NCBI GenBank assembly: GCA_020850415.1
Contig: JADZER010000038.1
Location: forward strand, 1 to 64,000
Direction of reading: 5' to 3'
DNA length: 64,000 nucleotides
From: Phycisphaerales bacterium
GTDB taxonomy: Bacteria; Planctomycetota; Phycisphaerae; Phycisphaerales; UBA1924
The notes under the pieces: generated by a model
The model's input: only the letters and a program-made list of their open reading frames with translations
Database searches by the model: none
What the model was told of the DNA's origin: nothing
Shown: positions 1-64,000 of the stretch, in pieces
Numbering within the stretch: position 1 is the stretch's first letter
How the letters are laid out: each line of letters starts with the position of its first letter
Translations under genes and position numbers: made by a program

Positions 1-2
1 CG

Positions 3-226
3 GTGGCTAGGCCCCTGGCACGCCGCGTGGCCCGCCTGGAGCGGGCGTGCCCCCGCCCCTGCCCCGCGTGCGGCTGGGGCGGCCCCGGGGCCCTCTACGA
101 GGTCGTGGTGCCCGTGGCGGGCCGGGTGACCGACCGGGTGGAACCCCCCGGGAACCGCGTCTGCGGGGCCTGCGGGCGGCCTACGGGGTGCTGGTCCGGT
201 TCCCCGACGCCCGGGCCGGGGCCTGA
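3..226 (+). pseudogene. Frame-broken small zinc-ribbon protein
   Basis: Reading from the GTG at 3 gives a basic start, then two Cys-x2-Cys knuckles (CPAC near residue 21, CGAC near residue 55), the pattern of a small zinc ribbon. After the second knuckle the frame becomes poor. A shift at about 180, equivalent to one missing base in the run GGCGGCCTACGG, gives a natural ending YGVLVRFPDARAGA and a TGA at 224-226. I therefore read it as a short protein of about 74 residues broken by a one-base deletion. It could also have begun left of the window. Function is unknown; a nucleic-acid-binding role would be a guess from the fold only. Confidence 0.4.
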
Positions 227-936
227 GCAGGCCCGGTCGCGTGGGGTTGCGGGACTGTACCGAACGGAATCCCGCGAGCACATCGCCGAGGAGTATGTCG
301 CTGCTGCGGCCTCTCTCCTCCTGCGCCCACCTTCTGCCAAAAAGATTTCACCACCACTGACAATTAGGTCCGCCGCACACGCGGTGGTGGGCAGTGGGGT
401 TGTGTGGTGCCACCGCATTCGGCTGTTCGGAGCGGGGCGAAGGCAGCTTCAGAGACGCCGCGGGAGCGTGGAGGATGTGATGCCAGCGCGGAATCGACCC
501 GTCGGTGTTTGGTGATGGATGTGTGGCGTGCGCTGCGGGGCAGCCTGGTCGGTGGCTGCAGGTCAGGCACGGTCGCCCTGGCGGGGCCACTGGTCGCGTG
601 CAGCCTGAAGCGGAGCGTGAGCCTGATGCAGAAGGATCCGAGCCTCGGACCGTCCGCAGATTCCGGGGCGGGCGGGCCGAGGACTCCCGACACGAGCACG
701 AAGACGCGGAACCAAATGGGACATGGCGAGGCCGAGCCGAAGCGCAGAGACTCTACACATAGTTCGCATACTTTGTCCGTGTTGCGATGAACCCCAAGCC
801 CTTCAACATGGCATACACCCAACATGCTCCGGCATGGTGCGAATGCCTGTGCTGACCTGTGGGTGCCGCAGAGCGTCCGGTCGGAACATGCGTAGCTGTC
901 ACAGGTAGTCCTAGAGCACTTTACAAGGAGTCACTC
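227..936. other. Gene-free stretch
   Basis: About 700 bases with no convincing gene. Open frames here have no recognisable domain, no plausible ribosome site and uneven composition. Nothing else was recognised except the ribosome-binding site AAGGAG at 925-930 that serves the next gene. Confidence 0.5.
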
Positions 937-2289
937 ATGGCGCAGCAGGCACAGACGATCCGTTCGTACATCCACTTGGCCGCGATCCTGATCGGGATCG
1001 CCGCCGCTCCTTCCGCTTCCTGGGGGCAGGTGCTCTATGAAGACTTGAAGCTCCAACCCAGTGACGGACAGGCCGGCGACCTCTTCGGGTTCTCCATCGC
1101 CATGAACGATCAACTGATCGTCGTCGGCGCACTCTGGGACGACGCCAAGGGTCCGAGGTCCGGATCGGTCTATCTCTTCGATGCCGCTACCGGAGCGCAG
1201 ATCACCAAGCTCGTGGCGGAAGATGGATCCGAAGGCGACTACTTTGGTCACTCGGTGGCGATCGAGAACGGCATGATCGTCGTCGGTGCACCGCTGGATG
1301 ATGACCGAGGCCTCGATTCTGGCTCCGTGTACCTGTTTGATGCCCTCACTGGCAACCAGATCGGCGAAAAGCTTTACGCCGATGACGGCGCAGCGGGAGA
1401 TCAGTTTGGCGTCGCCGTTGACGTCGACGATGGCGTCGTCGTCGTCTCTGCGCACCTCGACGATGTCAACGGTCAGTACTCCGGCTCCGCGTACCTATTC
1501 GACGCGGATACCCAGCGGCAACTTCACAAACTCCTCCCGCACACCGGGGGAGCGGAAGCCCACTTCGGCCGCTCCCTCGCCATCGACAGCGGCCTTGTCG
1601 CTGTCGGTGCTTATGGTGAGAACTCCTGGGCCGGCGCTGTGTACCTCTTCGAGGTGTCGACCGGCCTGCAACGCTTCAGGCTGCTCCCCACTGATCCCAA
1701 CTCACTGGACTACTTCGGGTATTCGGTGGACATCGCCAGCGGCTGCGTCGTGGTCGGAGCGTTCGGGAACGATGATGACGGCAGCCAGTCCGGGGCTGCT
1801 TATGTGTTCGATGCGCTGACCGGTGTGCAAGGCGCCAAGCTCCTCCCCGACTTTGGCGAGGACGGTGACATCTTTGGTCATGCCGTCGCGATTGACCACG
1901 GCGTTGCGGTCATTGGGTCACGAAACGACGACGACAATGGCAGTGACTCTGGTGCCGCGTACCTCTTCAAAGCGTCCACGGGCGAACAGGTCGTCAAACT
2001 GCTCGCGAGCGATGGTGCACCGGGGGATTGGTTCGGTCAGCCAGTGGCAATAGACGAGAGTCGCGTTGCTGTTGGCGCGTACCATAACGAGGATTCTGGC
2101 GCGGTGTATCTTTTCCCGGATGGTTGTCGCGCGGATCTGACTGGCGATGGCACCGTCGACACGCTAGATTTCCTGTTGTTTCTTGGGGCGTTCACCTCAG
2201 GAGATCTCATCGCTGATTGGAATCGGGATGGTCGGGTCGACACGCTTGACTTCCTCGCGTACTTGACCGAGTGGGCGACGGGGTGCTGA
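937..2289 (+). CDS. Secreted FG-GAP beta-propeller protein with C-terminal GC-type dockerin
   Basis: Protein of 450 residues. The ATG at 937 is chosen over an earlier in-frame start because AAGGAG sits 6 bases upstream and it gives a clean signal peptide (hydrophobic core LAAILIGIAAAPSASWG). The mature part has seven repeats of about 60 residues with the pattern GDxFGxSVAI...VVGAxxDDDxG...SGSVYLFDxxTG, i.e. FG-GAP/integrin-alpha-type blades, enough for one seven-bladed propeller. The last 50 residues hold two calcium-loop motifs (DLTGDGTVDTLDF and DWNRDGRVDTLDF) and end in WATGC, a dockerin-like domain with terminal Gly-Cys. A cell-surface or secreted binding role is likely; the ligand is unknown. 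The same architecture occurs at 8640-10016. Confidence 0.85.
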   Translation: MAQQAQTIRSYIHLAAILIGIAAAPSASWGQVLYEDLKLQPSDGQAGDLFGFSIAMNDQLIVVGALWDDAKGPRSGSVYLFDAATGAQITKLVAEDGSEGDYFGHSVAIENGMIVVGAPLDDDRGLDSGSVYLFDALTGNQIGEKLYADDGAAGDQFGVAVDVDDGVVVVSAHLDDVNGQYSGSAYLFDADTQRQLHKLLPHTGGAEAHFGRSLAIDSGLVAVGAYGENSWAGAVYLFEVSTGLQRFRLLPTDPNSLDYFGYSVDIASGCVVVGAFGNDDDGSQSGAAYVFDALTGVQGAKLLPDFGEDGDIFGHAVAIDHGVAVIGSRNDDDNGSDSGAAYLFKASTGEQVVKLLASDGAPGDWFGQPVAIDESRVAVGAYHNEDSGAVYLFPDGCRADLTGDGTVDTLDFLLFLGAFTSGDLIADWNRDGRVDTLDFLAYLTEWATGC

Positions 2290-2634
2290 TGGGCAGGAGG
2301 AATCACTGAGTGGTGTGGGCGGGGGCGATCGTCGCCCTCCGCCCGTTCGACTGCGAGAGGCGGCAGCCAGGCACCATGTCCTGCGACCAAGAGGCATGTC
2401 TTGCATGCGGAAGCGGGGAGCATGTCGCGGAGACAATAGCATACAAGCGGTCGCGGTAGGGGTGGCGTCAGTCGCGCGATGTATCGCATCCAGCCGCTCC
2501 TTAGCTGGTTGGCCCTGACCAGGACGATGAAAACGTCTTCTGCGTCGCCTTGATCGGTACCGTACCGTGCCGTGCCTTGCCGGGTACTATCAGTTCGGTG
2601 ATGCGAGGTTGCGCAGTGTGGTTGTCTCAGCGCC

Positions 2635-2739
2635 ATCTGCGCCAGCGGCGACACGCGGGCGGACTGGATCGAGGACGGCACGATCAACACGCTCGACTTC
2701 CTGGCATTCCTCGGCGAATGGGCCTCGGACTGCCCGTAA
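2635..2739 (+). pseudogene. Relic of a dockerin-domain C-terminus
   Basis: In one frame the sequence encodes a second dockerin loop (ADWIEDGTINTLDFLAFLGE followed by WASDC and Pro) and then TAA. This closely matches the second loops of the intact neighbours, such as ADWNGDGTINTQDFVAYL at the end of the 6912-8582 gene. No start codon, signal peptide or first calcium loop is in frame upstream. It appears to be the tail of a deleted secreted-protein gene. The usual terminal Gly-Cys has become Asp-Cys-Pro. Confidence 0.7.
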
Positions 2740-2769
2740 GCCCGGCCGCTCTTTTCACTCGCGCACTCT

Positions 2770-2795
2770 CGCCCGCGCCGCTGGTGCGGGCGTTT
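2770..2795 (+). terminator. Rho-independent terminator-like hairpin
   Basis: CGCCCGCGCC, loop GCT, then GGTGCGGGCG: ten pairs with one G-T wobble, followed by TTTCTC. It lies 30 bases after the dockerin relic's stop, so it was probably the terminator of that lost gene. The T-tract is short. Confidence 0.45.
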
Positions 2796-3022
2796 CTCAG
2801 TTGCGAAGGGGGCGGTGCCGACGGGCCAGCGAGCCGATCCCGCTGTTCGGCGGCGGGCCGGGGCTCGGCGGAAGGAGCCGGGGAAGTCGCGGGGATAGTA
2901 TCGGTGTGTCCGGCACCGCCGGCCTGTCGTGGCGGCGACGCGGGCGGTCGTCGGATGGGACCGTCGGGTAATGGTCTGCCGGGCGGGGTACAGGTGTCGG
3001 CGACCCCGGGGGCATTGATGCG

Positions 3023-6000
3023 ATGAATCCCGAGCCGGAAGAACTCGCAACCGACGCGGAGACGCTGGGCGGGTTTGGCCCGGATGTGCTTCATCGCGCC
3101 CGCGAGTTCGTGCGCGAGCAGGGGGTCGCGGCGGATGTCCCGGACCTGACCGGCGAGACGATCGGCCGCTACCGGGTGGTTCGGCCGCTGGGGGCGGGGG
3201 GGTTCGGCGCGGTATACGAGGCCGAGCAGTTGCGGCCGGTGCGTCGGCGCGTGGCGATCAAGCTGGCGGGCGCCGGATCGATGAACGCCTCGGCCGCCCA
3301 GCGGCTGATGGACGAGCAGCAGACGCTCGCGGCAATCCAGGACCCCTCGATCGTCGCGTTGTTGGACACCGGGACCATTCCGCCCGAGGTCGTCGGCGGG
3401 GCAGAACGGCCGTACTTCGTGATGCAGTTGGTCGAGGGGCTGCCGATCACGCGGTTCGCCGACGAGCGGGGCTTGGGATTGCGGGAACGGCTCGAGCTGC
3501 TGGCGGAGGCGGCGCGGGGGGTCGCCGCGGCGCACCGGCACGGCGTGATCCACCGCGATCTCAAGCCGGCGCACATGCTGGTGGAGGAGTCCGGGCAGGT
3601 GCGGCTGATCGACTTCGGCGTGGCTCGGGCCGAGCACCCCGACCGGATGAGCCAGACGCTGACGGGTCAGCTGATCGGGACGCCGCGGTACATGAGCCCC
3701 GAGCAGCGGGCGGGGCGCGTGGGCGAGATCGATACGCGGAGCGATGTGTACGCGCTGGGCATGGTGCTGGCCGAGCTGGTGGTCGGGGAGCGGATCGCCG
3801 ATCTCGATCCCGTGACGGTGTCGCGGACGCCGACCAGCGAGCTGCTCGGCGATACGCGACACGCCTGGCGCCGCCGATGCAGGCGGGATGTGGACTGGAT
3901 CGTCGCCAAGGCCCTGGCCGATCGCCCGGAGGACCGGTACGGGTCGGTCGAGGAGCTGCGGGCGGACCTGCGGCGGGCGTGCGTGGGCGAGCCGGTGCTG
4001 GCGAGGCCGCGGTCTGTGTGGCTGCCGGTGGTGAGCTTCGGTCGGCGCAAGCCGGCCGCGGCGGCGACAATCGTCGTACTGCTCCTGGTCATGCCGGTCG
4101 GTTCGGCGGTCGTCGCGAGGCTTGCGATCCGGAACGCGGACCTTGCCCGCGATGCGAGCCGGGAGGCCGAGTCGGCGAAGTCGGAGGCCCGCGCCGCCCG
4201 CCTCGCCGGAGCCCAGGCGGCGCTCGGCGCGGGGGCTATCAAGAGTGCGCGATTGCAGTTGAATCTCATCCCGGCGGAACTGCACGATTGGGCCTACCGC
4301 CACCTCACCCGTTCGGCGATGCCGCAGGGGCGGGAGCTCTTGGGGGTCGAAGTGCGATCCGGGCGCGCCCCGGGGATGTTCCAAGCGCTGGCCTTGTCCC
4401 CGGAGGAGCATGGTCTGTTCGTCGGCGATGCCGCCGGCGATTTGTGGGTCATCGACCCCGGAGATGGGGCGGTGTCGGCCCGGGGGCGGATCGCCGATCA
4501 GGTTTTCTGCGCGGCGTACGCGCCAGATCGGGACGGGTTGCTCGTCGTGGGCTGCGCCGATCGGACCGTCGCGATCTACTGCGAAGGGTCATTCGACCGG
4601 CCCCTCGCCACGATCCCGGTCCCAGGTCCGCCCATCACCCTGGCGTTCGATGCATCGGGCCGCAGGCTTGCCGCGGGGATGGTGGAGACCAACCAGATCG
4701 CCATCATCAGCATGTCCGACTTCCTGGTGGAAGCGATCTTGCCGTCGGGATCGGTCGGGTGCCACGCGGCCGCGTTCATGCCGGGGGCTGACCTGCTCTT
4801 CCTGGGGACACCGGACGGGTTCATCGAGTCCTGGGATGTTACCAGCAAGCTCCGTACAGCACGAGTGCTCGCCGACGGAAGCCGCATCCAGCATGTTGAG
4901 TTCAGCGCTGACGGAAGTCGCTTGGCAGCGACCGGGCTTTCTGGCCGGCTCGCGCTGTTCCAGGTCAGTGCGGAGGGGGAGCTCGTGCAGATCGGACAGG
5001 CCCAGCAGCCGATCGGGATCACCGCGTGCGCCTTCACCTCGGCGGGCGATGAGCTGTACACCGGCGGGGCCGATGGCGCGGTTCGCCGGTGGGGCCTCCC
5101 GGAGCTGCTCCCGGACGGGGTCTGGTTCCAGCACGACAGCGAGATCTACGGCCTCGCCATCTCGGATGAGACCGGCGAGATCTACTCCTGCTCGATCGGC
5201 GGGACAGTGCTTGCGCTGGACCCTGCGGAACAGCCGCCGGCCACCGAGCGTCGGGTGATCCTTGATGCCGACACACTCTGGGACGCCGGGGTCCGATACG
5301 CCCTAGTGAAGACCGGCCTTGGAATGCGAGTGATCGACGCGGTGAGGGGGGACTCGTGGGCGGTGTCCCATCCGCTCATGGAGCAGCTCAGCGCCTACTA
5401 CATCTCCCCCAATGGTGAGGCGGTCTTGTTCGATCAGATGACCGGGGACAACATCATCTTCCGCCCCGGCGGCGAACCCGTCCGACTCCCCGCGGACCCC
5501 TCACGGGCGTCTCAGACCAACCCGATGGTCATCTCCCCGGATGACCGTCAGGTCCTGGCGATCGTGGACGGGATGGCAACGCTCCTCGAACCTTCGGGAA
5601 CCCTGGCGTGGGTGGATGTCGCGGTTGGCCGGCAGCGCGGTCGAACGGCTACAACCCTGGGCTCCTTACGGGTCGCCGAGGCGATTGGTCTCGAGGACGG
5701 CGGCGCGTTCCTCACCGGGCCCGACGGCGCTCGCCTCGTTGGACCGGACGGGTCCATCCGGGGACTCGAATGGCCCTCCGGGAGCAGGTGCTTCGGTGCC
5801 TCGGCCCAGGGCCCATACCTGATCGTTTCCAGCATCGAACCCTCGACGGTCCTGGCCTACGAGCTGGCAACCGGTCGCGTCCACGCTCGATTCGCCCTGC
5901 CGCAAGATAGCAATGCACGGGTCGCCATCACCCCGGACGGGCGCACCATCGCCACGACCCGGCACGGCGGCACGGTTGACCTGTACGAGGCCGCGACGGG

Positions 6001-6190
6001 CCGGCTGCTCTTGACGCTCCCGGGCAGCGATCCGCCGGTCCGGCTGCGGTTCGACTCTGACGGGACGCTCAGGTTCGGCTCGCAGCGGGGCGCCCTGCGC
6101 CTCTGGCGAGCCGCGGCGGAGCAAGCGGCCGACGTTGCCGAAGCCGCAGGCCGAGCAGCGGATCCCAGACCCGGCACCTCGCCGGGCTAG
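3023..6190 (+). CDS. Membrane Ser/Thr protein kinase with C-terminal WD40-like propeller
   Basis: Protein of 1055 residues. The N-terminal kinase domain (about 48-320) shows the glycine loop LGAGGFGAVYE (56-66), invariant Lys80 in VAIK, catalytic loop HRDLKPAHML (177-186) with Asp179, DFG at 197-199 and the APE-like MSPEQ. A transmembrane helix follows near 345-368, then a short coiled, Ala/Glu/Arg-rich stretch, then about 600 residues of WD40-like beta-propeller repeats probably outside the membrane. This is the common planctomycete kinase layout. Odd point: the Mg-binding Asn of HRDLKPxN is His184 (codon CAC, one base from AAC). The gene converges on an ECF sigma factor gene, and both stop codons lie in the same CTAG, so they probably form one signalling unit. 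Confidence 0.9.
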   Translation: MNPEPEELATDAETLGGFGPDVLHRAREFVREQGVAADVPDLTGETIGRYRVVRPLGAGGFGAVYEAEQLRPVRRRVAIKLAGAGSMNASAAQRLMDEQQTLAAIQDPSIVALLDTGTIPPEVVGGAERPYFVMQLVEGLPITRFADERGLGLRERLELLAEAARGVAAAHRHGVIHRDLKPAHMLVEESGQVRLIDFGVARAEHPDRMSQTLTGQLIGTPRYMSPEQRAGRVGEIDTRSDVYALGMVLAELVVGERIADLDPVTVSRTPTSELLGDTRHAWRRRCRRDVDWIVAKALADRPEDRYGSVEELRADLRRACVGEPVLARPRSVWLPVVSFGRRKPAAAATIVVLLLVMPVGSAVVARLAIRNADLARDASREAESAKSEARAARLAGAQAALGAGAIKSARLQLNLIPAELHDWAYRHLTRSAMPQGRELLGVEVRSGRAPGMFQALALSPEEHGLFVGDAAGDLWVIDPGDGAVSARGRIADQVFCAAYAPDRDGLLVVGCADRTVAIYCEGSFDRPLATIPVPGPPITLAFDASGRRLAAGMVETNQIAIISMSDFLVEAILPSGSVGCHAAAFMPGADLLFLGTPDGFIESWDVTSKLRTARVLADGSRIQHVEFSADGSRLAATGLSGRLALFQVSAEGELVQIGQAQQPIGITACAFTSAGDELYTGGADGAVRRWGLPELLPDGVWFQHDSEIYGLAISDETGEIYSCSIGGTVLALDPAEQPPATERRVILDADTLWDAGVRYALVKTGLGMRVIDAVRGDSWAVSHPLMEQLSAYYISPNGEAVLFDQMTGDNIIFRPGGEPVRLPADPSRASQTNPMVISPDDRQVLAIVDGMATLLEPSGTLAWVDVAVGRQRGRTATTLGSLRVAEAIGLEDGGAFLTGPDGARLVGPDGSIRGLEWPSGSRCFGASAQGPYLIVSSIEPSTVLAYELATGRVHARFALPQDSNARVAITPDGRTIATTRHGGTVDLYEAATGRLLLTLPGSDPPVRLRFDSDGTLRFGSQRGALRLWRAAAEQAADVAEAAGRAADPRPGTSPG

Positions 6191-6771
6191 GACCCCAACG
6201 CCCGCTCGATCCGATCGCACCCACGCTTCCACGCCCGGTCCACCTCGGTCGGGTTCATGCCGGTCATCTCGATGATCTCCGCCCGCCGGAACCGACCCCA
6301 GGCCCGCATTGCCAGCACCTCCGCGGCCTTGGGGTCATCCAAGATCATGGCGTCCATCTCTCTCTGGAGCCGCTCCAGGAGCTCAAGCCCGGCCGCCGGG
6401 TTCGCGTTCCGAGCTGGCTCCGGCCGGTCGGGGTGATCAAGGGAAACCCCTCGCCCGGCCCGCCCTCCCCGCTTGGCGGCCAGACGCCGACGCTGGTAGT
6501 CCACGATCACCTGGCTGATGAGCGTGGCCGCGATGGCGAAGAACTCCTGCCGCGACCGCGCGGCGGCCCGCTCCTTCATGAGACGGAGCATGGCCTCGTG
6601 GAGCAGATCGCCGGGCATGAGCGTGAGCCGATCCAAACGGCCGCCGAACTGGCGGAGCATGGAGGCGAGGGTGAGGCGTTCCAGGTCGCCGTAGACGACA
6701 TGGATGGCCAGGTGGAAGGCCTGGTCGTCTCCGGCGGCAGCGGCTTGGAGGAGGGGGGTGAGGTCGGACAT
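6187..6771 (-). CDS. ECF-type RNA polymerase sigma factor (planctomycete kinase-associated family)
   Basis: Protein of 194 residues starting MSDLTPLLQAAAAGDDQAF, the usual start of the Sigma70_ECF family that directs core RNA polymerase to its own promoters. Region 2 is near residues 25-95 (YGDLERLTLASM, LMPGDLLHEAMLRL, FFAIAATLISQVIVDYQRRR) and region 4 is a helix-turn-helix near 165-190 (RAEIIEMTGMNPTEVDRAWK). The start at 6771 is chosen because longer readings would run into the divergent gene at 6912 and lack homology. It is tail-to-tail with the Ser/Thr kinase (stop codons share CTAG at 6187-6190), so phosphorylation of the sigma factor by that kinase is plausible but inferred. It is divergent from the beta-helix dockerin gene, a possible target. 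Confidence 0.88.
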   Translation of the reverse strand: MSDLTPLLQAAAAGDDQAFHLAIHVVYGDLERLTLASMLRQFGGRLDRLTLMPGDLLHEAMLRLMKERAAARSRQEFFAIAATLISQVIVDYQRRRLAAKRGGRAGRGVSLDHPDRPEPARNANPAAGLELLERLQREMDAMILDDPKAAEVLAMRAWGRFRRAEIIEMTGMNPTEVDRAWKRGCDRIERALGS

Positions 6772-6911
6772 GGGCGAACTGCAAAGAAAGCGATAGATGC
6801 CGATGTGGGTGACAAACCGCCCCCCACATCGCGTGCTGGATCTCCGGGGGGAGGGGCATCCCTCTGCTGAGCGTAGGCCAACACCACCGCATTCCCCTTT
6901 GGAGTCCCGCC

Positions 6912-8582
6912 ATGAGAGCCATCGTCGTCGGTACGGTTTCGTCGCTTCTGCTTTCGTGCAGCGCCTTGGGTCAAACCAATGTCGGGGGCCCAATCCTGAG
7001 CGACACGACCTGGGGCCCATCGGGTAGCCCGTACATCGTGCAGAACTCGATCATCGTCGGCGCGGGCGCGACGCTCACCGTCGAGCCTGGCACAGAGGTC
7101 CGTGTCAACAACGGTCTCTCGATCGCCGTCGGATCCCAGGCGTTCGGTCCCGGGGCTCTCGTTGTCAACGGGACCGAGGCGGCTCCGGCGCTCTTCACCA
7201 GCAACCAGGGCAGCGGCAGGGGCGACTGGAACGACATCTACTTCACGAGCCACGCGGTCGACACGCAATGGGACGAGAACGGTGAGTACATATCAGGTTC
7301 CAGGCTGCGCCATTGCATCATCTCGTACGCCGGCGGGACCGCCGACAGTTCTAGCGGGGCTGTCTCCAATGAGGAGAACTCGCTGGAGCTGGAAGGCGTG
7401 CGTATCCGGGAGAGCGCTCGTGACGGCCTGTATTCTACCTTCGGTAGCGGCAGCACCGCCAGGATCAGACTTCGAGGCTGTGAAGTCTCCGACTGTACAA
7501 AAACGGGCGTGAGCGTGGTTCGAGGAGCCTCACACCTCGTGTCGGATGGGACCGTCCAGCGCTGCGGGAGCTCTGGAGTTAGTATCTCCAGCGCTCCGGA
7601 CTGCATTGTGGTTCGGACGACGGCTAGTGAGTGCGGAGGAACTGGCATCATCTTGCAGAGTACGCAAAGGGTCGTCGTCGAAGACTGCCAAGCACGAGAC
7701 AACGGTGGCGACGGCCTGTACATCAACAGCGCGGGCGAAAGCGTTGTCACTTCTTTCGGGACTTCTGGCAATGGCAGTGAGGGTGCAACATTCGCGGGCT
7801 GCAGTTCGCTGGATGTCGCGGGGTTGGAGTCTGCCGACAATACCCAATACGGTGTTCGCTTTGACTCCTGCTCCGGCCTCGCTGCCTCCGCGATCGACTG
7901 TCACGGCAACAACGGCGGCGCCAATGTGAACGGCGGCACGGGCGTGGTCGCGGATAGTCGGTTCAGCGACAACTACCGCACCGGGAACGGCGGCGGTGTG
8001 CTGATGACGGGGTCGGCCCAACTGCTCAGATGCGAGATTCAAGGCAATACGGCGTCCGGCGTCGGTGGTGGAATCTACATCGACAGCAGCAATCAGCGGG
8101 TCCAGGAATGCGTGATTGAGAGCAATGCCGCGACCTCCGGTGGTGGAGCCTATGTCAATCGTGCTGGTGCGTCCTTTGCTGGAGACGAGGACGAAGGGAC
8201 CTTCAACGCTTTCTGGGCCAACACGGCGACGAGCGGCAATGGGGCGGACATCTACAACAATGTGACCTTCAATTCCAACGGCAGCGGCGACATCGATGCG
8301 TCCTATGTGTGTTGGGGAACCGAGGACTTCAACGATATCAGTGCTCGCATCCACGATTTCTTCGATGATTCCAACAAAGGTGTGGTCGCGATCTTCCCGC
8401 CGGCCCCGTGCAGTCGCTGCCCGGCAGACATCACTGGCGATGGCGTGGTCAACACTCAAGATTTTGTCGCGTTCCTCAATGCTTGGGCGGGCGGCAACTC
8501 AGTAGCCGACTGGAACGGCGACGGGACAATTAACACGCAGGACTTCGTGGCCTACCTCAACGACTGGGCAGCGGGCTGCTGA
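6912..8582 (+). CDS. Secreted right-handed parallel beta-helix protein with GC-type dockerin
   Basis: Protein of 556 residues. GGAG at 6901-6904 sets the ATG at 6912, followed by a signal peptide (IVVGTVSSLLLSCSALGQ). Residues about 30-490 are rich in Asn, Gly, Ser and short hydrophobic triplets in repeats of roughly 22-24 residues (for example VRTTASECGGTGIILQS), the pattern of a pectate-lyase-like parallel beta-helix. Catalytic residues cannot be assigned, so it may be a polysaccharide-active enzyme or only a binding scaffold. The last 50 residues hold loops DITGDGVVNTQDF and DWNGDGTINTQDF and end WAAGC. It is followed 57 bases later by another dockerin protein on the same strand, so co-transcription is likely. 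Confidence 0.85.
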   Translation: MRAIVVGTVSSLLLSCSALGQTNVGGPILSDTTWGPSGSPYIVQNSIIVGAGATLTVEPGTEVRVNNGLSIAVGSQAFGPGALVVNGTEAAPALFTSNQGSGRGDWNDIYFTSHAVDTQWDENGEYISGSRLRHCIISYAGGTADSSSGAVSNEENSLELEGVRIRESARDGLYSTFGSGSTARIRLRGCEVSDCTKTGVSVVRGASHLVSDGTVQRCGSSGVSISSAPDCIVVRTTASECGGTGIILQSTQRVVVEDCQARDNGGDGLYINSAGESVVTSFGTSGNGSEGATFAGCSSLDVAGLESADNTQYGVRFDSCSGLAASAIDCHGNNGGANVNGGTGVVADSRFSDNYRTGNGGGVLMTGSAQLLRCEIQGNTASGVGGGIYIDSSNQRVQECVIESNAATSGGGAYVNRAGASFAGDEDEGTFNAFWANTATSGNGADIYNNVTFNSNGSGDIDASYVCWGTEDFNDISARIHDFFDDSNKGVVAIFPPAPCSRCPADITGDGVVNTQDFVAFLNAWAGGNSVADWNGDGTINTQDFVAYLNDWAAGC

Positions 8583-8639
8583 GCGACACGACTAGCCTCG
8601 TGGACTGATGCCTCAATCCACGGCGAGGAGAACAGCGTC

Positions 8640-10016
8640 ATGAACCGTACCGTGCCGGTGTGTGCCGCGGTCCTCCTGAGCGCGGCCCAGTCGGGGCATG
8701 CACAGGACTGGACCGAGGAGTCAAAGCTCATCGCCTCCGAGGGTTCCGGGAATGACCGGTTCGGCACGAGCGTCGCTGTTAGTGGAGGCACCGCCCTTGT
8801 GGGCTGCCCCGGCGACGACGACCGCGGCTCCTGGTCAGGCTCGGTCTGTGTCTTCGGCCGTGTGAACGGTGAGTGGGTTCAAACGGCCAAGCTGCTGGCG
8901 GCGGACGGGGAGACCAATGACCAGTTTGGGTCGGCGGTCGCCATACAGGGGAACCTCGCCCTGGTGGGGGCTCCTCACGAGAGTGAGCGCGGGTTCTGGG
9001 CTGGCGCGGTCTATGTGTTCGAGTCCCAAGGCGGACAGTGGACACAAACGGCGAAGCTCACGGCTTCGGATGCCTATTCCGCCGACTACTTCGGCAGTGC
9101 GATTGCGCTTCAGGAGGATCTGGCCGTGATCGGCGCGTGGGGCGAGAGCGATACCGCCGGAGCAGCGTATGTCCTGGAGCGGCAGAACGAGGTCTGGCAT
9201 GAACAGCAGAAGCTCGTCGCCGATGCTCGCAACACGAACGACATCTTCGGCTCCGCCGTGACGGTGTCGAACGGGCGTATCGGCATCGGAGCGCAAGGCG
9301 ATGATGACCGTGCAGGAAACGCCGGGGCCGCGTTTGTCTTCGAGCGGGTTGGTTCGGAGTGGGTACAGACCGCGAAGCTCACGGCGTCCGACGGCATCGC
9401 GAACGACGGGTTCGGCACCGCGATCTCCGCGTCGGGCGACTCACTCCTCGTGGGCGCCCCAGGTGCTGATCCTCAAGGGTCCGGCTCCGGTGCCGGGTAT
9501 GTGTTTCGATGGGTCAGCGGCCAGTGGGCTCTCGACGGCAAGCTCGTTGGGTCCGGCGGGCACGCGGACGACCAGCTCGGCGTCGCCGTCAGTCTGGAGG
9601 GAGATCAGGCGCTCCTCGCGGCATGGGGCGATGATGAGTCCGGTTTCAACGCCGGTGCGGTCCTCGGCTTTACCCGCGTTGGCGGGAGTTGGGGCGAGAC
9701 CTCCAAACTGATGGCCGGGGATGCTGGCAGCCGAGACCAGTTCGGTGCGGCAGTCGCACGAGATGGGGAGGCGATACTCATCGGGGCGTACCTCGATGAT
9801 GACAACGGTGTGGACTCCGGGTCTGCGTATGTGTTTCGAGGGCCGTCCTCCTGCCCCGCCGATTTCAACCGCGACGGCGCCGTGAACACGCAAGATGTAC
9901 TCGCATTCCTCCAGGCCTGGGCGAACGGCCTCGCGGATGCCGACTTCAACGGCGACGGCTCCGTGAACACCCAGGATGTGATCGCGTTCCTCGGTGCTTG
10001 GGTCGCGGGTTGTTGA
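8640..10016 (+). CDS. Secreted FG-GAP beta-propeller protein with GC-type dockerin
   Basis: Protein of 458 residues. GAGGAG at 8624-8629 precedes the ATG, and a signal peptide follows (VCAAVLLSAAQSGHAQD). Seven FG-GAP repeats (NDRFGTSVAV, NDQFGSAVAI, ADYFGSAIAL and so on) predict a seven-bladed propeller. The C-terminus has loops DFNRDGAVNTQDVLAFL and DFNGDGSVNTQDVIAFL and ends WVAGC. It is a paralogue of the 937-2289 protein with the same fold, repeat number and anchor, but the repeat sequences have diverged. Ligand unknown; surface display or assembly is inferred from the dockerin-like tail. Confidence 0.85.
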   Translation: MNRTVPVCAAVLLSAAQSGHAQDWTEESKLIASEGSGNDRFGTSVAVSGGTALVGCPGDDDRGSWSGSVCVFGRVNGEWVQTAKLLAADGETNDQFGSAVAIQGNLALVGAPHESERGFWAGAVYVFESQGGQWTQTAKLTASDAYSADYFGSAIALQEDLAVIGAWGESDTAGAAYVLERQNEVWHEQQKLVADARNTNDIFGSAVTVSNGRIGIGAQGDDDRAGNAGAAFVFERVGSEWVQTAKLTASDGIANDGFGTAISASGDSLLVGAPGADPQGSGSGAGYVFRWVSGQWALDGKLVGSGGHADDQLGVAVSLEGDQALLAAWGDDESGFNAGAVLGFTRVGGSWGETSKLMAGDAGSRDQFGAAVARDGEAILIGAYLDDDNGVDSGSAYVFRGPSSCPADFNRDGAVNTQDVLAFLQAWANGLADADFNGDGSVNTQDVIAFLGAWVAGC

Positions 10017-10225
10017 GACCTGGAGCGGTAGGCGGGCGACGGCCACGCTTCCAGCGCCGTGCCCCACCAAGCCCCCGGGTCGCTGGAGCGGCAGTCACGC
10101 TTTGGTGGCAACCCGCAACTGTTTGTCGGAAAGGCGTTTACGGCCTTGAGCCCTGCCCCCCTCCCGAGGTACTGGTGCCCAAGCGCCCGCGCGAGCGGGC
10201 CTGAGCACCACCCGGGAGAGCCGCC

Positions 10226-10849
10226 ATGCCCCGTAGAACCGCCCGAGGGGAACCACCCATTTTCACCAACGCCGGTCGGCGCTTCCCGCCGGAGGTCCTG
10301 ACCGACGCGGAAGTCCGCGCCCTCCTGGCCGCCTGCGGCGACGGCACCCCGACCCACGCCCGCAACCGCGCCCTGATCGCCGTGCTCTACCGGGGCGGGC
10401 TCCGGGTCTCCGAGGCCCTCGCCCTCTACCCCAAGGACCTGGACCCCGCCACGGGGGCGGTGCGGGTTCTGTGGGCCAAGGGCGGCCGGGCCCGGACGAT
10501 CGGCCTGGACCCCGGGGCCTTCCGGCTGGTGGGGGAGTGGCTGCGGCTCCGGGCCGGTACGGGCCTCGACGCCCGCTACCCCCTGTTCTGCACCCCCCGG
10601 GGCAGGGCGGTGTCGTCCTCGTACATCCGCCGCCTCCTCAACCGCCTGGGCGAGCAGGCGGGGATTCAGAAGCGGGTCCACCCCCACGGGCTGCGCCACA
10701 CCCACGCCGCCCAGCTCCGAGCCGAGGGGGTGGACATCGGGATCATCTCGAAGCAGCTCGGGCACCGGTCGATCGCCACGACGGCCCGGTACCTGGACCA
10801 CATCGCTCCCTGGGCGGTGGTGGAGGCGATCAGGGGGAGGGAGTGGTGA
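10226..10849 (+). CDS. Tyrosine recombinase/integrase, catalytic domain only
   Basis: Protein of 207 residues consisting almost only of the tyrosine-recombinase catalytic domain. All active-site residues are visible: Arg in GGLRVSEAL, Lys in WAKGGRARTIGL, His-x-x-Arg in HPHGLRHTHA, His in QLGHRS and the nucleophile Tyr in TARYLDH. The usual N-terminal core-binding (SAM-like) domain of about 90 residues is missing, replaced by a short basic, Pro-rich leader, so it is shorter than XerC/D (about 300). It could be a specialised single-domain recombinase. A degraded copy of its last 50 codons lies at 12488-12650, with one Kelch gene between the two. It is a candidate for moving that cassette or the whole island; neither is shown. 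Confidence 0.85.
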   Translation: MPRRTARGEPPIFTNAGRRFPPEVLTDAEVRALLAACGDGTPTHARNRALIAVLYRGGLRVSEALALYPKDLDPATGAVRVLWAKGGRARTIGLDPGAFRLVGEWLRLRAGTGLDARYPLFCTPRGRAVSSSYIRRLLNRLGEQAGIQKRVHPHGLRHTHAAQLRAEGVDIGIISKQLGHRSIATTARYLDHIAPWAVVEAIRGREW

Positions 10850-11014
10850 AAGGCGATGTTGCGTGCGAGCGGCGGCTTGGCGGCGCGGTGAACGGTCGGC
10901 TATGTCAATGCTGACGCGGGCAACACTGGCGAGCCTCATGCGACTAGTCCGCGCCGCCGAGCCGGCGCTCGCGCCTGCTGCAACTCGCCCCGCGCTGACA
11001 CCAGAGGGGCTGCG

Positions 11015-12403
11015 CTAGCACCCGGCCGCCCAGTCGTTCAGGAACGCGAGGAAGTCCAGGGTGTTGACCGTGCCGTCGTGGTTGTAGTCGGCGATCCCAT
11101 CGCCCGATGCGTAGTGGAGCAGAAACTGCAGGACATCGCGGGTGTCGATCACCCCGTCGGCATTCATGTCGGCCGTACACACGACTGAGACGATTGCCGA
11201 ATCGCTCTCAGCCGCTCCACACGGATTGGTGACGGCGAGGGTGTAGTCTCCCGCATCGGAAAGCCGAACATCGACGGTGGTCAGCGTTGGCGTTCCGGCC
11301 CCGGAAACACGACCTCCGTCGGACAGGGGAATACCGTCGTGGAACCACCGGAAGGACCTTGGCTCACTCCCGTCTGCGCCTGCGGAGAGGACGAGCGTGG
11401 CACCAGCGTCCACAGTCTGCGAGTCGGGATCATCGGTGATCGTTGGAGCTTCGAGCGCACGGCACTCCCAGGTGTCGCGCAACTCACCGGGACCGAATCC
11501 CCCTTGGACGACAACCCGCGAGCGCGAGGAGTCGAAGCACATACCGTGCCCATAGCGTGCGCTTGGCCCCGCAACTGGTTCCTGGCTCCAAGTCGTGCCA
11601 TCGAATGTCCAGGTGTCTGCCGCAGGACCTCCACTGACATACCCGCCGTAGAGCACCACTACCTCGCGCGTGGGCTCGTACACCATCTGGTGCATATAGC
11701 GCGGACCAGGTCCTCCACCTGATACCTCTGTCCACTCGGCTCCGTCCCAGGTCCAAGTGTCCCCGAGGCCTCCGAACTCCCCCGCACCGCCAAAGAGGAC
11801 AATGACACCCCGCGCGTGGTCGAATGCGGTGGAGTGATGCCCCCTCGGACTCGGACCCTCTGAGGCGACCTGAGTCCAACTCGCACCGTCCCACGCCCAG
11901 GTGGTCCCGACATATGACGAACCGACGGAGCCGCCGAACAGGATCGTCTCTTCCCGCACGGCGTCATAGGTGGTGGTGTGGGCGTACCGGGGACCGGGCC
12001 CGGTGGTTGAGACACGAGACCAGTCCCGTTGCGTGCGGAGCCATGTATCTCCAAAGACGAGTGCGCCGTTCGTGCCACCGAAGAGCAGAATACCCCCGGT
12101 GGCCGCGTCGTGGTCCATGCCGCACCACATGCGCGGCTCAGGGATACCCGCCGACACCAATTCCCAAGAGCCACCGTCGAACTCCCATGTCTCTCCACCA
12201 GCGTCAAAGCCCCCGAATAGCACCGACACCCCGAGGGTGGGGTCGAACGCCATGCTGTGGATGGATCGTGTTGGTCCCCCCGCTTCTGTCCGCTCCGCCC
12301 ACTCAAAGCACTCCTGGGCCCATGCCTCGTTCACCGTTCCCGCGAATGCCAGCAGCGACATCCCGAGAGCAACGAGCGTCTTTCTTGCGGTATGCCTCAC
12401 CAT
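11015..12403 (-). CDS. Secreted Kelch-repeat protein with Ig-like and GC-type dockerin domains
   Basis: Protein of 462 residues. The ATG at 12403 is preceded by GGGAGG and followed by a signal peptide (TLVALGMSLLAFAGTVNEAWA). Residues about 35-320 hold six or so Kelch/galactose-oxidase-type repeats of about 50 residues (GDTWTWDGAEWTEVS...GPGPRYMH...VVLYGG), a beta-propeller. Residues about 325-405 look like an immunoglobulin-like domain (SQTVDAGATLVLSA...FRWFHDG...DAGDYTLAVTN). The end carries loops DMNADGVIDTRDV and DYNHDGTVNTLDF and WAAGC. No enzyme signature is visible. The gene is on the opposite strand to its secreted-protein neighbours and is bracketed by the recombinase gene and the recombinase relic. 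Confidence 0.85.
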   Translation of the reverse strand: MVRHTARKTLVALGMSLLAFAGTVNEAWAQECFEWAERTEAGGPTRSIHSMAFDPTLGVSVLFGGFDAGGETWEFDGGSWELVSAGIPEPRMWCGMDHDAATGGILLFGGTNGALVFGDTWLRTQRDWSRVSTTGPGPRYAHTTTYDAVREETILFGGSVGSSYVGTTWAWDGASWTQVASEGPSPRGHHSTAFDHARGVIVLFGGAGEFGGLGDTWTWDGAEWTEVSGGGPGPRYMHQMVYEPTREVVVLYGGYVSGGPAADTWTFDGTTWSQEPVAGPSARYGHGMCFDSSRSRVVVQGGFGPGELRDTWECRALEAPTITDDPDSQTVDAGATLVLSAGADGSEPRSFRWFHDGIPLSDGGRVSGAGTPTLTTVDVRLSDAGDYTLAVTNPCGAAESDSAIVSVVCTADMNADGVIDTRDVLQFLLHYASGDGIADYNHDGTVNTLDFLAFLNDWAAGC

Positions 12404-12487
12404 TGCGCCTCCCTCCCGGGCCTCGCGCCGACCCGCAACCGATAGGTTACCTCGGCGGCAGACCCACCGCAAGGCTGTTCCCATGTC

Positions 12488-12650
12488 GACACGCTCGCTG
12501 GCATCCACGCCACCCCGCTGCGGACGGAGGGCGCGGACAGCGGGCTCATCTCGAAGCAGCTTCTGTACCGATCGATTGCCAGGACGGCCCGCTATCGGGA
12601 TCACATCGCCCCTCGGCGGTTGTGGAGGCGATGAGGGGGATGGAGTGGTG
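12488..12650 (+). pseudogene. Decayed copy of the tyrosine recombinase 3' end
   Basis: Base-by-base this stretch matches the last ~160 bases of the recombinase gene at 10226-10849: CTCATCTCGAAGCAGCT, CGATCGATTGCCAGGACG, GATCACATCGCCC and GGCGGTTGTGGAGGCGATGA all have near-identical partners there. Frameshifts and substitutions break the frame. The segment encoding the active-site His (GHR) now reads LYRS, while the Tyr segment TARYRDH survives. It carries no start and no N-terminal half. Confidence 0.75.
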
Positions 12651-12661
12651 GGCGGAGCCAC

Positions 12662-15028
12662 CTACTCTGCCTTCAGGCTGGCCAAGCAACCGAGATGGGG
12701 CTCTGCCCTGAGGACCATCGACAACCACTGCTCCGCTCTGCTCGCGGCCACATACAGGCGGTTCCGCCGATCGGGGGGCATCCGTGCCGCGGGGCCGGAG
12801 AAGCGGTCATAGAGATCCGCCAAGATCACCACAGGGAACTCAAGTCCCTTCGTCTGAGTCACCGGCAGGATGTGAACGCAATCGGTCTTCTCAAGGTGCC
12901 GCTGGCCATCCCGAGTCCCCGTCAGGTGCACATCCACCATGTCTCCCTCGAGCTCCGCTTCCAAGCGCCGTTGGAGTCGGCGAAGGCGGTCTTTCTTGAC
13001 GGGGCCATCGAACACGAGGGCGACGGTGGCGTCTGGGATGGCCCGCCGTGCCTCCCGAATCTCTGCGGCGATCACCTCGGCCAAACGGGCGGCCCGCGGC
13101 TCTACCACCACTCGCGGTGCCGGCCCACCTCGCAGCGCGTTGGCTCGCCAGCGAGGCGTCTCGCCGTACAGCTCCTGGTAGAGCCCACGGACGAACGACC
13201 CCAGCTGCCGACTCTGCCGGTAGTTGATGTCAAACTCGCGACGCTCCGGCTTGAGCACATCGAGCACGCCCCAGTCCCGCAGCCCTCCGCCCTCGTGCAG
13301 TACTTGGCGCAGATCGCCGACCACCGTCATGGTCCCGCCTTCATCGAGCAGCCACGGCAGCGTGGCCGCGTGGGCGTGGGTCAGGTCCTGCGCCTCATCG
13401 ACCACGAGGTGCCTGAAGGTCGGCTCAGCAGCGCCCATCCTGAAGCCCCGCCCTTCCGAGGTGGTGAACACCTTGAGCGCCAGCCAGCCGCTGATCGCCA
13501 GGTCCGCCTCGTCGAAGCTCGCCGGTGAGCCCGTCGCCATCTCCTCCCACTGGTCGAGTGCCGCTTCGACTGCCTCCGTACCGAGTTCGGCGGCCCACTC
13601 CCGCTCAAGCCGCTCGAACTCCGGGGTGAGAAGCATCTGCGCCGTCCACCCGGCTCGGTCGGCGAACGCCCTGGCCAGCCGCCTCACCACGCCGGCGAGT
13701 TCACCCAAGCCGGTGTCTGCACCCAGGTCGCCCGATTCCCGCTCCTCACGGCGGTCCTTCTCACGCTGCAGCCAGCCCGCGAGGTCGTTGCTCAGGCTGA
13801 CACCGCGAACGGGCTGGAGTGAGAACTCATGGGCGGCGAGGCGCCTGATCCACCGATCCACCGTGAGGGCCAGGGATTCGGTCTCGGGTCCCCCCGCCTC
13901 AACCATCCTCTGCACCCACACCTCCCGCTGTCGCTCCCAGAGCGTCTCGGCATGAAGCCGGAATCCCGCCCACGCGGCCTCAAGAGCCCCGGGGCCGCCC
14001 TTGAGTCGCCGAAGCGCCCGGTTCCCCGCTCGCTGCTTGCCCGAGAGCGTCCCCGCATCGCGGCAGAGCTTGCGGTAGACATCCGCGAAGGTGGTACACC
14101 GCACCCGGTTGAGCCCGAGTGAGTCCCGCAACCGCTTGAGATACTGCACCATCTGCTCCGTGACCACCAGAATGCGGCAATCGCTCTCGGAGTAGAAAGG
14201 GGCATCCCGCTCCCGGTCCAGCTCAAACTGCTCCCACTGTCCGTCGAGCAGGCACGGCACGCGCATCAGCGCCAGGCTGGTCTTGCCGCTGCCGGGCGGT
14301 CCCTCGATGAGGACATTGGCGTTCAGCGGCAGGTGCATCGCGAAACGCTGCTGCGCGTCGGCTTCCGCGATGATCTCGTGCAGGCCGAAGTTGCGATCCA
14401 CTTCGAAGGCGCGCCCAGCGGGCGCCGGGACATCAACTCGGCCGCCTGCTTCGGTCGGCTCGCCGGCGGGGATTCCGCTGAGCAGCGACTCCAGGGTCTG
14501 CTCGTCCGCGAACTCCACGGATTCTTGGTCGTTCTCGAACCGGATAGTCTGGGCCGTGGGCAGGATCGCGCCGTAGCCGCACCTGGTCTTGACCTCGAAG
14601 ATCGTGGTCTGGCGCGGGCTCCTGCGAAACTCGACGGTCTTGCCGATGTCGGAGCCCATGAGACCGGAGGTGATGGGGCTGGTCCAGCTCAGCAGCTCCC
14701 AGGACTCATCATCAGCGCCGACCCCGCCAGTCTCTCGGGCTTTGGAGATCAGGAAGGCGATCGGCTGGCCCTCCGAGTGGCGGTCTGTAACCGCCGCCTC
14801 CACCGAGCAGAAGAACGCCTCCCGCCCGACACGCTCCAAGGCGGCCTTCTGCACTTTCGTGAACTGCTGCCGCTCCCGCAGATTAGGGTCGCCGGTGATG
14901 TCCTCGTGGAAGACGGCGACCGGAATGCGCCGGCCCCGATCGCGCGCTTCGACGAGCAACTCCCTGGCTCGCGCCTTGTCCGCCTCCAGACGAGCCCCAG
15001 CTTCGACAACCGTCCGCTCCAAGGCCAT
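12662..15028 (-). CDS. UvrD/Rep-like superfamily 1 helicase of a defence-like operon
   Basis: Protein of 788 residues. Walker A is GPPGSGKTSLAL with Lys249, motif II is VVDEAQD with Asp544-Glu545, followed by VVGDLRQVLHEG (motif III), NYRQS (motif IV region), TQTKGLEFPVVIL (motif V) and YVAASRAEQ (motif VI). These are the motifs of an ATP-driven 3'-5' DNA helicase/translocase of the UvrD family. The first ~200 residues precede the motor and may hold a nuclease-like or recognition domain I cannot name. The ATG at 15028 overlaps the upstream stop as TGATG and has GGAGG five bases upstream, so it is translationally coupled to the PLD-like gene. Last gene of the four-gene operon. Confidence 0.85.
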   Translation of the reverse strand: MALERTVVEAGARLEADKARARELLVEARDRGRRIPVAVFHEDITGDPNLRERQQFTKVQKAALERVGREAFFCSVEAAVTDRHSEGQPIAFLISKARETGGVGADDESWELLSWTSPITSGLMGSDIGKTVEFRRSPRQTTIFEVKTRCGYGAILPTAQTIRFENDQESVEFADEQTLESLLSGIPAGEPTEAGGRVDVPAPAGRAFEVDRNFGLHEIIAEADAQQRFAMHLPLNANVLIEGPPGSGKTSLALMRVPCLLDGQWEQFELDRERDAPFYSESDCRILVVTEQMVQYLKRLRDSLGLNRVRCTTFADVYRKLCRDAGTLSGKQRAGNRALRRLKGGPGALEAAWAGFRLHAETLWERQREVWVQRMVEAGGPETESLALTVDRWIRRLAAHEFSLQPVRGVSLSNDLAGWLQREKDRREERESGDLGADTGLGELAGVVRRLARAFADRAGWTAQMLLTPEFERLEREWAAELGTEAVEAALDQWEEMATGSPASFDEADLAISGWLALKVFTTSEGRGFRMGAAEPTFRHLVVDEAQDLTHAHAATLPWLLDEGGTMTVVGDLRQVLHEGGGLRDWGVLDVLKPERREFDINYRQSRQLGSFVRGLYQELYGETPRWRANALRGGPAPRVVVEPRAARLAEVIAAEIREARRAIPDATVALVFDGPVKKDRLRRLQRRLEAELEGDMVDVHLTGTRDGQRHLEKTDCVHILPVTQTKGLEFPVVILADLYDRFSGPAARMPPDRRNRLYVAASRAEQWLSMVLRAEPHLGCLASLKAE

Positions 15029-16311
15029 CACATCCTCCAGGTGTAGACAAGGACATCGATGAGTGCGACCCTACCGTCCCAAAGCTCACGCGACTCCTCG
15101 CTCCGGGGTGGCCCGCTGGCATACCAAGGCGTACTCCAGAACTGTCCAAGCGCTGCTTCGTAGCCGTGCCATGTGTGCAGACTGGTCATCGACACCCTGA
15201 GCAGTTGCGCAAGTTCGCGCTCCGATGCCCCGTTCAGCGAGAAGAAGCGGTCGGGACGGGCAAGGGTGAGCAGCCTGGTAACCACGGCCATCCGAAGCCG
15301 CTCCCGGCGGGTTATTGACTGGAAGAGTCGCTCTCCGGCTTGCAGGACCTCTCGGTCAGTCTTGGCCGCACGAACCTCCGGGAGCAGCCGGTCGATATCG
15401 CGACGAAGCGCCGCATTGGTGGCAAGTTCCTTGCGAGCCTGGCCATTCGCAGTGAGGCGTCCGAAGAAGCCGCAGTCCGCAATTGGTGGGCTTGTCTTTC
15501 CTCCCAGCAGTTGCAGGAACGCTGGAGTCCCTGCATCGGGCAGCGGCTTCCGTAGGATGGGTCGGGTGACTCTCAGGGTCTCTGTGTAGGACAGATTCTC
15601 TGGGTCCTCGGGGAAGAGCGCGTCTTCGTCGAATCTCGTGCGGGCCGCATGGCGGAGCATGCGCTCGTAGTCAGGCCACGCGGCAGTGAGTAGCTCCGGA
15701 AGCGCCACGCCACCGCCTCCTCGGACCCTGGGCGCGTGCTCGAGGTCCTCAGCTCGTCGCAACTGCCCGAATCGTCCGGACTTCGGGTCCGTCCAAACGC
15801 TTCGATACCATGCCAGCCAGCGCGAGGTTACAGGGTCCGCTCCGCTTCGCCACTGATCCATCGATGCTTGCCAAGCGCTCGCGGCGTCAGAATCCAGTCG
15901 GAGATGGACCGCTGCCTCGCGGTTCGACATGAACGCGCCCTGTGTCAGGTTCACGCTTCCGACGATCGCGTTGCTACCGTCCCGCCCCAGAAACAGGTAG
16001 ACCTTGGGGTGAAACAACTGCTGTGAGTCCGGAGCCACCCAAGTGCGGTTGCCCAGCCGCATGAGCGACTCCAGGGCGTCGGGGTGCGTCATGTCAAACG
16101 CACGCCCCACAAGTGCGTGAACGGGCAAGCCGGCCCGCTCCAACTCGTTGAGTGCCCAGCCGGGACGAGCCCAAGCGACTGCGATCTCGACCGCGGTCGC
16201 CTGCTCCAAGCAGTCTCGGAAGCACCGCTGGATTGCCACCGGGGTGTCCAGGAGGTGCGATCCTGACTGGCCGGTTGCGCGGGCCGCGATCTGAGCTCGG
16301 TTCTTGCTCAC
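15028..16311 (-). CDS. PLD-fold putative nuclease of a defence-like operon
   Basis: Protein of 427 residues from a GTG at 16311 with GGAGGGGGAG just upstream; the start lies 17 bases after the methyltransferase stop. It has one phospholipase-D-type HxK motif (FHPKVYLFLG, His101 and Lys103) followed by the expected Asn in VGSVNLTQGA about 14 residues later. That is half of an HKD active site, so a dimer would be needed for catalysis, as in small PLD nucleases. The C-terminal third (ARPDRFFSLNGASERELAQL, then LWDGRVALIDVLVYTW) looks like a helical DNA-binding region, unassigned. Its stop overlaps the start of the UvrD-like helicase. Role inferred: nuclease effector or guide of the operon. G+C is lower than in flanking chromosomal genes (about 62% in one 60-base line counted). 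Confidence 0.75.
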   Translation of the reverse strand: MSKNRAQIAARATGQSGSHLLDTPVAIQRCFRDCLEQATAVEIAVAWARPGWALNELERAGLPVHALVGRAFDMTHPDALESLMRLGNRTWVAPDSQQLFHPKVYLFLGRDGSNAIVGSVNLTQGAFMSNREAAVHLRLDSDAASAWQASMDQWRSGADPVTSRWLAWYRSVWTDPKSGRFGQLRRAEDLEHAPRVRGGGGVALPELLTAAWPDYERMLRHAARTRFDEDALFPEDPENLSYTETLRVTRPILRKPLPDAGTPAFLQLLGGKTSPPIADCGFFGRLTANGQARKELATNAALRRDIDRLLPEVRAAKTDREVLQAGERLFQSITRRERLRMAVVTRLLTLARPDRFFSLNGASERELAQLLRVSMTSLHTWHGYEAALGQFWSTPWYASGPPRSEESRELWDGRVALIDVLVYTWRM

Positions 16312-16328
16312 AACTCCCCCTCCGCGTG

Positions 16329-19300
16329 TCACTCGGTCACAAAAGCCCCCGGCCAGCCGCCGTGTTCTTCGATCACCTCGTCGATCTCGCCCATAAGGCG
16401 GATGGTCTCGTTGAGGGCGATGACGATGCGGTGGTAGTGGGCGATGTCCTCGTCGGTCAGCACGCGGCCGGGGTGGGGGTTCTTGCCGCCGGCGACGCCC
16501 TTGCGGTCGCTGAGCCACTTGTGGCAGACCTGGTAGCCGCCGATGTGGAAGTTCCAGACGGCCTCGGGCACGCCGTCGAAGTAGGCGGTGTCGTTGATGT
16601 AGACGCGGCCGAGGCCGTCGCCCATGGGGCTCTCGGCCATGGCCTTGCCCCCCTCGCCGACCTTGCGGACCTCGCGGTCGCCGTGGGGGGCGTCGTGGAA
16701 GGTGGTAATGGGCGTGGCGAGGGGGTTGGGGGTGGTGGCGCCGGGCTGGTTCCAGGAGGCATGGGGGTAGTCGTCTTCGAGGAGGTGGAGAGCGACCAGA
16801 TCAGCCCCCGATGACACGAGTCGCCCCGCAAGCACTCGATCGGTGGTCAGGAGCAAATGGGGGTAGTCAATCCGGAGTTGTCCGCGATACCGCTCCCTGT
16901 ATGTCGCTGAGAACACCTCTGCATAGATGTAGTGGAGCAACCAGTCTGGAGGTGGTGCGTCACCGCAGAGGGCGGTTGCCCGAGCCATGAATGGACCACT
17001 GAAATTGGGCATTGCTTCTGGTGCCAGTTCGCGCAGCTCGGATCCTTCGAAGCGAAACAGCGGAAAGACAGCCGATTGAGTTGTGCGCTCTCCGCATTTC
17101 GCCTCGCAAATGGTGCGTGTCACGAAAAAGTGGTCCATGCGATCCGACTTGTTGCTGCGTGCGGAGATCAGGCCGATGTTCGCGCCCCTGACCAGATGGC
17201 GCATTACGGTGTCCCGTCGTCGCGTCACCACCTGATCGTGGTAGACGACGAAGCGGAGATCAAATGGCCGGTAAAGAAGCGGAACGACTGATGCCAGCGG
17301 CACGCCGTGTTGGGTGGCTAGCGTGACAGCATCCGCCATATTGAATGCGATGCACTCGGAATCCTGGCCGGTCACAATGCCCACCGAGTTCACCGGCATC
17401 GCGGCGTCGAGGTTCCAGCCAGACCAGTACTCGGCAGCTGCAGCCTCATTCTGCGGGATGAAAAGATAAAACGGCGACGCGGGCTGCAGTTGGCTCGATG
17501 CTGGCACCTGTCCCAACAAGACCCGCCCCTTCTCATTGCGACTCCCTAGGAACTCCGCATGTCGGACTTGAGGATGCACCCCTGATTCCGAGGCCAGTCG
17601 CGACATGATCGAGATGGCGACGCCCTGTTGAATATCGAAGACATTCTCGTCACCAGTGGCGGCCGCCGCTTCGTCGTTCCTGTTCGAATTACCACGGAGA
17701 TCCAAAAAGAGCAGTTGCGAGAAAGTATTGAGAAGCGACTGGCGCATTCCTCGGAAGGTGGGATTGCCCAGAAACCCGTGGTTGGTGATGAAACCCATTG
17801 TGCCGACGGAGGTGGAGTCGAGGTGCGTCTGCGCCAGACGGACGAACTTCACATAGTCATCCTGGAGCCACTTTGGGTTGCGTTCCCCAAGCGGGGCGCC
17901 ATCCGCCATAAAGTAGGGCTGAATGAGTTGGCCTATGTGAGTCGGTGTGCCATCGTCGGCAGTGCTTTTGTTGGACGAATGACCGGCATAGGGCGGGTTG
18001 CCAATCACGACCGATGCGCGGAGTGTTCGTTTAACCGCGTTCGCGGCCCTCGCCTCGTGCGCCAGAAAGGGCGCAACGAACTCGAGCATCTCGCCCAGAT
18101 CAGTCGGCGGCTCGAGCGAGTTCGTCAAGAACACTCGCAGCCTCTGCTCGGACTGGAAGCGGTACCCCGTGTCCGCGAGCTTGAGCCCGATCTTCATGTG
18201 GGCGATGGCGTAGGGGGCCATCATCAGCTCGAAGCCGTAGAGGCGGGGGAGCAGGTGGTCGGGGACATACTCGTTCCAGAGGCGGTCGATTTGGGCCTTT
18301 GTCTTGCCCTCCTCCTCCCAGTGCCCGGTCATGCGGCGGTGGATGAGGTCGATGACCTCGACGAGGAAGGTGCCGGTGCCGGTGGCGGGGTCCAGGATCT
18401 GGACGAAGGGGTCGGAGGGTTTGACGGTGTCGGGGATGGTGAAGGGGCGGGGGTCGGAGGCAGAGGAGGGAGAAGAGGTAGGAGAAGGAGCCCTCTCCCC
18501 TGCCCTCTCCCGCCGGGGGCGGGAGAGGGAGGCAGAGGCCTCGGCGTCGGCTTCGCCGACAGGGCCCGACTCGCTTGGGGTGGGGGAGGAGTTGAAGCGT
18601 TCGGCCATCTCGCCCCAGGTGGTGGTGTCGGCGAGGCCGAGGGGGAGGCCGAACTCCGTGCGAAGGATCTCGTCCACGGAGCGGACGATGAAGGAGACGA
18701 CGGGGCGGGGGGTGTAGAAGACGCCGCGGGAGACCTTCTGCTTCTTGTCGTAGACCTCCATGAAGTACTCGTAGAAGTGGATGACGGGGTCCTCGCCCGG
18801 GCGCTCGCGCCCGAAGTCGGCAATGACGGCCGCGATGTTGGCTTCGCGGAGGAGGTCCACGACCTCGTTGACGCCGAGCTCGTCGAAGTCGATGCCGACG
18901 GCGCCGGGGGTCTGCTTGTGGCGGCCGCCGATGCGGAGGAACTCCTCCATGAGCTCGCGGAGGAAGGGGTTGGTGTTGGGGATCATGAGGGCCGCGTCGT
19001 CGGCGACGAGGCCGGCGGGGCGGGACATGCGTGCCGAGAGCAGGCCGTAGGCGATGGTCTGGGCGTACATGTCGGCGAAGCCGGAGTGGTCGAGGTCGTG
19101 GATGAGGGAGTCCTGGAAGGCTTGGTGGAGCTTGCGGAGGGGGCCCTTGGGGGATTCGAGGGCGATGGCGGCGAGGACGCGGGCGCGGATCTTCCTGGCG
19201 AGCTCGGCGAGGGCCGCGGCGAGGGCCTTGGAGGTGGTGATGACCTCGCGGTTGCGGAGGGTGAAGGCGGAGCGCCACTGGATGCGCCACTCGTCGGGGG

Positions 19301-19835
19301 TGGCGTCGTCGGGCCAGAGGAGGTGGTCGCGGAGTTGGCGTTCGACCCATCCGAGCTTGCGGTCGGTGTCGTCCGCGTCCCAGCCCAGGACACGGAGGGT
19401 GGGGAGGCCGTTCTGGGCGTCGTCGGCGAAGTGGGCGAAGTCGAGGCGGCGGGTCTGGTCCTCGCCGAAGGCGGAAATGAAGAGGAGGTCGTCCTGGTTC
19501 CAGGTCTTGTGCTCGGTGGGGTTGTTCGACTCGCGCTTCTTGGATACCAGCTTGCCGAGGATGCGGCGCATGGCGACCACGGGGAGCTTCTTACGGTCGA
19601 ACTCGACGAAGAAGATGCCGAAGGGCTGCTTGTTCGAGAGCGGGCGAAGCTGCTTGATCGACTTGATCTTGGCGGCGGTGTTGGGATCGAGTCCGAGATC
19701 CTCCTCGGCCGAGTAGTTGAAGAACGCCAGATCCTCCACCTCGTCCCAGTCCATGTCGGGGATGGGCCAGTCCAGTTCCTCCTCGAGGTAGTGGAGCAGT
19801 TGGTCAAAGGTGCGGATGTCTTCAAGCGTCGGCAT
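16329..19835 (-). CDS. N6-adenine DNA methyltransferase, type-ISP-like (restriction-modification)
   Basis: Protein of 1168 residues. The SAM-binding motif I is DPATGTGTFLVEV from Asp482 (usual form DPACGSGxFL), and catalytic motif IV is NPPY at 613-616, so it should methylate adenine-N6 in DNA. Upstream are the typical VSRGVFYTPRPVVSFIVRS (motif X region) and a long N-terminal helical domain. The C-terminus (HIGGYQVCHKWLSDRKG, then HYHRIVIALNETIRLMGEID) resembles the specificity domain of type ISP restriction enzymes. No helicase or Mrr nuclease is in this chain; the preceding gene supplies an SNF2 motor and PLD domain. Residues about 416-456 are a low-complexity insert derived from a palindromic repeat, and residues about 560-1010 are encoded by DNA of lower G+C. 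Gap to the upstream gene is 8 bases. Confidence 0.88.
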   Translation of the reverse strand: MPTLEDIRTFDQLLHYLEEELDWPIPDMDWDEVEDLAFFNYSAEEDLGLDPNTAAKIKSIKQLRPLSNKQPFGIFFVEFDRKKLPVVAMRRILGKLVSKKRESNNPTEHKTWNQDDLLFISAFGEDQTRRLDFAHFADDAQNGLPTLRVLGWDADDTDRKLGWVERQLRDHLLWPDDATPDEWRIQWRSAFTLRNREVITTSKALAAALAELARKIRARVLAAIALESPKGPLRKLHQAFQDSLIHDLDHSGFADMYAQTIAYGLLSARMSRPAGLVADDAALMIPNTNPFLRELMEEFLRIGGRHKQTPGAVGIDFDELGVNEVVDLLREANIAAVIADFGRERPGEDPVIHFYEYFMEVYDKKQKVSRGVFYTPRPVVSFIVRSVDEILRTEFGLPLGLADTTTWGEMAERFNSSPTPSESGPVGEADAEASASLSRPRRERAGERAPSPTSSPSSASDPRPFTIPDTVKPSDPFVQILDPATGTGTFLVEVIDLIHRRMTGHWEEEGKTKAQIDRLWNEYVPDHLLPRLYGFELMMAPYAIAHMKIGLKLADTGYRFQSEQRLRVFLTNSLEPPTDLGEMLEFVAPFLAHEARAANAVKRTLRASVVIGNPPYAGHSSNKSTADDGTPTHIGQLIQPYFMADGAPLGERNPKWLQDDYVKFVRLAQTHLDSTSVGTMGFITNHGFLGNPTFRGMRQSLLNTFSQLLFLDLRGNSNRNDEAAAATGDENVFDIQQGVAISIMSRLASESGVHPQVRHAEFLGSRNEKGRVLLGQVPASSQLQPASPFYLFIPQNEAAAAEYWSGWNLDAAMPVNSVGIVTGQDSECIAFNMADAVTLATQHGVPLASVVPLLYRPFDLRFVVYHDQVVTRRRDTVMRHLVRGANIGLISARSNKSDRMDHFFVTRTICEAKCGERTTQSAVFPLFRFEGSELRELAPEAMPNFSGPFMARATALCGDAPPPDWLLHYIYAEVFSATYRERYRGQLRIDYPHLLLTTDRVLAGRLVSSGADLVALHLLEDDYPHASWNQPGATTPNPLATPITTFHDAPHGDREVRKVGEGGKAMAESPMGDGLGRVYINDTAYFDGVPEAVWNFHIGGYQVCHKWLSDRKGVAGGKNPHPGRVLTDEDIAHYHRIVIALNETIRLMGEIDEVIEEHGGWPGAFVTE
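18503..18529. repeat. Palindromic repeat element inserted in frame in the methyltransferase gene
   Basis: A perfect 12-bp stem, CCCTCTCCCGCC with loop GGG and GGCGGGAGAGGG, lies inside the coding frame. A second perfect hairpin (GTCGGC, loop TTC, GCCGAC) is at 18546-18560. The surrounding block of about 120 bases (roughly 18470-18590) encodes a Ser/Pro/Arg/Glu-rich insert just upstream of SAM motif I. Such GC-rich hairpins are typical of intergenic REP-like elements and are unusual in a conserved enzyme. Confidence 0.7.
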
Positions 19836-19843
19836 TGAATCCC

Positions 19844-22800
19844 CTAGTTGAGCTCCATCCAGGCGATGAGGCGGGGCTTGAGACCTGCCGGGAGATTCAC
19901 GGCCTTCTCGTAGGTGCGGTGAATGTGCTTCTCGACGAGCTTGCGTGCCTCGATGAGATCGGATTGCTCCTGGCGGCAGACGCGGGGCGTGTCGGGCGTG
20001 CTGCGGATGTGGGCGGCGATCTGCGCATCACCCTCGAGGATCTCGCCGGTGCCGAGCGTCAGGAGATACCAGCGGGCCTCGCCGGCCTGCTCGGTCCAGG
20101 CTTCGGCGATGGGGGCCTCCTCGGGGGCGTCGCTGACCCGCCCGGGGAGGGCGTAGCAGCAGAACAGGGCGGCGCCCTGCAGCTTGGTCTCGGGGTCGGC
20201 CTCACGCCCGGAGAAGATGCGCCCGGGGAGGGCGTCGAGCCGCTGGTCGAGGTCGGGGTGGTCGGTGAGGAGCTTCTCGTACTCCAGGCGGAGTGCCTCG
20301 CGGGCTGTGGCGGTGCCCTCGTACTTGGCGTTGAGATCGCGGAGGGCGTCGAAGTCGTCCCGGTCGGTGAGGAGCTTGCGGCCCTCGATGCCGAAGACCT
20401 TGCTGATGCGGAGGGTCTTGCGGCTGACCCTCTCGTAGAGGCGGAGGAGGACATCGAGGTCGTCGGGGGGGAGGAAGTTCCAGTAGACGATGCGGCCGCG
20501 CTCGCCCTTGAGCTCGGGGTGGTCGGCGAGGAGCTGGTGCTCGACCTTGGGGTTGAGGCGGCGATCGACACGCCCGATCCGCTGCATGAGGCGGACGGGG
20601 TTCCAGTGGAGGTCGTAGTTGATCAGCCGCGTGGCGTCTTGGAGGTTGAGGCCCTCGGAGAGGACATCGGTGGAGATGAGGACGCGGACCGCGTCCTGGT
20701 GGGTGGCGGCGAGCTTGGGGGAGGTCGTGCCGTTGTAGTACGGGGCGAAGCGGCGGATGACATCGAGGCGGCCATCGGGGGAGGTCTTGCCGTCGATGAC
20801 CTCGAGGCCGTCGATGCCGGCGGCGCTGAGCTGCTCGCCCAGGTAGCTCGCGGTGTCGGCGAACTCGGAGAAGATCAGGACCTTCTTGCCCTTGAGTTCC
20901 TTGTCGGATTTGAGGAGCCTGACGAGCTTCTGGAGCTTGTCGTCGTGGGCGGGGGTGAACTTCTGGAGCTGTTCGAGGAAGCCGCAGAGCTCGGTGAGGT
21001 CGTCGATGGTGTCGTCGAGCATCGCGTCGATGTCGTACTCCGTGCGGGAGAGCACGACGACCTCTTGAAGGAGCTCGGGCGGGACGACATCCTCCTCGGG
21101 CTCGTCATCACCGAAGAGTTGCCGCTGGTGGCGGTCGGCGAAGTCCTGGTGCTCGCTCACGCGGCCGAGGAGCTTCTCGTATTTGTGCTTCCACTTGGCG
21201 AGGCGGTCCCGCTCGTGGGGTGAGGTCGCGTGCAACTGCATCCAGGCGAGGAGCTTGAGGAGCAGGCGCTCGCAGGACGATTCAAAGGCCCTGGCGGAGC
21301 TTTCAAACCGCTTGAGGAAGTTGGTCCGGACCAGACCGATGACCTGCAACTGACGGTTGGCCTCGATCTTGGCCTCTTTGGACTCGTCCTCCTCGATCGC
21401 GTAGGCGGCGGGGTTGTAGATGGCGAGGCGGAAGAGCGGGGCCTTCTTGGAGAAGGCCTTCTCGATCGCGTCGAGGAGTGCTCCGTAGACCTTGCGGACA
21501 TTGTAATCGGCGACGATCGGGTCCTCGCGGGTGGGGAACACCGCCGACTTGCCGTGCTGGACCTGCTGGCTCTCGCGGACATACGCGCGGCTCCGCTGGA
21601 CGACGAGTTCGCGGAACAGGCGGTCCTGCTCCAGGACCTCCTCGGCCTCTGCCGCGTCGATGAAGGCGGCGCCGTCGGTCGTACCGTGCTGCTCATGGGC
21701 TCGCTTGTCGATCGCCTTCTCAAGCTTGTTGAAGTGGCCCCGGAGGGAGTTGATGCCGATGGAGGCGAACCGGTCATCCTTGCGGCGAGAGAAAAGCTCG
21801 ATCATGTGGCGTAGGTCGTTGATGTGGTTGTTCACGGGAGTTGCCGTCAGGAGGAAGATCTCCTTGCCGCCGATGACGGGCTCGAGCATGTGGAACAGCC
21901 GCCGGTAGCGGGAGGGCTTCCTGCCGTCACGGGCGACCAGCTTGCCCGAGCCGGGCTCGACATCGACCTGGACCCCGGGGTTGCGGAAGTGGTGGGCCTC
22001 GTCGATGACGACCGCATCGACCTTGCTCCGGATGGTCTCCATGACCCGGGGCCAGTTCCGGTCTCCGGAGGGCTCGCGAGTGATGTCGGTGTGGTTGATG
22101 ATCTCGAGGTTATTGAAGGACGGGTCGAGCAGGTCGGGGCAGAACTGCTGGATCGCGGCCTCCCAAACGGCATTGCGGCCCGACTTGGGGACGATCAGGG
22201 CCACCCGCTTACGGTCCCTCACCACCAGACGCTCGAGCAGCATCATGCCGATGAAGGTCTTGCCCAGACCGACGCCGTCGCAGAGGAAGGCCCCGCCCCA
22301 GTTCTCCGCGATCTGGACGAGGTTGCGATAGCCGTCCTGCTGGTAGCGGTCGAGGACCTTGAACACCTGGGAACCGCCCTGTTCCGGGGGGCGGGTTTCC
22401 CAGTCCTTTTCGGAGGACGGGGCGTCGCGGAACAGGTGGTGGAGGCTCTGGGCGTAGACCTCGAAGGGGGAGAACTCCCGGGTGTGGCGTTCGAGAACCC
22501 GGAGGATCTCGGCAGTCACATCCTCCGCGTCGGCCCAATGCCGCTCGTACCACTCCTGGAGGAGGGCGACCTCGGCGCCGCCGAAGCGGGTGTTCAGCTC
22601 GACATTCTGCGTGAGGCCTGGGCTGGTGAGATTGGACGAGCCGACGAGGGCGAAGGAGCCCACGACCTCGCTGCGGGCGTGGGTGATGTACGCCTTAGCG
22701 TGGAAGCGGTCCTTGCGGTAGACGCGGCACTCGATCTGGCCGGAGCGAATCCCCTCGACGATCCGGGGGACGCCGGTCAGGAAGTCATTGCGTTGCTTCT

Positions 22801-23080
22801 CCGCTTCGAGGCTCCGATCGAGGGTGTCCTTTGCGGCCTCCAGCCCCGCCTCGAAGGCACGCTTCGTGCGGAGAGAGACCTCGTCACCCATGAGGAGTCG
22901 GACTCGGTCGATCTGGCTCCAGGGGTCGCCAATCGCCAACAGGCCGCCGATCTCGAAGTACCCCGTGGCGACATCGAGCTGCCGGGCGAGCGGTGCCCAT
23001 TCGCGGAGGTAGCGGGCGACTTTCCAGTCGGCATCGCTGTTGTCCACGATGAACAGTTCACCGCCGCGTTCTCTCAACAC
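19844..23080 (-). CDS. PLD-nuclease/SNF2-family helicase fusion of a defence-like operon
   Basis: Protein of 1078 residues from a GTG at 23080 with GGAGG seven bases upstream. The N-terminal ~190 residues form a PLD-like domain (HAK with His127 and Lys129, then GSSNLTSPGL). An SF2/SNF2 motor follows: DGVGLGKT with Lys274, DEAH at 360-363, LLTATPVNN, then the second RecA lobe with VLIFSEFADTASYL, STDVLSEGLNLQ and QRIGRVDRRLNP. The C-terminus has an unassigned region. The product should be an ATP-driven DNA translocase linked to a nuclease. It is the first gene of the operon and is followed after 8 bases by the methyltransferase gene, so together they could be a split equivalent of single-chain type ISP restriction enzymes, or relate to the SNF2 component of DISARM. 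A GTGTACAC-containing control region lies upstream. Confidence 0.88.
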   Translation of the reverse strand: MLRERGGELFIVDNSDADWKVARYLREWAPLARQLDVATGYFEIGGLLAIGDPWSQIDRVRLLMGDEVSLRTKRAFEAGLEAAKDTLDRSLEAEKQRNDFLTGVPRIVEGIRSGQIECRVYRKDRFHAKAYITHARSEVVGSFALVGSSNLTSPGLTQNVELNTRFGGAEVALLQEWYERHWADAEDVTAEILRVLERHTREFSPFEVYAQSLHHLFRDAPSSEKDWETRPPEQGGSQVFKVLDRYQQDGYRNLVQIAENWGGAFLCDGVGLGKTFIGMMLLERLVVRDRKRVALIVPKSGRNAVWEAAIQQFCPDLLDPSFNNLEIINHTDITREPSGDRNWPRVMETIRSKVDAVVIDEAHHFRNPGVQVDVEPGSGKLVARDGRKPSRYRRLFHMLEPVIGGKEIFLLTATPVNNHINDLRHMIELFSRRKDDRFASIGINSLRGHFNKLEKAIDKRAHEQHGTTDGAAFIDAAEAEEVLEQDRLFRELVVQRSRAYVRESQQVQHGKSAVFPTREDPIVADYNVRKVYGALLDAIEKAFSKKAPLFRLAIYNPAAYAIEEDESKEAKIEANRQLQVIGLVRTNFLKRFESSARAFESSCERLLLKLLAWMQLHATSPHERDRLAKWKHKYEKLLGRVSEHQDFADRHQRQLFGDDEPEEDVVPPELLQEVVVLSRTEYDIDAMLDDTIDDLTELCGFLEQLQKFTPAHDDKLQKLVRLLKSDKELKGKKVLIFSEFADTASYLGEQLSAAGIDGLEVIDGKTSPDGRLDVIRRFAPYYNGTTSPKLAATHQDAVRVLISTDVLSEGLNLQDATRLINYDLHWNPVRLMQRIGRVDRRLNPKVEHQLLADHPELKGERGRIVYWNFLPPDDLDVLLRLYERVSRKTLRISKVFGIEGRKLLTDRDDFDALRDLNAKYEGTATAREALRLEYEKLLTDHPDLDQRLDALPGRIFSGREADPETKLQGAALFCCYALPGRVSDAPEEAPIAEAWTEQAGEARWYLLTLGTGEILEGDAQIAAHIRSTPDTPRVCRQEQSDLIEARKLVEKHIHRTYEKAVNLPAGLKPRLIAWMELN

Positions 23081-23131
23081 CTGAAGTCCTCCGGCCGGGT
23101 TTGCGCTTCCCTTCTCCTGCCCGAACGGACA

Positions 23132-23190
23132 GTGTACACGAGTCCTTCAGGATACGGAGGCAAGTCCGCCAGCGCGGTGTACACCGCGCT
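23132..23190 (-). promoter_or_regulatory. Candidate operator pair upstream of the defence-like operon
   Basis: A perfect 20-bp palindrome, AGCGCGGTGTACACCGCGCT, occupies 23171-23190. Its 8-bp core GTGTACAC recurs at 23132-23139, 45 bases away centre to centre. Both lie between the operon's first codon (23080) and the island edge. On the minus strand the nearer copy contains TACACT, a possible -10 box. No convincing -35 was found. Binding of a dimeric repressor is inferred from symmetry and position only. Confidence 0.5.
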
Positions 23191-23294
23191 CCGCCGCGAA
23201 ATCCCCCCCAAGATCCGCAACGCCGCGCAACGCTTGCAATCCGCAACCCCGCCTGGTATCGTGGTTTAGAGATCCGGGCTGGGGCCTAGGGCCG

Positions 23295-23336
23295 TTCGGG
23301 ACGAGAAGGTCGGAGGTTCAAATCCTCTCACCCCGA
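23295..23336 (+). other. 3' half of tRNA-Pro(CGG): island attachment scar
   Basis: From the anticodon loop TTCGGGA (anticodon CGG at 23297-23299) onward the sequence is a normal tRNA-Pro: CGAGA (3' anticodon stem), AGGTC (variable loop), T-stem GGAGG, loop TTCAAAT, CCTCT, acceptor strand CACCCCG and discriminator A. The expected 5' half (acceptor CGGGGTG, D-arm, TCTCG stem) is absent: the five bases before the loop give only two pairs with the 3' stem, and no 5' exon occurs in the 200 bases upstream. Tyrosine recombinases typically cross over in this loop. The fragment is not expected to be a functional tRNA. Confidence 0.82.
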
Positions 23337-23349
23337 TTCACGCCTATAG

Positions 23350-23385
23350 CCCCGCAGGTCTCGGACTTGCGGGGTTCTCGTTTTT
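23350..23385 (+). terminator. Rho-independent terminator of the original tRNA-Pro gene
   Basis: Stem CCCCGCAGGTC / GACTTGCGGGG (eleven pairs, one G-T) with loop TCG, then TTCTCGTTTTT. It begins 13 bases after the tRNA-Pro 3' end, the right place for the native tRNA terminator, which supports this side being original chromosome. Confidence 0.75.
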
Positions 23386-23484
23386 GCGGGGTTGCACACT
23401 CGCTCTTTGCGATCGCTCGCGGCGTCGCGGCCGCCCCGCTTGGCGATGACGAGCCCGGGGTCTCCATCGGGTAGCATTCACCAC

Positions 23485-23994
23485 ATGAGCGCCCGCGACC
23501 CCCACGACACGATCGGCTCGATCCTGGACATCCACACGATGATTCACGGGTTTCTCATCGAGGCCGTCGAAGATGTCCCGGATTCCCGTATGACCGAGCA
23601 GCCGGGCGCCATCGTCAACCACCCGGCGTGGACGCTGTCGCACCTCAACGCGTACGCGGGGGTATTGCTGTCGATGCTCGACGACCCGAGCGTGCCGACG
23701 GCCGACGCCGAGATGGAGCGGTTCGGGTATGGCACCACGCCCGTGCCCGACCGCGCCGCCTACGCGACGACGCGCGAACTCCTCGCCGTGTTCAGAGATC
23801 GGAACGCGCGAGTGGCCGCGGTCGTCGCCGAGAGGCACGCGGACTACTTCCCGAGGCCTTCGCCGGAGAAGTTCCGCCCATATTCGCCGACCATCGGGCA
23901 CATCGCCATCACGCTGCTCGTGGCGCACCCGCCGCATCACCTGGGCCAACTGAGGCAATGGCGCCGCGCGGCCGGAATCGCGGAAGAGGCGTGA
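23485..23994 (+). CDS. DinB-like metal-binding four-helix protein
   Basis: Protein of 169 residues from the ATG at 23485 (an upstream in-frame start gives unrelated, compositionally odd residues). It fits the DinB/YfiT-like fold: HxAW-type helix (NHPAWTLSHLNAYAG, about residues 50-64) and a C-terminal HPPHHLGQLRQWRRAAG carrying the remaining metal-binding histidines. Family members bind a metal and include thiol-S-transferases and damage-inducible proteins; the substrate here cannot be told. No operon partner is evident. First intact gene of the chromosome to the right of the island scar. Confidence 0.8.
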   Translation: MSARDPHDTIGSILDIHTMIHGFLIEAVEDVPDSRMTEQPGAIVNHPAWTLSHLNAYAGVLLSMLDDPSVPTADAEMERFGYGTTPVPDRAAYATTRELLAVFRDRNARVAAVVAERHADYFPRPSPEKFRPYSPTIGHIAITLLVAHPPHHLGQLRQWRRAAGIAEEA

Positions 23995-24329
23995 CGACAG
24001 GTATCGGTGTACTGTCACACCGATTCACCGACAAGGCCCTGCAGCTCAGGGGTTTGTGGGCTCCGGCCCTTGGGCGTGGAACCGTTAGAACGCGTGCATG
24101 CGCCACGCTTGGGCGGGCCTCCTGGTCGTCGCGGGCATCGCCGCGTGGTCGGTGCGACGGTCGGTCCCCGACGGCGTGACCATGCCGGAATAGGGGTTAC
24201 CGATCGGGCGTTAGACTCAAGCCTGGAAGGGCGGGCCGTGTGGGACCGGCCTGACACCGATGCTCTTTCCCCCCCCCGGCGTCGTTGCGTGGGGGAGTCG
24301 AGGCGAGATAGGCCTGAGGAGGTGGGCCA
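23995..24329 (+). other. Intergenic stretch with a possible 31-codon membrane peptide
   Basis: About 335 bases with no established gene. A short frame from ATG 24098 to TAG 24191-24193 would encode a peptide starting MRHAWAGLLVVAGIAAWSV, with one hydrophobic helix followed by a basic tail. No ribosome site is obvious, so its expression is uncertain. The 3' end holds the strong GAGGAGG site of the next gene (24316-24322). Confidence 0.3.
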
Positions 24330-25409
24330 TTGCTCAATCGTCCGCCGCACCGTGCGTTGCGTCCGCTTCACGCGTCCCTTGCCCTCGCATTGATGAGTGT
24401 GCAGGCCGCGTGTGCCCGGCAAGACGGGGGTGTTCCCCCGGGGGAGGAGCTCCCGCCCGCGCTGGCGGACGCCGCGCCATCGCCGATGGCGCCTTTCGAA
24501 CGCATGATCGGCGGTGAGTGGAAGTTGACCGTCGCCAGCGGCACGAGCAGCTTCCGCACCTGGTTCTGGGGCCCGGGCCGGCACTCCATGCGAGTCATGA
24601 CCGACGGCCTGGACGCGGCCGGCAACCCTTGGCGCGACCTCGATGTCTTCTACTGGCATCCCGGGCTCGGTCAGGTCCGCGAGTTCGGCGTGAGCCCATT
24701 CGCACGGGGCATCACAGATGGCGAGATCGTCTTTGAGGGCGAGACGGCGCAGTCCGATTTCGATCTCTACCAGACGGGCGGGCGCCGCAGACTTCGCCTG
24801 GCGTGGAGTTTCGACGGCCCCGACCACTACCGCGCGACCATGCTGGAGGCGAGCCCGCCCGAGAATCACAGCCTGACATTCATGGCGGCGTGGGATTTTT
24901 CCCGCACGGAGGCTCCCACCCCGGGGCGCCCGTTCGCGGTCGAGGGAGCGACCGAGCCATCGGAACTCCTGCAGCCGCTCAAGGCTCTGCTCGGCGTGTG
25001 GGGGGACACGGCTGATGGGGCGGGCGCCCTCCGCACCCACTCGACTTTCGAGTGGATCCCGCTCGCCGATGCGATCTATGCGAGGGTGGAGGCGCCGGGC
25101 GACGACGGTGAGGGCGTGCACCTTCTGGACGCTTACCTCTACCACCACACCGGAACCGGCGCGCTGCGCTGCCTCGCGCTGTCGGACCAGGGCGTGGTCT
25201 ACGAGGGCGACCTGACCGTGCTTGAGGGGGGCGCCCTGCGGATCGACCTCGATGGCTACGGGGGCGGTCGGACCGTCCATCTCGCCGTGCGCCTCGAGTT
25301 CGAGCAGGACGGGACCCTCCGCCATCGAGTGTGGTCCATCGAGGGCGCCGAACGCACGCTGGTGCTCGACTTGCATCACGCAAGGCGACATCCGGAGCCC
25401 GCGGGCTGA
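24330..25409 (+). CDS. Exported protein of unknown function (two DUF1579-like halves)
   Basis: Protein of 359 residues. The start is the TTG at 24330, chosen because GAGGAGG lies 7 bases upstream and the signal sequence (LHASLALALMSVQAAC) begins right after it. Cys near residue 28 could be lipidated, but the box VQAAC is not canonical. The remainder has two similar beta-rich halves (about 55-200 and 215-350), each beginning with a GEWK/GVWG segment and containing aromatic-rich strands (FRTWFWGPG, STFEWIPLADAIY), as in DUF1579-type lipocalin-like proteins. No catalytic motif seen. Ligand unknown. Confidence 0.7.
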   Translation: MLNRPPHRALRPLHASLALALMSVQAACARQDGGVPPGEELPPALADAAPSPMAPFERMIGGEWKLTVASGTSSFRTWFWGPGRHSMRVMTDGLDAAGNPWRDLDVFYWHPGLGQVREFGVSPFARGITDGEIVFEGETAQSDFDLYQTGGRRRLRLAWSFDGPDHYRATMLEASPPENHSLTFMAAWDFSRTEAPTPGRPFAVEGATEPSELLQPLKALLGVWGDTADGAGALRTHSTFEWIPLADAIYARVEAPGDDGEGVHLLDAYLYHHTGTGALRCLALSDQGVVYEGDLTVLEGGALRIDLDGYGGGRTVHLAVRLEFEQDGTLRHRVWSIEGAERTLVLDLHHARRHPEPAG

Positions 25410-25451
25410 GCGGGTCAGGGCGACGGGCGGACTCCGGAGGGAGGCGGCGCC

Positions 25452-25865
25452 TCACTCCGCCATCGCGAGCTGAAGCTGCTCGCTGTCGATATTGACCGGT
25501 GTCATCCTCCCATGCATCGACCTCCCGATCCTGATCGGGTCGGGGCCGGCGATCCTGCCGACCGGTAGCTTGGGTCCGGTCTGCCACGACACGCTGAAGC
25601 GGCCGCTTCTCCAGCCGCTGGCCACGGGCGCGCCGCCCGTGGCGGCGGGCTCGTCCCGGCGCTCGTCGACCTGCTCCCGCGTGCCGCGGAGCACCGCGAT
25701 GGAGATCACCGGGCAGAACGAGAACTGCGGCCCGCCGCAGAACGCCGAGCACGCGCGATCGACGGGCGCTTCTGGCGTCGCCCGTCGGGTCAGGCACTTT
25801 GGAGCCGTCAAGCTCGTGATGAGGTGTTGACTAGCGCACTCGCGCCACGCGTAAGACTCTGCCAC
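25452..25865 (-). CDS. Hypothetical protein, weakly supported
   Basis: An open frame of 137 codons lying 26 bases after, and on the same strand as, the SRPBCC protein gene. Its C-terminal 60 residues (for example GRIAGPDPIRIGRSMHGRMT) look protein-like. The N-terminal half is rich in Cys, Arg and Ala and looks doubtful. No domain recognised. The opposite strand is also open here, so this roughly 480-base stretch (25410-25891) may simply be non-coding or a degraded gene. Confidence 0.25.
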   Translation of the reverse strand: MAESYAWRECASQHLITSLTAPKCLTRRATPEAPVDRACSAFCGGPQFSFCPVISIAVLRGTREQVDERRDEPAATGGAPVASGWRSGRFSVSWQTGPKLPVGRIAGPDPIRIGRSMHGRMTPVNIDSEQLQLAMAE

Positions 25866-25891
25866 GAGCGGTCACGCTTCGTTCCGCCCAG

Positions 25892-26716
25892 TCATCCGCC
25901 GTTGTCGGGCTCCTTCGGCATCGGGAAGCGCTCCTGGAACCACGCTTCCCAGAGCGGGGTTTGCTGAGCGACGGTTGTGCCCGCCCGATCGCCATAGAGG
26001 TAGAAGCCCAGCGCAATCATGCTCGGGCCGCCGCAGTTGAAGGCCCCGAGAGCGGCGAGGCCGGGCCCCGGTTGGTCGAGTCGCAGCAGGGCGTCGTACG
26101 GATTCTGCGTGAAGTACTCCACCACGCCGCCGCAGGGCGGGACACCCGCGGGGGCAGTCCAGCGCTGGCCAACGCTCAGGCCTTTCAGACCCATTGCCGC
26201 GGTGAGGGACTCCCAAGCCTCCGCCTCCGTGCCCGCGAAGGGGACCATCCACTTCATCTGCACAGAGCTCAGGCCGCGGAAGTGCGTGAGGTAGATCCGC
26301 AGGGCGCGCAGGAAGCCGGGCCACCCGTGCTCGGCGCCTTCCAGCTGGCTGTCCCAATCGTCCGTGCTGGCGAAAAGGCTCTGGACGATGCGGACGATGC
26401 AAGCGCCTCCCCCGCGCGCTTCGATGCTCCACTCGTTCGCGAGGGGCGGCGAGCCCGGGACCCACCCCGCGGACTGGGTAGCCCACTTCCGCGGCGGGTC
26501 CCAGGCCGTCACGGCGGAAGCGGACTCCATGCCCGGGCCGAAGTTCAGGGTCACCCCTACCGGCTTCCCGTCGCGCACCTCGAACGCCGCAGGCACGAAC
26601 CAGGACGAGATCCCCGGCCCGGTGGCGATGGCTTGCCAGACTTCCTCCGGCGTCCCGGGGACTTCGACTTCGACCTGCACCGAACGGCGTCCGGAGGCTT
26701 CCTTCTTGACACTCAT
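25892..26716 (-). CDS. SRPBCC/AHSA1-type START-fold protein
   Basis: Protein of 274 residues. The N-terminal half has the AHSA1-like pattern VEVEVPGTPEEVWQAIATGP, then ISSWFVPAAFEVR and VTAWDPPRKWATQS, a START-fold ligand-binding cavity. The C-terminal ~100 residues form a second alpha-beta region of unknown role. The ATG overlaps the stop of the upstream ArsR-type regulator by 4 bases (ATGA), so both are translated from one message. This regulator plus SRPBCC pairing is common in bacteria, where the START protein is often the regulated partner. Ligand unknown. Confidence 0.82.
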   Translation of the reverse strand: MSVKKEASGRRSVQVEVEVPGTPEEVWQAIATGPGISSWFVPAAFEVRDGKPVGVTLNFGPGMESASAVTAWDPPRKWATQSAGWVPGSPPLANEWSIEARGGGACIVRIVQSLFASTDDWDSQLEGAEHGWPGFLRALRIYLTHFRGLSSVQMKWMVPFAGTEAEAWESLTAAMGLKGLSVGQRWTAPAGVPPCGGVVEYFTQNPYDALLRLDQPGPGLAALGAFNCGGPSMIALGFYLYGDRAGTTVAQQTPLWEAWFQERFPMPKEPDNGG

Positions 26717-27315
26717 GACTGCTCCTTGGGATCGGATTCCTGCGGCAGAGGGTGCGCCACGACGATCAGGCGATGCGCCCGGCCGCCGGGGGCGGATTTG
26801 TCGTGGTACTTCGAAACGAGCTTCGCGATGGCCTCGGTGAGTTCGCTGCTGAACGCCGCCCGATCCGTCGCCGACCTGAAGCGGACCTCGGTATCCACCG
26901 ACAGCGTCGCCAGGCGCTTACCCGCGACCTTCGCGCGACGAACGAGGTCGGCGACCTCGCGGACGACGCGGGCGCCCAGGGCGATCAGGTAGCTCGCGGA
27001 GAGCCGATCGGCTTCCCGGTTTGGGTCGACGGCGACCGGGCCCAGGGCGCTGGGCGAGACGATGTAGGACGCGGCCGTCGCGACCAGCAGCCGTTCGGTC
27101 AGGCCGCCCCATTTGCGTTCCTCGGCCAGCCGCACCAGCCCGTGCTGCTCCAGCGCGTGCAGGTGGTAGTTGACTTTCTGGCGGGCCACACCGATCCGCG
27201 TGGCCAGGGTCGCCGCCGAGGCTGGCGCTGCCAGCTCAGAGAGGAGCCGGCTCCGCATCGGCTCCATGGCCACCGACGCGGCCGCCGGGTCCTCGATGAC
27301 TTGAATGCCGAGCAT
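26713..27315 (-). CDS. ArsR-type helix-turn-helix transcriptional regulator
   Basis: Protein of 200 residues. A winged helix lies at about 15-75 (MRSRLLSELAAPASAATLAT, then ARQKVNYHLHALEQHGLVRL and a wing), the ArsR/HTH_20 pattern. A long C-terminal region (about 90-200) contains a helical segment and probably a ligand or dimer domain. No metal-binding Cys cluster is visible, so a metal sensor is unlikely. It overlaps the SRPBCC gene by 4 bases. The palindrome TTGACA-N8-TGTCAA 16 bases upstream of its start is the likely self-regulatory site. Confidence 0.82.
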   Translation of the reverse strand: MLGIQVIEDPAAASVAMEPMRSRLLSELAAPASAATLATRIGVARQKVNYHLHALEQHGLVRLAEERKWGGLTERLLVATAASYIVSPSALGPVAVDPNREADRLSASYLIALGARVVREVADLVRRAKVAGKRLATLSVDTEVRFRSATDRAAFSSELTEAIAKLVSKYHDKSAPGGRAHRLIVVAHPLPQESDPKEQS

Positions 27316-27330
27316 GGTGGGAAGGTACTC

Positions 27331-27350
27331 TTGACAGAATTAATTGTCAA
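27331..27350. promoter_or_regulatory. Inverted-repeat operator/promoter of the ArsR-type regulator
   Basis: TTGACAGAATTAATTGTCAA is a TTGACA-N8-TGTCAA inverted repeat and an A+T island in G+C-rich DNA. Each arm reads as a consensus -35 box, one per strand. On the minus strand TACCTT follows after 17 bases as a possible -10, giving a very short leader for the regulator. Divergent control of the exported protein at 27593 is possible. Confidence 0.55.
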
Positions 27351-27592
27351 TAGGGAATCCCGGCTATTTGCTTCCGGATCCAGCAGGGTCGTTCCCCTGC
27401 CCGACGGGCGGCTTCTGGGACCGGCAAGCGGTGCGGGCTCGGCGCTCTGGGCGGGACACGACCGCGCCGGGTCGATCCGACCCGCCCGGATTGCGTGCGG
27501 GGGCGACAACTGGTTGGCACTTCTGGGCGTCCCCCGCGAGGGTCGGGGGAGCTCGCTCGACCAGGCCGCCGCCCGCGGCCGAAGGAGGCATC

Positions 27593-28261
27593 ATGCGGAA
27601 CGCTGGGCTCTTCATGGGACGGTCGGCGGTGGGGGTGCTCGCGGTGGCGACGCTGATCTCGTTCGTCGGCGCGGCGCACGCGGCGGCGCCGGGCATACAG
27701 CACACGGTCGGTGGCCTCAAGCCCGCCGAGGTCGGGCGGGCCCTGGCCGGTGAGTGGGAGGGGCAGATCCAGGTCCGTTCCGTCGAGGGCAAGCTCTCGA
27801 CCGCTCCCGCCAGCATGTCGGCCCGCCTGAGCGCCGACAAGCAGTCCGTCGAGCTCTACTACGAGGGGTTCGCGTTCGGCCAGCCCGTCGAGGGGGCGAT
27901 GGTCTTCCACTTCGACTCCGCCAACACCGAGGCCAGCCTCCGCGACGACGCGGTCAACCTCCAGGCCACATGCCGCCCCCAGCCCGGCGACGACGCGAGC
28001 GAGGACGCCTACCAGATGAGCTGCGAGCGCGAGTCGCCCGGCGAATTCCGCGTCGTGTTCTCCAGGCTCGACCAGCGGGCGTGGAACATCGCCTACCAGT
28101 CGCGGGAGGGCCAGGGCGAGTGGGAGGAGATGCTCTCGCTCCAACTGGACCGCCTCGGCTCCGGTCAGCGATCCGCCGCCGCGGACGGGTTCGATCGCTC
28201 ACCCCTGCTCGGCGCGCTCCGTACGGACTCTGCCGTCGCCTCGGTTGAAACCGAGGAGTGA
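27593..28261 (+). CDS. Exported protein of unknown function
   Basis: Protein of 222 residues. AAGGAGG (27582-27588) fixes the ATG at 27593, and a signal peptide follows (VGVLAVATLISFVGAAHA). The mature part begins with a GLKPAEVGRALAGEWEGQIQ segment followed by beta-rich sequence (ELYYEGFAFGQPVEGAMVF, EFRVVFSRLDQRAWNIAYQS), suggesting a small beta-barrel or lipocalin-like domain that may bind a hydrophobic ligand. No catalytic residues were identified. It stands alone, divergent from the ArsR/SRPBCC operon, and shares a hairpin terminator with convergent fumC. Confidence 0.7.
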   Translation: MRNAGLFMGRSAVGVLAVATLISFVGAAHAAAPGIQHTVGGLKPAEVGRALAGEWEGQIQVRSVEGKLSTAPASMSARLSADKQSVELYYEGFAFGQPVEGAMVFHFDSANTEASLRDDAVNLQATCRPQPGDDASEDAYQMSCERESPGEFRVVFSRLDQRAWNIAYQSREGQGEWEEMLSLQLDRLGSGQRSAAADGFDRSPLLGALRTDSAVASVETEE

Positions 28262-28292
28262 TCCCGCCGCCCAACCCGCACGCCCAACCCGG

Positions 28293-28335
28293 CAGGCACG
28301 GCCGCGCACTCCCGCCGCCGTGCCTGTTCTTCTCT
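28293..28335. terminator. Bidirectional terminator between convergent genes
   Basis: CAGGCACGGC and GCCGTGCCTG form a perfect 10-bp stem around a 14-base loop, followed by TTCTTCTCT on the plus strand. It lies between the exported-protein gene and fumC, which converge. Confidence 0.55.
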
Positions 28336-28346
28336 CCCGCCCTGGC

Positions 28347-29801
28347 TCAGCCCTCGGGCTCAGTCATGCTGAACGGATTGAGCAGCCGGTCCAGCTCCGC
28401 CGCCGGCAGGATCTTCTGCTCCAGCGCGAGCTGCCGGACGGTCTTGCCCGCCTTGAACGCCTCCTTGGCGATCGCCGCGGCCTTGTCGTAGCCGATCACC
28501 GGCGCCAGGCTGGTGCACATCGCCAGGCTCCCCTCGATCAGCGACGCGCACCGCGCCTCGTCGGGCTCGAGCCCGGCCAGCAGGTTGTCGGTGAACATCT
28601 CGCACGCCCCCGCCAGCAGCTTCACGCTGTCGAGGACATTGGCCGCCATCACCGGCATCGCCACCGCGAGGTCGAGCAAGCCGCCGATCCCGCCCAGCCC
28701 CGCGACGGTCGTCGCCGCGTCATTGCCGATCACCTGGCAGCACACCATCATCATCGCCTCGCAGATCACCGGGTTGACCTTGCCCGGCATGATCGACGAG
28801 CCCGGCTGGACCGCCGGGAGCTTGAGCTCCCCGATCCCGCAGCGCGGCCCGCACCCCATGAGCCGGATGTCGCTGGAGATCTTCGAGCAGCTCACCGCCA
28901 CCGTCTTGAGCACGCCCGACGCCTCGACGATGCAGTCGCGCGAGTGCTGGGCCTCGAAGTGGTTCTCCGCCTCACGGAAGGGCACGCCCGTCGCGGCCGC
29001 GAGCTTCCTGGCCACCCGCCCGCCGAACTCCTTGTGCGTGTTGATGCCGGTGCCGACCGCCGTCCCGCCGAGGGCCAGCTCGCCCAGTGTCTCGATCGCC
29101 TGCCCGATCCGCCGCTCGGCGTTGCGCATCTGCCTGGCGTAGCCGCTGAACTCCTGCCCCAGCCGGATGGGCGTGGCGTCCTGCACATGGGTGCGCCCGA
29201 TTTTCACGATCCTGTCCCACGCCTTGGCCTTGGCCTCCAGGTCGGCCGCCATCCGGCGCACCGCCGGCAGCAGGCGCTCCTTCATCGCCACCGCGATCGC
29301 GACATTCATGGCGGTCGGGAATGTGTCGTTGGACGACTGCCCCATGTTCACATGGTCGTTGGGGTGCACCCCGCCGGCCGCGAGATACGCCGCATCTTTG
29401 GTCGACCCGATCGCCGCCCCGCGCGCCAGGCACACAAGGTTGGCGATCACCTCGTTGGCGTTCATATTCGTGCTGGTGCCCGAGCCGGTCTGGTAGATAT
29501 CCACCGGGAAGTGGCGGGCGATTCCGCCCCGCTTGCCCAGCCCCTCGCGGATCTCCCCGCACGCCGCCACGATCGCCGTCACCCGCCCCGCGTCGAGCTT
29601 GCCCAGGTCCAGGTTCACCTCCGCCGACGCCGCCTTGAGCATCGCGAACGCCGTGATCACCTCGCTGGGCACCGGCCGCCCGGACACGGGAAAGTTCAGC
29701 ACCGCCCGCTGGGTCGAGGCCCCATACAGGACATCGGCGGGGACTTCCATAGCGCCCATGGAGTCCTTCTCGGTGCGCGTCGCGGCGGTGGTGGCGGACA
29801 T
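28347..29801 (-). CDS. fumC: Fumarate hydratase, class II
   Basis: Protein of 484 residues catalysing reversible hydration of fumarate to L-malate in the citric acid cycle, as a cytosolic homotetramer. Signatures: TGSGTSTNMNANEVIAN, GRTHVQDATPIRLGQEF, HKEFGGRVA and the superfamily loop GSSIMPGKVNP carrying catalytic Ser (about residues 335-336). The tail GYDKAAAIAKEAFKAGKTVR is typical of FumC rather than aspartase. The ATG at 29801 is preceded by GGAGGGA with 6-base spacing. Single gene; normal length. Confidence 0.95.
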   Translation of the reverse strand: MSATTAATRTEKDSMGAMEVPADVLYGASTQRAVLNFPVSGRPVPSEVITAFAMLKAASAEVNLDLGKLDAGRVTAIVAACGEIREGLGKRGGIARHFPVDIYQTGSGTSTNMNANEVIANLVCLARGAAIGSTKDAAYLAAGGVHPNDHVNMGQSSNDTFPTAMNVAIAVAMKERLLPAVRRMAADLEAKAKAWDRIVKIGRTHVQDATPIRLGQEFSGYARQMRNAERRIGQAIETLGELALGGTAVGTGINTHKEFGGRVARKLAAATGVPFREAENHFEAQHSRDCIVEASGVLKTVAVSCSKISSDIRLMGCGPRCGIGELKLPAVQPGSSIMPGKVNPVICEAMMMVCCQVIGNDAATTVAGLGGIGGLLDLAVAMPVMAANVLDSVKLLAGACEMFTDNLLAGLEPDEARCASLIEGSLAMCTSLAPVIGYDKAAAIAKEAFKAGKTVRQLALEQKILPAAELDRLLNPFSMTEPEG

Positions 29802-30069
29802 GCTTCCCTCCAGGTCGGAACAGGTGCTGCGGGGAGGCCGAATCGTCTCCCGACGGGCCATATCGCATCGTAGGGGGCGGTTTCCTCGCCGGCGGCGTAT
29901 CGGGCGCGAATCCGACGCCCGCCCGCGCCGGTACACTCCTTGGGAACCGGGCGGGCCCCGACTGGTCTGATGGGACAGCCGGCGCCCCCTCGACCCGGAG
30001 CGCCCCGCAGGGGCGGGCCGCAAGCGCCCGCCGCGCCGACGCTCTCCCTCCCACGCACAGGAGTGCCCC

Positions 30070-31593
30070 ATGCTGCTCAATGCAACCCTCCGCCGAGCCC
30101 TGCTCGCGATCTTCGTCGCGGGCGCTGTCGCCGGCCTCTCGACTCCCGCGGCGGCCCAGTCCCGGCGCCGGCCCCCACCGCAGAGCCCGCCCACCCAGCC
30201 GCAGACTCAGCCGCCGACGCAGCCGCCCACCCAGCCCCAGACCCAACCGCCGGCCCAGCCCGGCCAGCAGGTCGTCCCCGGTCAATCGCCGGCGCCCGGC
30301 CAGCCCGGCGCCCCGGCCACCGATCCCTGGGCCGACCTGAAACCCAGCCCCTACATCGAACGCCTCGCCCGGCCCAAACGCTGGACCGTCACGGTCGTCA
30401 CCCGCATCGGGGGTCACCAGGAATTGATCCCAGAGAACGGCGGAAAGCGGCTTGAGTACGACACATGGGAGTTCGACGCCGCCACCGTCGTCTACCCGAT
30501 CCTCGGCGAGACCGGTTCAAGCGTGCTCGAGGTCCACGGCCCAGCGGACAACGAAGTCCCCGCCGTCTCCGGCAAGGTCGAGCTCGATGATCGCCAGATC
30601 AGCGATGAGATGACCATCCTCAGGCAGGGCTTCGGCGGCGGCCCGCTCCCATGTGGAACCTGGCGGGGCCAGTGGCAGGTCCCCGCCATGACCGACGGCA
30701 ACTACCGGGCGCGCGAACTCGACTTCGAGGTCTCCATCTCGCAGGCCTGCTACGAGACCAAGCTCGATGAACGCGGCGCCTCGCAGATCGAGTGGCCCAA
30801 GGGAGATTGGCCCCCCGAGGCCGCGTCCACCTTCCAGCCGCAGATGTTCGTCGACTTCGACGCGCAGGGGCTTGGCTACGACATGGGCGCGGTCACCGCG
30901 CTGCTCGACACCTGGGCCGAGGGGCGCCCCGTTGACGATATGCGCAAGCAGTCCAAGCCCATGATGCTCGCCAAGTGGCTCGCGGGAAAGACCGTCGAGC
31001 ATGTCCAAATCAACGGCGAGGGCCTCACCTTCGATGAGACCGGTCTCTGGGAGGGCTTCGATACCCCCGGCGCCGCCGCGGCCGCGCTCGAGGGCCGGGG
31101 CACGGAGCTCGACCTGCCCTGTCTGCTGGTGGCGCTCTACCGCGCGGTCGGCCTGCCCGCCCGTCTGGTCATCGGCTACGACAAGCAAGGCGACGGCGAG
31201 AGCGTGTACCTCGTCGGCAAGAAGGGCTCCGGCACCATCCGAGTCTGGGTCGAGTTCGCCCTCTACGACGAGGCCAAGAGGACCTTCGGCTGGGTCCCTG
31301 TCGACATCGCCGAGCTCCGCCGCTCGCAGAGCCGCATGCCCCCGGACTATCTCAACCGACCGCTCCGCTTCTTCGGCACCCACCCCGACCTCGACGAGGT
31401 CGTCCCGCTGGCATTCCAGTTCCACCCCCCGACCACGGTCCGCTCCTACGGCGCCCCCGCGCTCTGGGGCTGGTTCGTAACCCCGACGCCCCCGGCCAGA
31501 GCGACGCAACAGGTCACCTTCAACATGACCTCAACCCCCCGCGGCGGGCCGAACGAGAGCCACCTGCCCGCCAAGATGCTCGAGAAGAAGTAG
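30070..31593 (+). CDS. Exported transglutaminase-like protein with Pro/Gln repeat linker
   Basis: Protein of 507 residues. A signal peptide (LAIFVAGAVAGLSTPAAAQ) is followed by a low-complexity linker (about 35-85) of repeated PPTQPQTQ units. The middle is beta-rich. Residues about 345-420 match the transglutaminase-like core: LDLPCLLVALYRAVGLPARL with the expected Cys, then RVWVEFAL and FGWVPVDIAE with the expected Asp. The catalytic His of the usual HAWVE is absent (the segment reads RVWVE), so peptidase or crosslinking activity is doubtful and it may be a structural relative. Signal and linker suggest a periplasmic or surface location. Confidence 0.75.
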   Translation: MLLNATLRRALLAIFVAGAVAGLSTPAAAQSRRRPPPQSPPTQPQTQPPTQPPTQPQTQPPAQPGQQVVPGQSPAPGQPGAPATDPWADLKPSPYIERLARPKRWTVTVVTRIGGHQELIPENGGKRLEYDTWEFDAATVVYPILGETGSSVLEVHGPADNEVPAVSGKVELDDRQISDEMTILRQGFGGGPLPCGTWRGQWQVPAMTDGNYRARELDFEVSISQACYETKLDERGASQIEWPKGDWPPEAASTFQPQMFVDFDAQGLGYDMGAVTALLDTWAEGRPVDDMRKQSKPMMLAKWLAGKTVEHVQINGEGLTFDETGLWEGFDTPGAAAAALEGRGTELDLPCLLVALYRAVGLPARLVIGYDKQGDGESVYLVGKKGSGTIRVWVEFALYDEAKRTFGWVPVDIAELRRSQSRMPPDYLNRPLRFFGTHPDLDEVVPLAFQFHPPTTVRSYGAPALWGWFVTPTPPARATQQVTFNMTSTPRGGPNESHLPAKMLEKK

Positions 31594-31599
31594 GCCGCG

Positions 31600-32391
31600 T
31601 CAATCGAACCGGTCCAGCCAGCGAGGCTGGGGCAGGAAGGTGTACTCCTCCGTCGTCTGCACCTCGCCCTCGGGCACCGCGCACCGCAGCGCCACATGCC
31701 CGTCGAGGAACGCGGCGCTCGCCTCCACCCGCTTCTGGTCGTACCAGAAGCTCTCCCGGTCCCCACCGTCGTCGTAGTTGTAGATCGGGTGGTCCGCCAG
31801 CACCCAGGTCCTGGTCGTGTCCTGCACCGGCGGCATGCGCCCGCCCCCGCCCGGCACCAGCGTCGGGTAGTCGTCCCCGTACGGGTTGGCGTCCAGCGCG
31901 TGATCGTTCAGCGTGAAGCTGGACCCGAGCAGGTCGTAGAACGAGTCGGTGCTCTCGTACCCCGGGAAGGGGATGATCCGCGCCCCGGCGTCCAGCGGCG
32001 ACTCGAACGGCTCGAGCTCCACATTCGTGTCCGCGTCGTCCGGCGGGATATCCGCCGTGATCACATACCGGTTCAGCGGACGCCGCTCCGCCCCGACCTC
32101 GTCGATCTCCAGAAACGGCAGCTGCCCCTTCTTGCCCCCGAAGAGCGCCCCGATCACCGCCGGCGCCCCGTCAAAGCCCGGCACCATGTACTGCGGCAGC
32201 CGGTTGTCGAAGTCGCCGATGTACATCTGCACGCCGATCCCGAGCTGCTGCAAGCGCGAGCCGCACACCACCGTCTTCGCCTGCGTCCTCGCCGAGCCCA
32301 GCGCGGGAAGCAGGATGCCGATCAAGAGAGCGATGATCGCGATGACCACCAGCAACTCGTTCAGCGTGAACGCGGCCCGGGGCCTCGGCAT
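31600..32391 (-). CDS. Prepilin-like protein with FLDGHV motif
   Basis: Protein of 263 residues. The type III signal is short and basic then AAFTLNELLVVIAIIALLIG, with Glu at +5 and Ala instead of Gly at -1. The C-terminus carries ASAAFLDGHVAL, the DGHV motif shared by the many prepilin-like proteins of planctomycetes. Start at 32391 is set by GGAGG eight bases upstream. It is probably cleaved by prepilin peptidase and assembled into or secreted by a type II/IV pilus-like machine; the machine genes at 42.8-51.5 kb are candidates. Confidence 0.85.
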   Translation of the reverse strand: MPRPRAAFTLNELLVVIAIIALLIGILLPALGSARTQAKTVVCGSRLQQLGIGVQMYIGDFDNRLPQYMVPGFDGAPAVIGALFGGKKGQLPFLEIDEVGAERRPLNRYVITADIPPDDADTNVELEPFESPLDAGARIIPFPGYESTDSFYDLLGSSFTLNDHALDANPYGDDYPTLVPGGGGRMPPVQDTTRTWVLADHPIYNYDDGGDRESFWYDQKRVEASAAFLDGHVALRCAVPEGEVQTTEEYTFLPQPRWLDRFD

Positions 32392-32444
32392 GCGCGCATC
32401 CTCCATCCTCGTCGCGATCCGACCGGCCGGTCGGGCGCCCACGC

Positions 32445-33389
32445 TCAATGCGGCTCCGGACCGGGCCCGATATGCACCACAAAGTCCGCCCGACCCGTGT
32501 CCTCGCCGTCGAGGGCCGGCGCGTCAGACTCCACCATGCTGATCGTGCACACCCGCACCCCGGGCCGACGGCGCTCGATGAATTGCACCGTCCCGCCGTC
32601 GAAGTCCGAGTGGAACCGCCCGACCACCAGCGCCACCGGGCGGTGCCCCGCCCCCAGAGCCCGCACCACCGAGTCGGCCATCGTCGAGTCCCAGAGCTGC
32701 TGCGACCGGTAGATCTTCTCGAGCATCTCCGGCGGCATCGCCCCGCCCTCGCCGCTCTCCCCGTGGCCCGAGCCGCCCATCAGCTCGAAGAAATCGTCCC
32801 GGTACTTGCCCTCGACGAGCGCGTCCGGCACGACGAACAGCCGGCGCTGCTCCTCCCCGAGCGCCTCGAGCGTCTCGTACCCCGCGGCGCTGGTCTTGCG
32901 GACATACCGGCGCGGCGCGTTGGCCGCGTAGACCGGCCGCCCCGCCGCCTTGGCCGCCCCGACCATCCGCGCGTGCCCCGCCGGGTAGTTCCCCTCGCTG
33001 CGCCCCGCCGCCTCGCGGAACGCATCCTCGTCCGTGATGCCGCTCAGGTAGTCGTCCAGCGCCACCTGCTGATCACGCTCGAAGAACTCCAGCAGCAGCG
33101 CCGAGCCCGGCTCGGCCGCCAGCAGGTCGTCCCACAGGCTGGCCGCGGCCGCCAGGCCCAGCGGGTGGCCGTGGGTCTCGCCGATCACCACCACATCCGC
33201 CTGGCGGGCCGTCTCGAGCAGCACCCCCCACGCGACGCGCTCCCCCTGGGGCCCGAAAACAGTCACCGCCTCGCGGGGCTGCTCGGGCACGATCTCCGCC
33301 GCCCGGCGCTTGGACGCCATGTTGCACCCCGTCAGCCCCGGCAGCACCACCGCCAACCCCAGCACCACGCTCACGAACTGCTTGATCAT
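32445..33389 (-). CDS. ChaN-family haem-binding-type lipoprotein
   Basis: Protein of 314 residues from the ATG at 33389 (a TTG two codons earlier is possible). Signal peptide with lipobox LTGC. It carries the ChaN/TIKI hallmark VVIGETHGHPLG near residue 75, then ALLLEFFERDQQ, and later LVVGRFHSDFDGG, which supplies conserved His residues. ChaN of Campylobacter is a lipoprotein that binds haem and helps iron uptake. No TonB receptor or haem gene is nearby, so the substrate is only inferred. Anchoring is probably in the periplasmic face of a membrane. Confidence 0.82.
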   Translation of the reverse strand: MIKQFVSVVLGLAVVLPGLTGCNMASKRRAAEIVPEQPREAVTVFGPQGERVAWGVLLETARQADVVVIGETHGHPLGLAAAASLWDDLLAAEPGSALLLEFFERDQQVALDDYLSGITDEDAFREAAGRSEGNYPAGHARMVGAAKAAGRPVYAANAPRRYVRKTSAAGYETLEALGEEQRRLFVVPDALVEGKYRDDFFELMGGSGHGESGEGGAMPPEMLEKIYRSQQLWDSTMADSVVRALGAGHRPVALVVGRFHSDFDGGTVQFIERRRPGVRVCTISMVESDAPALDGEDTGRADFVVHIGPGPEPH

Positions 33390-33560
33390 GCCCAAGCATG
33401 ACGCCCCCGACCCCCCCCGTCAACCCGGGCCCCGCCCGCGATGCCGCGATCGCCCCCCCGCCCGCAGCCAAGCGGACCAGGGGACGGGCGGGGGCCGCCC
33501 GCCCCCTCCGTCAACCCCCGCCCGGCCAGGCGTGGCCTCCCGCTCCGTACACTCTCCCCC

Positions 33561-34088
33561 ATGCTGGTCCGCCCCGCCACCCCCGCCGACCTCCCCGCCG
33601 TCCTCGCGATCGTGAACCGCGAGATCCGCGAGGGCGTCGCCCACTTCGGCCTGCGCGAGCACACCCTCACCGAGCTCGAGCCGTGGCTCGCCAATCACCC
33701 CCGACTGCCGTTCCTCGTCGCGCCCGGGCCCGCTGGCGGGGTCCTCGGCTACGCCCGCGCCGGGCGCTGGAAAGACCGCGAGGCCTACGACTGGGCGACC
33801 GAAGTGGGGGTGTATGTGCGTCCGGACGCCCAGGGGCGCGGAGTCGGCAAGGCGCTCTACCAGGTGCTCATCCCCTCGCTGGTCGCGCTCGGCTACCGGT
33901 CCATCATCGCCGGCATCGCCCTGCCCAACCCCGCCAGCGTTCGGCTGCACGAGGCCTTCGGCATGCGGCACCTCGGCGACTTCCACAAGGTCGGCTACAA
34001 GCACGGGCAGTGGATCGATGTGGGCTACTGGGAGCTGACCGTCGGCGAGGGTCCCCCGGCCGCGATCTCCCTCCCCAGCTCCTCGTGA
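33561..34088 (+). CDS. GNAT N-acetyltransferase (phosphinothricin-type)
   Basis: Protein of 175 residues. GNAT pattern: VRPATPADLPAVLAIVNREI (beta1-alpha1), TEVGVYVRPDAQGRGVGKAL with the acetyl-CoA pyrophosphate loop QGRGVGKA, then SIIAGIALPNPASVRLHEAF and the ending KHGQWIDVGYWEL. The last two motifs are characteristic of Pat/Bar-like enzymes that acetylate phosphinothricin or methionine derivatives. Start at 33561 chosen for homology; there is no strong ribosome site. Its 3' end overlaps the convergent asparagine synthetase gene by 64 bases. Confidence 0.88.
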   Translation: MLVRPATPADLPAVLAIVNREIREGVAHFGLREHTLTELEPWLANHPRLPFLVAPGPAGGVLGYARAGRWKDREAYDWATEVGVYVRPDAQGRGVGKALYQVLIPSLVALGYRSIIAGIALPNPASVRLHEAFGMRHLGDFHKVGYKHGQWIDVGYWELTVGEGPPAAISLPSSS

Positions 34089-35977
34089 ACGGGACGCCAC
34101 CGCCGGCGGGAGCTCGACCGCACCCCGACCCCCGACGGCCACCACACCTCACCCCAGAGCGCTAGGTTCGCCAGGGGCCAGGCCAGGCGCCAGTGGGTCC
34201 CCGGGTCGGCCGCGACAGCGCCGCGGGCCGCGGGCGTCAGCAGCTCCGCCAGCAGCGCCGAATTGCCGATCGCCGCCCCCATCCCCGCCAGCCACCGCTG
34301 GAAGGGCAGCGGGAAGCTCGCCTTGGCGCGCCGCACGACGCCCGCCGGCAGCACGCCCCCGAACGCCTCGCGCAGCGCGATCTTCGTCCGGTCCGGCGCG
34401 ACGAATCTGTCGGCCATCGGCAGCGACTCGGCCAACGCCGCGACCTCGCCGTCCGCGAACGGCGTCCGGCCCTCCACCGACGCGAGCATGGTCGCGGTAT
34501 CCAGCCGGCCCAGCAGCCCGGTGAGATTGACGCGGCGCTGGAACCGCAGATGGTCCGCCAGCGGCTCATCGCCGCGGGCCGCCGCCTCAAACTCCCCGGC
34601 GTACCAGCCCATCAGCCACGCGTCGCCCTCGAGATCCGCCCACGCCGTGGGCTGGAGCATCGCCGCCTTGGTCTCGGCCGTACACCACGCCCCCAGCCTC
34701 AGGTGCAGCAGCCCCGGGTCGGCGTTGCCCGCCGCGATGTGCTCGGCCGCCGGGCGCAGCGTGTGGTCATAGCCCCCGAATAGCTCGTCGGCCCCCTCGC
34801 CGGAGAGCGCGACCACGCACCCGTCGGCCCGCAGCCGGCGCGCGACCTCGTTGATCGCCACCTCGTTCGGGGTCGACAGCGGCGTGCCCTGCGCCGCCAC
34901 CATCTCCCGCCACCTCGACACGAACATCGCTTCGTCCACCGGCGCCTCGGTGTGCGTCGTCCCCAGCCCCGCCGCCACCTCCCGCGCGAACGCGAAATCG
35001 TCCCCCGGTGGCACGGCTCTCCGAGCCGTAGGTTCAGTCTCCCCATCCGGACAGCCCGAGCAGTAGGTCCGCAGCGTTTCATGATGCCGGCACGCCACGG
35101 TCGTGATGATCGCGCTGTCCAGCCCCCCGCTCAGCAGGCAGCAGGTCGGCACATCCGACCGAAGGTGCGCCCCGACGGAGCCCTCGACCACCCCGCGCAC
35201 CACGCCAAGCCGCTCCGCGCGCGAGGCCGGCAGGTCCACCCGCCCGATCCCCAGCTCCCGGCTGGTCACCGTCAGCCGCTCGCCCCGGCAGTCCACCTCG
35301 ACCACCCGCCCCGGCGGCAGCGCGTGCACCCCGGCGAACATCGTCCGCTCCCCCAGGACAGTCCGGATCGTCGTCAGATACCCGCTGACCCCCACCAGGT
35401 CAGGCTCCGGGCGCACCGCGGGGTGCTCCACGATCGGCCGGGGTTCGCTCGCGAAGATCAGGAGATCCATCCCCCCCTCGCGCCCGACCCACCAATACAG
35501 CGGCTTGATCCCCAGCGGGTCCCTGGCCAGCAGCAGCCGCCTCTCCTGCCGGTCGTACAGCCCGAACGCGTACATCCCCCGCAACGCCGGGACACCCCCC
35601 GCGCCCCGCGTCGCCAGCCAATAGAGCAGCGTCTCCGCGTCGCACGAGGTGCGGAAGCAGACCCCCTCGCGCCGCAGTTCCTCCCGCAGCTGCGGGTCGT
35701 TGTAGAGCTCCCCGTTGTAGACCAGCACGAACCGCCCGCCGTCGAAGTCCGCGCCCGTGCGCATGGGCTGGGCCGCCTGGGCCGAGAGATCGACTACCGC
35801 CAGTCGCCGGTGGGCCAGCAAGGCCGTTCCCGGCCCGTGCTCCTCGCCCGGCCCGCCCCCCCGCCACAGCCCGGCGCCGTCCGGGCCCCGGTGACGCATC
35901 AGGTCGCGCAGGCGGCAGGCCTCCCGGTCGCTGATCGAGAGCGGGGCGGTCGAGACGATGCCGAGGATACCGCACAT
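34025..35977 (-). CDS. asnB: Asparagine synthetase, glutamine-hydrolysing
   Basis: Protein of 650 residues. The initiator MCGILGI exposes Cys2, the glutaminase nucleophile of class II amidotransferases; RHRGPDG and VYNGELYN complete that domain (about 1-210). The synthetase domain has the pyrophosphate loop LLSGGLDSAI and SGEGADELFGGYDH. It makes asparagine (or a related amide) from aspartate, glutamine and ATP. The C-terminus extends past the usual end with an Arg/Ser-rich tail and overlaps the convergent acetyltransferase gene. No exopolysaccharide genes adjoin, so the housekeeping role is preferred over a polymer-modification role. Confidence 0.9.
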   Translation of the reverse strand: MCGILGIVSTAPLSISDREACRLRDLMRHRGPDGAGLWRGGGPGEEHGPGTALLAHRRLAVVDLSAQAAQPMRTGADFDGGRFVLVYNGELYNDPQLREELRREGVCFRTSCDAETLLYWLATRGAGGVPALRGMYAFGLYDRQERRLLLARDPLGIKPLYWWVGREGGMDLLIFASEPRPIVEHPAVRPEPDLVGVSGYLTTIRTVLGERTMFAGVHALPPGRVVEVDCRGERLTVTSRELGIGRVDLPASRAERLGVVRGVVEGSVGAHLRSDVPTCCLLSGGLDSAIITTVACRHHETLRTYCSGCPDGETEPTARRAVPPGDDFAFAREVAAGLGTTHTEAPVDEAMFVSRWREMVAAQGTPLSTPNEVAINEVARRLRADGCVVALSGEGADELFGGYDHTLRPAAEHIAAGNADPGLLHLRLGAWCTAETKAAMLQPTAWADLEGDAWLMGWYAGEFEAAARGDEPLADHLRFQRRVNLTGLLGRLDTATMLASVEGRTPFADGEVAALAESLPMADRFVAPDRTKIALREAFGGVLPAGVVRRAKASFPLPFQRWLAGMGAAIGNSALLAELLTPAARGAVAADPGTHWRLAWPLANLALWGEVWWPSGVGVRSSSRRRWRPVHEELGREIAAGGPSPTVSSQ

Positions 35978-36019
35978 GACAGCCTGTATCGGGCGGCAGG
36001 GCCCGCCCCCGCGAATCGC

Positions 36020-36544
36020 TCAGCCCCGCGCCGCAAACTCCTGCGCCGCGAGGATCATGTCAGCGTAGCTGCAACTCAACGCCTCGCCGAGGGCCGGCCC
36101 GAAGGTCGCCCGCAGGTGCTCCACCATCGTGTGGCATTTCGCCACCGGGAACCCCGGCGACACCAGCGCCTCGAACTCCAGAAACCTCCCCAGACCCTCC
36201 ACCTCATCCAGGTGAATCCGCACATTCTCGTAGAGGTACAGATCCCGCGTCTTGCGCACAACGACCGACTCGGGCAGCGGCGCAACCCCGAACCGCTCCC
36301 GCGCCTGCGACTCTGAGTAGATGGTGAAGCAGCTCAGGCGCGGTCGGGCCTGGTCCTTGCGGTCGTAGAAGATCCACTCCGTCGGCTCCCCCACGCACTC
36401 CCGGCGCTTGAGCCGGCCCGACGGCACGCGGAAGTAGGTATCCACCTGCTCCAGCGTGATGATGTGCGCCGCCCCGAGAGCCCGGCACGCCGCCCGCGCC
36501 ATCGCCGGGTCCCGCAGCTCCGCCTTGTACTCGACATTGTGCAT
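36020..36544 (-). CDS. CYTH-domain protein (class IV adenylate cyclase/thiamine-triphosphatase type)
   Basis: Protein of 174 residues from ATG 36544. It begins MHNVEYKAEL, a variant of the CYTH ExExK motif with Asn in place of the first Glu. It continues with conserved Arg/Lys/Glu strands (TYFRVPSGRLKRRE, SVVVRKTRDLYLYENVRIHL, LGRFLEFEALV) lining the triphosphate tunnel. Ending YADMILA is typical of the CyaB-like subgroup. Substrate could be ATP, thiamine triphosphate or inorganic polyphosphate; the sequence does not decide. Next to ligA on the same strand, 85 bases apart. Confidence 0.82.
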   Translation of the reverse strand: MHNVEYKAELRDPAMARAACRALGAAHIITLEQVDTYFRVPSGRLKRRECVGEPTEWIFYDRKDQARPRLSCFTIYSESQARERFGVAPLPESVVVRKTRDLYLYENVRIHLDEVEGLGRFLEFEALVSPGFPVAKCHTMVEHLRATFGPALGEALSCSYADMILAAQEFAARG

Positions 36545-36629
36545 GGCATCCCTTGCCTTGCCCGGGGCTCCGACCACGCGGGCGCCCGCTCCGGCACCGC
36601 GCCGAGCCGGTCAGAACCAGGGTATCCGA

Positions 36630-38786
<2,157 letters not shown>

Positions 38787-38870
38787 CTACCCGAGGGCCA
38801 AACCGTGCGCCAACTCCATCCCCGGACGACGGTTCTCCCGTAGACACCCCACCCCGCTATGCTGGGGGCG

Positions 38871-39743
38871 ATGACCGCGACGCTGATCGACGGCAAGGCC
38901 CTGGCCGCGGCCCACCGCGAGCGGATCGCCCTGCGCCTCGCCGAGGCCAAGCGGCTCGGCCGGACCGCCCGGCTCGACGCGGTCCTGGTCGAGTCCGGCG
39001 ACAACGGCGCCCGGGTCTACGCCGAGAACCAGAAACGCACCTGCGAGTCCCTCGGGATCGAGTACCGCCTGCACATCCTCCCCGCCGGGTCGGGTTTCGA
39101 CGAGATCGCCGGTCGGGTCCTGCTCCTCAACCTCGACGAGGCCGTCTCCGCGGTCATGCTCCACCTCCCCCTGCCCGACGGCATCGATCCCTACCGCATC
39201 CAGCGGCTGATCGACCCAGAGAAGGATGTCGAGGGCGTCAACCCCGCCAACATCGGCAACATCGTCTACGGCCACTCCAGCCTCGCCCCCTGCACCGCCC
39301 TTGCAACCATCAGGATGATCGAGTCCACCGGCATCGATCTCCGCGGCAAGCGGGCGGTGGTGGTGGGGGCCAGCAATGTCGTCGGCAAGCCCATCGCCGT
39401 CCTGCTCATGCGCCAGGAGGCGACGGTGGTCTCCTGCAACAAGTTCACCGAGGGCCTCGCCGGCACCTGCCTGCGGGCCGATGTCCTCGTCGCCGCGGCG
39501 GGCGTGCCGGGGCTGATCACCGGCGCGATGGTTAAGCCCGGGGCGGTCGTCATCGATGTCGGCGTCAACCGGGTCACGGGCCCCGACGGCGCGACGCGCA
39601 CGGTGGGGGATGTCAGCTTCGATGAAGTACGGGAAGTGGCAGGGTGGATCAGCCCGGTGCCCGGCGGGGTCGGCCCCATGACGGTCGCGATGCTGCTCGC
39701 CAATGTCGCGGAGGCGGTGCTCGGGGGCGATCGGGTCGCGTAG
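38871..39743 (+). CDS. folD: FolD-family methylenetetrahydrofolate dehydrogenase, catalytic Lys replaced
   Basis: Protein of 290 residues using the ATG at 38871 (MTATLIDGKALA matches the family start; GGGGG precedes it). Family features: IDPEKDVEGVNPANIG, VVVGASNVVGKPIAVLLM (nucleotide-binding) and PVPGGVGPMTVAML. It should oxidise 5,10-methylene-tetrahydrofolate in one-carbon metabolism. However, the family motif Y-x-x-x-K reads YAENQK: the position of E. coli Lys54, needed for cyclohydrolase action, is Gln54 with Lys shifted to 55. The usual DVDG is DVEG. It may therefore be a dehydrogenase-only enzyme like yeast Mtd1. The gene symbol indicates family only. Confidence 0.88.
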   Translation: MTATLIDGKALAAAHRERIALRLAEAKRLGRTARLDAVLVESGDNGARVYAENQKRTCESLGIEYRLHILPAGSGFDEIAGRVLLLNLDEAVSAVMLHLPLPDGIDPYRIQRLIDPEKDVEGVNPANIGNIVYGHSSLAPCTALATIRMIESTGIDLRGKRAVVVGASNVVGKPIAVLLMRQEATVVSCNKFTEGLAGTCLRADVLVAAAGVPGLITGAMVKPGAVVIDVGVNRVTGPDGATRTVGDVSFDEVREVAGWISPVPGGVGPMTVAMLLANVAEAVLGGDRVA

Positions 39744-39850
39744 GATGGCACGCGTTGACTCCCGGGGCCTTGGTCCCTTGGATTTGATGGAATGATTCGG
39801 GTCCCCGGGCGTCGGACCATTCGCCCAGCACCCCTGACGGCGGAGTGACT

Positions 39851-40162
39851 ATGGACTTTGCGACCCTTGGCCTGAGCTTCCCCTCCGGGCCGGAGATGTG
39901 GATCATCCTGGCGATCGGCCTGCTGCTGTTCGGCAAGCGGTTACCCGAGGTGGGCCGGAGCCTGGGCAAGGGCATCGTCGAGTTCAAGAAGGGCCTGAAG
40001 GACATCGGCGACGATGTGAAGACCGCCGAGAAGGCCGGGGAGACCCCCAAGACCATCGCCGACCAGCCCAAGCAGCAGATCGCCGGCGATGACCGGCGGG
40101 TCTCGCAGGTCGAGGTTCCGGAGCAGTCGTCCCCGACGGTCGAGCCGCACACCAACGGGTGA
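39851..40162 (+). CDS. tatA: Sec-independent protein translocase TatA/E
   Basis: Protein of 103 residues. GGCGGAG at 39839-39845 places the start at ATG 39851. A single N-terminal membrane helix (PEMWIILAIGLLLFGKRLPE) with the FG-K-LPE hinge is followed by the amphipathic helix GRSLGKGIVEFKKGLKDI and a charged tail, the classic TatA layout. It oligomerises to form the Tat pore that exports folded proteins. tatB/tatC are not adjacent. The following gene encodes an exported protein but with a Sec-type signal. Confidence 0.93.
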   Translation: MDFATLGLSFPSGPEMWIILAIGLLLFGKRLPEVGRSLGKGIVEFKKGLKDIGDDVKTAEKAGETPKTIADQPKQQIAGDDRRVSQVEVPEQSSPTVEPHTNG

Positions 40163-40221
40163 TCGGGGCCCGGCCCCCCGGTGCCCGCATCCCCGGCGTC
40201 GGATTCCACTACGATACACGC

Positions 40222-42453
40222 ATGAGCACATTCTCCAAGCCGTTGGCCGCCCTGGCCTGCGCCGCGGGCGTCGCCTGCGCGCAGGGCACGCTGCCCGAGA
40301 TCACCGTCACCACCGACAACACCCGGATCGACAAGTCCTGCCGCGTGCGCATCCCCGAGGGGACCGTCATCGCCGACGCCGACGGGAACGGCGTGATCCA
40401 CATCGTCGCCGATGGGATCACGGTCGAGTTCCTCGGCGACCACGGGGCCGAGCTGGTGGGAGCCGCGGAGGGCACGCCGTGGGAGGAACTCACGGGCGTG
40501 GGGGTTCGGATCGACGGGCGCACCGGCGTGACGCTGCGCAACGCGCACACGCACAACTTCAAGGTGGGCATCTGGGCCAGCGACGCCGACGGGCTGATGA
40601 TCGAGGGCGCGGATGTCGCCGACGGGTTCGCGATGCGCCTCAAGTCTGACCCCCAGGCCGAGGACGGGTCGGACTGGCTCTGGCCCCACGACAACGACAA
40701 CCACGAGTGGATGGATCGCTACGGCGCGGGCATCTATGTCGAGAGGTCGAGCGGCGTGACCATCAGGGACTGCTACGCCCGGCGCCGTCAGAACGGCATC
40801 GTCATCGACCGCGTCACCGACTCGAAGGTGTTCGACAACGACTGCTCGTTCCTCTCCGGCTGGGGCCTGGCCATGTGGAGGTCGAGCAAGAACATCGTCA
40901 GCCGCAACGCGCTTGACTTCTGCGTCCGCGGCTACTCGCACGGCGTCTACAACCGCGGCCAGGACTCGGCCGGCATCCTCTTCTTCGAGCAGTGCTCCGA
41001 CAACCTCATCGCGGAGAACTCCGCCACCCACGGCGGCGACTCGTTCTTCGGCTTCGGCGGCAAGGAGGCCCTCGGCCAGGCCGAGGGGCCCGAGGGCTTC
41101 AGCGTCAAGCGGGCCGGATGCAACGACAACCTCATCATCAACAACGACTTCTCCTACGCCCCCGCCCACGGCATCGAGCTCACCTTCAGTTTCGGGAACA
41201 GGCTCGTCGGCAACCGCCTGGTCGAGAACGCCATCTGCGGCGTGTGGGGCGGGTACTCCCAGGACACGCTCATCGCTGGCAACCTCTTCGAGTCCAACGG
41301 GCAGATGGCCTACGGCCTCGAGCGGGGCGGCGTGAATATCGAGCACGGCGCGGGCAACATCATCCGCGACAATGTCTTCCGGGGCGACAAGTGCGCCGTC
41401 CACCTCTGGTGGGACAACGACGAGGGGCTCCTCAAGACCGATTGGGCCAAGGCAAACCACCGCGGCGTGGTCGACAACGAGATCGTCCGCAACCGCTTCG
41501 AGGGCACACCCATCGCCATCCAGCTCCGCGACACCGGCGTCAACAGCGTCGGGGGCAACGAGTTCGAGGGTGTCGGCGAGGAGATCGACCGCTCCGGGGG
41601 CGAGGAGCCCGTCGAGGTCATGGTCACCATGGAGCTCTTCCAGCCGCCCGAGTACGAGGCGGTCGGGGAGACGCGGCCGGTCGGCGCCCGCTCCGAGCTC
41701 GCCGGGCGCCAGAACATCATCATGGGCGAGTACTTCCCGTGGGACCACGAGGGCCCGCTCGCCCGGCGCGCCAAGGGCGATGCGGGGACCCACAGGTACG
41801 AGGTCCTCGGCGAGGTCGAGGACTTCTACTTCGTCCTCAACGGCGCCACGGCCCAGGCCGTCCTCCGTGAGCCCGGCGAGGACGACGACGGCAAGCCCAC
41901 CCCGCTCCGCGTCGATGTGCACGGCCCGGCCGGCGTCCACCCGTATGTGCTCAAGCTCCGCGGCAAGGACTTCGAGACCGAGTACGCCGACACGCTCGTC
42001 GTCGCCAAGTGGAAGGCCACCTTCTTCCCCTGGACCGTCGATCCGCGCGAGAACCTCGCCGGCTGGCGGGCCCAGGCCAAGACCGCCGAGGCCCGCAGCG
42101 CGGAGCTCGACGCCCTCCACCTCCCCTACGGGATGGGAGGCCCGCGAGACCAGGACCTCCCGGACGCCGTCACCAAGGCCGGGCCCGGGCCCGACCGCTT
42201 CGGCATGATCGCCACGAGCAAGCTCACCCTCCCCGCCGGGCGGTGGCGGGTCTCTACCCTTTCCGACGACGGCGTCCGCGTGATGATCGACGGGAAGCCC
42301 GTGATCGAGAACTGGACCTGGCACGCCCCGGCCCGCGACACGGCCGAGTTCGACCAGGCGACGACCAAGCTCGTCGAGATCACCGTCGAGCACTTTGAGA
42401 TCGATGGCTTCGCCACCCTCGAGCTGCAGTTCGAGCCGGTGGAGACGGAGTGA
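40222..42453 (+). CDS. Secreted parallel beta-helix protein with C-terminal PA14-like domain
   Basis: Protein of 743 residues with signal peptide (LAALACAAGVACAQG). Residues about 60-480 are a right-handed parallel beta-helix with NosD/pectate-lyase-like repeats (VTIRDCYARRRQNGIVIDR, NLIAENSATHGGDSFFGF, NRLVGNRLVENAICGVWGG). After a linker, residues about 590-740 look like a PA14 domain (RWRVSTLSDDGVRVMIDGKP, then VIENWTWH), which binds sugars. A carbohydrate-active role is likely but no catalytic residues could be named. No dockerin tail, unlike the island's beta-helix protein. Confidence 0.8.
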   Translation: MSTFSKPLAALACAAGVACAQGTLPEITVTTDNTRIDKSCRVRIPEGTVIADADGNGVIHIVADGITVEFLGDHGAELVGAAEGTPWEELTGVGVRIDGRTGVTLRNAHTHNFKVGIWASDADGLMIEGADVADGFAMRLKSDPQAEDGSDWLWPHDNDNHEWMDRYGAGIYVERSSGVTIRDCYARRRQNGIVIDRVTDSKVFDNDCSFLSGWGLAMWRSSKNIVSRNALDFCVRGYSHGVYNRGQDSAGILFFEQCSDNLIAENSATHGGDSFFGFGGKEALGQAEGPEGFSVKRAGCNDNLIINNDFSYAPAHGIELTFSFGNRLVGNRLVENAICGVWGGYSQDTLIAGNLFESNGQMAYGLERGGVNIEHGAGNIIRDNVFRGDKCAVHLWWDNDEGLLKTDWAKANHRGVVDNEIVRNRFEGTPIAIQLRDTGVNSVGGNEFEGVGEEIDRSGGEEPVEVMVTMELFQPPEYEAVGETRPVGARSELAGRQNIIMGEYFPWDHEGPLARRAKGDAGTHRYEVLGEVEDFYFVLNGATAQAVLREPGEDDDGKPTPLRVDVHGPAGVHPYVLKLRGKDFETEYADTLVVAKWKATFFPWTVDPRENLAGWRAQAKTAEARSAELDALHLPYGMGGPRDQDLPDAVTKAGPGPDRFGMIATSKLTLPAGRWRVSTLSDDGVRVMIDGKPVIENWTWHAPARDTAEFDQATTKLVEITVEHFEIDGFATLELQFEPVETE

Positions 42454-42466
42454 GCCCCGCTCCCCA

Positions 42467-42484
42467 CCGGCCCCTCGGGGCCGG
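42467..42484. terminator. Perfect hairpin after the beta-helix gene
   Basis: CCGGCCCC-TC-GGGGCCGG, an almost perfect palindrome 14 bases after the stop codon. It lacks a T-tract, so it may be an RNA-stabilising hairpin rather than a true terminator. Confidence 0.35.
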
Positions 42485-42530
42485 AGGGGGTTGTCGGCCC
42501 GGGACGGGGTGCTACGATGCTCGTCCCACT

Positions 42531-42605
42531 GGCGAGGTAGCTCAGCTGGTTTAGAGCGCTGGATTCATAACCCGGAGGTCGTGGGTTCGAGTCCCACCCT
42601 CGCCA
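42531..42605 (+). tRNA. tRNA with anticodon CAT (Met, or Ile2 if lysidine-modified)
   Basis: A 75-base cloverleaf: acceptor GGCGAGG/CCTCGCC, D-arm GCTC...GAGC, anticodon arm CTGGA-TTCATAA-CCCGG with anticodon CAT at 42566-42568, variable AGGTC, T-arm GTGGG-TTCGAGT-CCCAC, discriminator A. CCA is not encoded. The anticodon stem has an A-C mismatch next to the loop. The paired first acceptor base excludes the initiator. Elongator tRNA-Met is the likely identity. Confidence 0.93.
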
Positions 42606-42614
42606 CTTCTCGGA

Positions 42615-42651
42615 GAACGCGGAGCCCCCCGGGCCCCGCGTTCATCGTTTT
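42615..42651 (+). terminator. Terminator of the tRNA gene
   Basis: GAACGCGG and CCGCGTTC form a perfect 8-bp stem around a G+C-rich loop, followed by ATCGTTTT. It starts ten bases after the tRNA 3' end. Confidence 0.6.
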
Positions 42652-42846
42652 GGGCCCCGGAGGGGCGCCACGGTTCGCCTTGGCGCCAGACCATCCCCCG
42701 GGGCCCGCCGTTCTCGGCGCGGCCCGCGACGGTCCGAGAATCCCCTGTGGTCCTCGTCCCGGGGAAGTCCTCCAGCCCGCGCCGGGACCCGGATCAAGCC
42801 GCCATCCCTTCGTGCCGATGCGCTCCGGCAGCTTCCGGAGGTGCTT

Positions 42847-43266
42847 GTGCAGAACGGACAGGACCATCTTGTGGTACGGCGCCATACCCGGCTGGAGTGC
42901 AGCCTGCCCGGGCAGCTGCGCGTGGGCGACGCCCACAGCGCCCAGATCGTGTTCTCCCGGGCGGTCGTGGACGGCGACGGCGCGGTGCCGGTGTGCGTCG
43001 TGGACTGCAGCGAGGGCGGCGTGGGGCTTAACACGGCGGTCTACCTGCCCAAGGGGGCGGACCTCCGGCTGCTCATATCGCTCCCGGGCCCCCACGGGGC
43101 CATCGAGCACGAGCTGCATCTCAGGGTCCGGCGGAGCAGCATGGTCTCCCGTGCGCCGTCGTACTACCTGGGCACGAGCGTCATCGACCGCCCGGGGACG
43201 GGCGCGTCGCTTGGCGAGCTGCTCCGCTGGGCGGCGTCGCACGGCGCCAAGGAGGGGGCGGCATGA
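42847..43266 (+). CDS. PilZ-domain protein heading the secretion/pilus operon
   Basis: About 139 residues from the GTG at 42847, six bases after GGAG (another GTG lies two codons earlier). It contains the two PilZ motifs, RRHTR and DCSEGGVG (the DxSxxG form), which bind cyclic di-GMP. Its stop overlaps the start of the GspE-like ATPase as ATGA, so it belongs to the operon. It probably links c-di-GMP level to ATPase or pilus activity. Confidence 0.75.
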   Translation: MQNGQDHLVVRRHTRLECSLPGQLRVGDAHSAQIVFSRAVVDGDGAVPVCVVDCSEGGVGLNTAVYLPKGADLRLLISLPGPHGAIEHELHLRVRRSSMVSRAPSYYLGTSVIDRPGTGASLGELLRWAASHGAKEGAA

Positions 43267-44954
43267 GCGAGCGGGCTGACTATGTGGTCGCGCTCCTGCT
43301 CGAGGAGGGTCTGGTCACCCAGGATCAGCACGACGCCTGCCTGGCCTACGCCCAGGAGCACGGCGTGCAGCTCACCGAGGCGATGGTGATCCAGAGCGTC
43401 GTCACGAGGCGCCAGCTGGCGATCACCCTCGCCGAGATCTCCGAGTGCCCCTACGCGGACCTCGACGCGTTCGAGGTCAATATCCAGAATACCCGCCTCT
43501 TGCCCCACGCCGCGGCGCAGCGGCTCCGGGCGTTCCCGCTCTTCTCGCTCGGCGGCGCGGTCGTGGTCGGGATGTTCGACCCGCTCGATCTTGCCGCGGT
43601 GGACCAGCTCAGGCGTCTGCTCAAGTCGGAGATCGAGCCGGTGCTCTGCGAGCAGCAAGCGCTGACCGATCTGATCGCCCGGGCGTACTCGCTGTCTGGC
43701 GGCTCGATCGCGACCGGGGAGGCCGAGGACGGGGCGCGGAGCCTCGTGACCGGCGACGAGCCGATGGTCGCGGCGGTGAACCAGATCCTCGCCCAGGCGA
43801 TGCGCGAGGGCGCGTCGGATGTCCACATCGGGCCCGACGAGCACGAGCTGCACCTGCGATTCCGGATCGACGGCAGCCTGCAGAAGCGCCACGGGCCCCC
43901 CAAGTCGGGGCACTCGGGGCTCGTCCAGCGGCTCAAGGTCATGGGCTCGCTCGACCTCACCCAGACCCGGCGCCCGCAGGACGGCAAGTTCCGATTCGAG
44001 CACGCCGGCAGGACCGTGGATGTGCGCATGAGCATCATCCCGACGATCTACGGCGAGAATGTGGTGCTGCGCCTGCTGACCTCGGGCGCCAACATCGCCG
44101 GGTTCGCGGAGCTCGGCGTGTCGGGCGACATCGCCGACGCCGTGGGGGCGGTGCTCGACAAGCCCCACGGGATGTTCCTCGTCACCGGGCCGACCGGCTC
44201 GGGCAAGACCACGACGCTCTACACCGCCATCAAGCGTCTGAACACCCCGGACCGGAATGTGATGACGATCGAGGACCCGGTCGAGATCCGGCTCCCCATG
44301 GTCCGCCAGCTCCAGGTGAACCCCGAGATCGGCATGACCTTCGCGGGCGCTCTGAGGTCGATCCTGCGGCAGGACCCCGATGTGGTGCTCGTCGGCGAGA
44401 TCCGCGACGAGGAGACCGCCCGGATCGCCTGCCAGGCGGCGCTGACCGGCCACCTGGTGCTCTCCACGCTGCACACCAACGACGCCCCGGGGGCCGTCGG
44501 GCGCCTGCGCGATATGGGCTGCCCGCCCTTCGCGATCAACGCGGCGCTGGTGGGGGCGATGGCCCAGCGGCTCGCCCGGCGCACCTGTCAGCACTGCGCT
44601 GCGCCCGAGATTCCCGACGGCCTGCTCCTGCGCCGGTTCGGCGTCGGGGACGGCGTCGGCGGGTTTCTGCGGGGCGCGGGGTGCGCCAAGTGCATGAGCA
44701 GCGGGTACAAGGGGCGCCTGGCCATCACCGAGATGTTCCTGATGAACCGCGAGATGCAGGAGATCGTCGAGAGCGGCGGGGCCGCCGCGACCTTCCGCGA
44801 CGCCGCCATACGGTCCGGCATGCGCCCCCTGTGGCGCGACGGCCTCCAGAAGGCGGTCATGGGCTTCACCACGCTCGAGGAGGTCTCGCGCGTCGCGGCC
44901 GTCTCGGCCGAGGAGCTCTCGGCCCCCGCGCGGACCCTGGAGCGTGCCGCATGA
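43263..44954 (+). CDS. GspE/PilB-type assembly ATPase
   Basis: Protein of 563 residues. N-terminal MshEN-like domain (LLLEEGLVTQDQHDACLAYA), then the ATPase: GPTGSGKTTTLY with Lys315, Asp box MTIEDPVEI, Walker B VLVGEIRDEETARIA and His box STLHTNDAPGA. A zinc-binding module follows with CQHC and CAKC (tetracysteine), as in GspE and PilB. It powers pseudopilus/pilus extension at the inner membrane with GspF. Overlaps its neighbours on both sides by 4 bases. Confidence 0.93.
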   Translation: MSERADYVVALLLEEGLVTQDQHDACLAYAQEHGVQLTEAMVIQSVVTRRQLAITLAEISECPYADLDAFEVNIQNTRLLPHAAAQRLRAFPLFSLGGAVVVGMFDPLDLAAVDQLRRLLKSEIEPVLCEQQALTDLIARAYSLSGGSIATGEAEDGARSLVTGDEPMVAAVNQILAQAMREGASDVHIGPDEHELHLRFRIDGSLQKRHGPPKSGHSGLVQRLKVMGSLDLTQTRRPQDGKFRFEHAGRTVDVRMSIIPTIYGENVVLRLLTSGANIAGFAELGVSGDIADAVGAVLDKPHGMFLVTGPTGSGKTTTLYTAIKRLNTPDRNVMTIEDPVEIRLPMVRQLQVNPEIGMTFAGALRSILRQDPDVVLVGEIRDEETARIACQAALTGHLVLSTLHTNDAPGAVGRLRDMGCPPFAINAALVGAMAQRLARRTCQHCAAPEIPDGLLLRRFGVGDGVGGFLRGAGCAKCMSSGYKGRLAITEMFLMNREMQEIVESGGAAATFRDAAIRSGMRPLWRDGLQKAVMGFTTLEEVSRVAAVSAEELSAPARTLERAA

Positions 44955-46147
44955 GCGTCCTGGCCTTCGACTACAGGGCGATGGACCGTGCCGGGCGTGA
45001 GGCCCGGGGCACGGTGACGGCGGCCGACCACGACCAGGCGTTTCGTCTGGTGGTGGAGTCCGGCCTGACGCCGCTCTCAATCAAGGCCGCGAGGCCCGAC
45101 CGGCGCAGCAGCCGGGGCCGGGTCCGTCTGCGGGAGATCTCGCAGTTCACCTACCAGCTCCAGGTGCTGCTTGAGGCCCGCATCCCGATCGGCGACGGCA
45201 TCGCCGGGCTGGCCAAACAGGAGAGCAACGAGCGGTTCCGCAGGGTGCTCCTGGATATCGCCACGCAGGTCGAGGCGGGGCACACGATCGCCAGCGCGAT
45301 GGAGCGTCACCGGAAGGTCTTCGGGGATGTCTATGTCGAGACCGTCGCCGCCGCCGAGCAGAGCGGCACGATCATCAAGACGCTCGACCACCTTTGCGAG
45401 GCGCTGGATCGGATGGAAGCCGCCCGGCGCCAGGTCGTCGGCGCCCTGCTCTACCCGGCGTGCGTCATGGTCACGCTGTTCCTGGCGAGCTCGTTCCTGA
45501 TCACCTACACCATCCCCAAGTTCGCGACGATGTTCGGCGCGCGGGGCATCCAGCTCCCGCTGCTCACCCGAGCGCTCGCGGGCCTGGGCAACAGCGCCCA
45601 GGCGTACTGGTGGGCCTACCTCGCGGTCATCCTCGGCACGATCATCGCGGCCCGCGCCCTGGTGTCCAGACGCCCGCTCGTCGTCGAGCAGCTGCTGCAC
45701 AGGATCCCCGCGGTGGGGGCGGTCATGACCGGGCTGGCCATGGCCAGGTTCACCAGGGTGCTCTCGGTGAGCCTCTCGGCCGGGCTGGGGCTGCTCGACG
45801 CCCTGGAGATGAGCAAGCGGGCCGCGGCACGGGAGATGCTCAGCCGGGATGTCGACCACCTGGGCAGCCAGGTCCGCGTCGGGCGTCGCCTTGCTGACGG
45901 GCTGGCCGAGGCCGGGTACATCCCGTCATTCGCGCGGCGCATGCTCACGGCGGGCGAGCAGTCCGGAGAGCTGGTCCGGATGTGCTCGGTGGTGGCCCGG
46001 CACTACGAGCGGGAGACCGAGCACCGGGTCAAGGCGCTGACGACGGTGCTGGAACCTGTGCTGGTTGTGACGATTGCCGGTGTCGTGCTTGTTGTGGCCC
46101 TGGCCATATTCCTCCCCATGTGGAATATGGTGCAACTCATGAGTTAG
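44951..46147 (+). CDS. GspF/PilC-type inner-membrane platform protein
   Basis: Protein of 398 residues, ATG at 44951 overlapping the ATPase stop. Two T2SSF domains: about 60-185 (FTYQLQVLLEARIPIGDGIA and MERHRKVFGDVYVETVAAAE) and about 260-385 (MARFTRVLSVSLSAGLGLLD and AGEQSGELVRM), separated and ended by membrane helices (CVMVTLFLASSFLITYTIP, VLVVTIAGVVLVVALAIFL). It anchors the ATPase and recruits prepilins. Confidence 0.93.
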   Translation: MSVLAFDYRAMDRAGREARGTVTAADHDQAFRLVVESGLTPLSIKAARPDRRSSRGRVRLREISQFTYQLQVLLEARIPIGDGIAGLAKQESNERFRRVLLDIATQVEAGHTIASAMERHRKVFGDVYVETVAAAEQSGTIIKTLDHLCEALDRMEAARRQVVGALLYPACVMVTLFLASSFLITYTIPKFATMFGARGIQLPLLTRALAGLGNSAQAYWWAYLAVILGTIIAARALVSRRPLVVEQLLHRIPAVGAVMTGLAMARFTRVLSVSLSAGLGLLDALEMSKRAAAREMLSRDVDHLGSQVRVGRRLADGLAEAGYIPSFARRMLTAGEQSGELVRMCSVVARHYERETEHRVKALTTVLEPVLVVTIAGVVLVVALAIFLPMWNMVQLMS

Positions 46148-46210
46148 TCGGTCGACATGTCGGATGTACATCCGGGGGGTTGTACGCGTCTGTTCTCAGG
46201 AGAAAAGCAC

Positions 46211-46648
46211 ATGCGTCTTCGTACAGGCAATTCCCAGTTCCGTAGGGGGTTCACGCTCATCGAGCTGGTCGCGGTGATCATCGTCCTCGCCATTCTCGCC
46301 GGCGTGGCGGTGCCCAAGTACTTCGACTACTCGACCAAGGCCAAGGAGTCCGCCGCCAAGGCGACCCTGGGGGCCACGAGGTCGGCGATAGCCAACTTCT
46401 ACGCCAGCGCCGCACTGAACGACGGGACCGGCGCCTACCCGACGCTCACCGAGCTCGAGGCCGCCGGCTCGGTGATCGAGCAGGAAGTTCCGGAGAACCC
46501 CTACAACGGCTCGACCGATGTGCAGGCGGCGACCTGGGACGCCACTAACCCGCCCGTCTCGGGCACCGCGGGCTGGAACTACGACGCCGCCACCGGCCGG
46601 TTCTGGGCCAACTCCGATTCCTCGGGGGTGGACGAGAACGAGTGGTAG
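46211..46648 (+). CDS. Major pseudopilin/prepilin, GspG-like
   Basis: Protein of 145 residues with AGGAGA upstream. Type III signal: short basic leader RTGNSQFRRG, then FTLIELVAVIIVLAILAGVA with Glu at +5, and the GspG-like VPKYFDYSTKAKESAAKATLG helix. The C-terminal domain is short, ending NSDSSGVDENEW, acidic and possibly calcium-binding as in GspG. First of five pilin-like genes; the likely main shaft subunit. Confidence 0.88.
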   Translation: MRLRTGNSQFRRGFTLIELVAVIIVLAILAGVAVPKYFDYSTKAKESAAKATLGATRSAIANFYASAALNDGTGAYPTLTELEAAGSVIEQEVPENPYNGSTDVQAATWDATNPPVSGTAGWNYDAATGRFWANSDSSGVDENEW

Positions 46649-46690
46649 ATCTCGGGGCCCCGCTCTGAGAGCCATCGCCCGGAGGTGAGG

Positions 46691-47197
46691 ATGGCGACCC
46701 GCGCGTTCACACTCATCGAGCTCGTCGCCGTGATCATGATCACGGCGATTCTCGCTGGGGTGGCGATCCCCGCCGTCTGGGGCGTTGCCGATGCCCGCAG
46801 CACCGGCGCCGCCAGGGCGATTGCCCAGCAGCTTTCCTTCGCCCGCGAGCGCGCGCTCAACACGGGCAACCGGGTCTGGGTCGTGTTCCACACGGGCACC
46901 GACCGCTACGAGCTTCTCGCCGAGCCCGACGGCGGGGCCGGCTACGCCGACGCGGTCGCGCTCCCCGACCCCACCACCGGCAGGGGCATGGGCCTGACGC
47001 TCAATCAGGGCGAGTTCGCCGGCGTCGGCATCGCCTCCGCGGCCTTCGACGGTTCGGCGGTTGTCGGGTTCGACTGGCTCGGCAGCCCGCTGGATGCCTC
47101 GGGCGGGGCGCTCTCCGCGGACGGCGTCGTCACCCTGGATTCCGGCGTCACCATCGGCGTCGCCGCCATGACCGGAGACATCCGCATCGGGCCCTGA
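46691..47197 (+). CDS. Minor pseudopilin, GspH-like
   Basis: Protein of 168 residues, ATG at 46691 five bases after GGAGG. N-terminus MATRA then FTLIELVAVIMITAILAGVA; Ala takes the place of Gly before the cleavage site. The rest matches GspH/FimT: ARAIAQQLSFARERALNTGN near 45-64. It ends shortly after, in a beta-rich domain. It lies between the GspG-like and GspI-like genes, matching the classic order. Confidence 0.85.
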   Translation: MATRAFTLIELVAVIMITAILAGVAIPAVWGVADARSTGAARAIAQQLSFARERALNTGNRVWVVFHTGTDRYELLAEPDGGAGYADAVALPDPTTGRGMGLTLNQGEFAGVGIASAAFDGSAVVGFDWLGSPLDASGGALSADGVVTLDSGVTIGVAAMTGDIRIGP

Positions 47198-47222
47198 GCC
47201 GGCGCGGGAGAAAGGAGCGGGG

Positions 47223-47636
47223 GTGCGACGCCGCGGGTTCTCACTCATCGACGCCATCGCCGCGATCGTCATGCTCAGCGTGGCGGCGCCGGCGATGCTC
47301 GCGGCCCTGGCCTCGGCCCACCGCGACCGCGTGTCGCCCGCCCAGGCCTCCCAGGCCCGGTGGCTCGCGGTCGAGAAGCTCGAGGACATCCTCGCCGACC
47401 GTTCGAGCCCCACCCGCGGCTGGGACTTCGTCGCCGGGGCGAACTACGCCGACGAGTCCTCCATCACCGGGTTCCCCGGCTTCACTCGTGAGGTGGATAT
47501 CGCCGAGACCGGGGCCGACCTGCAGACCGCCGGTGAGGGGTACAAGACCGTCACGGTGACCGTCCTCTGGACGCACCTCGACGGCCAGCAGCACCAGGTC
47601 GAGCTCGCGACCGTCGTGACGGAGTTGCCCGGCTGA
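47223..47636 (+). CDS. Minor pseudopilin, GspI-like, with Asp at +5
   Basis: Protein of 137 residues; GTG start after AAAGGAG. Type III signal MRRRG then FSLIDAIAAIVMLSVAAPAM, so the nearly invariant Glu5 is Asp. A GspI-like ARWLAVEKLEDILADR segment follows. The stop overlaps the next start as TGATG. The change may alter assembly or mark a tip subunit. Confidence 0.78.
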   Translation: MRRRGFSLIDAIAAIVMLSVAAPAMLAALASAHRDRVSPAQASQARWLAVEKLEDILADRSSPTRGWDFVAGANYADESSITGFPGFTREVDIAETGADLQTAGEGYKTVTVTVLWTHLDGQQHQVELATVVTELPG

Positions 47637-48169
47637 TGCGCCGCACCGCCCGATCATCCCGTGGCTTCACGCTCGTCGAGGCCGTCGCGACGATGGTGAT
47701 CCTCGCGACGATCTCCGGCGTGGTGTCGGGCATCGTCTGGGCCGGCGTGCGGGCGTTCGACGAGGGGGCCGAATCGGCCCGCCTGCACAACGAGGCGTCC
47801 ATCGCGATGGAGCGCATGGTCCGCGACCTCCGGGCCGTCCCCCTCGCCGACGACGGGGACCCCGACATCAGCGCCATCACCGCGGACTCCATCACCTGGG
47901 ACGGCGCGACCCGCTCGCTCGCGCTCGACGGCGACGACCTCGTGCTCACCATCGACGGCGAGTCGGGCGTGCTGCTCCGCGATGTCACCGGCTTCACCAT
48001 CGGAGCCTTCGACGCCTCCAACAGCCCGATGGCTGACACCCTCTCGGGCGACGGCGCCGGCCCGGTCAGGCGGATCTCGCTCGAGGTGACCGCCGCCCGC
48101 GGCCGGGCGAGCGCCACCGTCCGCACGAAGATCTTCCTGCGGTGCATGATGCTGGAGGTGGCCGAGTGA
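47636..48169 (+). CDS. Minor pseudopilin, GspJ-like
   Basis: Protein of 177 residues; starts inside the previous stop (TGATG). Signal RTARSSRG then FTLVEAVATMVILATISGVV, with Glu5. The segment NEASIAMERMVRDLRAVPLA (about 60-79) is typical of GspJ. Ends in a beta-rich domain. Overlaps the next gene by 4 bases (GTGA). Confidence 0.83.
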   Translation: MRRTARSSRGFTLVEAVATMVILATISGVVSGIVWAGVRAFDEGAESARLHNEASIAMERMVRDLRAVPLADDGDPDISAITADSITWDGATRSLALDGDDLVLTIDGESGVLLRDVTGFTIGAFDASNSPMADTLSGDGAGPVRRISLEVTAARGRASATVRTKIFLRCMMLEVAE

Positions 48170-48567
48170 CCCCCCGCGCCCCACACGGACGGCGAAGGCG
48201 AGGCGCAATCGGCGTCGCGATGGTCGGCGCGCTCATTGTCGTTGAGCTCGTCATCGTGGTCGCCGTCGTCGGGGGCGGGCTCCACCAGGATCTCACCCTG
48301 CAGCGGATCGATACCAACCGCGCGTTCTACGCCGCCGAGGGCGGCGTCAACATGGCGCTCCGCGAGGCGTGGACAGGGGCCGACGAGGACGGCGACGGGA
48401 CCGTCGGCGCAATCTCGGACAACGCCGACCCCGACGACGACCCGGCCATCGGCGCCGCGGCGGTGTCGGTGTCGGCGACGGAGACGGACGGGGTGACCAC
48501 GCTCACCGGCGTGGGCCGGTCCGAGCGGGCCCGCCGGCGCATCGAGATGCATGTCCAGGCCGAGTGA
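48166..48567 (+). CDS. PilX/GspK-like minor pilin protein
   Basis: Protein of 133 residues from GTG 48166, with GGAGG eight bases upstream and the start overlapping the previous stop. Arg-rich leader then AIGVAMVGALIVVELVIVVA, a hydrophobic helix without the +5 Glu, followed by NRAFYAAEGGVNMALREA, the signature of PilX/GspK N-terminal regions. It is much shorter than GspK (about 300), lacking the large tip domain. Acidic DEDGDGT-type stretch could bind calcium. Confidence 0.72.
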   Translation: MTPRAPHGRRRRGAIGVAMVGALIVVELVIVVAVVGGGLHQDLTLQRIDTNRAFYAAEGGVNMALREAWTGADEDGDGTVGAISDNADPDDDPAIGAAAVSVSATETDGVTTLTGVGRSERARRRIEMHVQAE

Positions 48568-48656
48568 TCGAATGGGCCCAAAGCGCGGGTCGGGTCGAAG
48601 TTGCGCCATCCCCCTGCCGAAGAACCCCCAGAGGTCCCTATCGAGAGAGGGGTTCC

Positions 48657-50339
48657 ATGCGCGGACGCACAAGACAGGTCATTGTCGAGGTCTCACCCAC
48701 CCGGCACGAGCTCGCGGTGTTCGAGCAGGGCCGCCTTATCGGGCACCGGGCCGCCCGCCCCGCCGAGGAGCTGGGCCTGAGCGACTGGCCCGCCATCCTC
48801 CGCTCTCTCGGGGCTGAGCTGGAGAACTGGGTCCCCGACCTGGGCGTCCGGGGGGAGCCCGTGATCGTGGTGTACACCGGGCCCGACACGGCGGCGTCGA
48901 TCTTCGATGCCCCCGCCTCCGCGGGTGAGCAGCGGGCGCGCCTCGCGGCCAAGCTCGCGATGGCGGGCACGATCTCGTTCCCGCTCGAGCAGAACGCGCA
49001 CGCCGAGATATGCATCTTCCGCGACGGGTCGGCGCGAGAGGGTGAGCAGCCCAAGCTCCGCACGCTCGCCCTCGCCGACACCGAGGCGACCATCCTCTCG
49101 CTCGCCATGACCCTCGAGCGCAGCGGGCTGACGCCGACCGGCTTCGTGCCGGCGCCCGGCGCTTCGCTGGCCGCGGCGGTGCATGCGCTCCGGTGCAGCG
49201 CCGCCGCCGGATCCCCGGGCGTGGTGCTGTGGATCGGCGAGCACTCCAGCGTGATCGCCGGGGGCGAGGGTGACCGGCTGAGCTTCGCGCGGCTGATCCC
49301 CGTCGGCACCGAGACGATGGTGGAGGCGCTCTCCGCCCCCGTCCACGCCGGGCGGTCCGACAACACCATCGCCCTCGACCGCTTCAGCGCCCGCGAGCTG
49401 CTCTTCGCCTCCGGGATCCCGACGGTTGACGGCTGGAGCGACCGCACCACGACGATTGACCCCAGCGCCGTGCTCCCGCTCCTGCAGCCGGTGCTCCAGC
49501 GGCTCGTGGTCGAGACCAAGCAGTCCATCCGGTTCGGCTTCGCGCCCGAGCAGCGCCCCCGTGTGCTGCTCCGCGTCGCCGGGCCCGGGGCGAGCATCTC
49601 CGGGCTGGGCACGACCTGCGCCGGCGGTGTCGGCGTCCGGTTCGTGCAAGGGGCCGCGCCGTGCGCCTCCCCGCAGGACGCCACGCTGGGAGATCTGGCG
49701 TCGGTCGTGGCGCTGGGCTGGAAGGCCCCCTCGCTCACCACCCGCGACGCCGCGACCAAGCGCAGCCTCGCCGCGACCCGCCACGCGATTGTCGTCGGCG
49801 CCTCGCTCGGCCTGCTGGCCATCGGCGCCCACGGCGTGGAGAGCTGGCAGCGCCTCCAGGACGCCCGCGCCACGCTGACGCTGCTCGCGGGCGGCTCGGA
49901 GACCGCGTCGAGCGCCGTGCGCGCCGTGCAGAGCTCGGTGGCCGCGGGCATGGGCCTGGCCCGCGCCGAGGCCACCCGAAAGCAGCTGTTCGGCGCCGAG
50001 ACCCCCCACGCCGACATCCTCCGCGCCCTGGCCGCCCTCACGCCCGAGGGCGTCGAGATCACCGAGATCACGCTGTCGGACGACGGTGAGGCCTCCCGCG
50101 CCTCGCTCCGCGGCGTCGCGCACGCGGGGGAGGATATGTCCGACTCGGACCGCTTCAGCGCCTACTCGGCCGGCCTCGCGGCGTGCCCGCTGGTCCTCGG
50201 CACGACGCTCGGCGAGACGCGCCGCACCATGAACAGCGACCACCCGTCGTTGAGTTTCAACCTCTCGCTCCAGCTCGTCGCCCTGCCCACCGGCGCAAGA
50301 ACCGCCGCGGTGGACGGCCAGGAGGGAACGCAGCCGTGA
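48657..50339 (+). CDS. PilM-PilN fusion-like (GspL-type) assembly protein
   Basis: Protein of 560 residues. The N-terminal ~370 residues are an actin-like PilM/GspL-cytoplasmic domain (VIVEVSPTRHELAVFEQG; LLRVAGPGASISGLG). A membrane helix (HAIVVGASLGLLAIGAHGVE, about 378-397) leads into a PilN-like periplasmic coiled region and a ferredoxin-like domain ending LSFNLSLQLVAL. PilM and PilN are separate in most type IV pilus systems, whereas GspL has this single-chain layout. It links the ATPase to the periplasmic ring. Its stop overlaps the PilO-like start. Confidence 0.75.
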   Translation: MRGRTRQVIVEVSPTRHELAVFEQGRLIGHRAARPAEELGLSDWPAILRSLGAELENWVPDLGVRGEPVIVVYTGPDTAASIFDAPASAGEQRARLAAKLAMAGTISFPLEQNAHAEICIFRDGSAREGEQPKLRTLALADTEATILSLAMTLERSGLTPTGFVPAPGASLAAAVHALRCSAAAGSPGVVLWIGEHSSVIAGGEGDRLSFARLIPVGTETMVEALSAPVHAGRSDNTIALDRFSARELLFASGIPTVDGWSDRTTTIDPSAVLPLLQPVLQRLVVETKQSIRFGFAPEQRPRVLLRVAGPGASISGLGTTCAGGVGVRFVQGAAPCASPQDATLGDLASVVALGWKAPSLTTRDAATKRSLAATRHAIVVGASLGLLAIGAHGVESWQRLQDARATLTLLAGGSETASSAVRAVQSSVAAGMGLARAEATRKQLFGAETPHADILRALAALTPEGVEITEITLSDDGEASRASLRGVAHAGEDMSDSDRFSAYSAGLAACPLVLGTTLGETRRTMNSDHPSLSFNLSLQLVALPTGARTAAVDGQEGTQP

Positions 50340-50950
50340 CCCACGAACAAGCCCGCAAGCTGATCGCCCAGCTCGCCATCGCCGCGGCGGTCTGCGCCGG
50401 CGTGCACGCGATCGGCGCCGGCCCGCTCCGCACCAGGGCGCTGGCGGCCGAGGCCGAGCTCGCCTCGTTCATCGACCAGCACGACATGAACGCCGCGGTG
50501 CTCGCGGATCTACCCCGCGTCGTCGAGACCCGCCAACTGACTGATGCGGGCGTCCGGCGCTTCGCCTCTCGGAACCAGCCGGCCCTCGACGAGTCGGCGA
50601 TGTTCACCCAGGTGCTCGATCTCGCGGCCCAGTCGGGCGTGTCGGTCGAGCAGGTCATCCCCGCCGGCGAGGGCCAGCGCGATGTGACCCTCCCTGCCGG
50701 CGCCAAGCCCCGCCCCGGCGACCGGCGCACCCGCTACACGCTTGTCGGCGGCGGGTCGTACGGCGCGACGACAGACTTCCTCGAACGCCTCCAGGGCGAC
50801 TGGGCCTACTGCGCCGTCCGCCAGTGCCGCATCACGCCCGACTACCAGGCGGGCTCGGGGGGCGCGGTGCGGTTCAGCCTGCTGCTCGAGCTGTTCAGCT
50901 TCGACGCCGCGCCGATCTCCCTCACCCCAGGCACGGAGGGCGCGCCATGA
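50336..50950 (+). CDS. PilO/GspM-like inner-membrane protein
   Basis: Protein of 204 residues; GTG start overlaps the upstream stop (GTGA). One membrane helix (LIAQLAIAAAVCAGVHAIG), a short coiled segment and a ferredoxin-like domain with YGATTDFLERLQGDWAYCAV, the PilO signature. It pairs with the PilN-like part of the previous protein to form the alignment subcomplex. Overlaps the next gene by ATGA. Confidence 0.72.
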   Translation: MTHEQARKLIAQLAIAAAVCAGVHAIGAGPLRTRALAAEAELASFIDQHDMNAAVLADLPRVVETRQLTDAGVRRFASRNQPALDESAMFTQVLDLAAQSGVSVEQVIPAGEGQRDVTLPAGAKPRPGDRRTRYTLVGGGSYGATTDFLERLQGDWAYCAVRQCRITPDYQAGSGGAVRFSLLLELFSFDAAPISLTPGTEGAP

Positions 50951-51477
50951 CGCTCCAACGCCCAGACGCCGCACGGCTGCTGCCGGTTGCGGGCATCCTC
51001 GCGCCGGTGTGCGCGGTGCTCGCCGCGAGGGTGTTCTTCACCGTCGGGCCCGCGGAAGCCCCGGGCGCGGTGCCCGCCGGGCAGGCGCTGCCGTCGCTGA
51101 CGACGGCAGCGGCGCCGGGCCGGACCCGGCTGACGGACGCCCAAGCGGCCGCGCTGGCCTACCTCGGTTCGCTCACTCGCGGGGAGGAGATCGACTCACC
51201 GATGGCACGCCCCAGCGCGCCGACCGCCGGGCCGATCACCGCAGATCCCGATCTGCCCGCCGTGCCCTCGTACGACCCGACCCAGGACCTCGCGCTCTCC
51301 TCGGTCATGGGCACGGGGCCGCGGGGCATCGCGTCGATCAGCGGGCGCATCTACCGGCTGGGCGAGGAGATCATCGCCGGGTGGACCCTCACAGCGGTGG
51401 ATGTCCGCAACCGCACCGCCACGCTCACCAACACCGACGGCCGGGTCTGCGTGCTCCGGCACCTGCAGGACAACTAG
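50947..51477 (+). CDS. GspC/PilP-like protein closing the operon
   Basis: Protein of 176 residues: an N-terminal membrane helix (LPVAGILAPVCAVLAARVFF), a Pro/Ala-rich linker and a small beta domain ISGRIYRLGEEIIAGWTLTA, then VDVRNRTATLTNTDGRVCVL, resembling the homology-region domain of GspC and PilP that contacts the secretin. It is the last gene of the tightly packed run; no secretin gene follows. Confidence 0.65.
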   Translation: MTLQRPDAARLLPVAGILAPVCAVLAARVFFTVGPAEAPGAVPAGQALPSLTTAAAPGRTRLTDAQAAALAYLGSLTRGEEIDSPMARPSAPTAGPITADPDLPAVPSYDPTQDLALSSVMGTGPRGIASISGRIYRLGEEIIAGWTLTAVDVRNRTATLTNTDGRVCVLRHLQDN

Positions 51478-51566
51478 CGGCGGCGGTGGCCCGGACGCTG
51501 GGGCTTGGCGGGTGGGCGCCGCCGGGCCAGTGAATCCGCGAGGTCGCGCGGCCCGTACCCTACACC

Positions 51567-52988
51567 ATGCCCGGCGCCCTGCCCGCCATACTCCTCACGG
51601 TCCTGGCACTGCTCGGCGGTCCGGCCCCCGGGCCCTTCGATCTCCGCGCCGGCCCGGCCGACCGGGTGGTGCTGAGCTGGAGCGCCGCACCCCCCGGGGC
51701 CGTGCTCGAGTCCCCCATGGCCAACCGCCTGCTCGGCGTCGCGGCGGTGCTGGGAGCGGCCGAACTCCGCCAGCTCGCGGTCCTCTCTCGGCGCGCCACC
51801 GAGGTGGGCTGGCCCGCGGAGACCGAGGTCCTCGGGCACGCCCATGTCTCCCGCGCCGAGCAGCACGCCAGCTACCGCGTGGGCGTGACCCCCGACGGCC
51901 TCGCGCTGTTCGCGACGGTGCCCGACGGCCCCGTGTTCGCCCTCGACGCCGACGGCTGCGGTGCGATCCTCGCGCCGCTGCTCGGGTACGACGGGGGTTT
52001 CGGGGCCGAGGCCGGGGCGGCGGTGGGGGAGGTGACGCAGTTCCCCGGCGACCCCCGCGTGTCCCGGATCGTGCTCGACGAGGCGACGGTGCGCGACCGC
52101 CTCAACGCCGGGCGCCCGACCGAGCTCCCGCCGACGGACCGCTACCTCCCCGACGAGCAGCTGTTCATCCGTCTCCCCGCCGGGTACACGGCGCGCCGCC
52201 CGGCCGGGCTGATCGTGTGGATCGACCCCACCGAGAGCGGCCGGCCGCCCGAGGCCTTCACCCCGGGCGCGGACGCGATGAACCTGGTCATGATCGGCGC
52301 CGCAGACGCGGGCAACCCGCGCCTGGCGACCGACCGCTACCAGCTCGCCCTCGACGCCGTGGCCTCCGCGTCCCGCCGGTTCCACATCGACCCCGCGCGG
52401 GTATATGTCACCGGCGTCTCCGGCGGGGGTCGGATCAGCTCCGGGCTCGTCGCGTGCTTCCCCGACATCTTCACCGGGGCGGTGCCCATCGTCGGTCTCA
52501 ACTGCTACGCCCATGTCCCGCTCGGCGACGGCCGATTCGTGCCCCTGGGGTTCCGCAAGCCCGACGCCAAGCGGTGGAAGCTGCTCCGGGAGCACCGGAT
52601 CGCGGCGGTCTCTGGCCCGCTGGATTTCAACTACCGCGAGATGACCAACGCCGTGCGTATCTACCAGCGTGACGGCCTGCCCGCCCGCCTCTTCGAGTAT
52701 GAGGACATGGCCCACACGCTGCCCACGCCCGAGCGGTTTACCGAGGCGCTCGGCTGGGTCGACGAGCCGGTCGCCCTGGCGGGCGCCGCCGCCGGCGCGG
52801 AGGCCGGGGAGCAGCTCGATGCCTACCTCGCCCGCTTCGGCGGGCTGCCGGCGACGACCGATGTGCAGCGCCGGCTGCTCGAACGCATCACGACCACGGC
52901 GCCGTGGTCCGACGCGGCGTGGCGGGCGTGCGAGCTGCTCGGGGTTGTTCCGCAAGAGACGGAGGCCGCGCCTACCGGCACGCCTTGA
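51567..52988 (+). CDS. Secreted alpha/beta-hydrolase (esterase/feruloyl-esterase type)
   Basis: Protein of 473 residues with signal peptide (LPAILLTVLALLGGPAPG). The N-terminal ~190 residues are unassigned. The C-terminal hydrolase has RLPAGYTARRPAGLIVWIDP, then YVTGVSGGGRISSGL with nucleophile Ser285 in GVSGG, and EYEDMAHTLPTPE with a probable catalytic His. It resembles PHB-depolymerase/feruloyl-esterase-like enzymes; substrate unknown. It lies 90 bases after the secretion operon, but no link is shown. The 3' end overlaps the convergent photolyase gene by 17 bases. Confidence 0.75.
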   Translation: MPGALPAILLTVLALLGGPAPGPFDLRAGPADRVVLSWSAAPPGAVLESPMANRLLGVAAVLGAAELRQLAVLSRRATEVGWPAETEVLGHAHVSRAEQHASYRVGVTPDGLALFATVPDGPVFALDADGCGAILAPLLGYDGGFGAEAGAAVGEVTQFPGDPRVSRIVLDEATVRDRLNAGRPTELPPTDRYLPDEQLFIRLPAGYTARRPAGLIVWIDPTESGRPPEAFTPGADAMNLVMIGAADAGNPRLATDRYQLALDAVASASRRFHIDPARVYVTGVSGGGRISSGLVACFPDIFTGAVPIVGLNCYAHVPLGDGRFVPLGFRKPDAKRWKLLREHRIAAVSGPLDFNYREMTNAVRIYQRDGLPARLFEYEDMAHTLPTPERFTEALGWVDEPVALAGAAAGAEAGEQLDAYLARFGGLPATTDVQRRLLERITTTAPWSDAAWRACELLGVVPQETEAAPTGTP

Positions 52989-54396
52989 ACACCCCGATCG
53001 CCCGCGCCCGGCTCGCCTTCAGATCGACGATCGCCTCGGGATAGCCGAACCGCGACCGCGCGAGCGGTGGGGGGTCGTGGACCGCGCCGTCCTCAACCCC
53101 CGACAGCTCGGGCACCCACCGCCGGATGTACGCCCCACCGGGGTCGAACTTCACCGACTGGCTGACGGGGTTGAAGACCCGGAAGTAGGGCGCCGCGTCG
53201 GTGCCGGTCGAGGCCGCCCACTGCCACCCGCCGTTGTTGCTGGCGAGGTCGCCGTCGACCAGGCTCTGCATGAAGTGCCGCTCGCCCAGCCGCCAGTCGA
53301 GCAGCAGGTTCTTGGTCAGGAACATCGCGACGATCATGCGGCAGCGGTTGTGCATCCAGCCGGTCTGGGCGAGCTGGCGCATCGCCGCGTCAACGATCGG
53401 GACGCCGGTCCGGCCCTCGCGCCACGCCCCGAACGCCGCGTCGTCCTCCCGCCAGGGCAGGCGGTCGTACTGGCGCTGGAAATTCCGCCCCATGCAGAGG
53501 CGGGGGAACGCGACGATCAAGTGCCGGAAGAACTCGCGCCAGATGAGCTCGCTGATCCATATGCCCGCGCCGGAGTCGGCGGGGATCTGGCCGAGCGTGC
53601 CCGCCCCCGCCTGCCGCATCGCCCGGCGCACGCAGTCCCGCACCGAGACCGTCCCGCACGCCAGGTATGCCGAGAGCATGCTCGTCCCTTCGAGGCCCGG
53701 GGCGTCGCGCCGCTCGCGGTAGTCAGCCAGCCCGCCCGAGGCGAAGGCCTCCAGCCGGTCGGTCGCGTCCCGCGCTCCGGCCGGCCACCGTCCGAGACCG
53801 GGCCACGCGCCGAAGCCGCCGACCGCCGTCGGGATCTCGTCGCTCGCGAAGAGCATCTCCGGCTGCCGCTTCGGCGCCGCGGGCTTGCCGAGCCCACCCT
53901 CCTGATCAAGCACGCCGATCAGCTTCTTCTTGAACGGCGTGAACACCGTGTACCACCGGCCCTCGTCGGTCATGACTGACCCCGGGGCCAGGATCGTCTG
54001 GTCGTCGAACTCGCGGGCGCCGATCCCCGCCTCGCTCAGGCGCATGCGCACGCCGGCGTCCCGCCGGACCTCGTTGACCTCCAGCTCGCGGTTCCAATAC
54101 ACCGCATCGCAGCCCAGATCTGTGGCGAGGCGGGCGAGGGCCTCGGGCACATCCCCGAACCGTGCCACGCACACGAACCGCAGCGGGATGCCGAGCCGCT
54201 CGAGTTCTCCCGCGAGGGCGCCCACCTGCTTGAGCACAAACCCTGCCTTGGGGTCCCCCCAGTCGTGCACCCGCCACTGGGCCGGGCAGGCCACGAACAC
54301 GCCGACGACCCCCCGGTCGGCCTCCCGCGTCGCCGCCGCCAGGGCCGGGTTGTCCCCGGTCCGCAGGTCGTTCCTGAACCAGACCATCGCCCGCAT
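52972..54396 (-). CDS. phrB: Deoxyribodipyrimidine photolyase
   Basis: Protein of 474 residues; ATG 54396 with GGAGG four bases upstream. It repairs UV cyclobutane pyrimidine dimers using blue light and FAD. N-terminal antenna domain (MVWFRNDLRTGDNPALAAA), C-terminal FAD domain with TGVPIVDAAMRQLAQTGWMH, NRCRMIVAMFLTKNLL and DGDLASNNGGWQWAASTGTD, then YFRVFNPVSQ. These are the class I CPD photolyase signatures. Divergent from the Lhr-type helicase gene with only 55 bases between, suggesting a shared control region in a DNA-repair group. Confidence 0.94.
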   Translation of the reverse strand: MRAMVWFRNDLRTGDNPALAAATREADRGVVGVFVACPAQWRVHDWGDPKAGFVLKQVGALAGELERLGIPLRFVCVARFGDVPEALARLATDLGCDAVYWNRELEVNEVRRDAGVRMRLSEAGIGAREFDDQTILAPGSVMTDEGRWYTVFTPFKKKLIGVLDQEGGLGKPAAPKRQPEMLFASDEIPTAVGGFGAWPGLGRWPAGARDATDRLEAFASGGLADYRERRDAPGLEGTSMLSAYLACGTVSVRDCVRRAMRQAGAGTLGQIPADSGAGIWISELIWREFFRHLIVAFPRLCMGRNFQRQYDRLPWREDDAAFGAWREGRTGVPIVDAAMRQLAQTGWMHNRCRMIVAMFLTKNLLLDWRLGERHFMQSLVDGDLASNNGGWQWAASTGTDAAPYFRVFNPVSQSVKFDPGGAYIRRWVPELSGVEDGAVHDPPPLARSRFGYPEAIVDLKASRARAIGVFKACR

Positions 54397-54451
54397 GGGT
54401 CCTCCTCGCCGAACCCGGCCATCCACCGTATCCTGCCTTCGAGGAACCCGC

Positions 54452-56998
54452 GTGACGGATGTGCTGATCCAACCCGGCATCGAGAAGTTCGAGGCCTTCT
54501 TCGCCAGGCGAGGGTGGGCGCCGTTCCCGTTCCAGCGCGAGGCGTGGGACGCCTATCTCGCGGGCCGGAGCGGGCTGATCACCGTCCCCACCGGCGCCGG
54601 CAAGACCTACGCCGCCTACGGCGGGCCGCTGGCCGAGTTGGCCTCTACCTTGCCCCCTCACACGCCCCCGTCGGGGGAGGGCCAGGGCGGGGCCTCCACC
54701 GCACCACGCCGGCGCACGCCCAAGTCCCGCCCCCGCACCCTCCGTGTCCTTTACATAACCCCACTCCGGGCCGTCTCCCGAGACATCGAACTGGCCCTCA
54801 AGCTCCCGGTCCTGGAGCTGGGCCTCCCCATCGAGGTCGAGAGCCGCACGGGCGACACATCCTCCGCCGTGCGCACCCGCCAGCGCACCAGCCTCCCCGA
54901 GGTCCTCATCACCACCCCCGAGTCGCTCAGCCTGCTGCTGAGCCACGCCGACGCCCCGGCCCGGTTCGGCCAGGTCCGGGCCATCATCATCGACGAGTGG
55001 CACGAGCTGCTCACCTCCAAGCGGGGCACGCAGGTGGAGCTGGCCCTGGCACGCATCCGCGGATGGTCGCCCGCCGTGCGCACATGGGCGCTCTCCGCCA
55101 CCATCGGCAATATCGCCGACGCGGCCCGGGCGGCGGTGGGGGCGCTGGACGACCCGGTGATCATCTCCGGCGACATGGCCCGCCCTGTCGAGATCGAGAC
55201 CGTGCTCCCGAGCGAGCCCCGGCAGCTGCCGTGGGCGGGTCACCTGGGCATGCGGATGCTGCCCCGCGTGCTCGAATCGCTGGACCCCGAGCGCTCCACG
55301 CTGATCTTCGTCAATACACGGTCCCAGGCGGAACTCTGGCACGGGGCGATCTTGATCACCCGCCCCGAGTGGGCCCCGGTCGTCGCGCTCCACCACGGCT
55401 CGAGCGATCGCGCCGAGCGCGAGCGCGTCGAGGCCGGGCTCAAGAACGGCTCGCTGCGTCTGGTCGTCGCGACCAGCTCGCTCGATCTCGGGGTGGACTT
55501 CTCGCCCGTCGAGCGCGTGTACCAGATCGGCTCGCCCAAGGGCATCGCGCGGCTGCTCCAGCGGGCGGGCCGGTCCGGCCACCGACCCGGGGAGCCCTGC
55601 CGCATCGTCTGCGTGCCCACGCACGCGATGGAGCTGGTCGAGATCGCCGCGGTGCGCGACGCGGTCGCGCGGGGGTCGATCGAGCCCCGGGCGGTCCAGC
55701 CCCGCCCGCTGGATGTCCTCGCCCAGCACATGGTCACCTGCGCCCTCGGCGGCGGGTTCAGGCCGGACGCGTTCTTCGCCGAGGTGCGCACCACCGCGGG
55801 CTACGCCGACCTTACCCGGGAGGACTTCGACTGGACGCTCGACCTGGTCACCCGGGGCGGGTCCACGCTCGCCGCCTACCCGGAGTTCCACAAGGTCGCC
55901 CTCGGCCCCGACGGGGTCGCCCGCGTCGAGTCCAAGCGCATCGGCCAGCTCCACCGGCTCAACATCGGGACGATCACCAGCGAGGCGACCGTGCCCGTCC
56001 GGTATGTCGGCGGGCGATCGCTGGGGTCGATCGAGGAGAACTTTGTCGCCTGGCTCCGCCCGGGCCAGAAGTTCATGTTCGCGGGCAAGGTGGTCGAGTT
56101 CGTGCGCCTGCACGACCTGATCGCCTATGTGCGCCCGGGCAAGGGGAAGACCAACTTCACGCCCCACTGGGCCGGGACGCGCCTGCCGATCTCCGAGTCG
56201 CTGGGGCGGGGCGTGCGCGAGATGCTCGAGCGGGCCCACGCCGCCAACCACCGTGACGAGCACGCAGAGACCTCCGTCGAGCTGGGGGCGGTGGCCCGCC
56301 TGGTGCGCGCGCAGGCGGCCCTCTCGGCGGTGCCCGCCAGCGACCAGGTGCTCGTCGAGATGCTGGAAACCAGGGAGGGCAGCCACCTCTTCGTCTTCCC
56401 CTTCGACGGGCGCCTGGTCCACGCCGGGATCGCGTCGATCGTCGCCCTGCGCCTGGGCAAGCGCGAGCCCACCACCTTCACCGTCACCGCCAACGACTAC
56501 GGCTTCGAGCTGCTCGCCGAGTCCGGGTATCCCTTCGCCGGGCTGTTCGGCCCGGGGTTGTTCAGCACCGACAACCTCGCCGAGGACGCCGAGCAGAGCG
56601 TGAACCTCTCCGAGCTGGCCAAGAGCCAGTTCCGCGAGGTCGCCCGCGTGTCGGGGCTGGTGTTCCAGAGCTACCCGGGGGCTCCGAAGTCCGCCCGCCA
56701 GCTCGGGGCGAGCAGCTCGCTGATCTTCGATGTCTTCGAGCAGTTCGACCCGGGCAACCTGCTGCTGTTCCAGGCGCGCCGGGAGGTCCTCGAACGCCAG
56801 TTCGAGCGTACCCGGATGGCCCGGACGCTCTCGCGCCTGGGCGCGGCCGGGCTGGTGATCTCGCGCCCCGAGCGGCCCACGCCGCTCGCCTTCCCGCTGA
56901 TCGCCGACCGGTTCGGCACGACGCTCAGCCACGGCAGCCTCGCCGAGCGGATCGACAAGATGCAGCAGCTCTGGGACCGGGAGGGCGCCGATGCGTGA
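54452..56998 (+). CDS. Lhr-type (ligase-associated) DEXH DNA helicase
   Basis: Protein of 848 residues from GTG 54452. SF2 motifs: VPTGAGKT with Lys51, VLYITPLRAV, TTPESLSLLL, IIDEWHEL (the DEWH box of the Lhr group), LSATIG, then ATSSLDLGVDF and LLQRAGRSGHRPG. The C-terminal winged-helix and Lhr domains follow. This matches the ligase-associated Lhr helicase found with a PdeM-type phosphoesterase, which follows with an 8-base overlap. It probably unwinds branched or nicked DNA in repair. Residues about 67-82 (TLPPHTPPSGEGQGG) are an insert encoded by a palindromic repeat element. Confidence 0.9.
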   Translation: MTDVLIQPGIEKFEAFFARRGWAPFPFQREAWDAYLAGRSGLITVPTGAGKTYAAYGGPLAELASTLPPHTPPSGEGQGGASTAPRRRTPKSRPRTLRVLYITPLRAVSRDIELALKLPVLELGLPIEVESRTGDTSSAVRTRQRTSLPEVLITTPESLSLLLSHADAPARFGQVRAIIIDEWHELLTSKRGTQVELALARIRGWSPAVRTWALSATIGNIADAARAAVGALDDPVIISGDMARPVEIETVLPSEPRQLPWAGHLGMRMLPRVLESLDPERSTLIFVNTRSQAELWHGAILITRPEWAPVVALHHGSSDRAERERVEAGLKNGSLRLVVATSSLDLGVDFSPVERVYQIGSPKGIARLLQRAGRSGHRPGEPCRIVCVPTHAMELVEIAAVRDAVARGSIEPRAVQPRPLDVLAQHMVTCALGGGFRPDAFFAEVRTTAGYADLTREDFDWTLDLVTRGGSTLAAYPEFHKVALGPDGVARVESKRIGQLHRLNIGTITSEATVPVRYVGGRSLGSIEENFVAWLRPGQKFMFAGKVVEFVRLHDLIAYVRPGKGKTNFTPHWAGTRLPISESLGRGVREMLERAHAANHRDEHAETSVELGAVARLVRAQAALSAVPASDQVLVEMLETREGSHLFVFPFDGRLVHAGIASIVALRLGKREPTTFTVTANDYGFELLAESGYPFAGLFGPGLFSTDNLAEDAEQSVNLSELAKSQFREVARVSGLVFQSYPGAPKSARQLGASSSLIFDVFEQFDPGNLLLFQARREVLERQFERTRMARTLSRLGAAGLVISRPERPTPLAFPLIADRFGTTLSHGSLAERIDKMQQLWDREGADA
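54651..54692. repeat. Palindromic element inserted in the Lhr-type helicase gene
   Basis: A G+C-rich imperfect hairpin centred on CCCCCGTCGGGGG, with outer arms GCCCC and GGGGC. It lies in frame between the Walker A segment and motif Ia, where related helicases have a short loop. It adds about 16 Pro/Gly-rich residues. It resembles the element in the methyltransferase gene in base pattern, not in exact sequence. Confidence 0.55.
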
Positions 56999-57665
56999 GA
57001 CCGCGGTCATCCGGGTCGGCGGCGAGCCGGTCGAGCTGCTGCCGGAACGGGCGGTCTGGTGGCCCGGCGAGCGCACGCTCGTGGTGGCGGACCTGCACCT
57101 GGGTAAGGAGCACGCCTTCGCGGCCTCGGGCATCGGCCTGCCCCCGACTATCCTCGACGAGACGCTCGACCGCCTAGCCCGGTGCATCGGGCTCACCGGC
57201 GCCGAGCGCGTGGTGATCGCGGGGGACCTGCTCCACGCGAAGATCGGCACGACCGAGCGGGTGATCGAACGCGTGGGCGCGTGGCGACGAACGGTGGCGG
57301 CGGCCATGCTGCTGGTGTCCGGCAACCACGACCGTGCCGCCGACGAAGTGGCCGGGGCGTGGGGGATCGAGCAGCGCGGGCCGGACCTCCGCCTCGGGCC
57401 GTTCCGGTTCGTGCACGAGCCCGACGGGGGCGTGCCCGACGCGTTCACCTGGGCGGGGCATCTGCACCCCGCGGTGCGCCTGGCCGCGGGGAGGGACTCG
57501 GTGCGGCTCCCCTGCTTCTGCGTCGGCGAGCGGGTCGGCGTCCTGCCGGCGTTCACTCGTTTCAGCGGCCGGACGACCCCGGCCCTGGCCCTCGCCGACC
57601 AGGCCTGGGCGATCGCCGACGACCGGGTGATCCTCGCCCCGACGCGAGTGGCTTCCGGCGGATAG
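56991..57665 (+). CDS. pdeM: Calcineurin-like phosphoesterase, PdeM type (ligase-associated)
   Basis: Protein of 224 residues, overlapping the helicase gene by 8 bases. All metallophosphoesterase motifs are present: VADLHLGKEHAF (DxH), GDLLHAKIG (GD), SGNHDRAAD (GNHD) and WAGHLHP (GHxH), so two metal ions can be bound. PdeM homologues are linked to DNA ligase, an exonuclease and the Lhr-type helicase in a DNA damage response set; here only the helicase and a photolyase are adjacent. Confidence 0.88.
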   Translation: MRETAVIRVGGEPVELLPERAVWWPGERTLVVADLHLGKEHAFAASGIGLPPTILDETLDRLARCIGLTGAERVVIAGDLLHAKIGTTERVIERVGAWRRTVAAAMLLVSGNHDRAADEVAGAWGIEQRGPDLRLGPFRFVHEPDGGVPDAFTWAGHLHPAVRLAAGRDSVRLPCFCVGERVGVLPAFTRFSGRTTPALALADQAWAIADDRVILAPTRVASGG

Positions 57666-57674
57666 GCTCCGCCC

Positions 57675-58898
57675 ATGACCAGTGCGCCGCGCGCTCCCCG
57701 CGTCTCGTCGAGCCTCCGACCGTTCGGCACCAGCATCTTCGCAGAGATCACCGCGCTGGCGGTCCGGCACAGCTCGATCAACCTCTCGCAGGGCTTCCCC
57801 GACTTTGACGCGCCCGAGTTCCTCAAGCGGGCCCTGGCCGACGCCGTGGCCGGTGGGCACAACCAGTACGCCCGCACGCAGGGGGTCCCGAAGCTCAACG
57901 AGGCGATCGCCGGCTGGTGGCGCCGGGCCGGCGGGCGGGAGCTCGACCCGCACGCGGAGATCACCGTCACCAGCGGCTGCACCGAGGCGCTCGCGGCGTG
58001 CTGCCTGGGGCTGCTCGAGCGGGGCGACGAGGCGGTCGTCTTCGAGCCGTACTACGACGCGTACCCGCCGGACCTGGCGATGGCGGGGGCGACGATGCGG
58101 GCCGTGACGCTCCGACCCTCCGATCGCGGCGTCTTCGGGTTCGACGCCGCCGAGCTCCGCGGCGCGTTCGGGGCTCGGACCCGGGCGGTCATCCTCAACA
58201 CGCCGCACAACCCCACGGGCAAGGTCTTCACCCGCGAGGAGCTGGGCCAGATCGCGGCGCTCTGCATCGAGCACGACGCGATCGTCATCGCCGACGAGGT
58301 GTACGAGCGGCTGACCTTCGACCCCGCCCGGGGGCATGTCTCCATCGCGTCCCTGCCCGGGATGGCCGAGCGGACGGTGACGCTCTCGAGCCTGGGCAAG
58401 ACCTTCAGCGCCACGGGACTGAAGATCGGGTGGGCGGTCGCGCCGCCGCACCTGACGGCGGGCGTCCGCGCGGCCCACCAGTTCCTGACCTACGCGACCA
58501 ACACCCCGACCCAGCACGGGGCCGCGCTCGCGCTCTCCGGCGACCAGGGGGAGGCGTATGTCCGCGAGCTTCTGGCCACCTACGCCGCCCGGCGCCGGTT
58601 TCTCTGCGATGCGCTCGCCGATCTGGGCTTCGGCGTGGTCGAGCCGGAGGGCACCTACTTCATCATGGCCGACCACACCGCGCTGAGCGAACGCCTCGGC
58701 CTGCTCGGCGACCACGGCGCCCCCGACGACTTCGCCTTCTGCCGCTGGCTCATCGAGCACGCGGGCGTCGCGACGATCCCACCCAGCGTCTTCTACGACG
58801 ACAAGGCGGAGGGGCGCAAGCTCCTGCGGTTCGCGTTCTGCAAGCGACAGGAAACGCTGGACGAGGCCGTGGGCAGGATGAGGCAGGCGCTGGCGTGA
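57675..58898 (+). CDS. PLP-dependent aminotransferase, class I/II
   Basis: Protein of 407 residues. It follows the kynurenine/methionine aminotransferase subgroup: INLSQGFPDFDAPEF, QYARTQGVPKLNEAI, TVTSGCTEAL, LNTPHNPTGKVF, ADEVYERLTF and SSLGKTFSATGLKIGW with the Schiff-base Lys242. It transfers amino groups from a bulky or sulphur amino acid to a 2-oxo acid; exact substrate undecided (glutamine transaminase K, YbdL or DapC-like). It starts 10 bases after pdeM and may be co-transcribed, though functionally unrelated. Confidence 0.9.
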   Translation: MTSAPRAPRVSSSLRPFGTSIFAEITALAVRHSSINLSQGFPDFDAPEFLKRALADAVAGGHNQYARTQGVPKLNEAIAGWWRRAGGRELDPHAEITVTSGCTEALAACCLGLLERGDEAVVFEPYYDAYPPDLAMAGATMRAVTLRPSDRGVFGFDAAELRGAFGARTRAVILNTPHNPTGKVFTREELGQIAALCIEHDAIVIADEVYERLTFDPARGHVSIASLPGMAERTVTLSSLGKTFSATGLKIGWAVAPPHLTAGVRAAHQFLTYATNTPTQHGAALALSGDQGEAYVRELLATYAARRRFLCDALADLGFGVVEPEGTYFIMADHTALSERLGLLGDHGAPDDFAFCRWLIEHAGVATIPPSVFYDDKAEGRKLLRFAFCKRQETLDEAVGRMRQALA

Positions 58899-58943
58899 GT
58901 GGGTCTGACGGCGGCGCGATCCGGCCGGGTCGGCCGGTCCAGG

Positions 58944-59282
58944 TCAGAACAGCAGCCCGCCGCCTCCCGCGCCCGCGGCGGAGGCCGCCGCCCCGATGCC
59001 CAGAACCACGAAGAGCAGCACATAGAACAGGACGCCCAGGACCAGCAGCACCGACGAGATGATGCCGCAGATCATCCCCGCCATGGTGAGCCCCTTGCCC
59101 TCGGGGTCGATCAGGCCGAGCTTCATTTTCTTGAGATCGCCCTGGCCCATGAGCCACGCGGCGATACCCAGCGGCGCGCAGATGACGAGGCTCAGCACGC
59201 CGAGCACAAGGATGAGCACGCCGCGGTGCGGGGCGCCGATGCCGACGGTCGGGCCGGGAAAGGTGGGGGGGATCTGGGACAC
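58944..59282 (-). CDS. Small DUF4190-like membrane protein
   Basis: Protein of 112 residues from GTG 59282, with AAGGAC upstream. A Pro-rich head (IPPTFPGPTVGIGAPHRG) precedes two membrane helices (VLILVLGVLSLVICAPLGIA and MICGIISSVLLVLGVLFYVL), linked by GQGDLKKMKLGLIDPEGKGL, the DUF4190 arrangement. Family function unknown. A Gly/Ala-rich tail follows. It is antisense to both neighbours and stands alone. Confidence 0.7.
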   Translation of the reverse strand: MSQIPPTFPGPTVGIGAPHRGVLILVLGVLSLVICAPLGIAAWLMGQGDLKKMKLGLIDPEGKGLTMAGMICGIISSVLLVLGVLFYVLLFVVLGIGAAASAAGAGGGGLLF

Positions 59283-59351
59283 GGGATCGTCCTTGTTGCA
59301 CGGGTGTGTTCGGTGCGTCGGGAATCGCGGGGCCCGGGATACACTGGCGAG

Positions 59352-60662
59352 ATGGCACGCACGCCACGCGAAACGCTGTTGGGCGGGATCGTACCAGAAA
59401 TCCTCAGGGCGGCCGACCCCGCCGGTCTGGTCTCGGGGGTGCTGGGGGGCGGGGCGCCGATCGGGCGCTGCCGGGCCGTGGCCGTGGGGAAGGCTGCCGC
59501 GCCGATGATCGGGGCGGCCGCGGGGGCGTTGGGCGAGCAACTCGAGGGAGCGGTTGTCGTGGCCCCGCCGGGGGGGGGCCATGGGCCCGCGCGTGCGGGA
59601 CTGGGGCGGCCGGGGGTCGAGTGGCTCGGGGCCGACCACCCCACGCCCACGCCCAGGAATCTGGCCGCCGCGGGGCGGGTGCGGGAGCTTGTCGCGGGCA
59701 TGGGCCCGGGCCAGACGCTGCTGGTGCTGCTCTCCGGCGGGGCGTCGGCGATGCTCTGCCTGCCGCGGGAGCCGCTGACGCTGGGCGACCTGGCGTCGGT
59801 CACGGACGCCCTGCTGCGGGCGGGGGCGCCGATCGGGGAGCTCAACGCGGTGCGCAAGCACTGCGAGGTGCTCAAGGGTGGCGGGCTGGCGGCGGTGCGG
59901 GGGGCGGGCGGCGAGGGGCGGATCGTGTCGCTGATCCTGTCCGATGTCCTCGGCGACAGGCTGGATGTCATCGGGTCGGGCCCGACCGCGCCGGACCCGA
60001 CCACCTTCGCCGACGCTCTGGGCGTGCTTGAGCGGCGGGGGGCGCTCGACGCCTCACCGGCGGCGACGGACCTGCTCCGCCGGGGCGCGGCGGGGGCTGA
60101 GCCCGAGACCGTCAAGCCCGGTGCGCCGGTCTGGGCAAGGGTAGAGAACCGGGTGATCGGGAGCAACCGGCTCGCCCTCGACGCGGCGGCGGCGGCGTGC
60201 GACGCGGCGGGCTACGCGGTGCTGGCACGGCGCGAGGGCGTCGAGGGCGAGGCGGCGGTGATCGGCCGGGAGCTGGCGGCGGAGGCCAGGCGCCTCGCCG
60301 CCGAGACCGGCCGGCGCGGGGCGATCGTCTGGGGCGGGGAGACGACGGTGACCGTCGGCGATGCGCCGGGCCTCGGCGGGCGGAACCAGGAGCTGGCGCT
60401 GGCCTGCGCGATCGAGCTCGACGGCGTCGACGGGGTCACCGTGCTGAGTTTCGCCACCGACGGGCGCGACGGCCCGACCGACGCGGCGGGCGGGGTGGTC
60501 GACGGCTCGACCGCCGGGGCGATCCGCGGCGCGGGTATCGAGCCGCGTGACGCCCTCGCCCGCCACGACAGCTACCACGCCCTGAACCGCGCGGGGGCGC
60601 TGGTCCGCACCGGCCCGACCGGCACCAACATCAACGATCTGATGGTGGCGCTGGTCGGGTGA
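59352..60662 (+). CDS. Glycerate 2-kinase, MOFRL/GckA family
   Basis: Protein of 436 residues. Signatures: VAVGKAAAPM, LLSGGASAMLCLP, LNAVRKHCEVLKGGGLA, LSDVLGD and IGSGPTAPDPTTF, then MOFRL-domain GGETTVTV, GGRNQELALA, SFATDGRDGPTDAAGG and GPTGTNINDLMV. It phosphorylates D-glycerate at C2 using ATP (glyoxylate, serine or sugar-acid routes). Low-complexity G/A-rich inserts are present near 70-80. It converges with the peptidase gene, overlapping by 32 bases. Confidence 0.92.
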   Translation: MARTPRETLLGGIVPEILRAADPAGLVSGVLGGGAPIGRCRAVAVGKAAAPMIGAAAGALGEQLEGAVVVAPPGGGHGPARAGLGRPGVEWLGADHPTPTPRNLAAAGRVRELVAGMGPGQTLLVLLSGGASAMLCLPREPLTLGDLASVTDALLRAGAPIGELNAVRKHCEVLKGGGLAAVRGAGGEGRIVSLILSDVLGDRLDVIGSGPTAPDPTTFADALGVLERRGALDASPAATDLLRRGAAGAEPETVKPGAPVWARVENRVIGSNRLALDAAAAACDAAGYAVLARREGVEGEAAVIGRELAAEARRLAAETGRRGAIVWGGETTVTVGDAPGLGGRNQELALACAIELDGVDGVTVLSFATDGRDGPTDAAGGVVDGSTAGAIRGAGIEPRDALARHDSYHALNRAGALVRTGPTGTNINDLMVALVG

Positions 60663-63600
60663 CGCCGTCGGGCGATCGGTTCCGGCGCCTCCCGGCGGCC
60701 TGGTCGCGCCGCGGGCGGTCGCGGGACATGCTGTCCTCGGGCGTCTCGGGGCGCTCGGGGGCCTCGCCCATCTCGACGAGCCGCATCTGGAACTCGTAGT
60801 TGTACCGGCGGTAGTGGTCGTTGTAGATGCCGTGGCCGAAGCGCGGGTAGAACATCATCCCGAAGTCCTTGTCCGCGTTCTGGAGCGCCTGGACGAGCTT
60901 CACGGAGTTCTGGGGGTGGACATTGTCGTCCATCCAGCCGTGGATGAGCAGCAGGTCGCCGTGCAGGTTCTTGGCGCCGGCGACGACCGAGGTCGCGGTC
61001 TCGTAGTTGTCGGGGTTCTCCTGCGGCGTGAGCATGTAGCGTTCGGTGTAGATGCTGTCGTAGTCGGCCCAGCTCGTGACCGACCCGCCGGCGATGCCCG
61101 CCGCGAAGTGGTCCGAGTGGGTCATGGCGTAGGCGGTCATGAAGCCGCCGTAGCTGAACCCGGACATGCCGATGCGCGAGCCGTCGATGAACGGCTTGCT
61201 CTTCAGCCAGACCATCATGTCGTCGATGTCCTCCATCTCGGGGACGCCGAGGCGCTGGTAGGCGGTCCAGGCGCTCCTCGCACCCTTGCCGCTGGCGGAG
61301 TAGGGGTCGCCCTTGAAGACGATGAAGCCGGCGGCGGCGAGCATGTGGTCGCCCACCCGCCCGCCGGACCATGCGTCGCGCATGGTGGGGGCGTGCGGGC
61401 CGGCGTAGGTGGAGTACCAGACGGGGTACTTCCTGGCCGGGTCAAAGTCGGGCGGGTAGACGATCATCGCCTCGAGCGTGACGGGCTCGGCGTCGGTCGA
61501 GCGCGAGGCGGGGATGCTGAAGAGCTCGACCTTCCCCAGCTCCCAGTCGTCGAGCTCGAAGATGGGGTTGGTGTCGAGCGTGCGCACGAACGCGCCGGCC
61601 GCGTCGCGGAGCACGGTCCGGTCGGGCTGGTCGATGCTCGACCAGGAGTCGACGATGTACGAGCCGCCCGGGCTGATGCTGACGCCGTGGCTGCCGCGCT
61701 CGGAGGTGATCTGCCGCAGATTTGTGCCGTCGAGGTTGACCGCGTACAGCGTCCCGCCGATCGGCGAGTCGGCGGTGCAGTTGAAGTAGACCTCGCCCTT
61801 CTCCTGGTCCAGCCGCTCGACGCCGCGGAACTCCCACGGGCCGTCGGTGACCTGGTTGACGAGCTTGGCGTCCGTGTCGTAGCGGTAGAGGTGCTGCCAG
61901 CCGGAGCGTTCGCTGGAGAGCAGGAAGCCCCCGTCGTCGAGGACGCGGAAGAAGGCGGGGGCCTCGATCCAGGCCTCGGTCTGGTCGCGGAGCAGTCGCG
62001 TGGGCTTGCCGCCGCGCGGGCCGGCGGTGCAGAGGTCCAGCCAGGTCTGCGTGCGGTTCTGGATGGTGAAGTAGACCCTCGAGGCGTCCGGCCACCAGCC
62101 GAGGCTGGAGACGACGAACCCGCCGGCGGTGTACCCCGAGAGGTCGATGAAGGCCGGCTCGCCGCCCGCGGCACGGACAATGCCGAGGCGCACATCGGGG
62201 TTCGGCCGCCCGGGCTTGGGGTACTCGGTGACGCGGACCTCCTGCGGCTCGACGGCGTCGTCGACGAGAGTGAAGGTGTCGACATCGGTCGAGTCGGTCT
62301 CGTAGTAGGCGAGGGCCGAGCTGTCCGGCGCCCACCAGTAGCTCCGCCAGTTGCGGTTGTAGATCTCCTCGAAGTAGATCCACGCGTTCTTGCCGTTGCG
62401 CACCTTGTCCGAGCCGGTGGTGGTGAGCTGGCGTTCGATGCCGGTGGCGACCTCGACGGTGTAGAGGTCGTGCTCGCGGACGAAGGCGGCGTAGCGCCCG
62501 TCGGGGCTGAGGCTGGCGAGCTCTTCGGGCGCGGGGCTGGCGGTCAGGCGCCGGGCGAACGAGCCGTCGAGGGCGATGGCGTAGAGGTCGCCGGCGTGCT
62601 CGAAGATCGCCCGCCCGCCGGCGGTGTCGGTGAAGCCACGCCGCTCGCCGATGCGTTGGGCGGTCTCGTCGTCCACGGACTCGAGGGTCTGGATCGCGCC
62701 GATGACCGGCGCGTTGTCCGGGTCGGTGACCTTCTCGACATACCGGCCGGTGGCGGCCTCGACCAGCCACTGGCCGTCGTCGCGCCGAACGGTGTAGTGG
62801 GCGTCGTCGCGCCAGCTCACGCCGCGCATGGGCGAGCCGTTGAGATTGGGTCGCCCCTCGCGGGCCTCGTAGAGCGCCTCGTAGGTGATCCGCTTCTTCG
62901 GAGCGCGGTCCTCGGGCAGTGCGGACAGGGTCGCCGTCAGCAGCGGCGTCGCGCCAGGCACGCGCAGCACCGGGTACTCGCCGCCCTCGACCGCCGCGTC
63001 CTCGAACCGGCCCCAGGTGAGCATGCTGTCCTCGGCTGCCGGCTCGAGCAGGGCCACGACGAGGTTGCCCAGGTCCTGGTCGACCTTGACCACGAACGCC
63101 CCGGGGGCGAGCGTGCGCGGCTCCGCGATCGTCGAGGTGGTCACCCGCACCATCCGGCCCCCCTCGAACGCCTGATCGCGGGCCTTCACGGTCTCGAACC
63201 GGTACGCCTCCGCGTCGAGGAGCACATCCTCGCGGAGCACCTCGACCGCGATCCCATGGCGCTGGAGCGACTCGGCGATATCGGCCCGGGTGCTCGGCAC
63301 CACATAGGCCCACGGCCGGTCGATGCTCTCGGACGCCACCCAGCCGTCGATCACCTCGAGCTCGTAGTCCTTGGGCTCGTCCGTCGCGTGCGGGCGGCCG
63401 TCCTGTTCGACCTCGACGAACCCCTTCGCGATGAACTTGCCCGGCAGCGGCTCGGGCTTGGTGCGGACCGGGGTCGGCTCCTCACGCGAGGAGCCCTCCG
63501 CCGCCCGCGTGTCGGCCCCGTCCAGCAGCGACCGCACCTCGTCCTTGTGGGCGGCGACATCCTCCAGCACCGCGCGGGAGAAGTCGAGCGTCGCGGTCAC

Positions 63601-64000
63601 CCGCTGCTCGAAGGTCGCGTAGCTGTACGCCTCGCTGAGGATTGAGATGCGGTTCCGCATGCCGAAGTAGTTGGTGGTGTAGCGCGGCGCCGCGGGGAAG
63701 GTCGACCACTGCGTGTTGCCCTCTTCGAAGTTGCCGTAGGTAAAGGTGTCGTGACCCTTGGTCGCCAGGAGCGTCTCGGTCACGCGGGGCAGCATGGTGT
63801 CGCGCACATACTCCAGCAGCGGCACATCGCCCCCGGGGTGCTTAGGCCCCGCGTAGGTCAGCACATACCGGTGGTGCGAGCCGTTGGTAGTGTGGGTGTC
63901 GATGAAGACATCCGGGTCCCAACGGCGGAAGAACCGCAGCAGCGCCCGCGTCTCGGGGGCGTCGGCCTTCATCAGGTCGCGGTTGAGGTCGAGCCCCGCT
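60631..64000 (-). CDS. M14 carboxypeptidase-S9 dipeptidyl peptidase fusion (5' end outside window)
   Basis: At least 1120 residues in one unbroken frame, cut by the right edge. The first part is the end of an M14 zinc carboxypeptidase: LDLNRDLMK, VFIDTHTTNGSHHRYVLTY (third zinc His) and RISILSEAYSY (catalytic Glu). After a Pro/Glu-rich joint near 165-185 and a beta domain, an S9B DPP-IV-like unit begins near 450 (Met at 63972 taken as 1), with propeller repeats, then the catalytic domain: GMSGFSYGGFMT with Ser940, WMDDNVHPQNS (Asp) and YPRFGHGI (His). One chain would carry two exopeptidases acting from opposite ends of peptides. Probably exported; the signal lies outside. Basic tail of about 40 residues. 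Confidence 0.87.
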   Translation of the reverse strand, partial: AGLDLNRDLMKADAPETRALLRFFRRWDPDVFIDTHTTNGSHHRYVLTYAGPKHPGGDVPLLEYVRDTMLPRVTETLLATKGHDTFTYGNFEEGNTQWSTFPAAPRYTTNYFGMRNRISILSEAYSYATFEQRVTATLDFSRAVLEDVAAHKDEVRSLLDGADTRAAEGSSREEPTPVRTKPEPLPGKFIAKGFVEVEQDGRPHATDEPKDYELEVIDGWVASESIDRPWAYVVPSTRADIAESLQRHGIAVEVLREDVLLDAEAYRFETVKARDQAFEGGRMVRVTTSTIAEPRTLAPGAFVVKVDQDLGNLVVALLEPAAEDSMLTWGRFEDAAVEGGEYPVLRVPGATPLLTATLSALPEDRAPKKRITYEALYEAREGRPNLNGSPMRGVSWRDDAHYTVRRDDGQWLVEAATGRYVEKVTDPDNAPVIGAIQTLESVDDETAQRIGERRGFTDTAGGRAIFEHAGDLYAIALDGSFARRLTASPAPEELASLSPDGRYAAFVREHDLYTVEVATGIERQLTTTGSDKVRNGKNAWIYFEEIYNRNWRSYWWAPDSSALAYYETDSTDVDTFTLVDDAVEPQEVRVTEYPKPGRPNPDVRLGIVRAAGGEPAFIDLSGYTAGGFVVSSLGWWPDASRVYFTIQNRTQTWLDLCTAGPRGGKPTRLLRDQTEAWIEAPAFFRVLDDGGFLLSSERSGWQHLYRYDTDAKLVNQVTDGPWEFRGVERLDQEKGEVYFNCTADSPIGGTLYAVNLDGTNLRQITSERGSHGVSISPGGSYIVDSWSSIDQPDRTVLRDAAGAFVRTLDTNPIFELDDWELGKVELFSIPASRSTDAEPVTLEAMIVYPPDFDPARKYPVWYSTYAGPHAPTMRDAWSGGRVGDHMLAAAGFIVFKGDPYSASGKGARSAWTAYQRLGVPEMEDIDDMMVWLKSKPFIDGSRIGMSGFSYGGFMTAYAMTHSDHFAAGIAGGSVTSWADYDSIYTERYMLTPQENPDNYETATSVVAGAKNLHGDLLLIHGWMDDNVHPQNSVKLVQALQNADKDFGMMFYPRFGHGIYNDHYRRYNYEFQMRLVEMGEAPERPETPEDSMSRDRPRRDQAAGRRRNRSPDGVTRPAPPSDR

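Follow-up and report, generated by a model that had tools for sequence, protein, structure and literature searches.

A displaced tRNA-Pro half marks the right end of a phage-derived island in a Phycisphaerales bacterium, with a putative state-dependent switch of its integrase

Introduction

Why should a Phycisphaerales genome carry the 3' half of a tRNA-Pro(CGG) gene with no 5' half in front of it? The window analysed here is a 64-kb stretch of DNA from contig C38 of such a genome, in which positions 23295-23336 hold 42 bases of tRNA-Pro(CGG), namely its 3' half, beginning with the first anticodon-loop base and ending with the discriminator. The original prediction took them for the edge of a mobile island with defence cargo. 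Anticodon-class tRNA islands, with an anticodon-centred attP, are common (2083 islands in Islander; PMC4383910). For ICEKp1, a 2026 study found int to be expressed from the tRNA promoter in the integrated state and from a 3'-end promoter after excision, with stem-loops in the 5' UTR attenuating int, and the results for ICEclc and ICEEc1 are similar (PMC13023037). Here we ask what the fragment delimits and how the integrase of the island could be controlled.

The tRNA-Pro fragment and its intact counterpart

ARAGORN calls no complete tRNA at 23295-23336, and the only tRNA that it calls in the 64-kb window is a tRNA-Met at 42531. Allowing up to 3 mismatches, the 42-base part occurs at exactly two sites in the 4.43-Mb genome, in the window and at C22:54861-54902. 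The latter copy has the same strand as written and lies in a tRNA-Pro(CGG) that ARAGORN calls intact. The exact repeat comprises 46 bp (window 23293-23338, identical to C22:54859-54904), which cannot be a product of chance. To the left of 23293, the sequence is not tRNA but the island's own end, common to other islands, and the G+C content is ~0.66 to the left of 23.3 kb and ~0.71 to the right of it. The right boundary comprises the following features.

23293..23338, + strand: attR core, the 46-bp copy of the tRNA-Pro(CGG) 3' part (the fragment, 23295-23336, extended by 2 bp at both ends)
23348..23376, + strand: native tRNA-Pro terminator hairpin, displaced together with the fragment (13 pairs, tail CTCGTTTTT)
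23485..23994, + strand: first native gene to the right of the island, DinB superfamily (PF12867), which adjoins the intact tRNA-Pro in relatives with an empty site

The predicted 3' half is thus borne out by its exact match on C22, and the missing 5' half by the island end to the left of 23293 together with the ARAGORN result. The terminator that had been proposed to follow the fragment is present as sequence, the 13-pair hairpin being followed by CTCGTTTTT, and in the relative G034 a similar hairpin comes directly after the intact tRNA-Pro. The gene had also been described as broken exactly at the anticodon loop. Across islands, the first base of this loop is indeed the constant breakpoint, but here the identity begins 2 bp before the loop. 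Similarly, the intact tRNA-Pro with an identical 3' half that had been expected exists, on a contig that reads into the island, but this contig is C22, outside the window and not joined to it. We are nearly certain from the sequence that the fragment is the attR of a tRNA-Pro island. The crossover lies at the anticodon loop, as in a textbook anticodon-class tRNA island, and the boundary itself is ordinary.

Empty and occupied sites in relatives

The comparison covered 61 related genomes, 37 of which hold the tRNA-Pro part. The gene order to the left of the tRNA, SecA, pilin-like gene, tRNA-Pro, is found in C22 and in many relatives, and to the right of the fragment the window continues with DinB (starting 190 nt after the core start), SRPBCC and ArsR. 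At the empty site of G034, the order is pilin-like gene, tRNA-Pro, DinB (188 nt), SRPBCC and ArsR; in G023, SecA, pilin-like gene, tRNA-Pro and DinB (191 nt); and in G022, tRNA-Pro and DinB (293 nt). In G001 (CP053450.1, isolate PNC22, same genus), a single contig carries the intact tRNA and, 33,558 bp away in direct orientation, a 3' fragment. The proposal to look at relatives lacking the island was therefore vindicated, with three genomes uninterrupted at the native flank and G001 bearing two copies that flank an island. One intact and one partial tRNA copy with the same island ends were also found in G009 and G026, and G021 has an island with other ends at this site.

Island extent, genes and phage kinship

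The other island end lies on C22, where an integrase gene starts 120 bp after the tRNA-Pro on the same strand. It encodes a 463-aa tyrosine integrase (L003:11020-12411; PF00589, 7.6e-11; phrog_1, 9e-27). C22 extends 8.6 kb past the tRNA, and the fragment lies 23.3 kb into the window, so the island measures at least 31.9 kb and is broken by an unsequenced assembly gap.

C22:54828-54904, same strand as the fragment: attL, the rebuilt tRNA-Pro(CGG), intact gene by ARAGORN
C22:54905-63492, no strand: left part of the island, outside the window, contig C22 tail
1..23292, no strand: right part of the island up to the contig start, in the window (C38)

Past the integrase follow a 477-aa ORF without family, a DUF1580-like gene, an NrS-1 polymerase-type primase and a ParB-methyltransferase; the core genes after the integrase are common to G001 at 47-70% identity. 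The G001 island has the same site, the same ends, core genes at 47-77% identity and a second recombinase at 87%. Its cargo differs, consisting of metal-type efflux genes (OEP, CusB-type, AcrB-type), whereas the window has an operon of SNF2, ISP, PLD and UvrD genes.

19844..23080, - strand: SNF2-type helicase with PLD-like domain (PF00176, PF00271, PF13091; PADLOC HKD+Snf2)
16329..19835, - strand: Type ISP/IIG-like restriction-methyltransferase (PF18135; PADLOC REase_MTase_IIG, 1.1e-176)
15028..16518, - strand: ORF with PLD-like nuclease domain (PF13091)
12662..15031, - strand: UvrD-like helicase (PF13361, PF13538)
10226..10849, + strand: second, short tyrosine recombinase (PF00589), 87% identical to one in the G001 island

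The SNF2/PLD, Type ISP-like, PLD and UvrD genes form one minus-strand operon in the window. To call the cargo a defence cargo, as the original prediction did, is fair for 12662-23080, but 1-11 kb is not obviously defence. Within the island limits, 937-10016 encodes paralogous FG-GAP/dockerin proteins, a right-handed beta-helix/dockerin protein, a Ser/Thr kinase with WD40 repeats and an ECF sigma factor; these are ordinary-looking planctomycete genes that were perhaps captured. The recombinase at 10226-10849 has no N-terminal arm-binding domain, and in G001 the second recombinase is followed by a UvrD remnant that resembles the UvrD gene of the window. It is maybe a nested cargo module.

The closest relative outside the genomes, L255 (IMG/VR IMGVR_UViG_3300021604_000058), is a temperate phage with the same tRNA-Pro(CGG), leader and palindrome and an integrase of about 69% identity. 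Like the island, it has an HTH gene, an NrS-1-like primase and a ParB-methyltransferase. Unlike the island, it has terminase, portal, capsid(-protease) and cement genes. As L255 is a tailed phage at the same tRNA with the same leader, the family includes tailed temperate phages. No lambda-type portal was found in the window's genome, which holds two related terminases, on C25 and C50, not linked to the island. Because of these related terminases on other contigs and the missing portal, we call the island phage-derived. Neither relaxase nor type IV secretion genes were found among the ORFs scanned on the C22 tail and the window. Elsewhere, this genome has at least two more related phage modules: C50:96000-115900 (L261) holds a ParB-methyltransferase and a terminase, and C25:4591-6858 (L260) has a terminase on a contig whose edge resembles another integrase N-terminus.

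The right-end element and the palindromes

Just inside the right boundary lie two short elements.

23172..23189, no strand: right-end palindrome GCGCGGTGTACACCGCGC, candidate arm-type site of the integrase; two copies in the genome, one per island end
23234..23262, + strand: outward promoter-like element TTGCAA-N17-TATCGT, with hexamers, spacer and fixed distances conserved in 17 islands

In all 17 islands in which both motifs were located (two further G068 ends do not have one motif in the exact form searched), the palindrome start precedes TTGCAA by exactly 62 bp, and a 17-bp spacer of variable sequence separates this hexamer from a TATCGT-like box. Counted to the first base of the loop, the second box lies 32 bp from the anticodon loop in nine islands, whose targets are Pro(CGG), Pro(TGG), Ala(CGC) and Thr(TGT), and 33 bp from it in seven islands at Asp(GTC). 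The element is directed outwards, across the att core. In a generic sigma-70 promoter scan, 23234-23262 fell below the cut-off, and planctomycete promoters are poorly known; the promoter claim thus rests on conservation. We consider it fairly likely that the element is a promoter used in the excised circle.

The leader at the left end contains the palindrome GCGCGGTGT-N-ACACCGCGC, which together with GCGCGGTGTACACCGCGC at the right end makes the only two copies in the window's genome. Islands of the Asp clade have GCGCGGTGC as the half-site at either end, so that the palindromes change in step. A copy outside the leader transcript and the co-change at both ends speak for a role in DNA binding. 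The palindrome cannot be part of the mRNA leader only, given its copy upstream of the right-end promoter. Lying ~120 bp on either side of the crossover, the palindromes are probably integrase arm sites; they may also be regulator sites.

Several further island ends deserve mention. In G078:C2 and G364:C18, the left and right palindromes lie 47.8 and 48.4 kb apart, each pair on one contig, which suggests complete Asp-tRNA elements of phage size. In L198 (G068:C30) and L203 (G007:C222), a tRNA-Ala(CGC) 3' half without its 5' half stands directly before the left end, and in L198 a right end precedes this 3' half. These attP-like junctions represent either tandem islands or an assembled excised circle. 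Among IMG/VR sequences, no attP junction for Pro(CGG) was found; one Gly right end was found, at a contig edge. After DinB, the window has GGTGTACTGTCACACCGATT at 24010-24036, and the near-identical GTACTGTCACCCCGATT lies upstream of the leader in L127 and L197, two islands without an intact tRNA. The string may be a secondary attachment site or a remnant common to these loci.

A structured leader at the left end

Across the family, about 110-130 nt separate the tRNA 3' end from the integrase start. The first ~70 nt, which begin exactly at the tRNA 3' end, form a helix P0 enclosing the hairpins P1 and P2. We compared the leaders of ~50 relatives with many tRNA targets, whose integrases share down to about 35% identity. 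RNAalifold, unaided, found P0 and P2, with both-side changes in 12 of 13 pairs (P0, P2 and part of the palindrome stem). For 39 leaders, 88.8% of cells were paired, both-side pair changes numbered 109 vs 30 in shuffles, and covariation was 0.479 vs 0.157 in shuffles (0/500 for every measure); the signal collapsed when the leader was slid by one column. Both-side changes in 57 leaders numbered 174 vs 43, and 15 leaders outside the training set gave 43 against a permuted mean of 10 and a maximum of 20 (1000 permutations). The unpaired AA on the 5' side hardly varies, nor does the UU of the P1 loop.

A covariance model of the leader has exactly one match in the window's genome, at the tRNA end on C22, and copies in 29 of the 61 relatives. 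Among 18 inspected matches, 14 start no more than one base from the 3' end of an intact tRNA. Some of the matched tRNAs, for instance Val(TAC) and Ile(GAT), are absent from the training set, and matches also occur in other Planctomycetota classes, mostly between a tRNA and an integrase of the island family. In a tree of 51 integrases, the leader was kept throughout at least 18 changes of tRNA target; the Pro clade holding the integrase of the window's genome has an SH-aLRT of 99. Rfam 15, searched with nine loci, returned only the tRNA at E up to 1 and left the leader unmatched. We found no prior description of the fold in the papers searched, earlier surveys of RNA motifs and islands having been checked via Rfam and Islander.

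The leader helices contain 24 G-U and 22 A-C combinations, equal numbers that do not prove an RNA strand over folded DNA, and we rejected this count as a decisive argument. In the window's genome, moreover, the three-helix fold is not the minimum-energy fold. On balance, we lean towards a leader that works as RNA on integrase expression.

Folding the leader of the window's genome as a single sequence, the 3' strand of P2, GGCGGCGC, pairs with GCGCCGCC, the stretch between the Shine-Dalgarno sequence and the integrase start codon. Among 22 leaders less than 72% identical, the leaders' own combinations of these two regions scored 17.3 vs 13.8 +/- 0.6 for permuted partners, and 0 of 20,000 permutations reached 17.3. 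The three-helix fold and the start-covering fold are mutually exclusive, which fits what a translational switch needs. A two-fold switch in the leader is a tentative reading of these data.

Discussion

The sequence directly shows the two tRNA copies, the integrase next to the intact one, the empty sites in relatives and the shared ends, and from them we infer how the locus would work. The island recombined into tRNA-Pro(CGG) with a crossover at the anticodon loop. As it carried a 3' half of its own, the gene was made whole again at the left end (attL, C22:54828-54904), and the original 3' half was displaced with its terminator to 23293-23376. In the integrated state, the integrase would belong to the transcription unit of the tRNA, separated from it by the leader, which directly adjoins the tRNA 3' end and would limit read-through, translation of the integrase or both; transcription from the right-end promoter would meet the displaced tRNA half and then the native terminator. 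After excision the ends would join, and the promoter at 23234-23262 would read across the att core and the leader into the integrase and the replication genes, favouring re-integration. The states of the switch would be the three-helix fold and the start-covering fold, and its inputs the tRNA promoter when integrated and the right-end promoter in the circle. It is conceivable, though we would not yet count on it, that the leader represents a new class of structured RNA in Planctomycetota, located at occupied tRNA 3' ends, with folds that read the origin of the transcript.

This anatomy appears to fit the ICEKp1-type switch point by point, in unrelated hosts and in elements of phage type. As in ICEKp1, ICEclc and ICEEc1, the integrase gene adjoins the tRNA in the same orientation and the native terminator is displaced to the far end. 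Those elements have a 3'-end promoter that reads across attP and stem-loops in the int 5' UTR, for which the candidate counterparts here are a promoter-like element and the structured leader. Unlike these conjugative elements of Proteobacteria, the relatives here are phages, no conjugation genes were found among the ORFs scanned, and the leader has a conserved fold with covariation, beginning where the tRNA ends. By this analogy, the right-end promoter and the leader together probably switch the integrase on and off. With the Islander 'A' class, the island shares a tyrosine integrase beside a restored tRNA, a displaced 3' fragment and a crossover at the anticodon loop; it differs in its Phycisphaerae host, its family-wide leader and its putative right-end promoter at fixed distances. 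Beyond the known systems, our analysis contributes a conserved leader fold that stays attached to the tRNA end whichever tRNA is the target, and a right end of fixed geometry.

We consider it unlikely that the locus is an ordinary island boundary throughout, with the right-end motif and the leader serving as attP arm or integrase-binding DNA and with neither promoter nor RNA switch. Such a reading would suit the frequency of anticodon-centred attP sites (2083 Islander islands; PMC4383910), the palindrome, which with its copy upstream of the promoter at the right end is clearly a feature of the DNA, and the wobble pairs, which do not settle the strand. However, hexamers with a variable 17-bp spacer and fixed spacing are the signature of a promoter rather than of a uniform protein footprint, covariation of nested helices over ~50 nt is unexpected for binding sites in duplex DNA, and the pairing of the start region co-varies as well.

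The locus could also be a dead scar, an old insertion beyond excision whose cargo is fixed in the chromosome. The integrase has the catalytic R, K, R, H and Y, with N412 at the variable H position (HxxR); this H-to-N change, the lack of a portal gene in the genome and the G001 integrase, split over three frames, would agree with a scar. We rejected N412 as proof of a dead integrase, as 21 of the 51 family members have N or Y there (28 have H, 16 have Y and 5 have N). The 46-bp repeats are identical and the split frames of G001 may be sequencing indels. All catalytic residues other than this one variable position being intact, it is plausible that everything between the tRNA copies is mobile, as had been predicted, and we regard a scar as doubtful.

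That positions 1-23292 of the window and the C22 tail belong to different elements at the same tRNA is quite improbable. C22 and C38 have no end overlap and are unjoined in the assembly, so that the continuity of a single island is inferred from the family, in which tandem elements at one tRNA do occur (L198, L203), and further related phage modules exist in the window's genome on C25 and C50. Yet the palindrome and the tRNA part have two copies each in the genome, so that no third boundary is seen, and both ends bear matching family signatures. No contig bridging C22 and C38 was identified in the genome; C25 and C50, which carry related terminases, were rejected as the missing piece because their other genes and ends do not bridge the gap. 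We hold that the C22 tail and the window very probably form one island. Finally, chance or an assembly duplicate of the tRNA sequence is dismissed, for although contig-end overlaps can fake copies, as in G003, which we rejected as a two-copy genome for this reason, the fragment lies 23 kb inside the 133,683-bp C38, with unique flanks and native genes in conserved order, and the empty-site comparison already refutes this origin.

The explanation as a whole, the attR of a phage-derived island whose integrase would be subject to a state-dependent switch, is one that we hold with high confidence. The tRNA-Pro boundary sets the limits of the defence cargo. Planctomycetota genomes are mostly draft assemblies that break inside islands of this tRNA-integrase family, and the covariance model together with the right-end signature allows their ends to be called base by base. 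Over at least 18 changes of target tRNA, the integration site, the putative outward promoter and the leader of this family have retained a fixed geometry, which makes it testable how an integrase inside a host tRNA transcription unit stays quiet and how such integrases switch tRNA targets.
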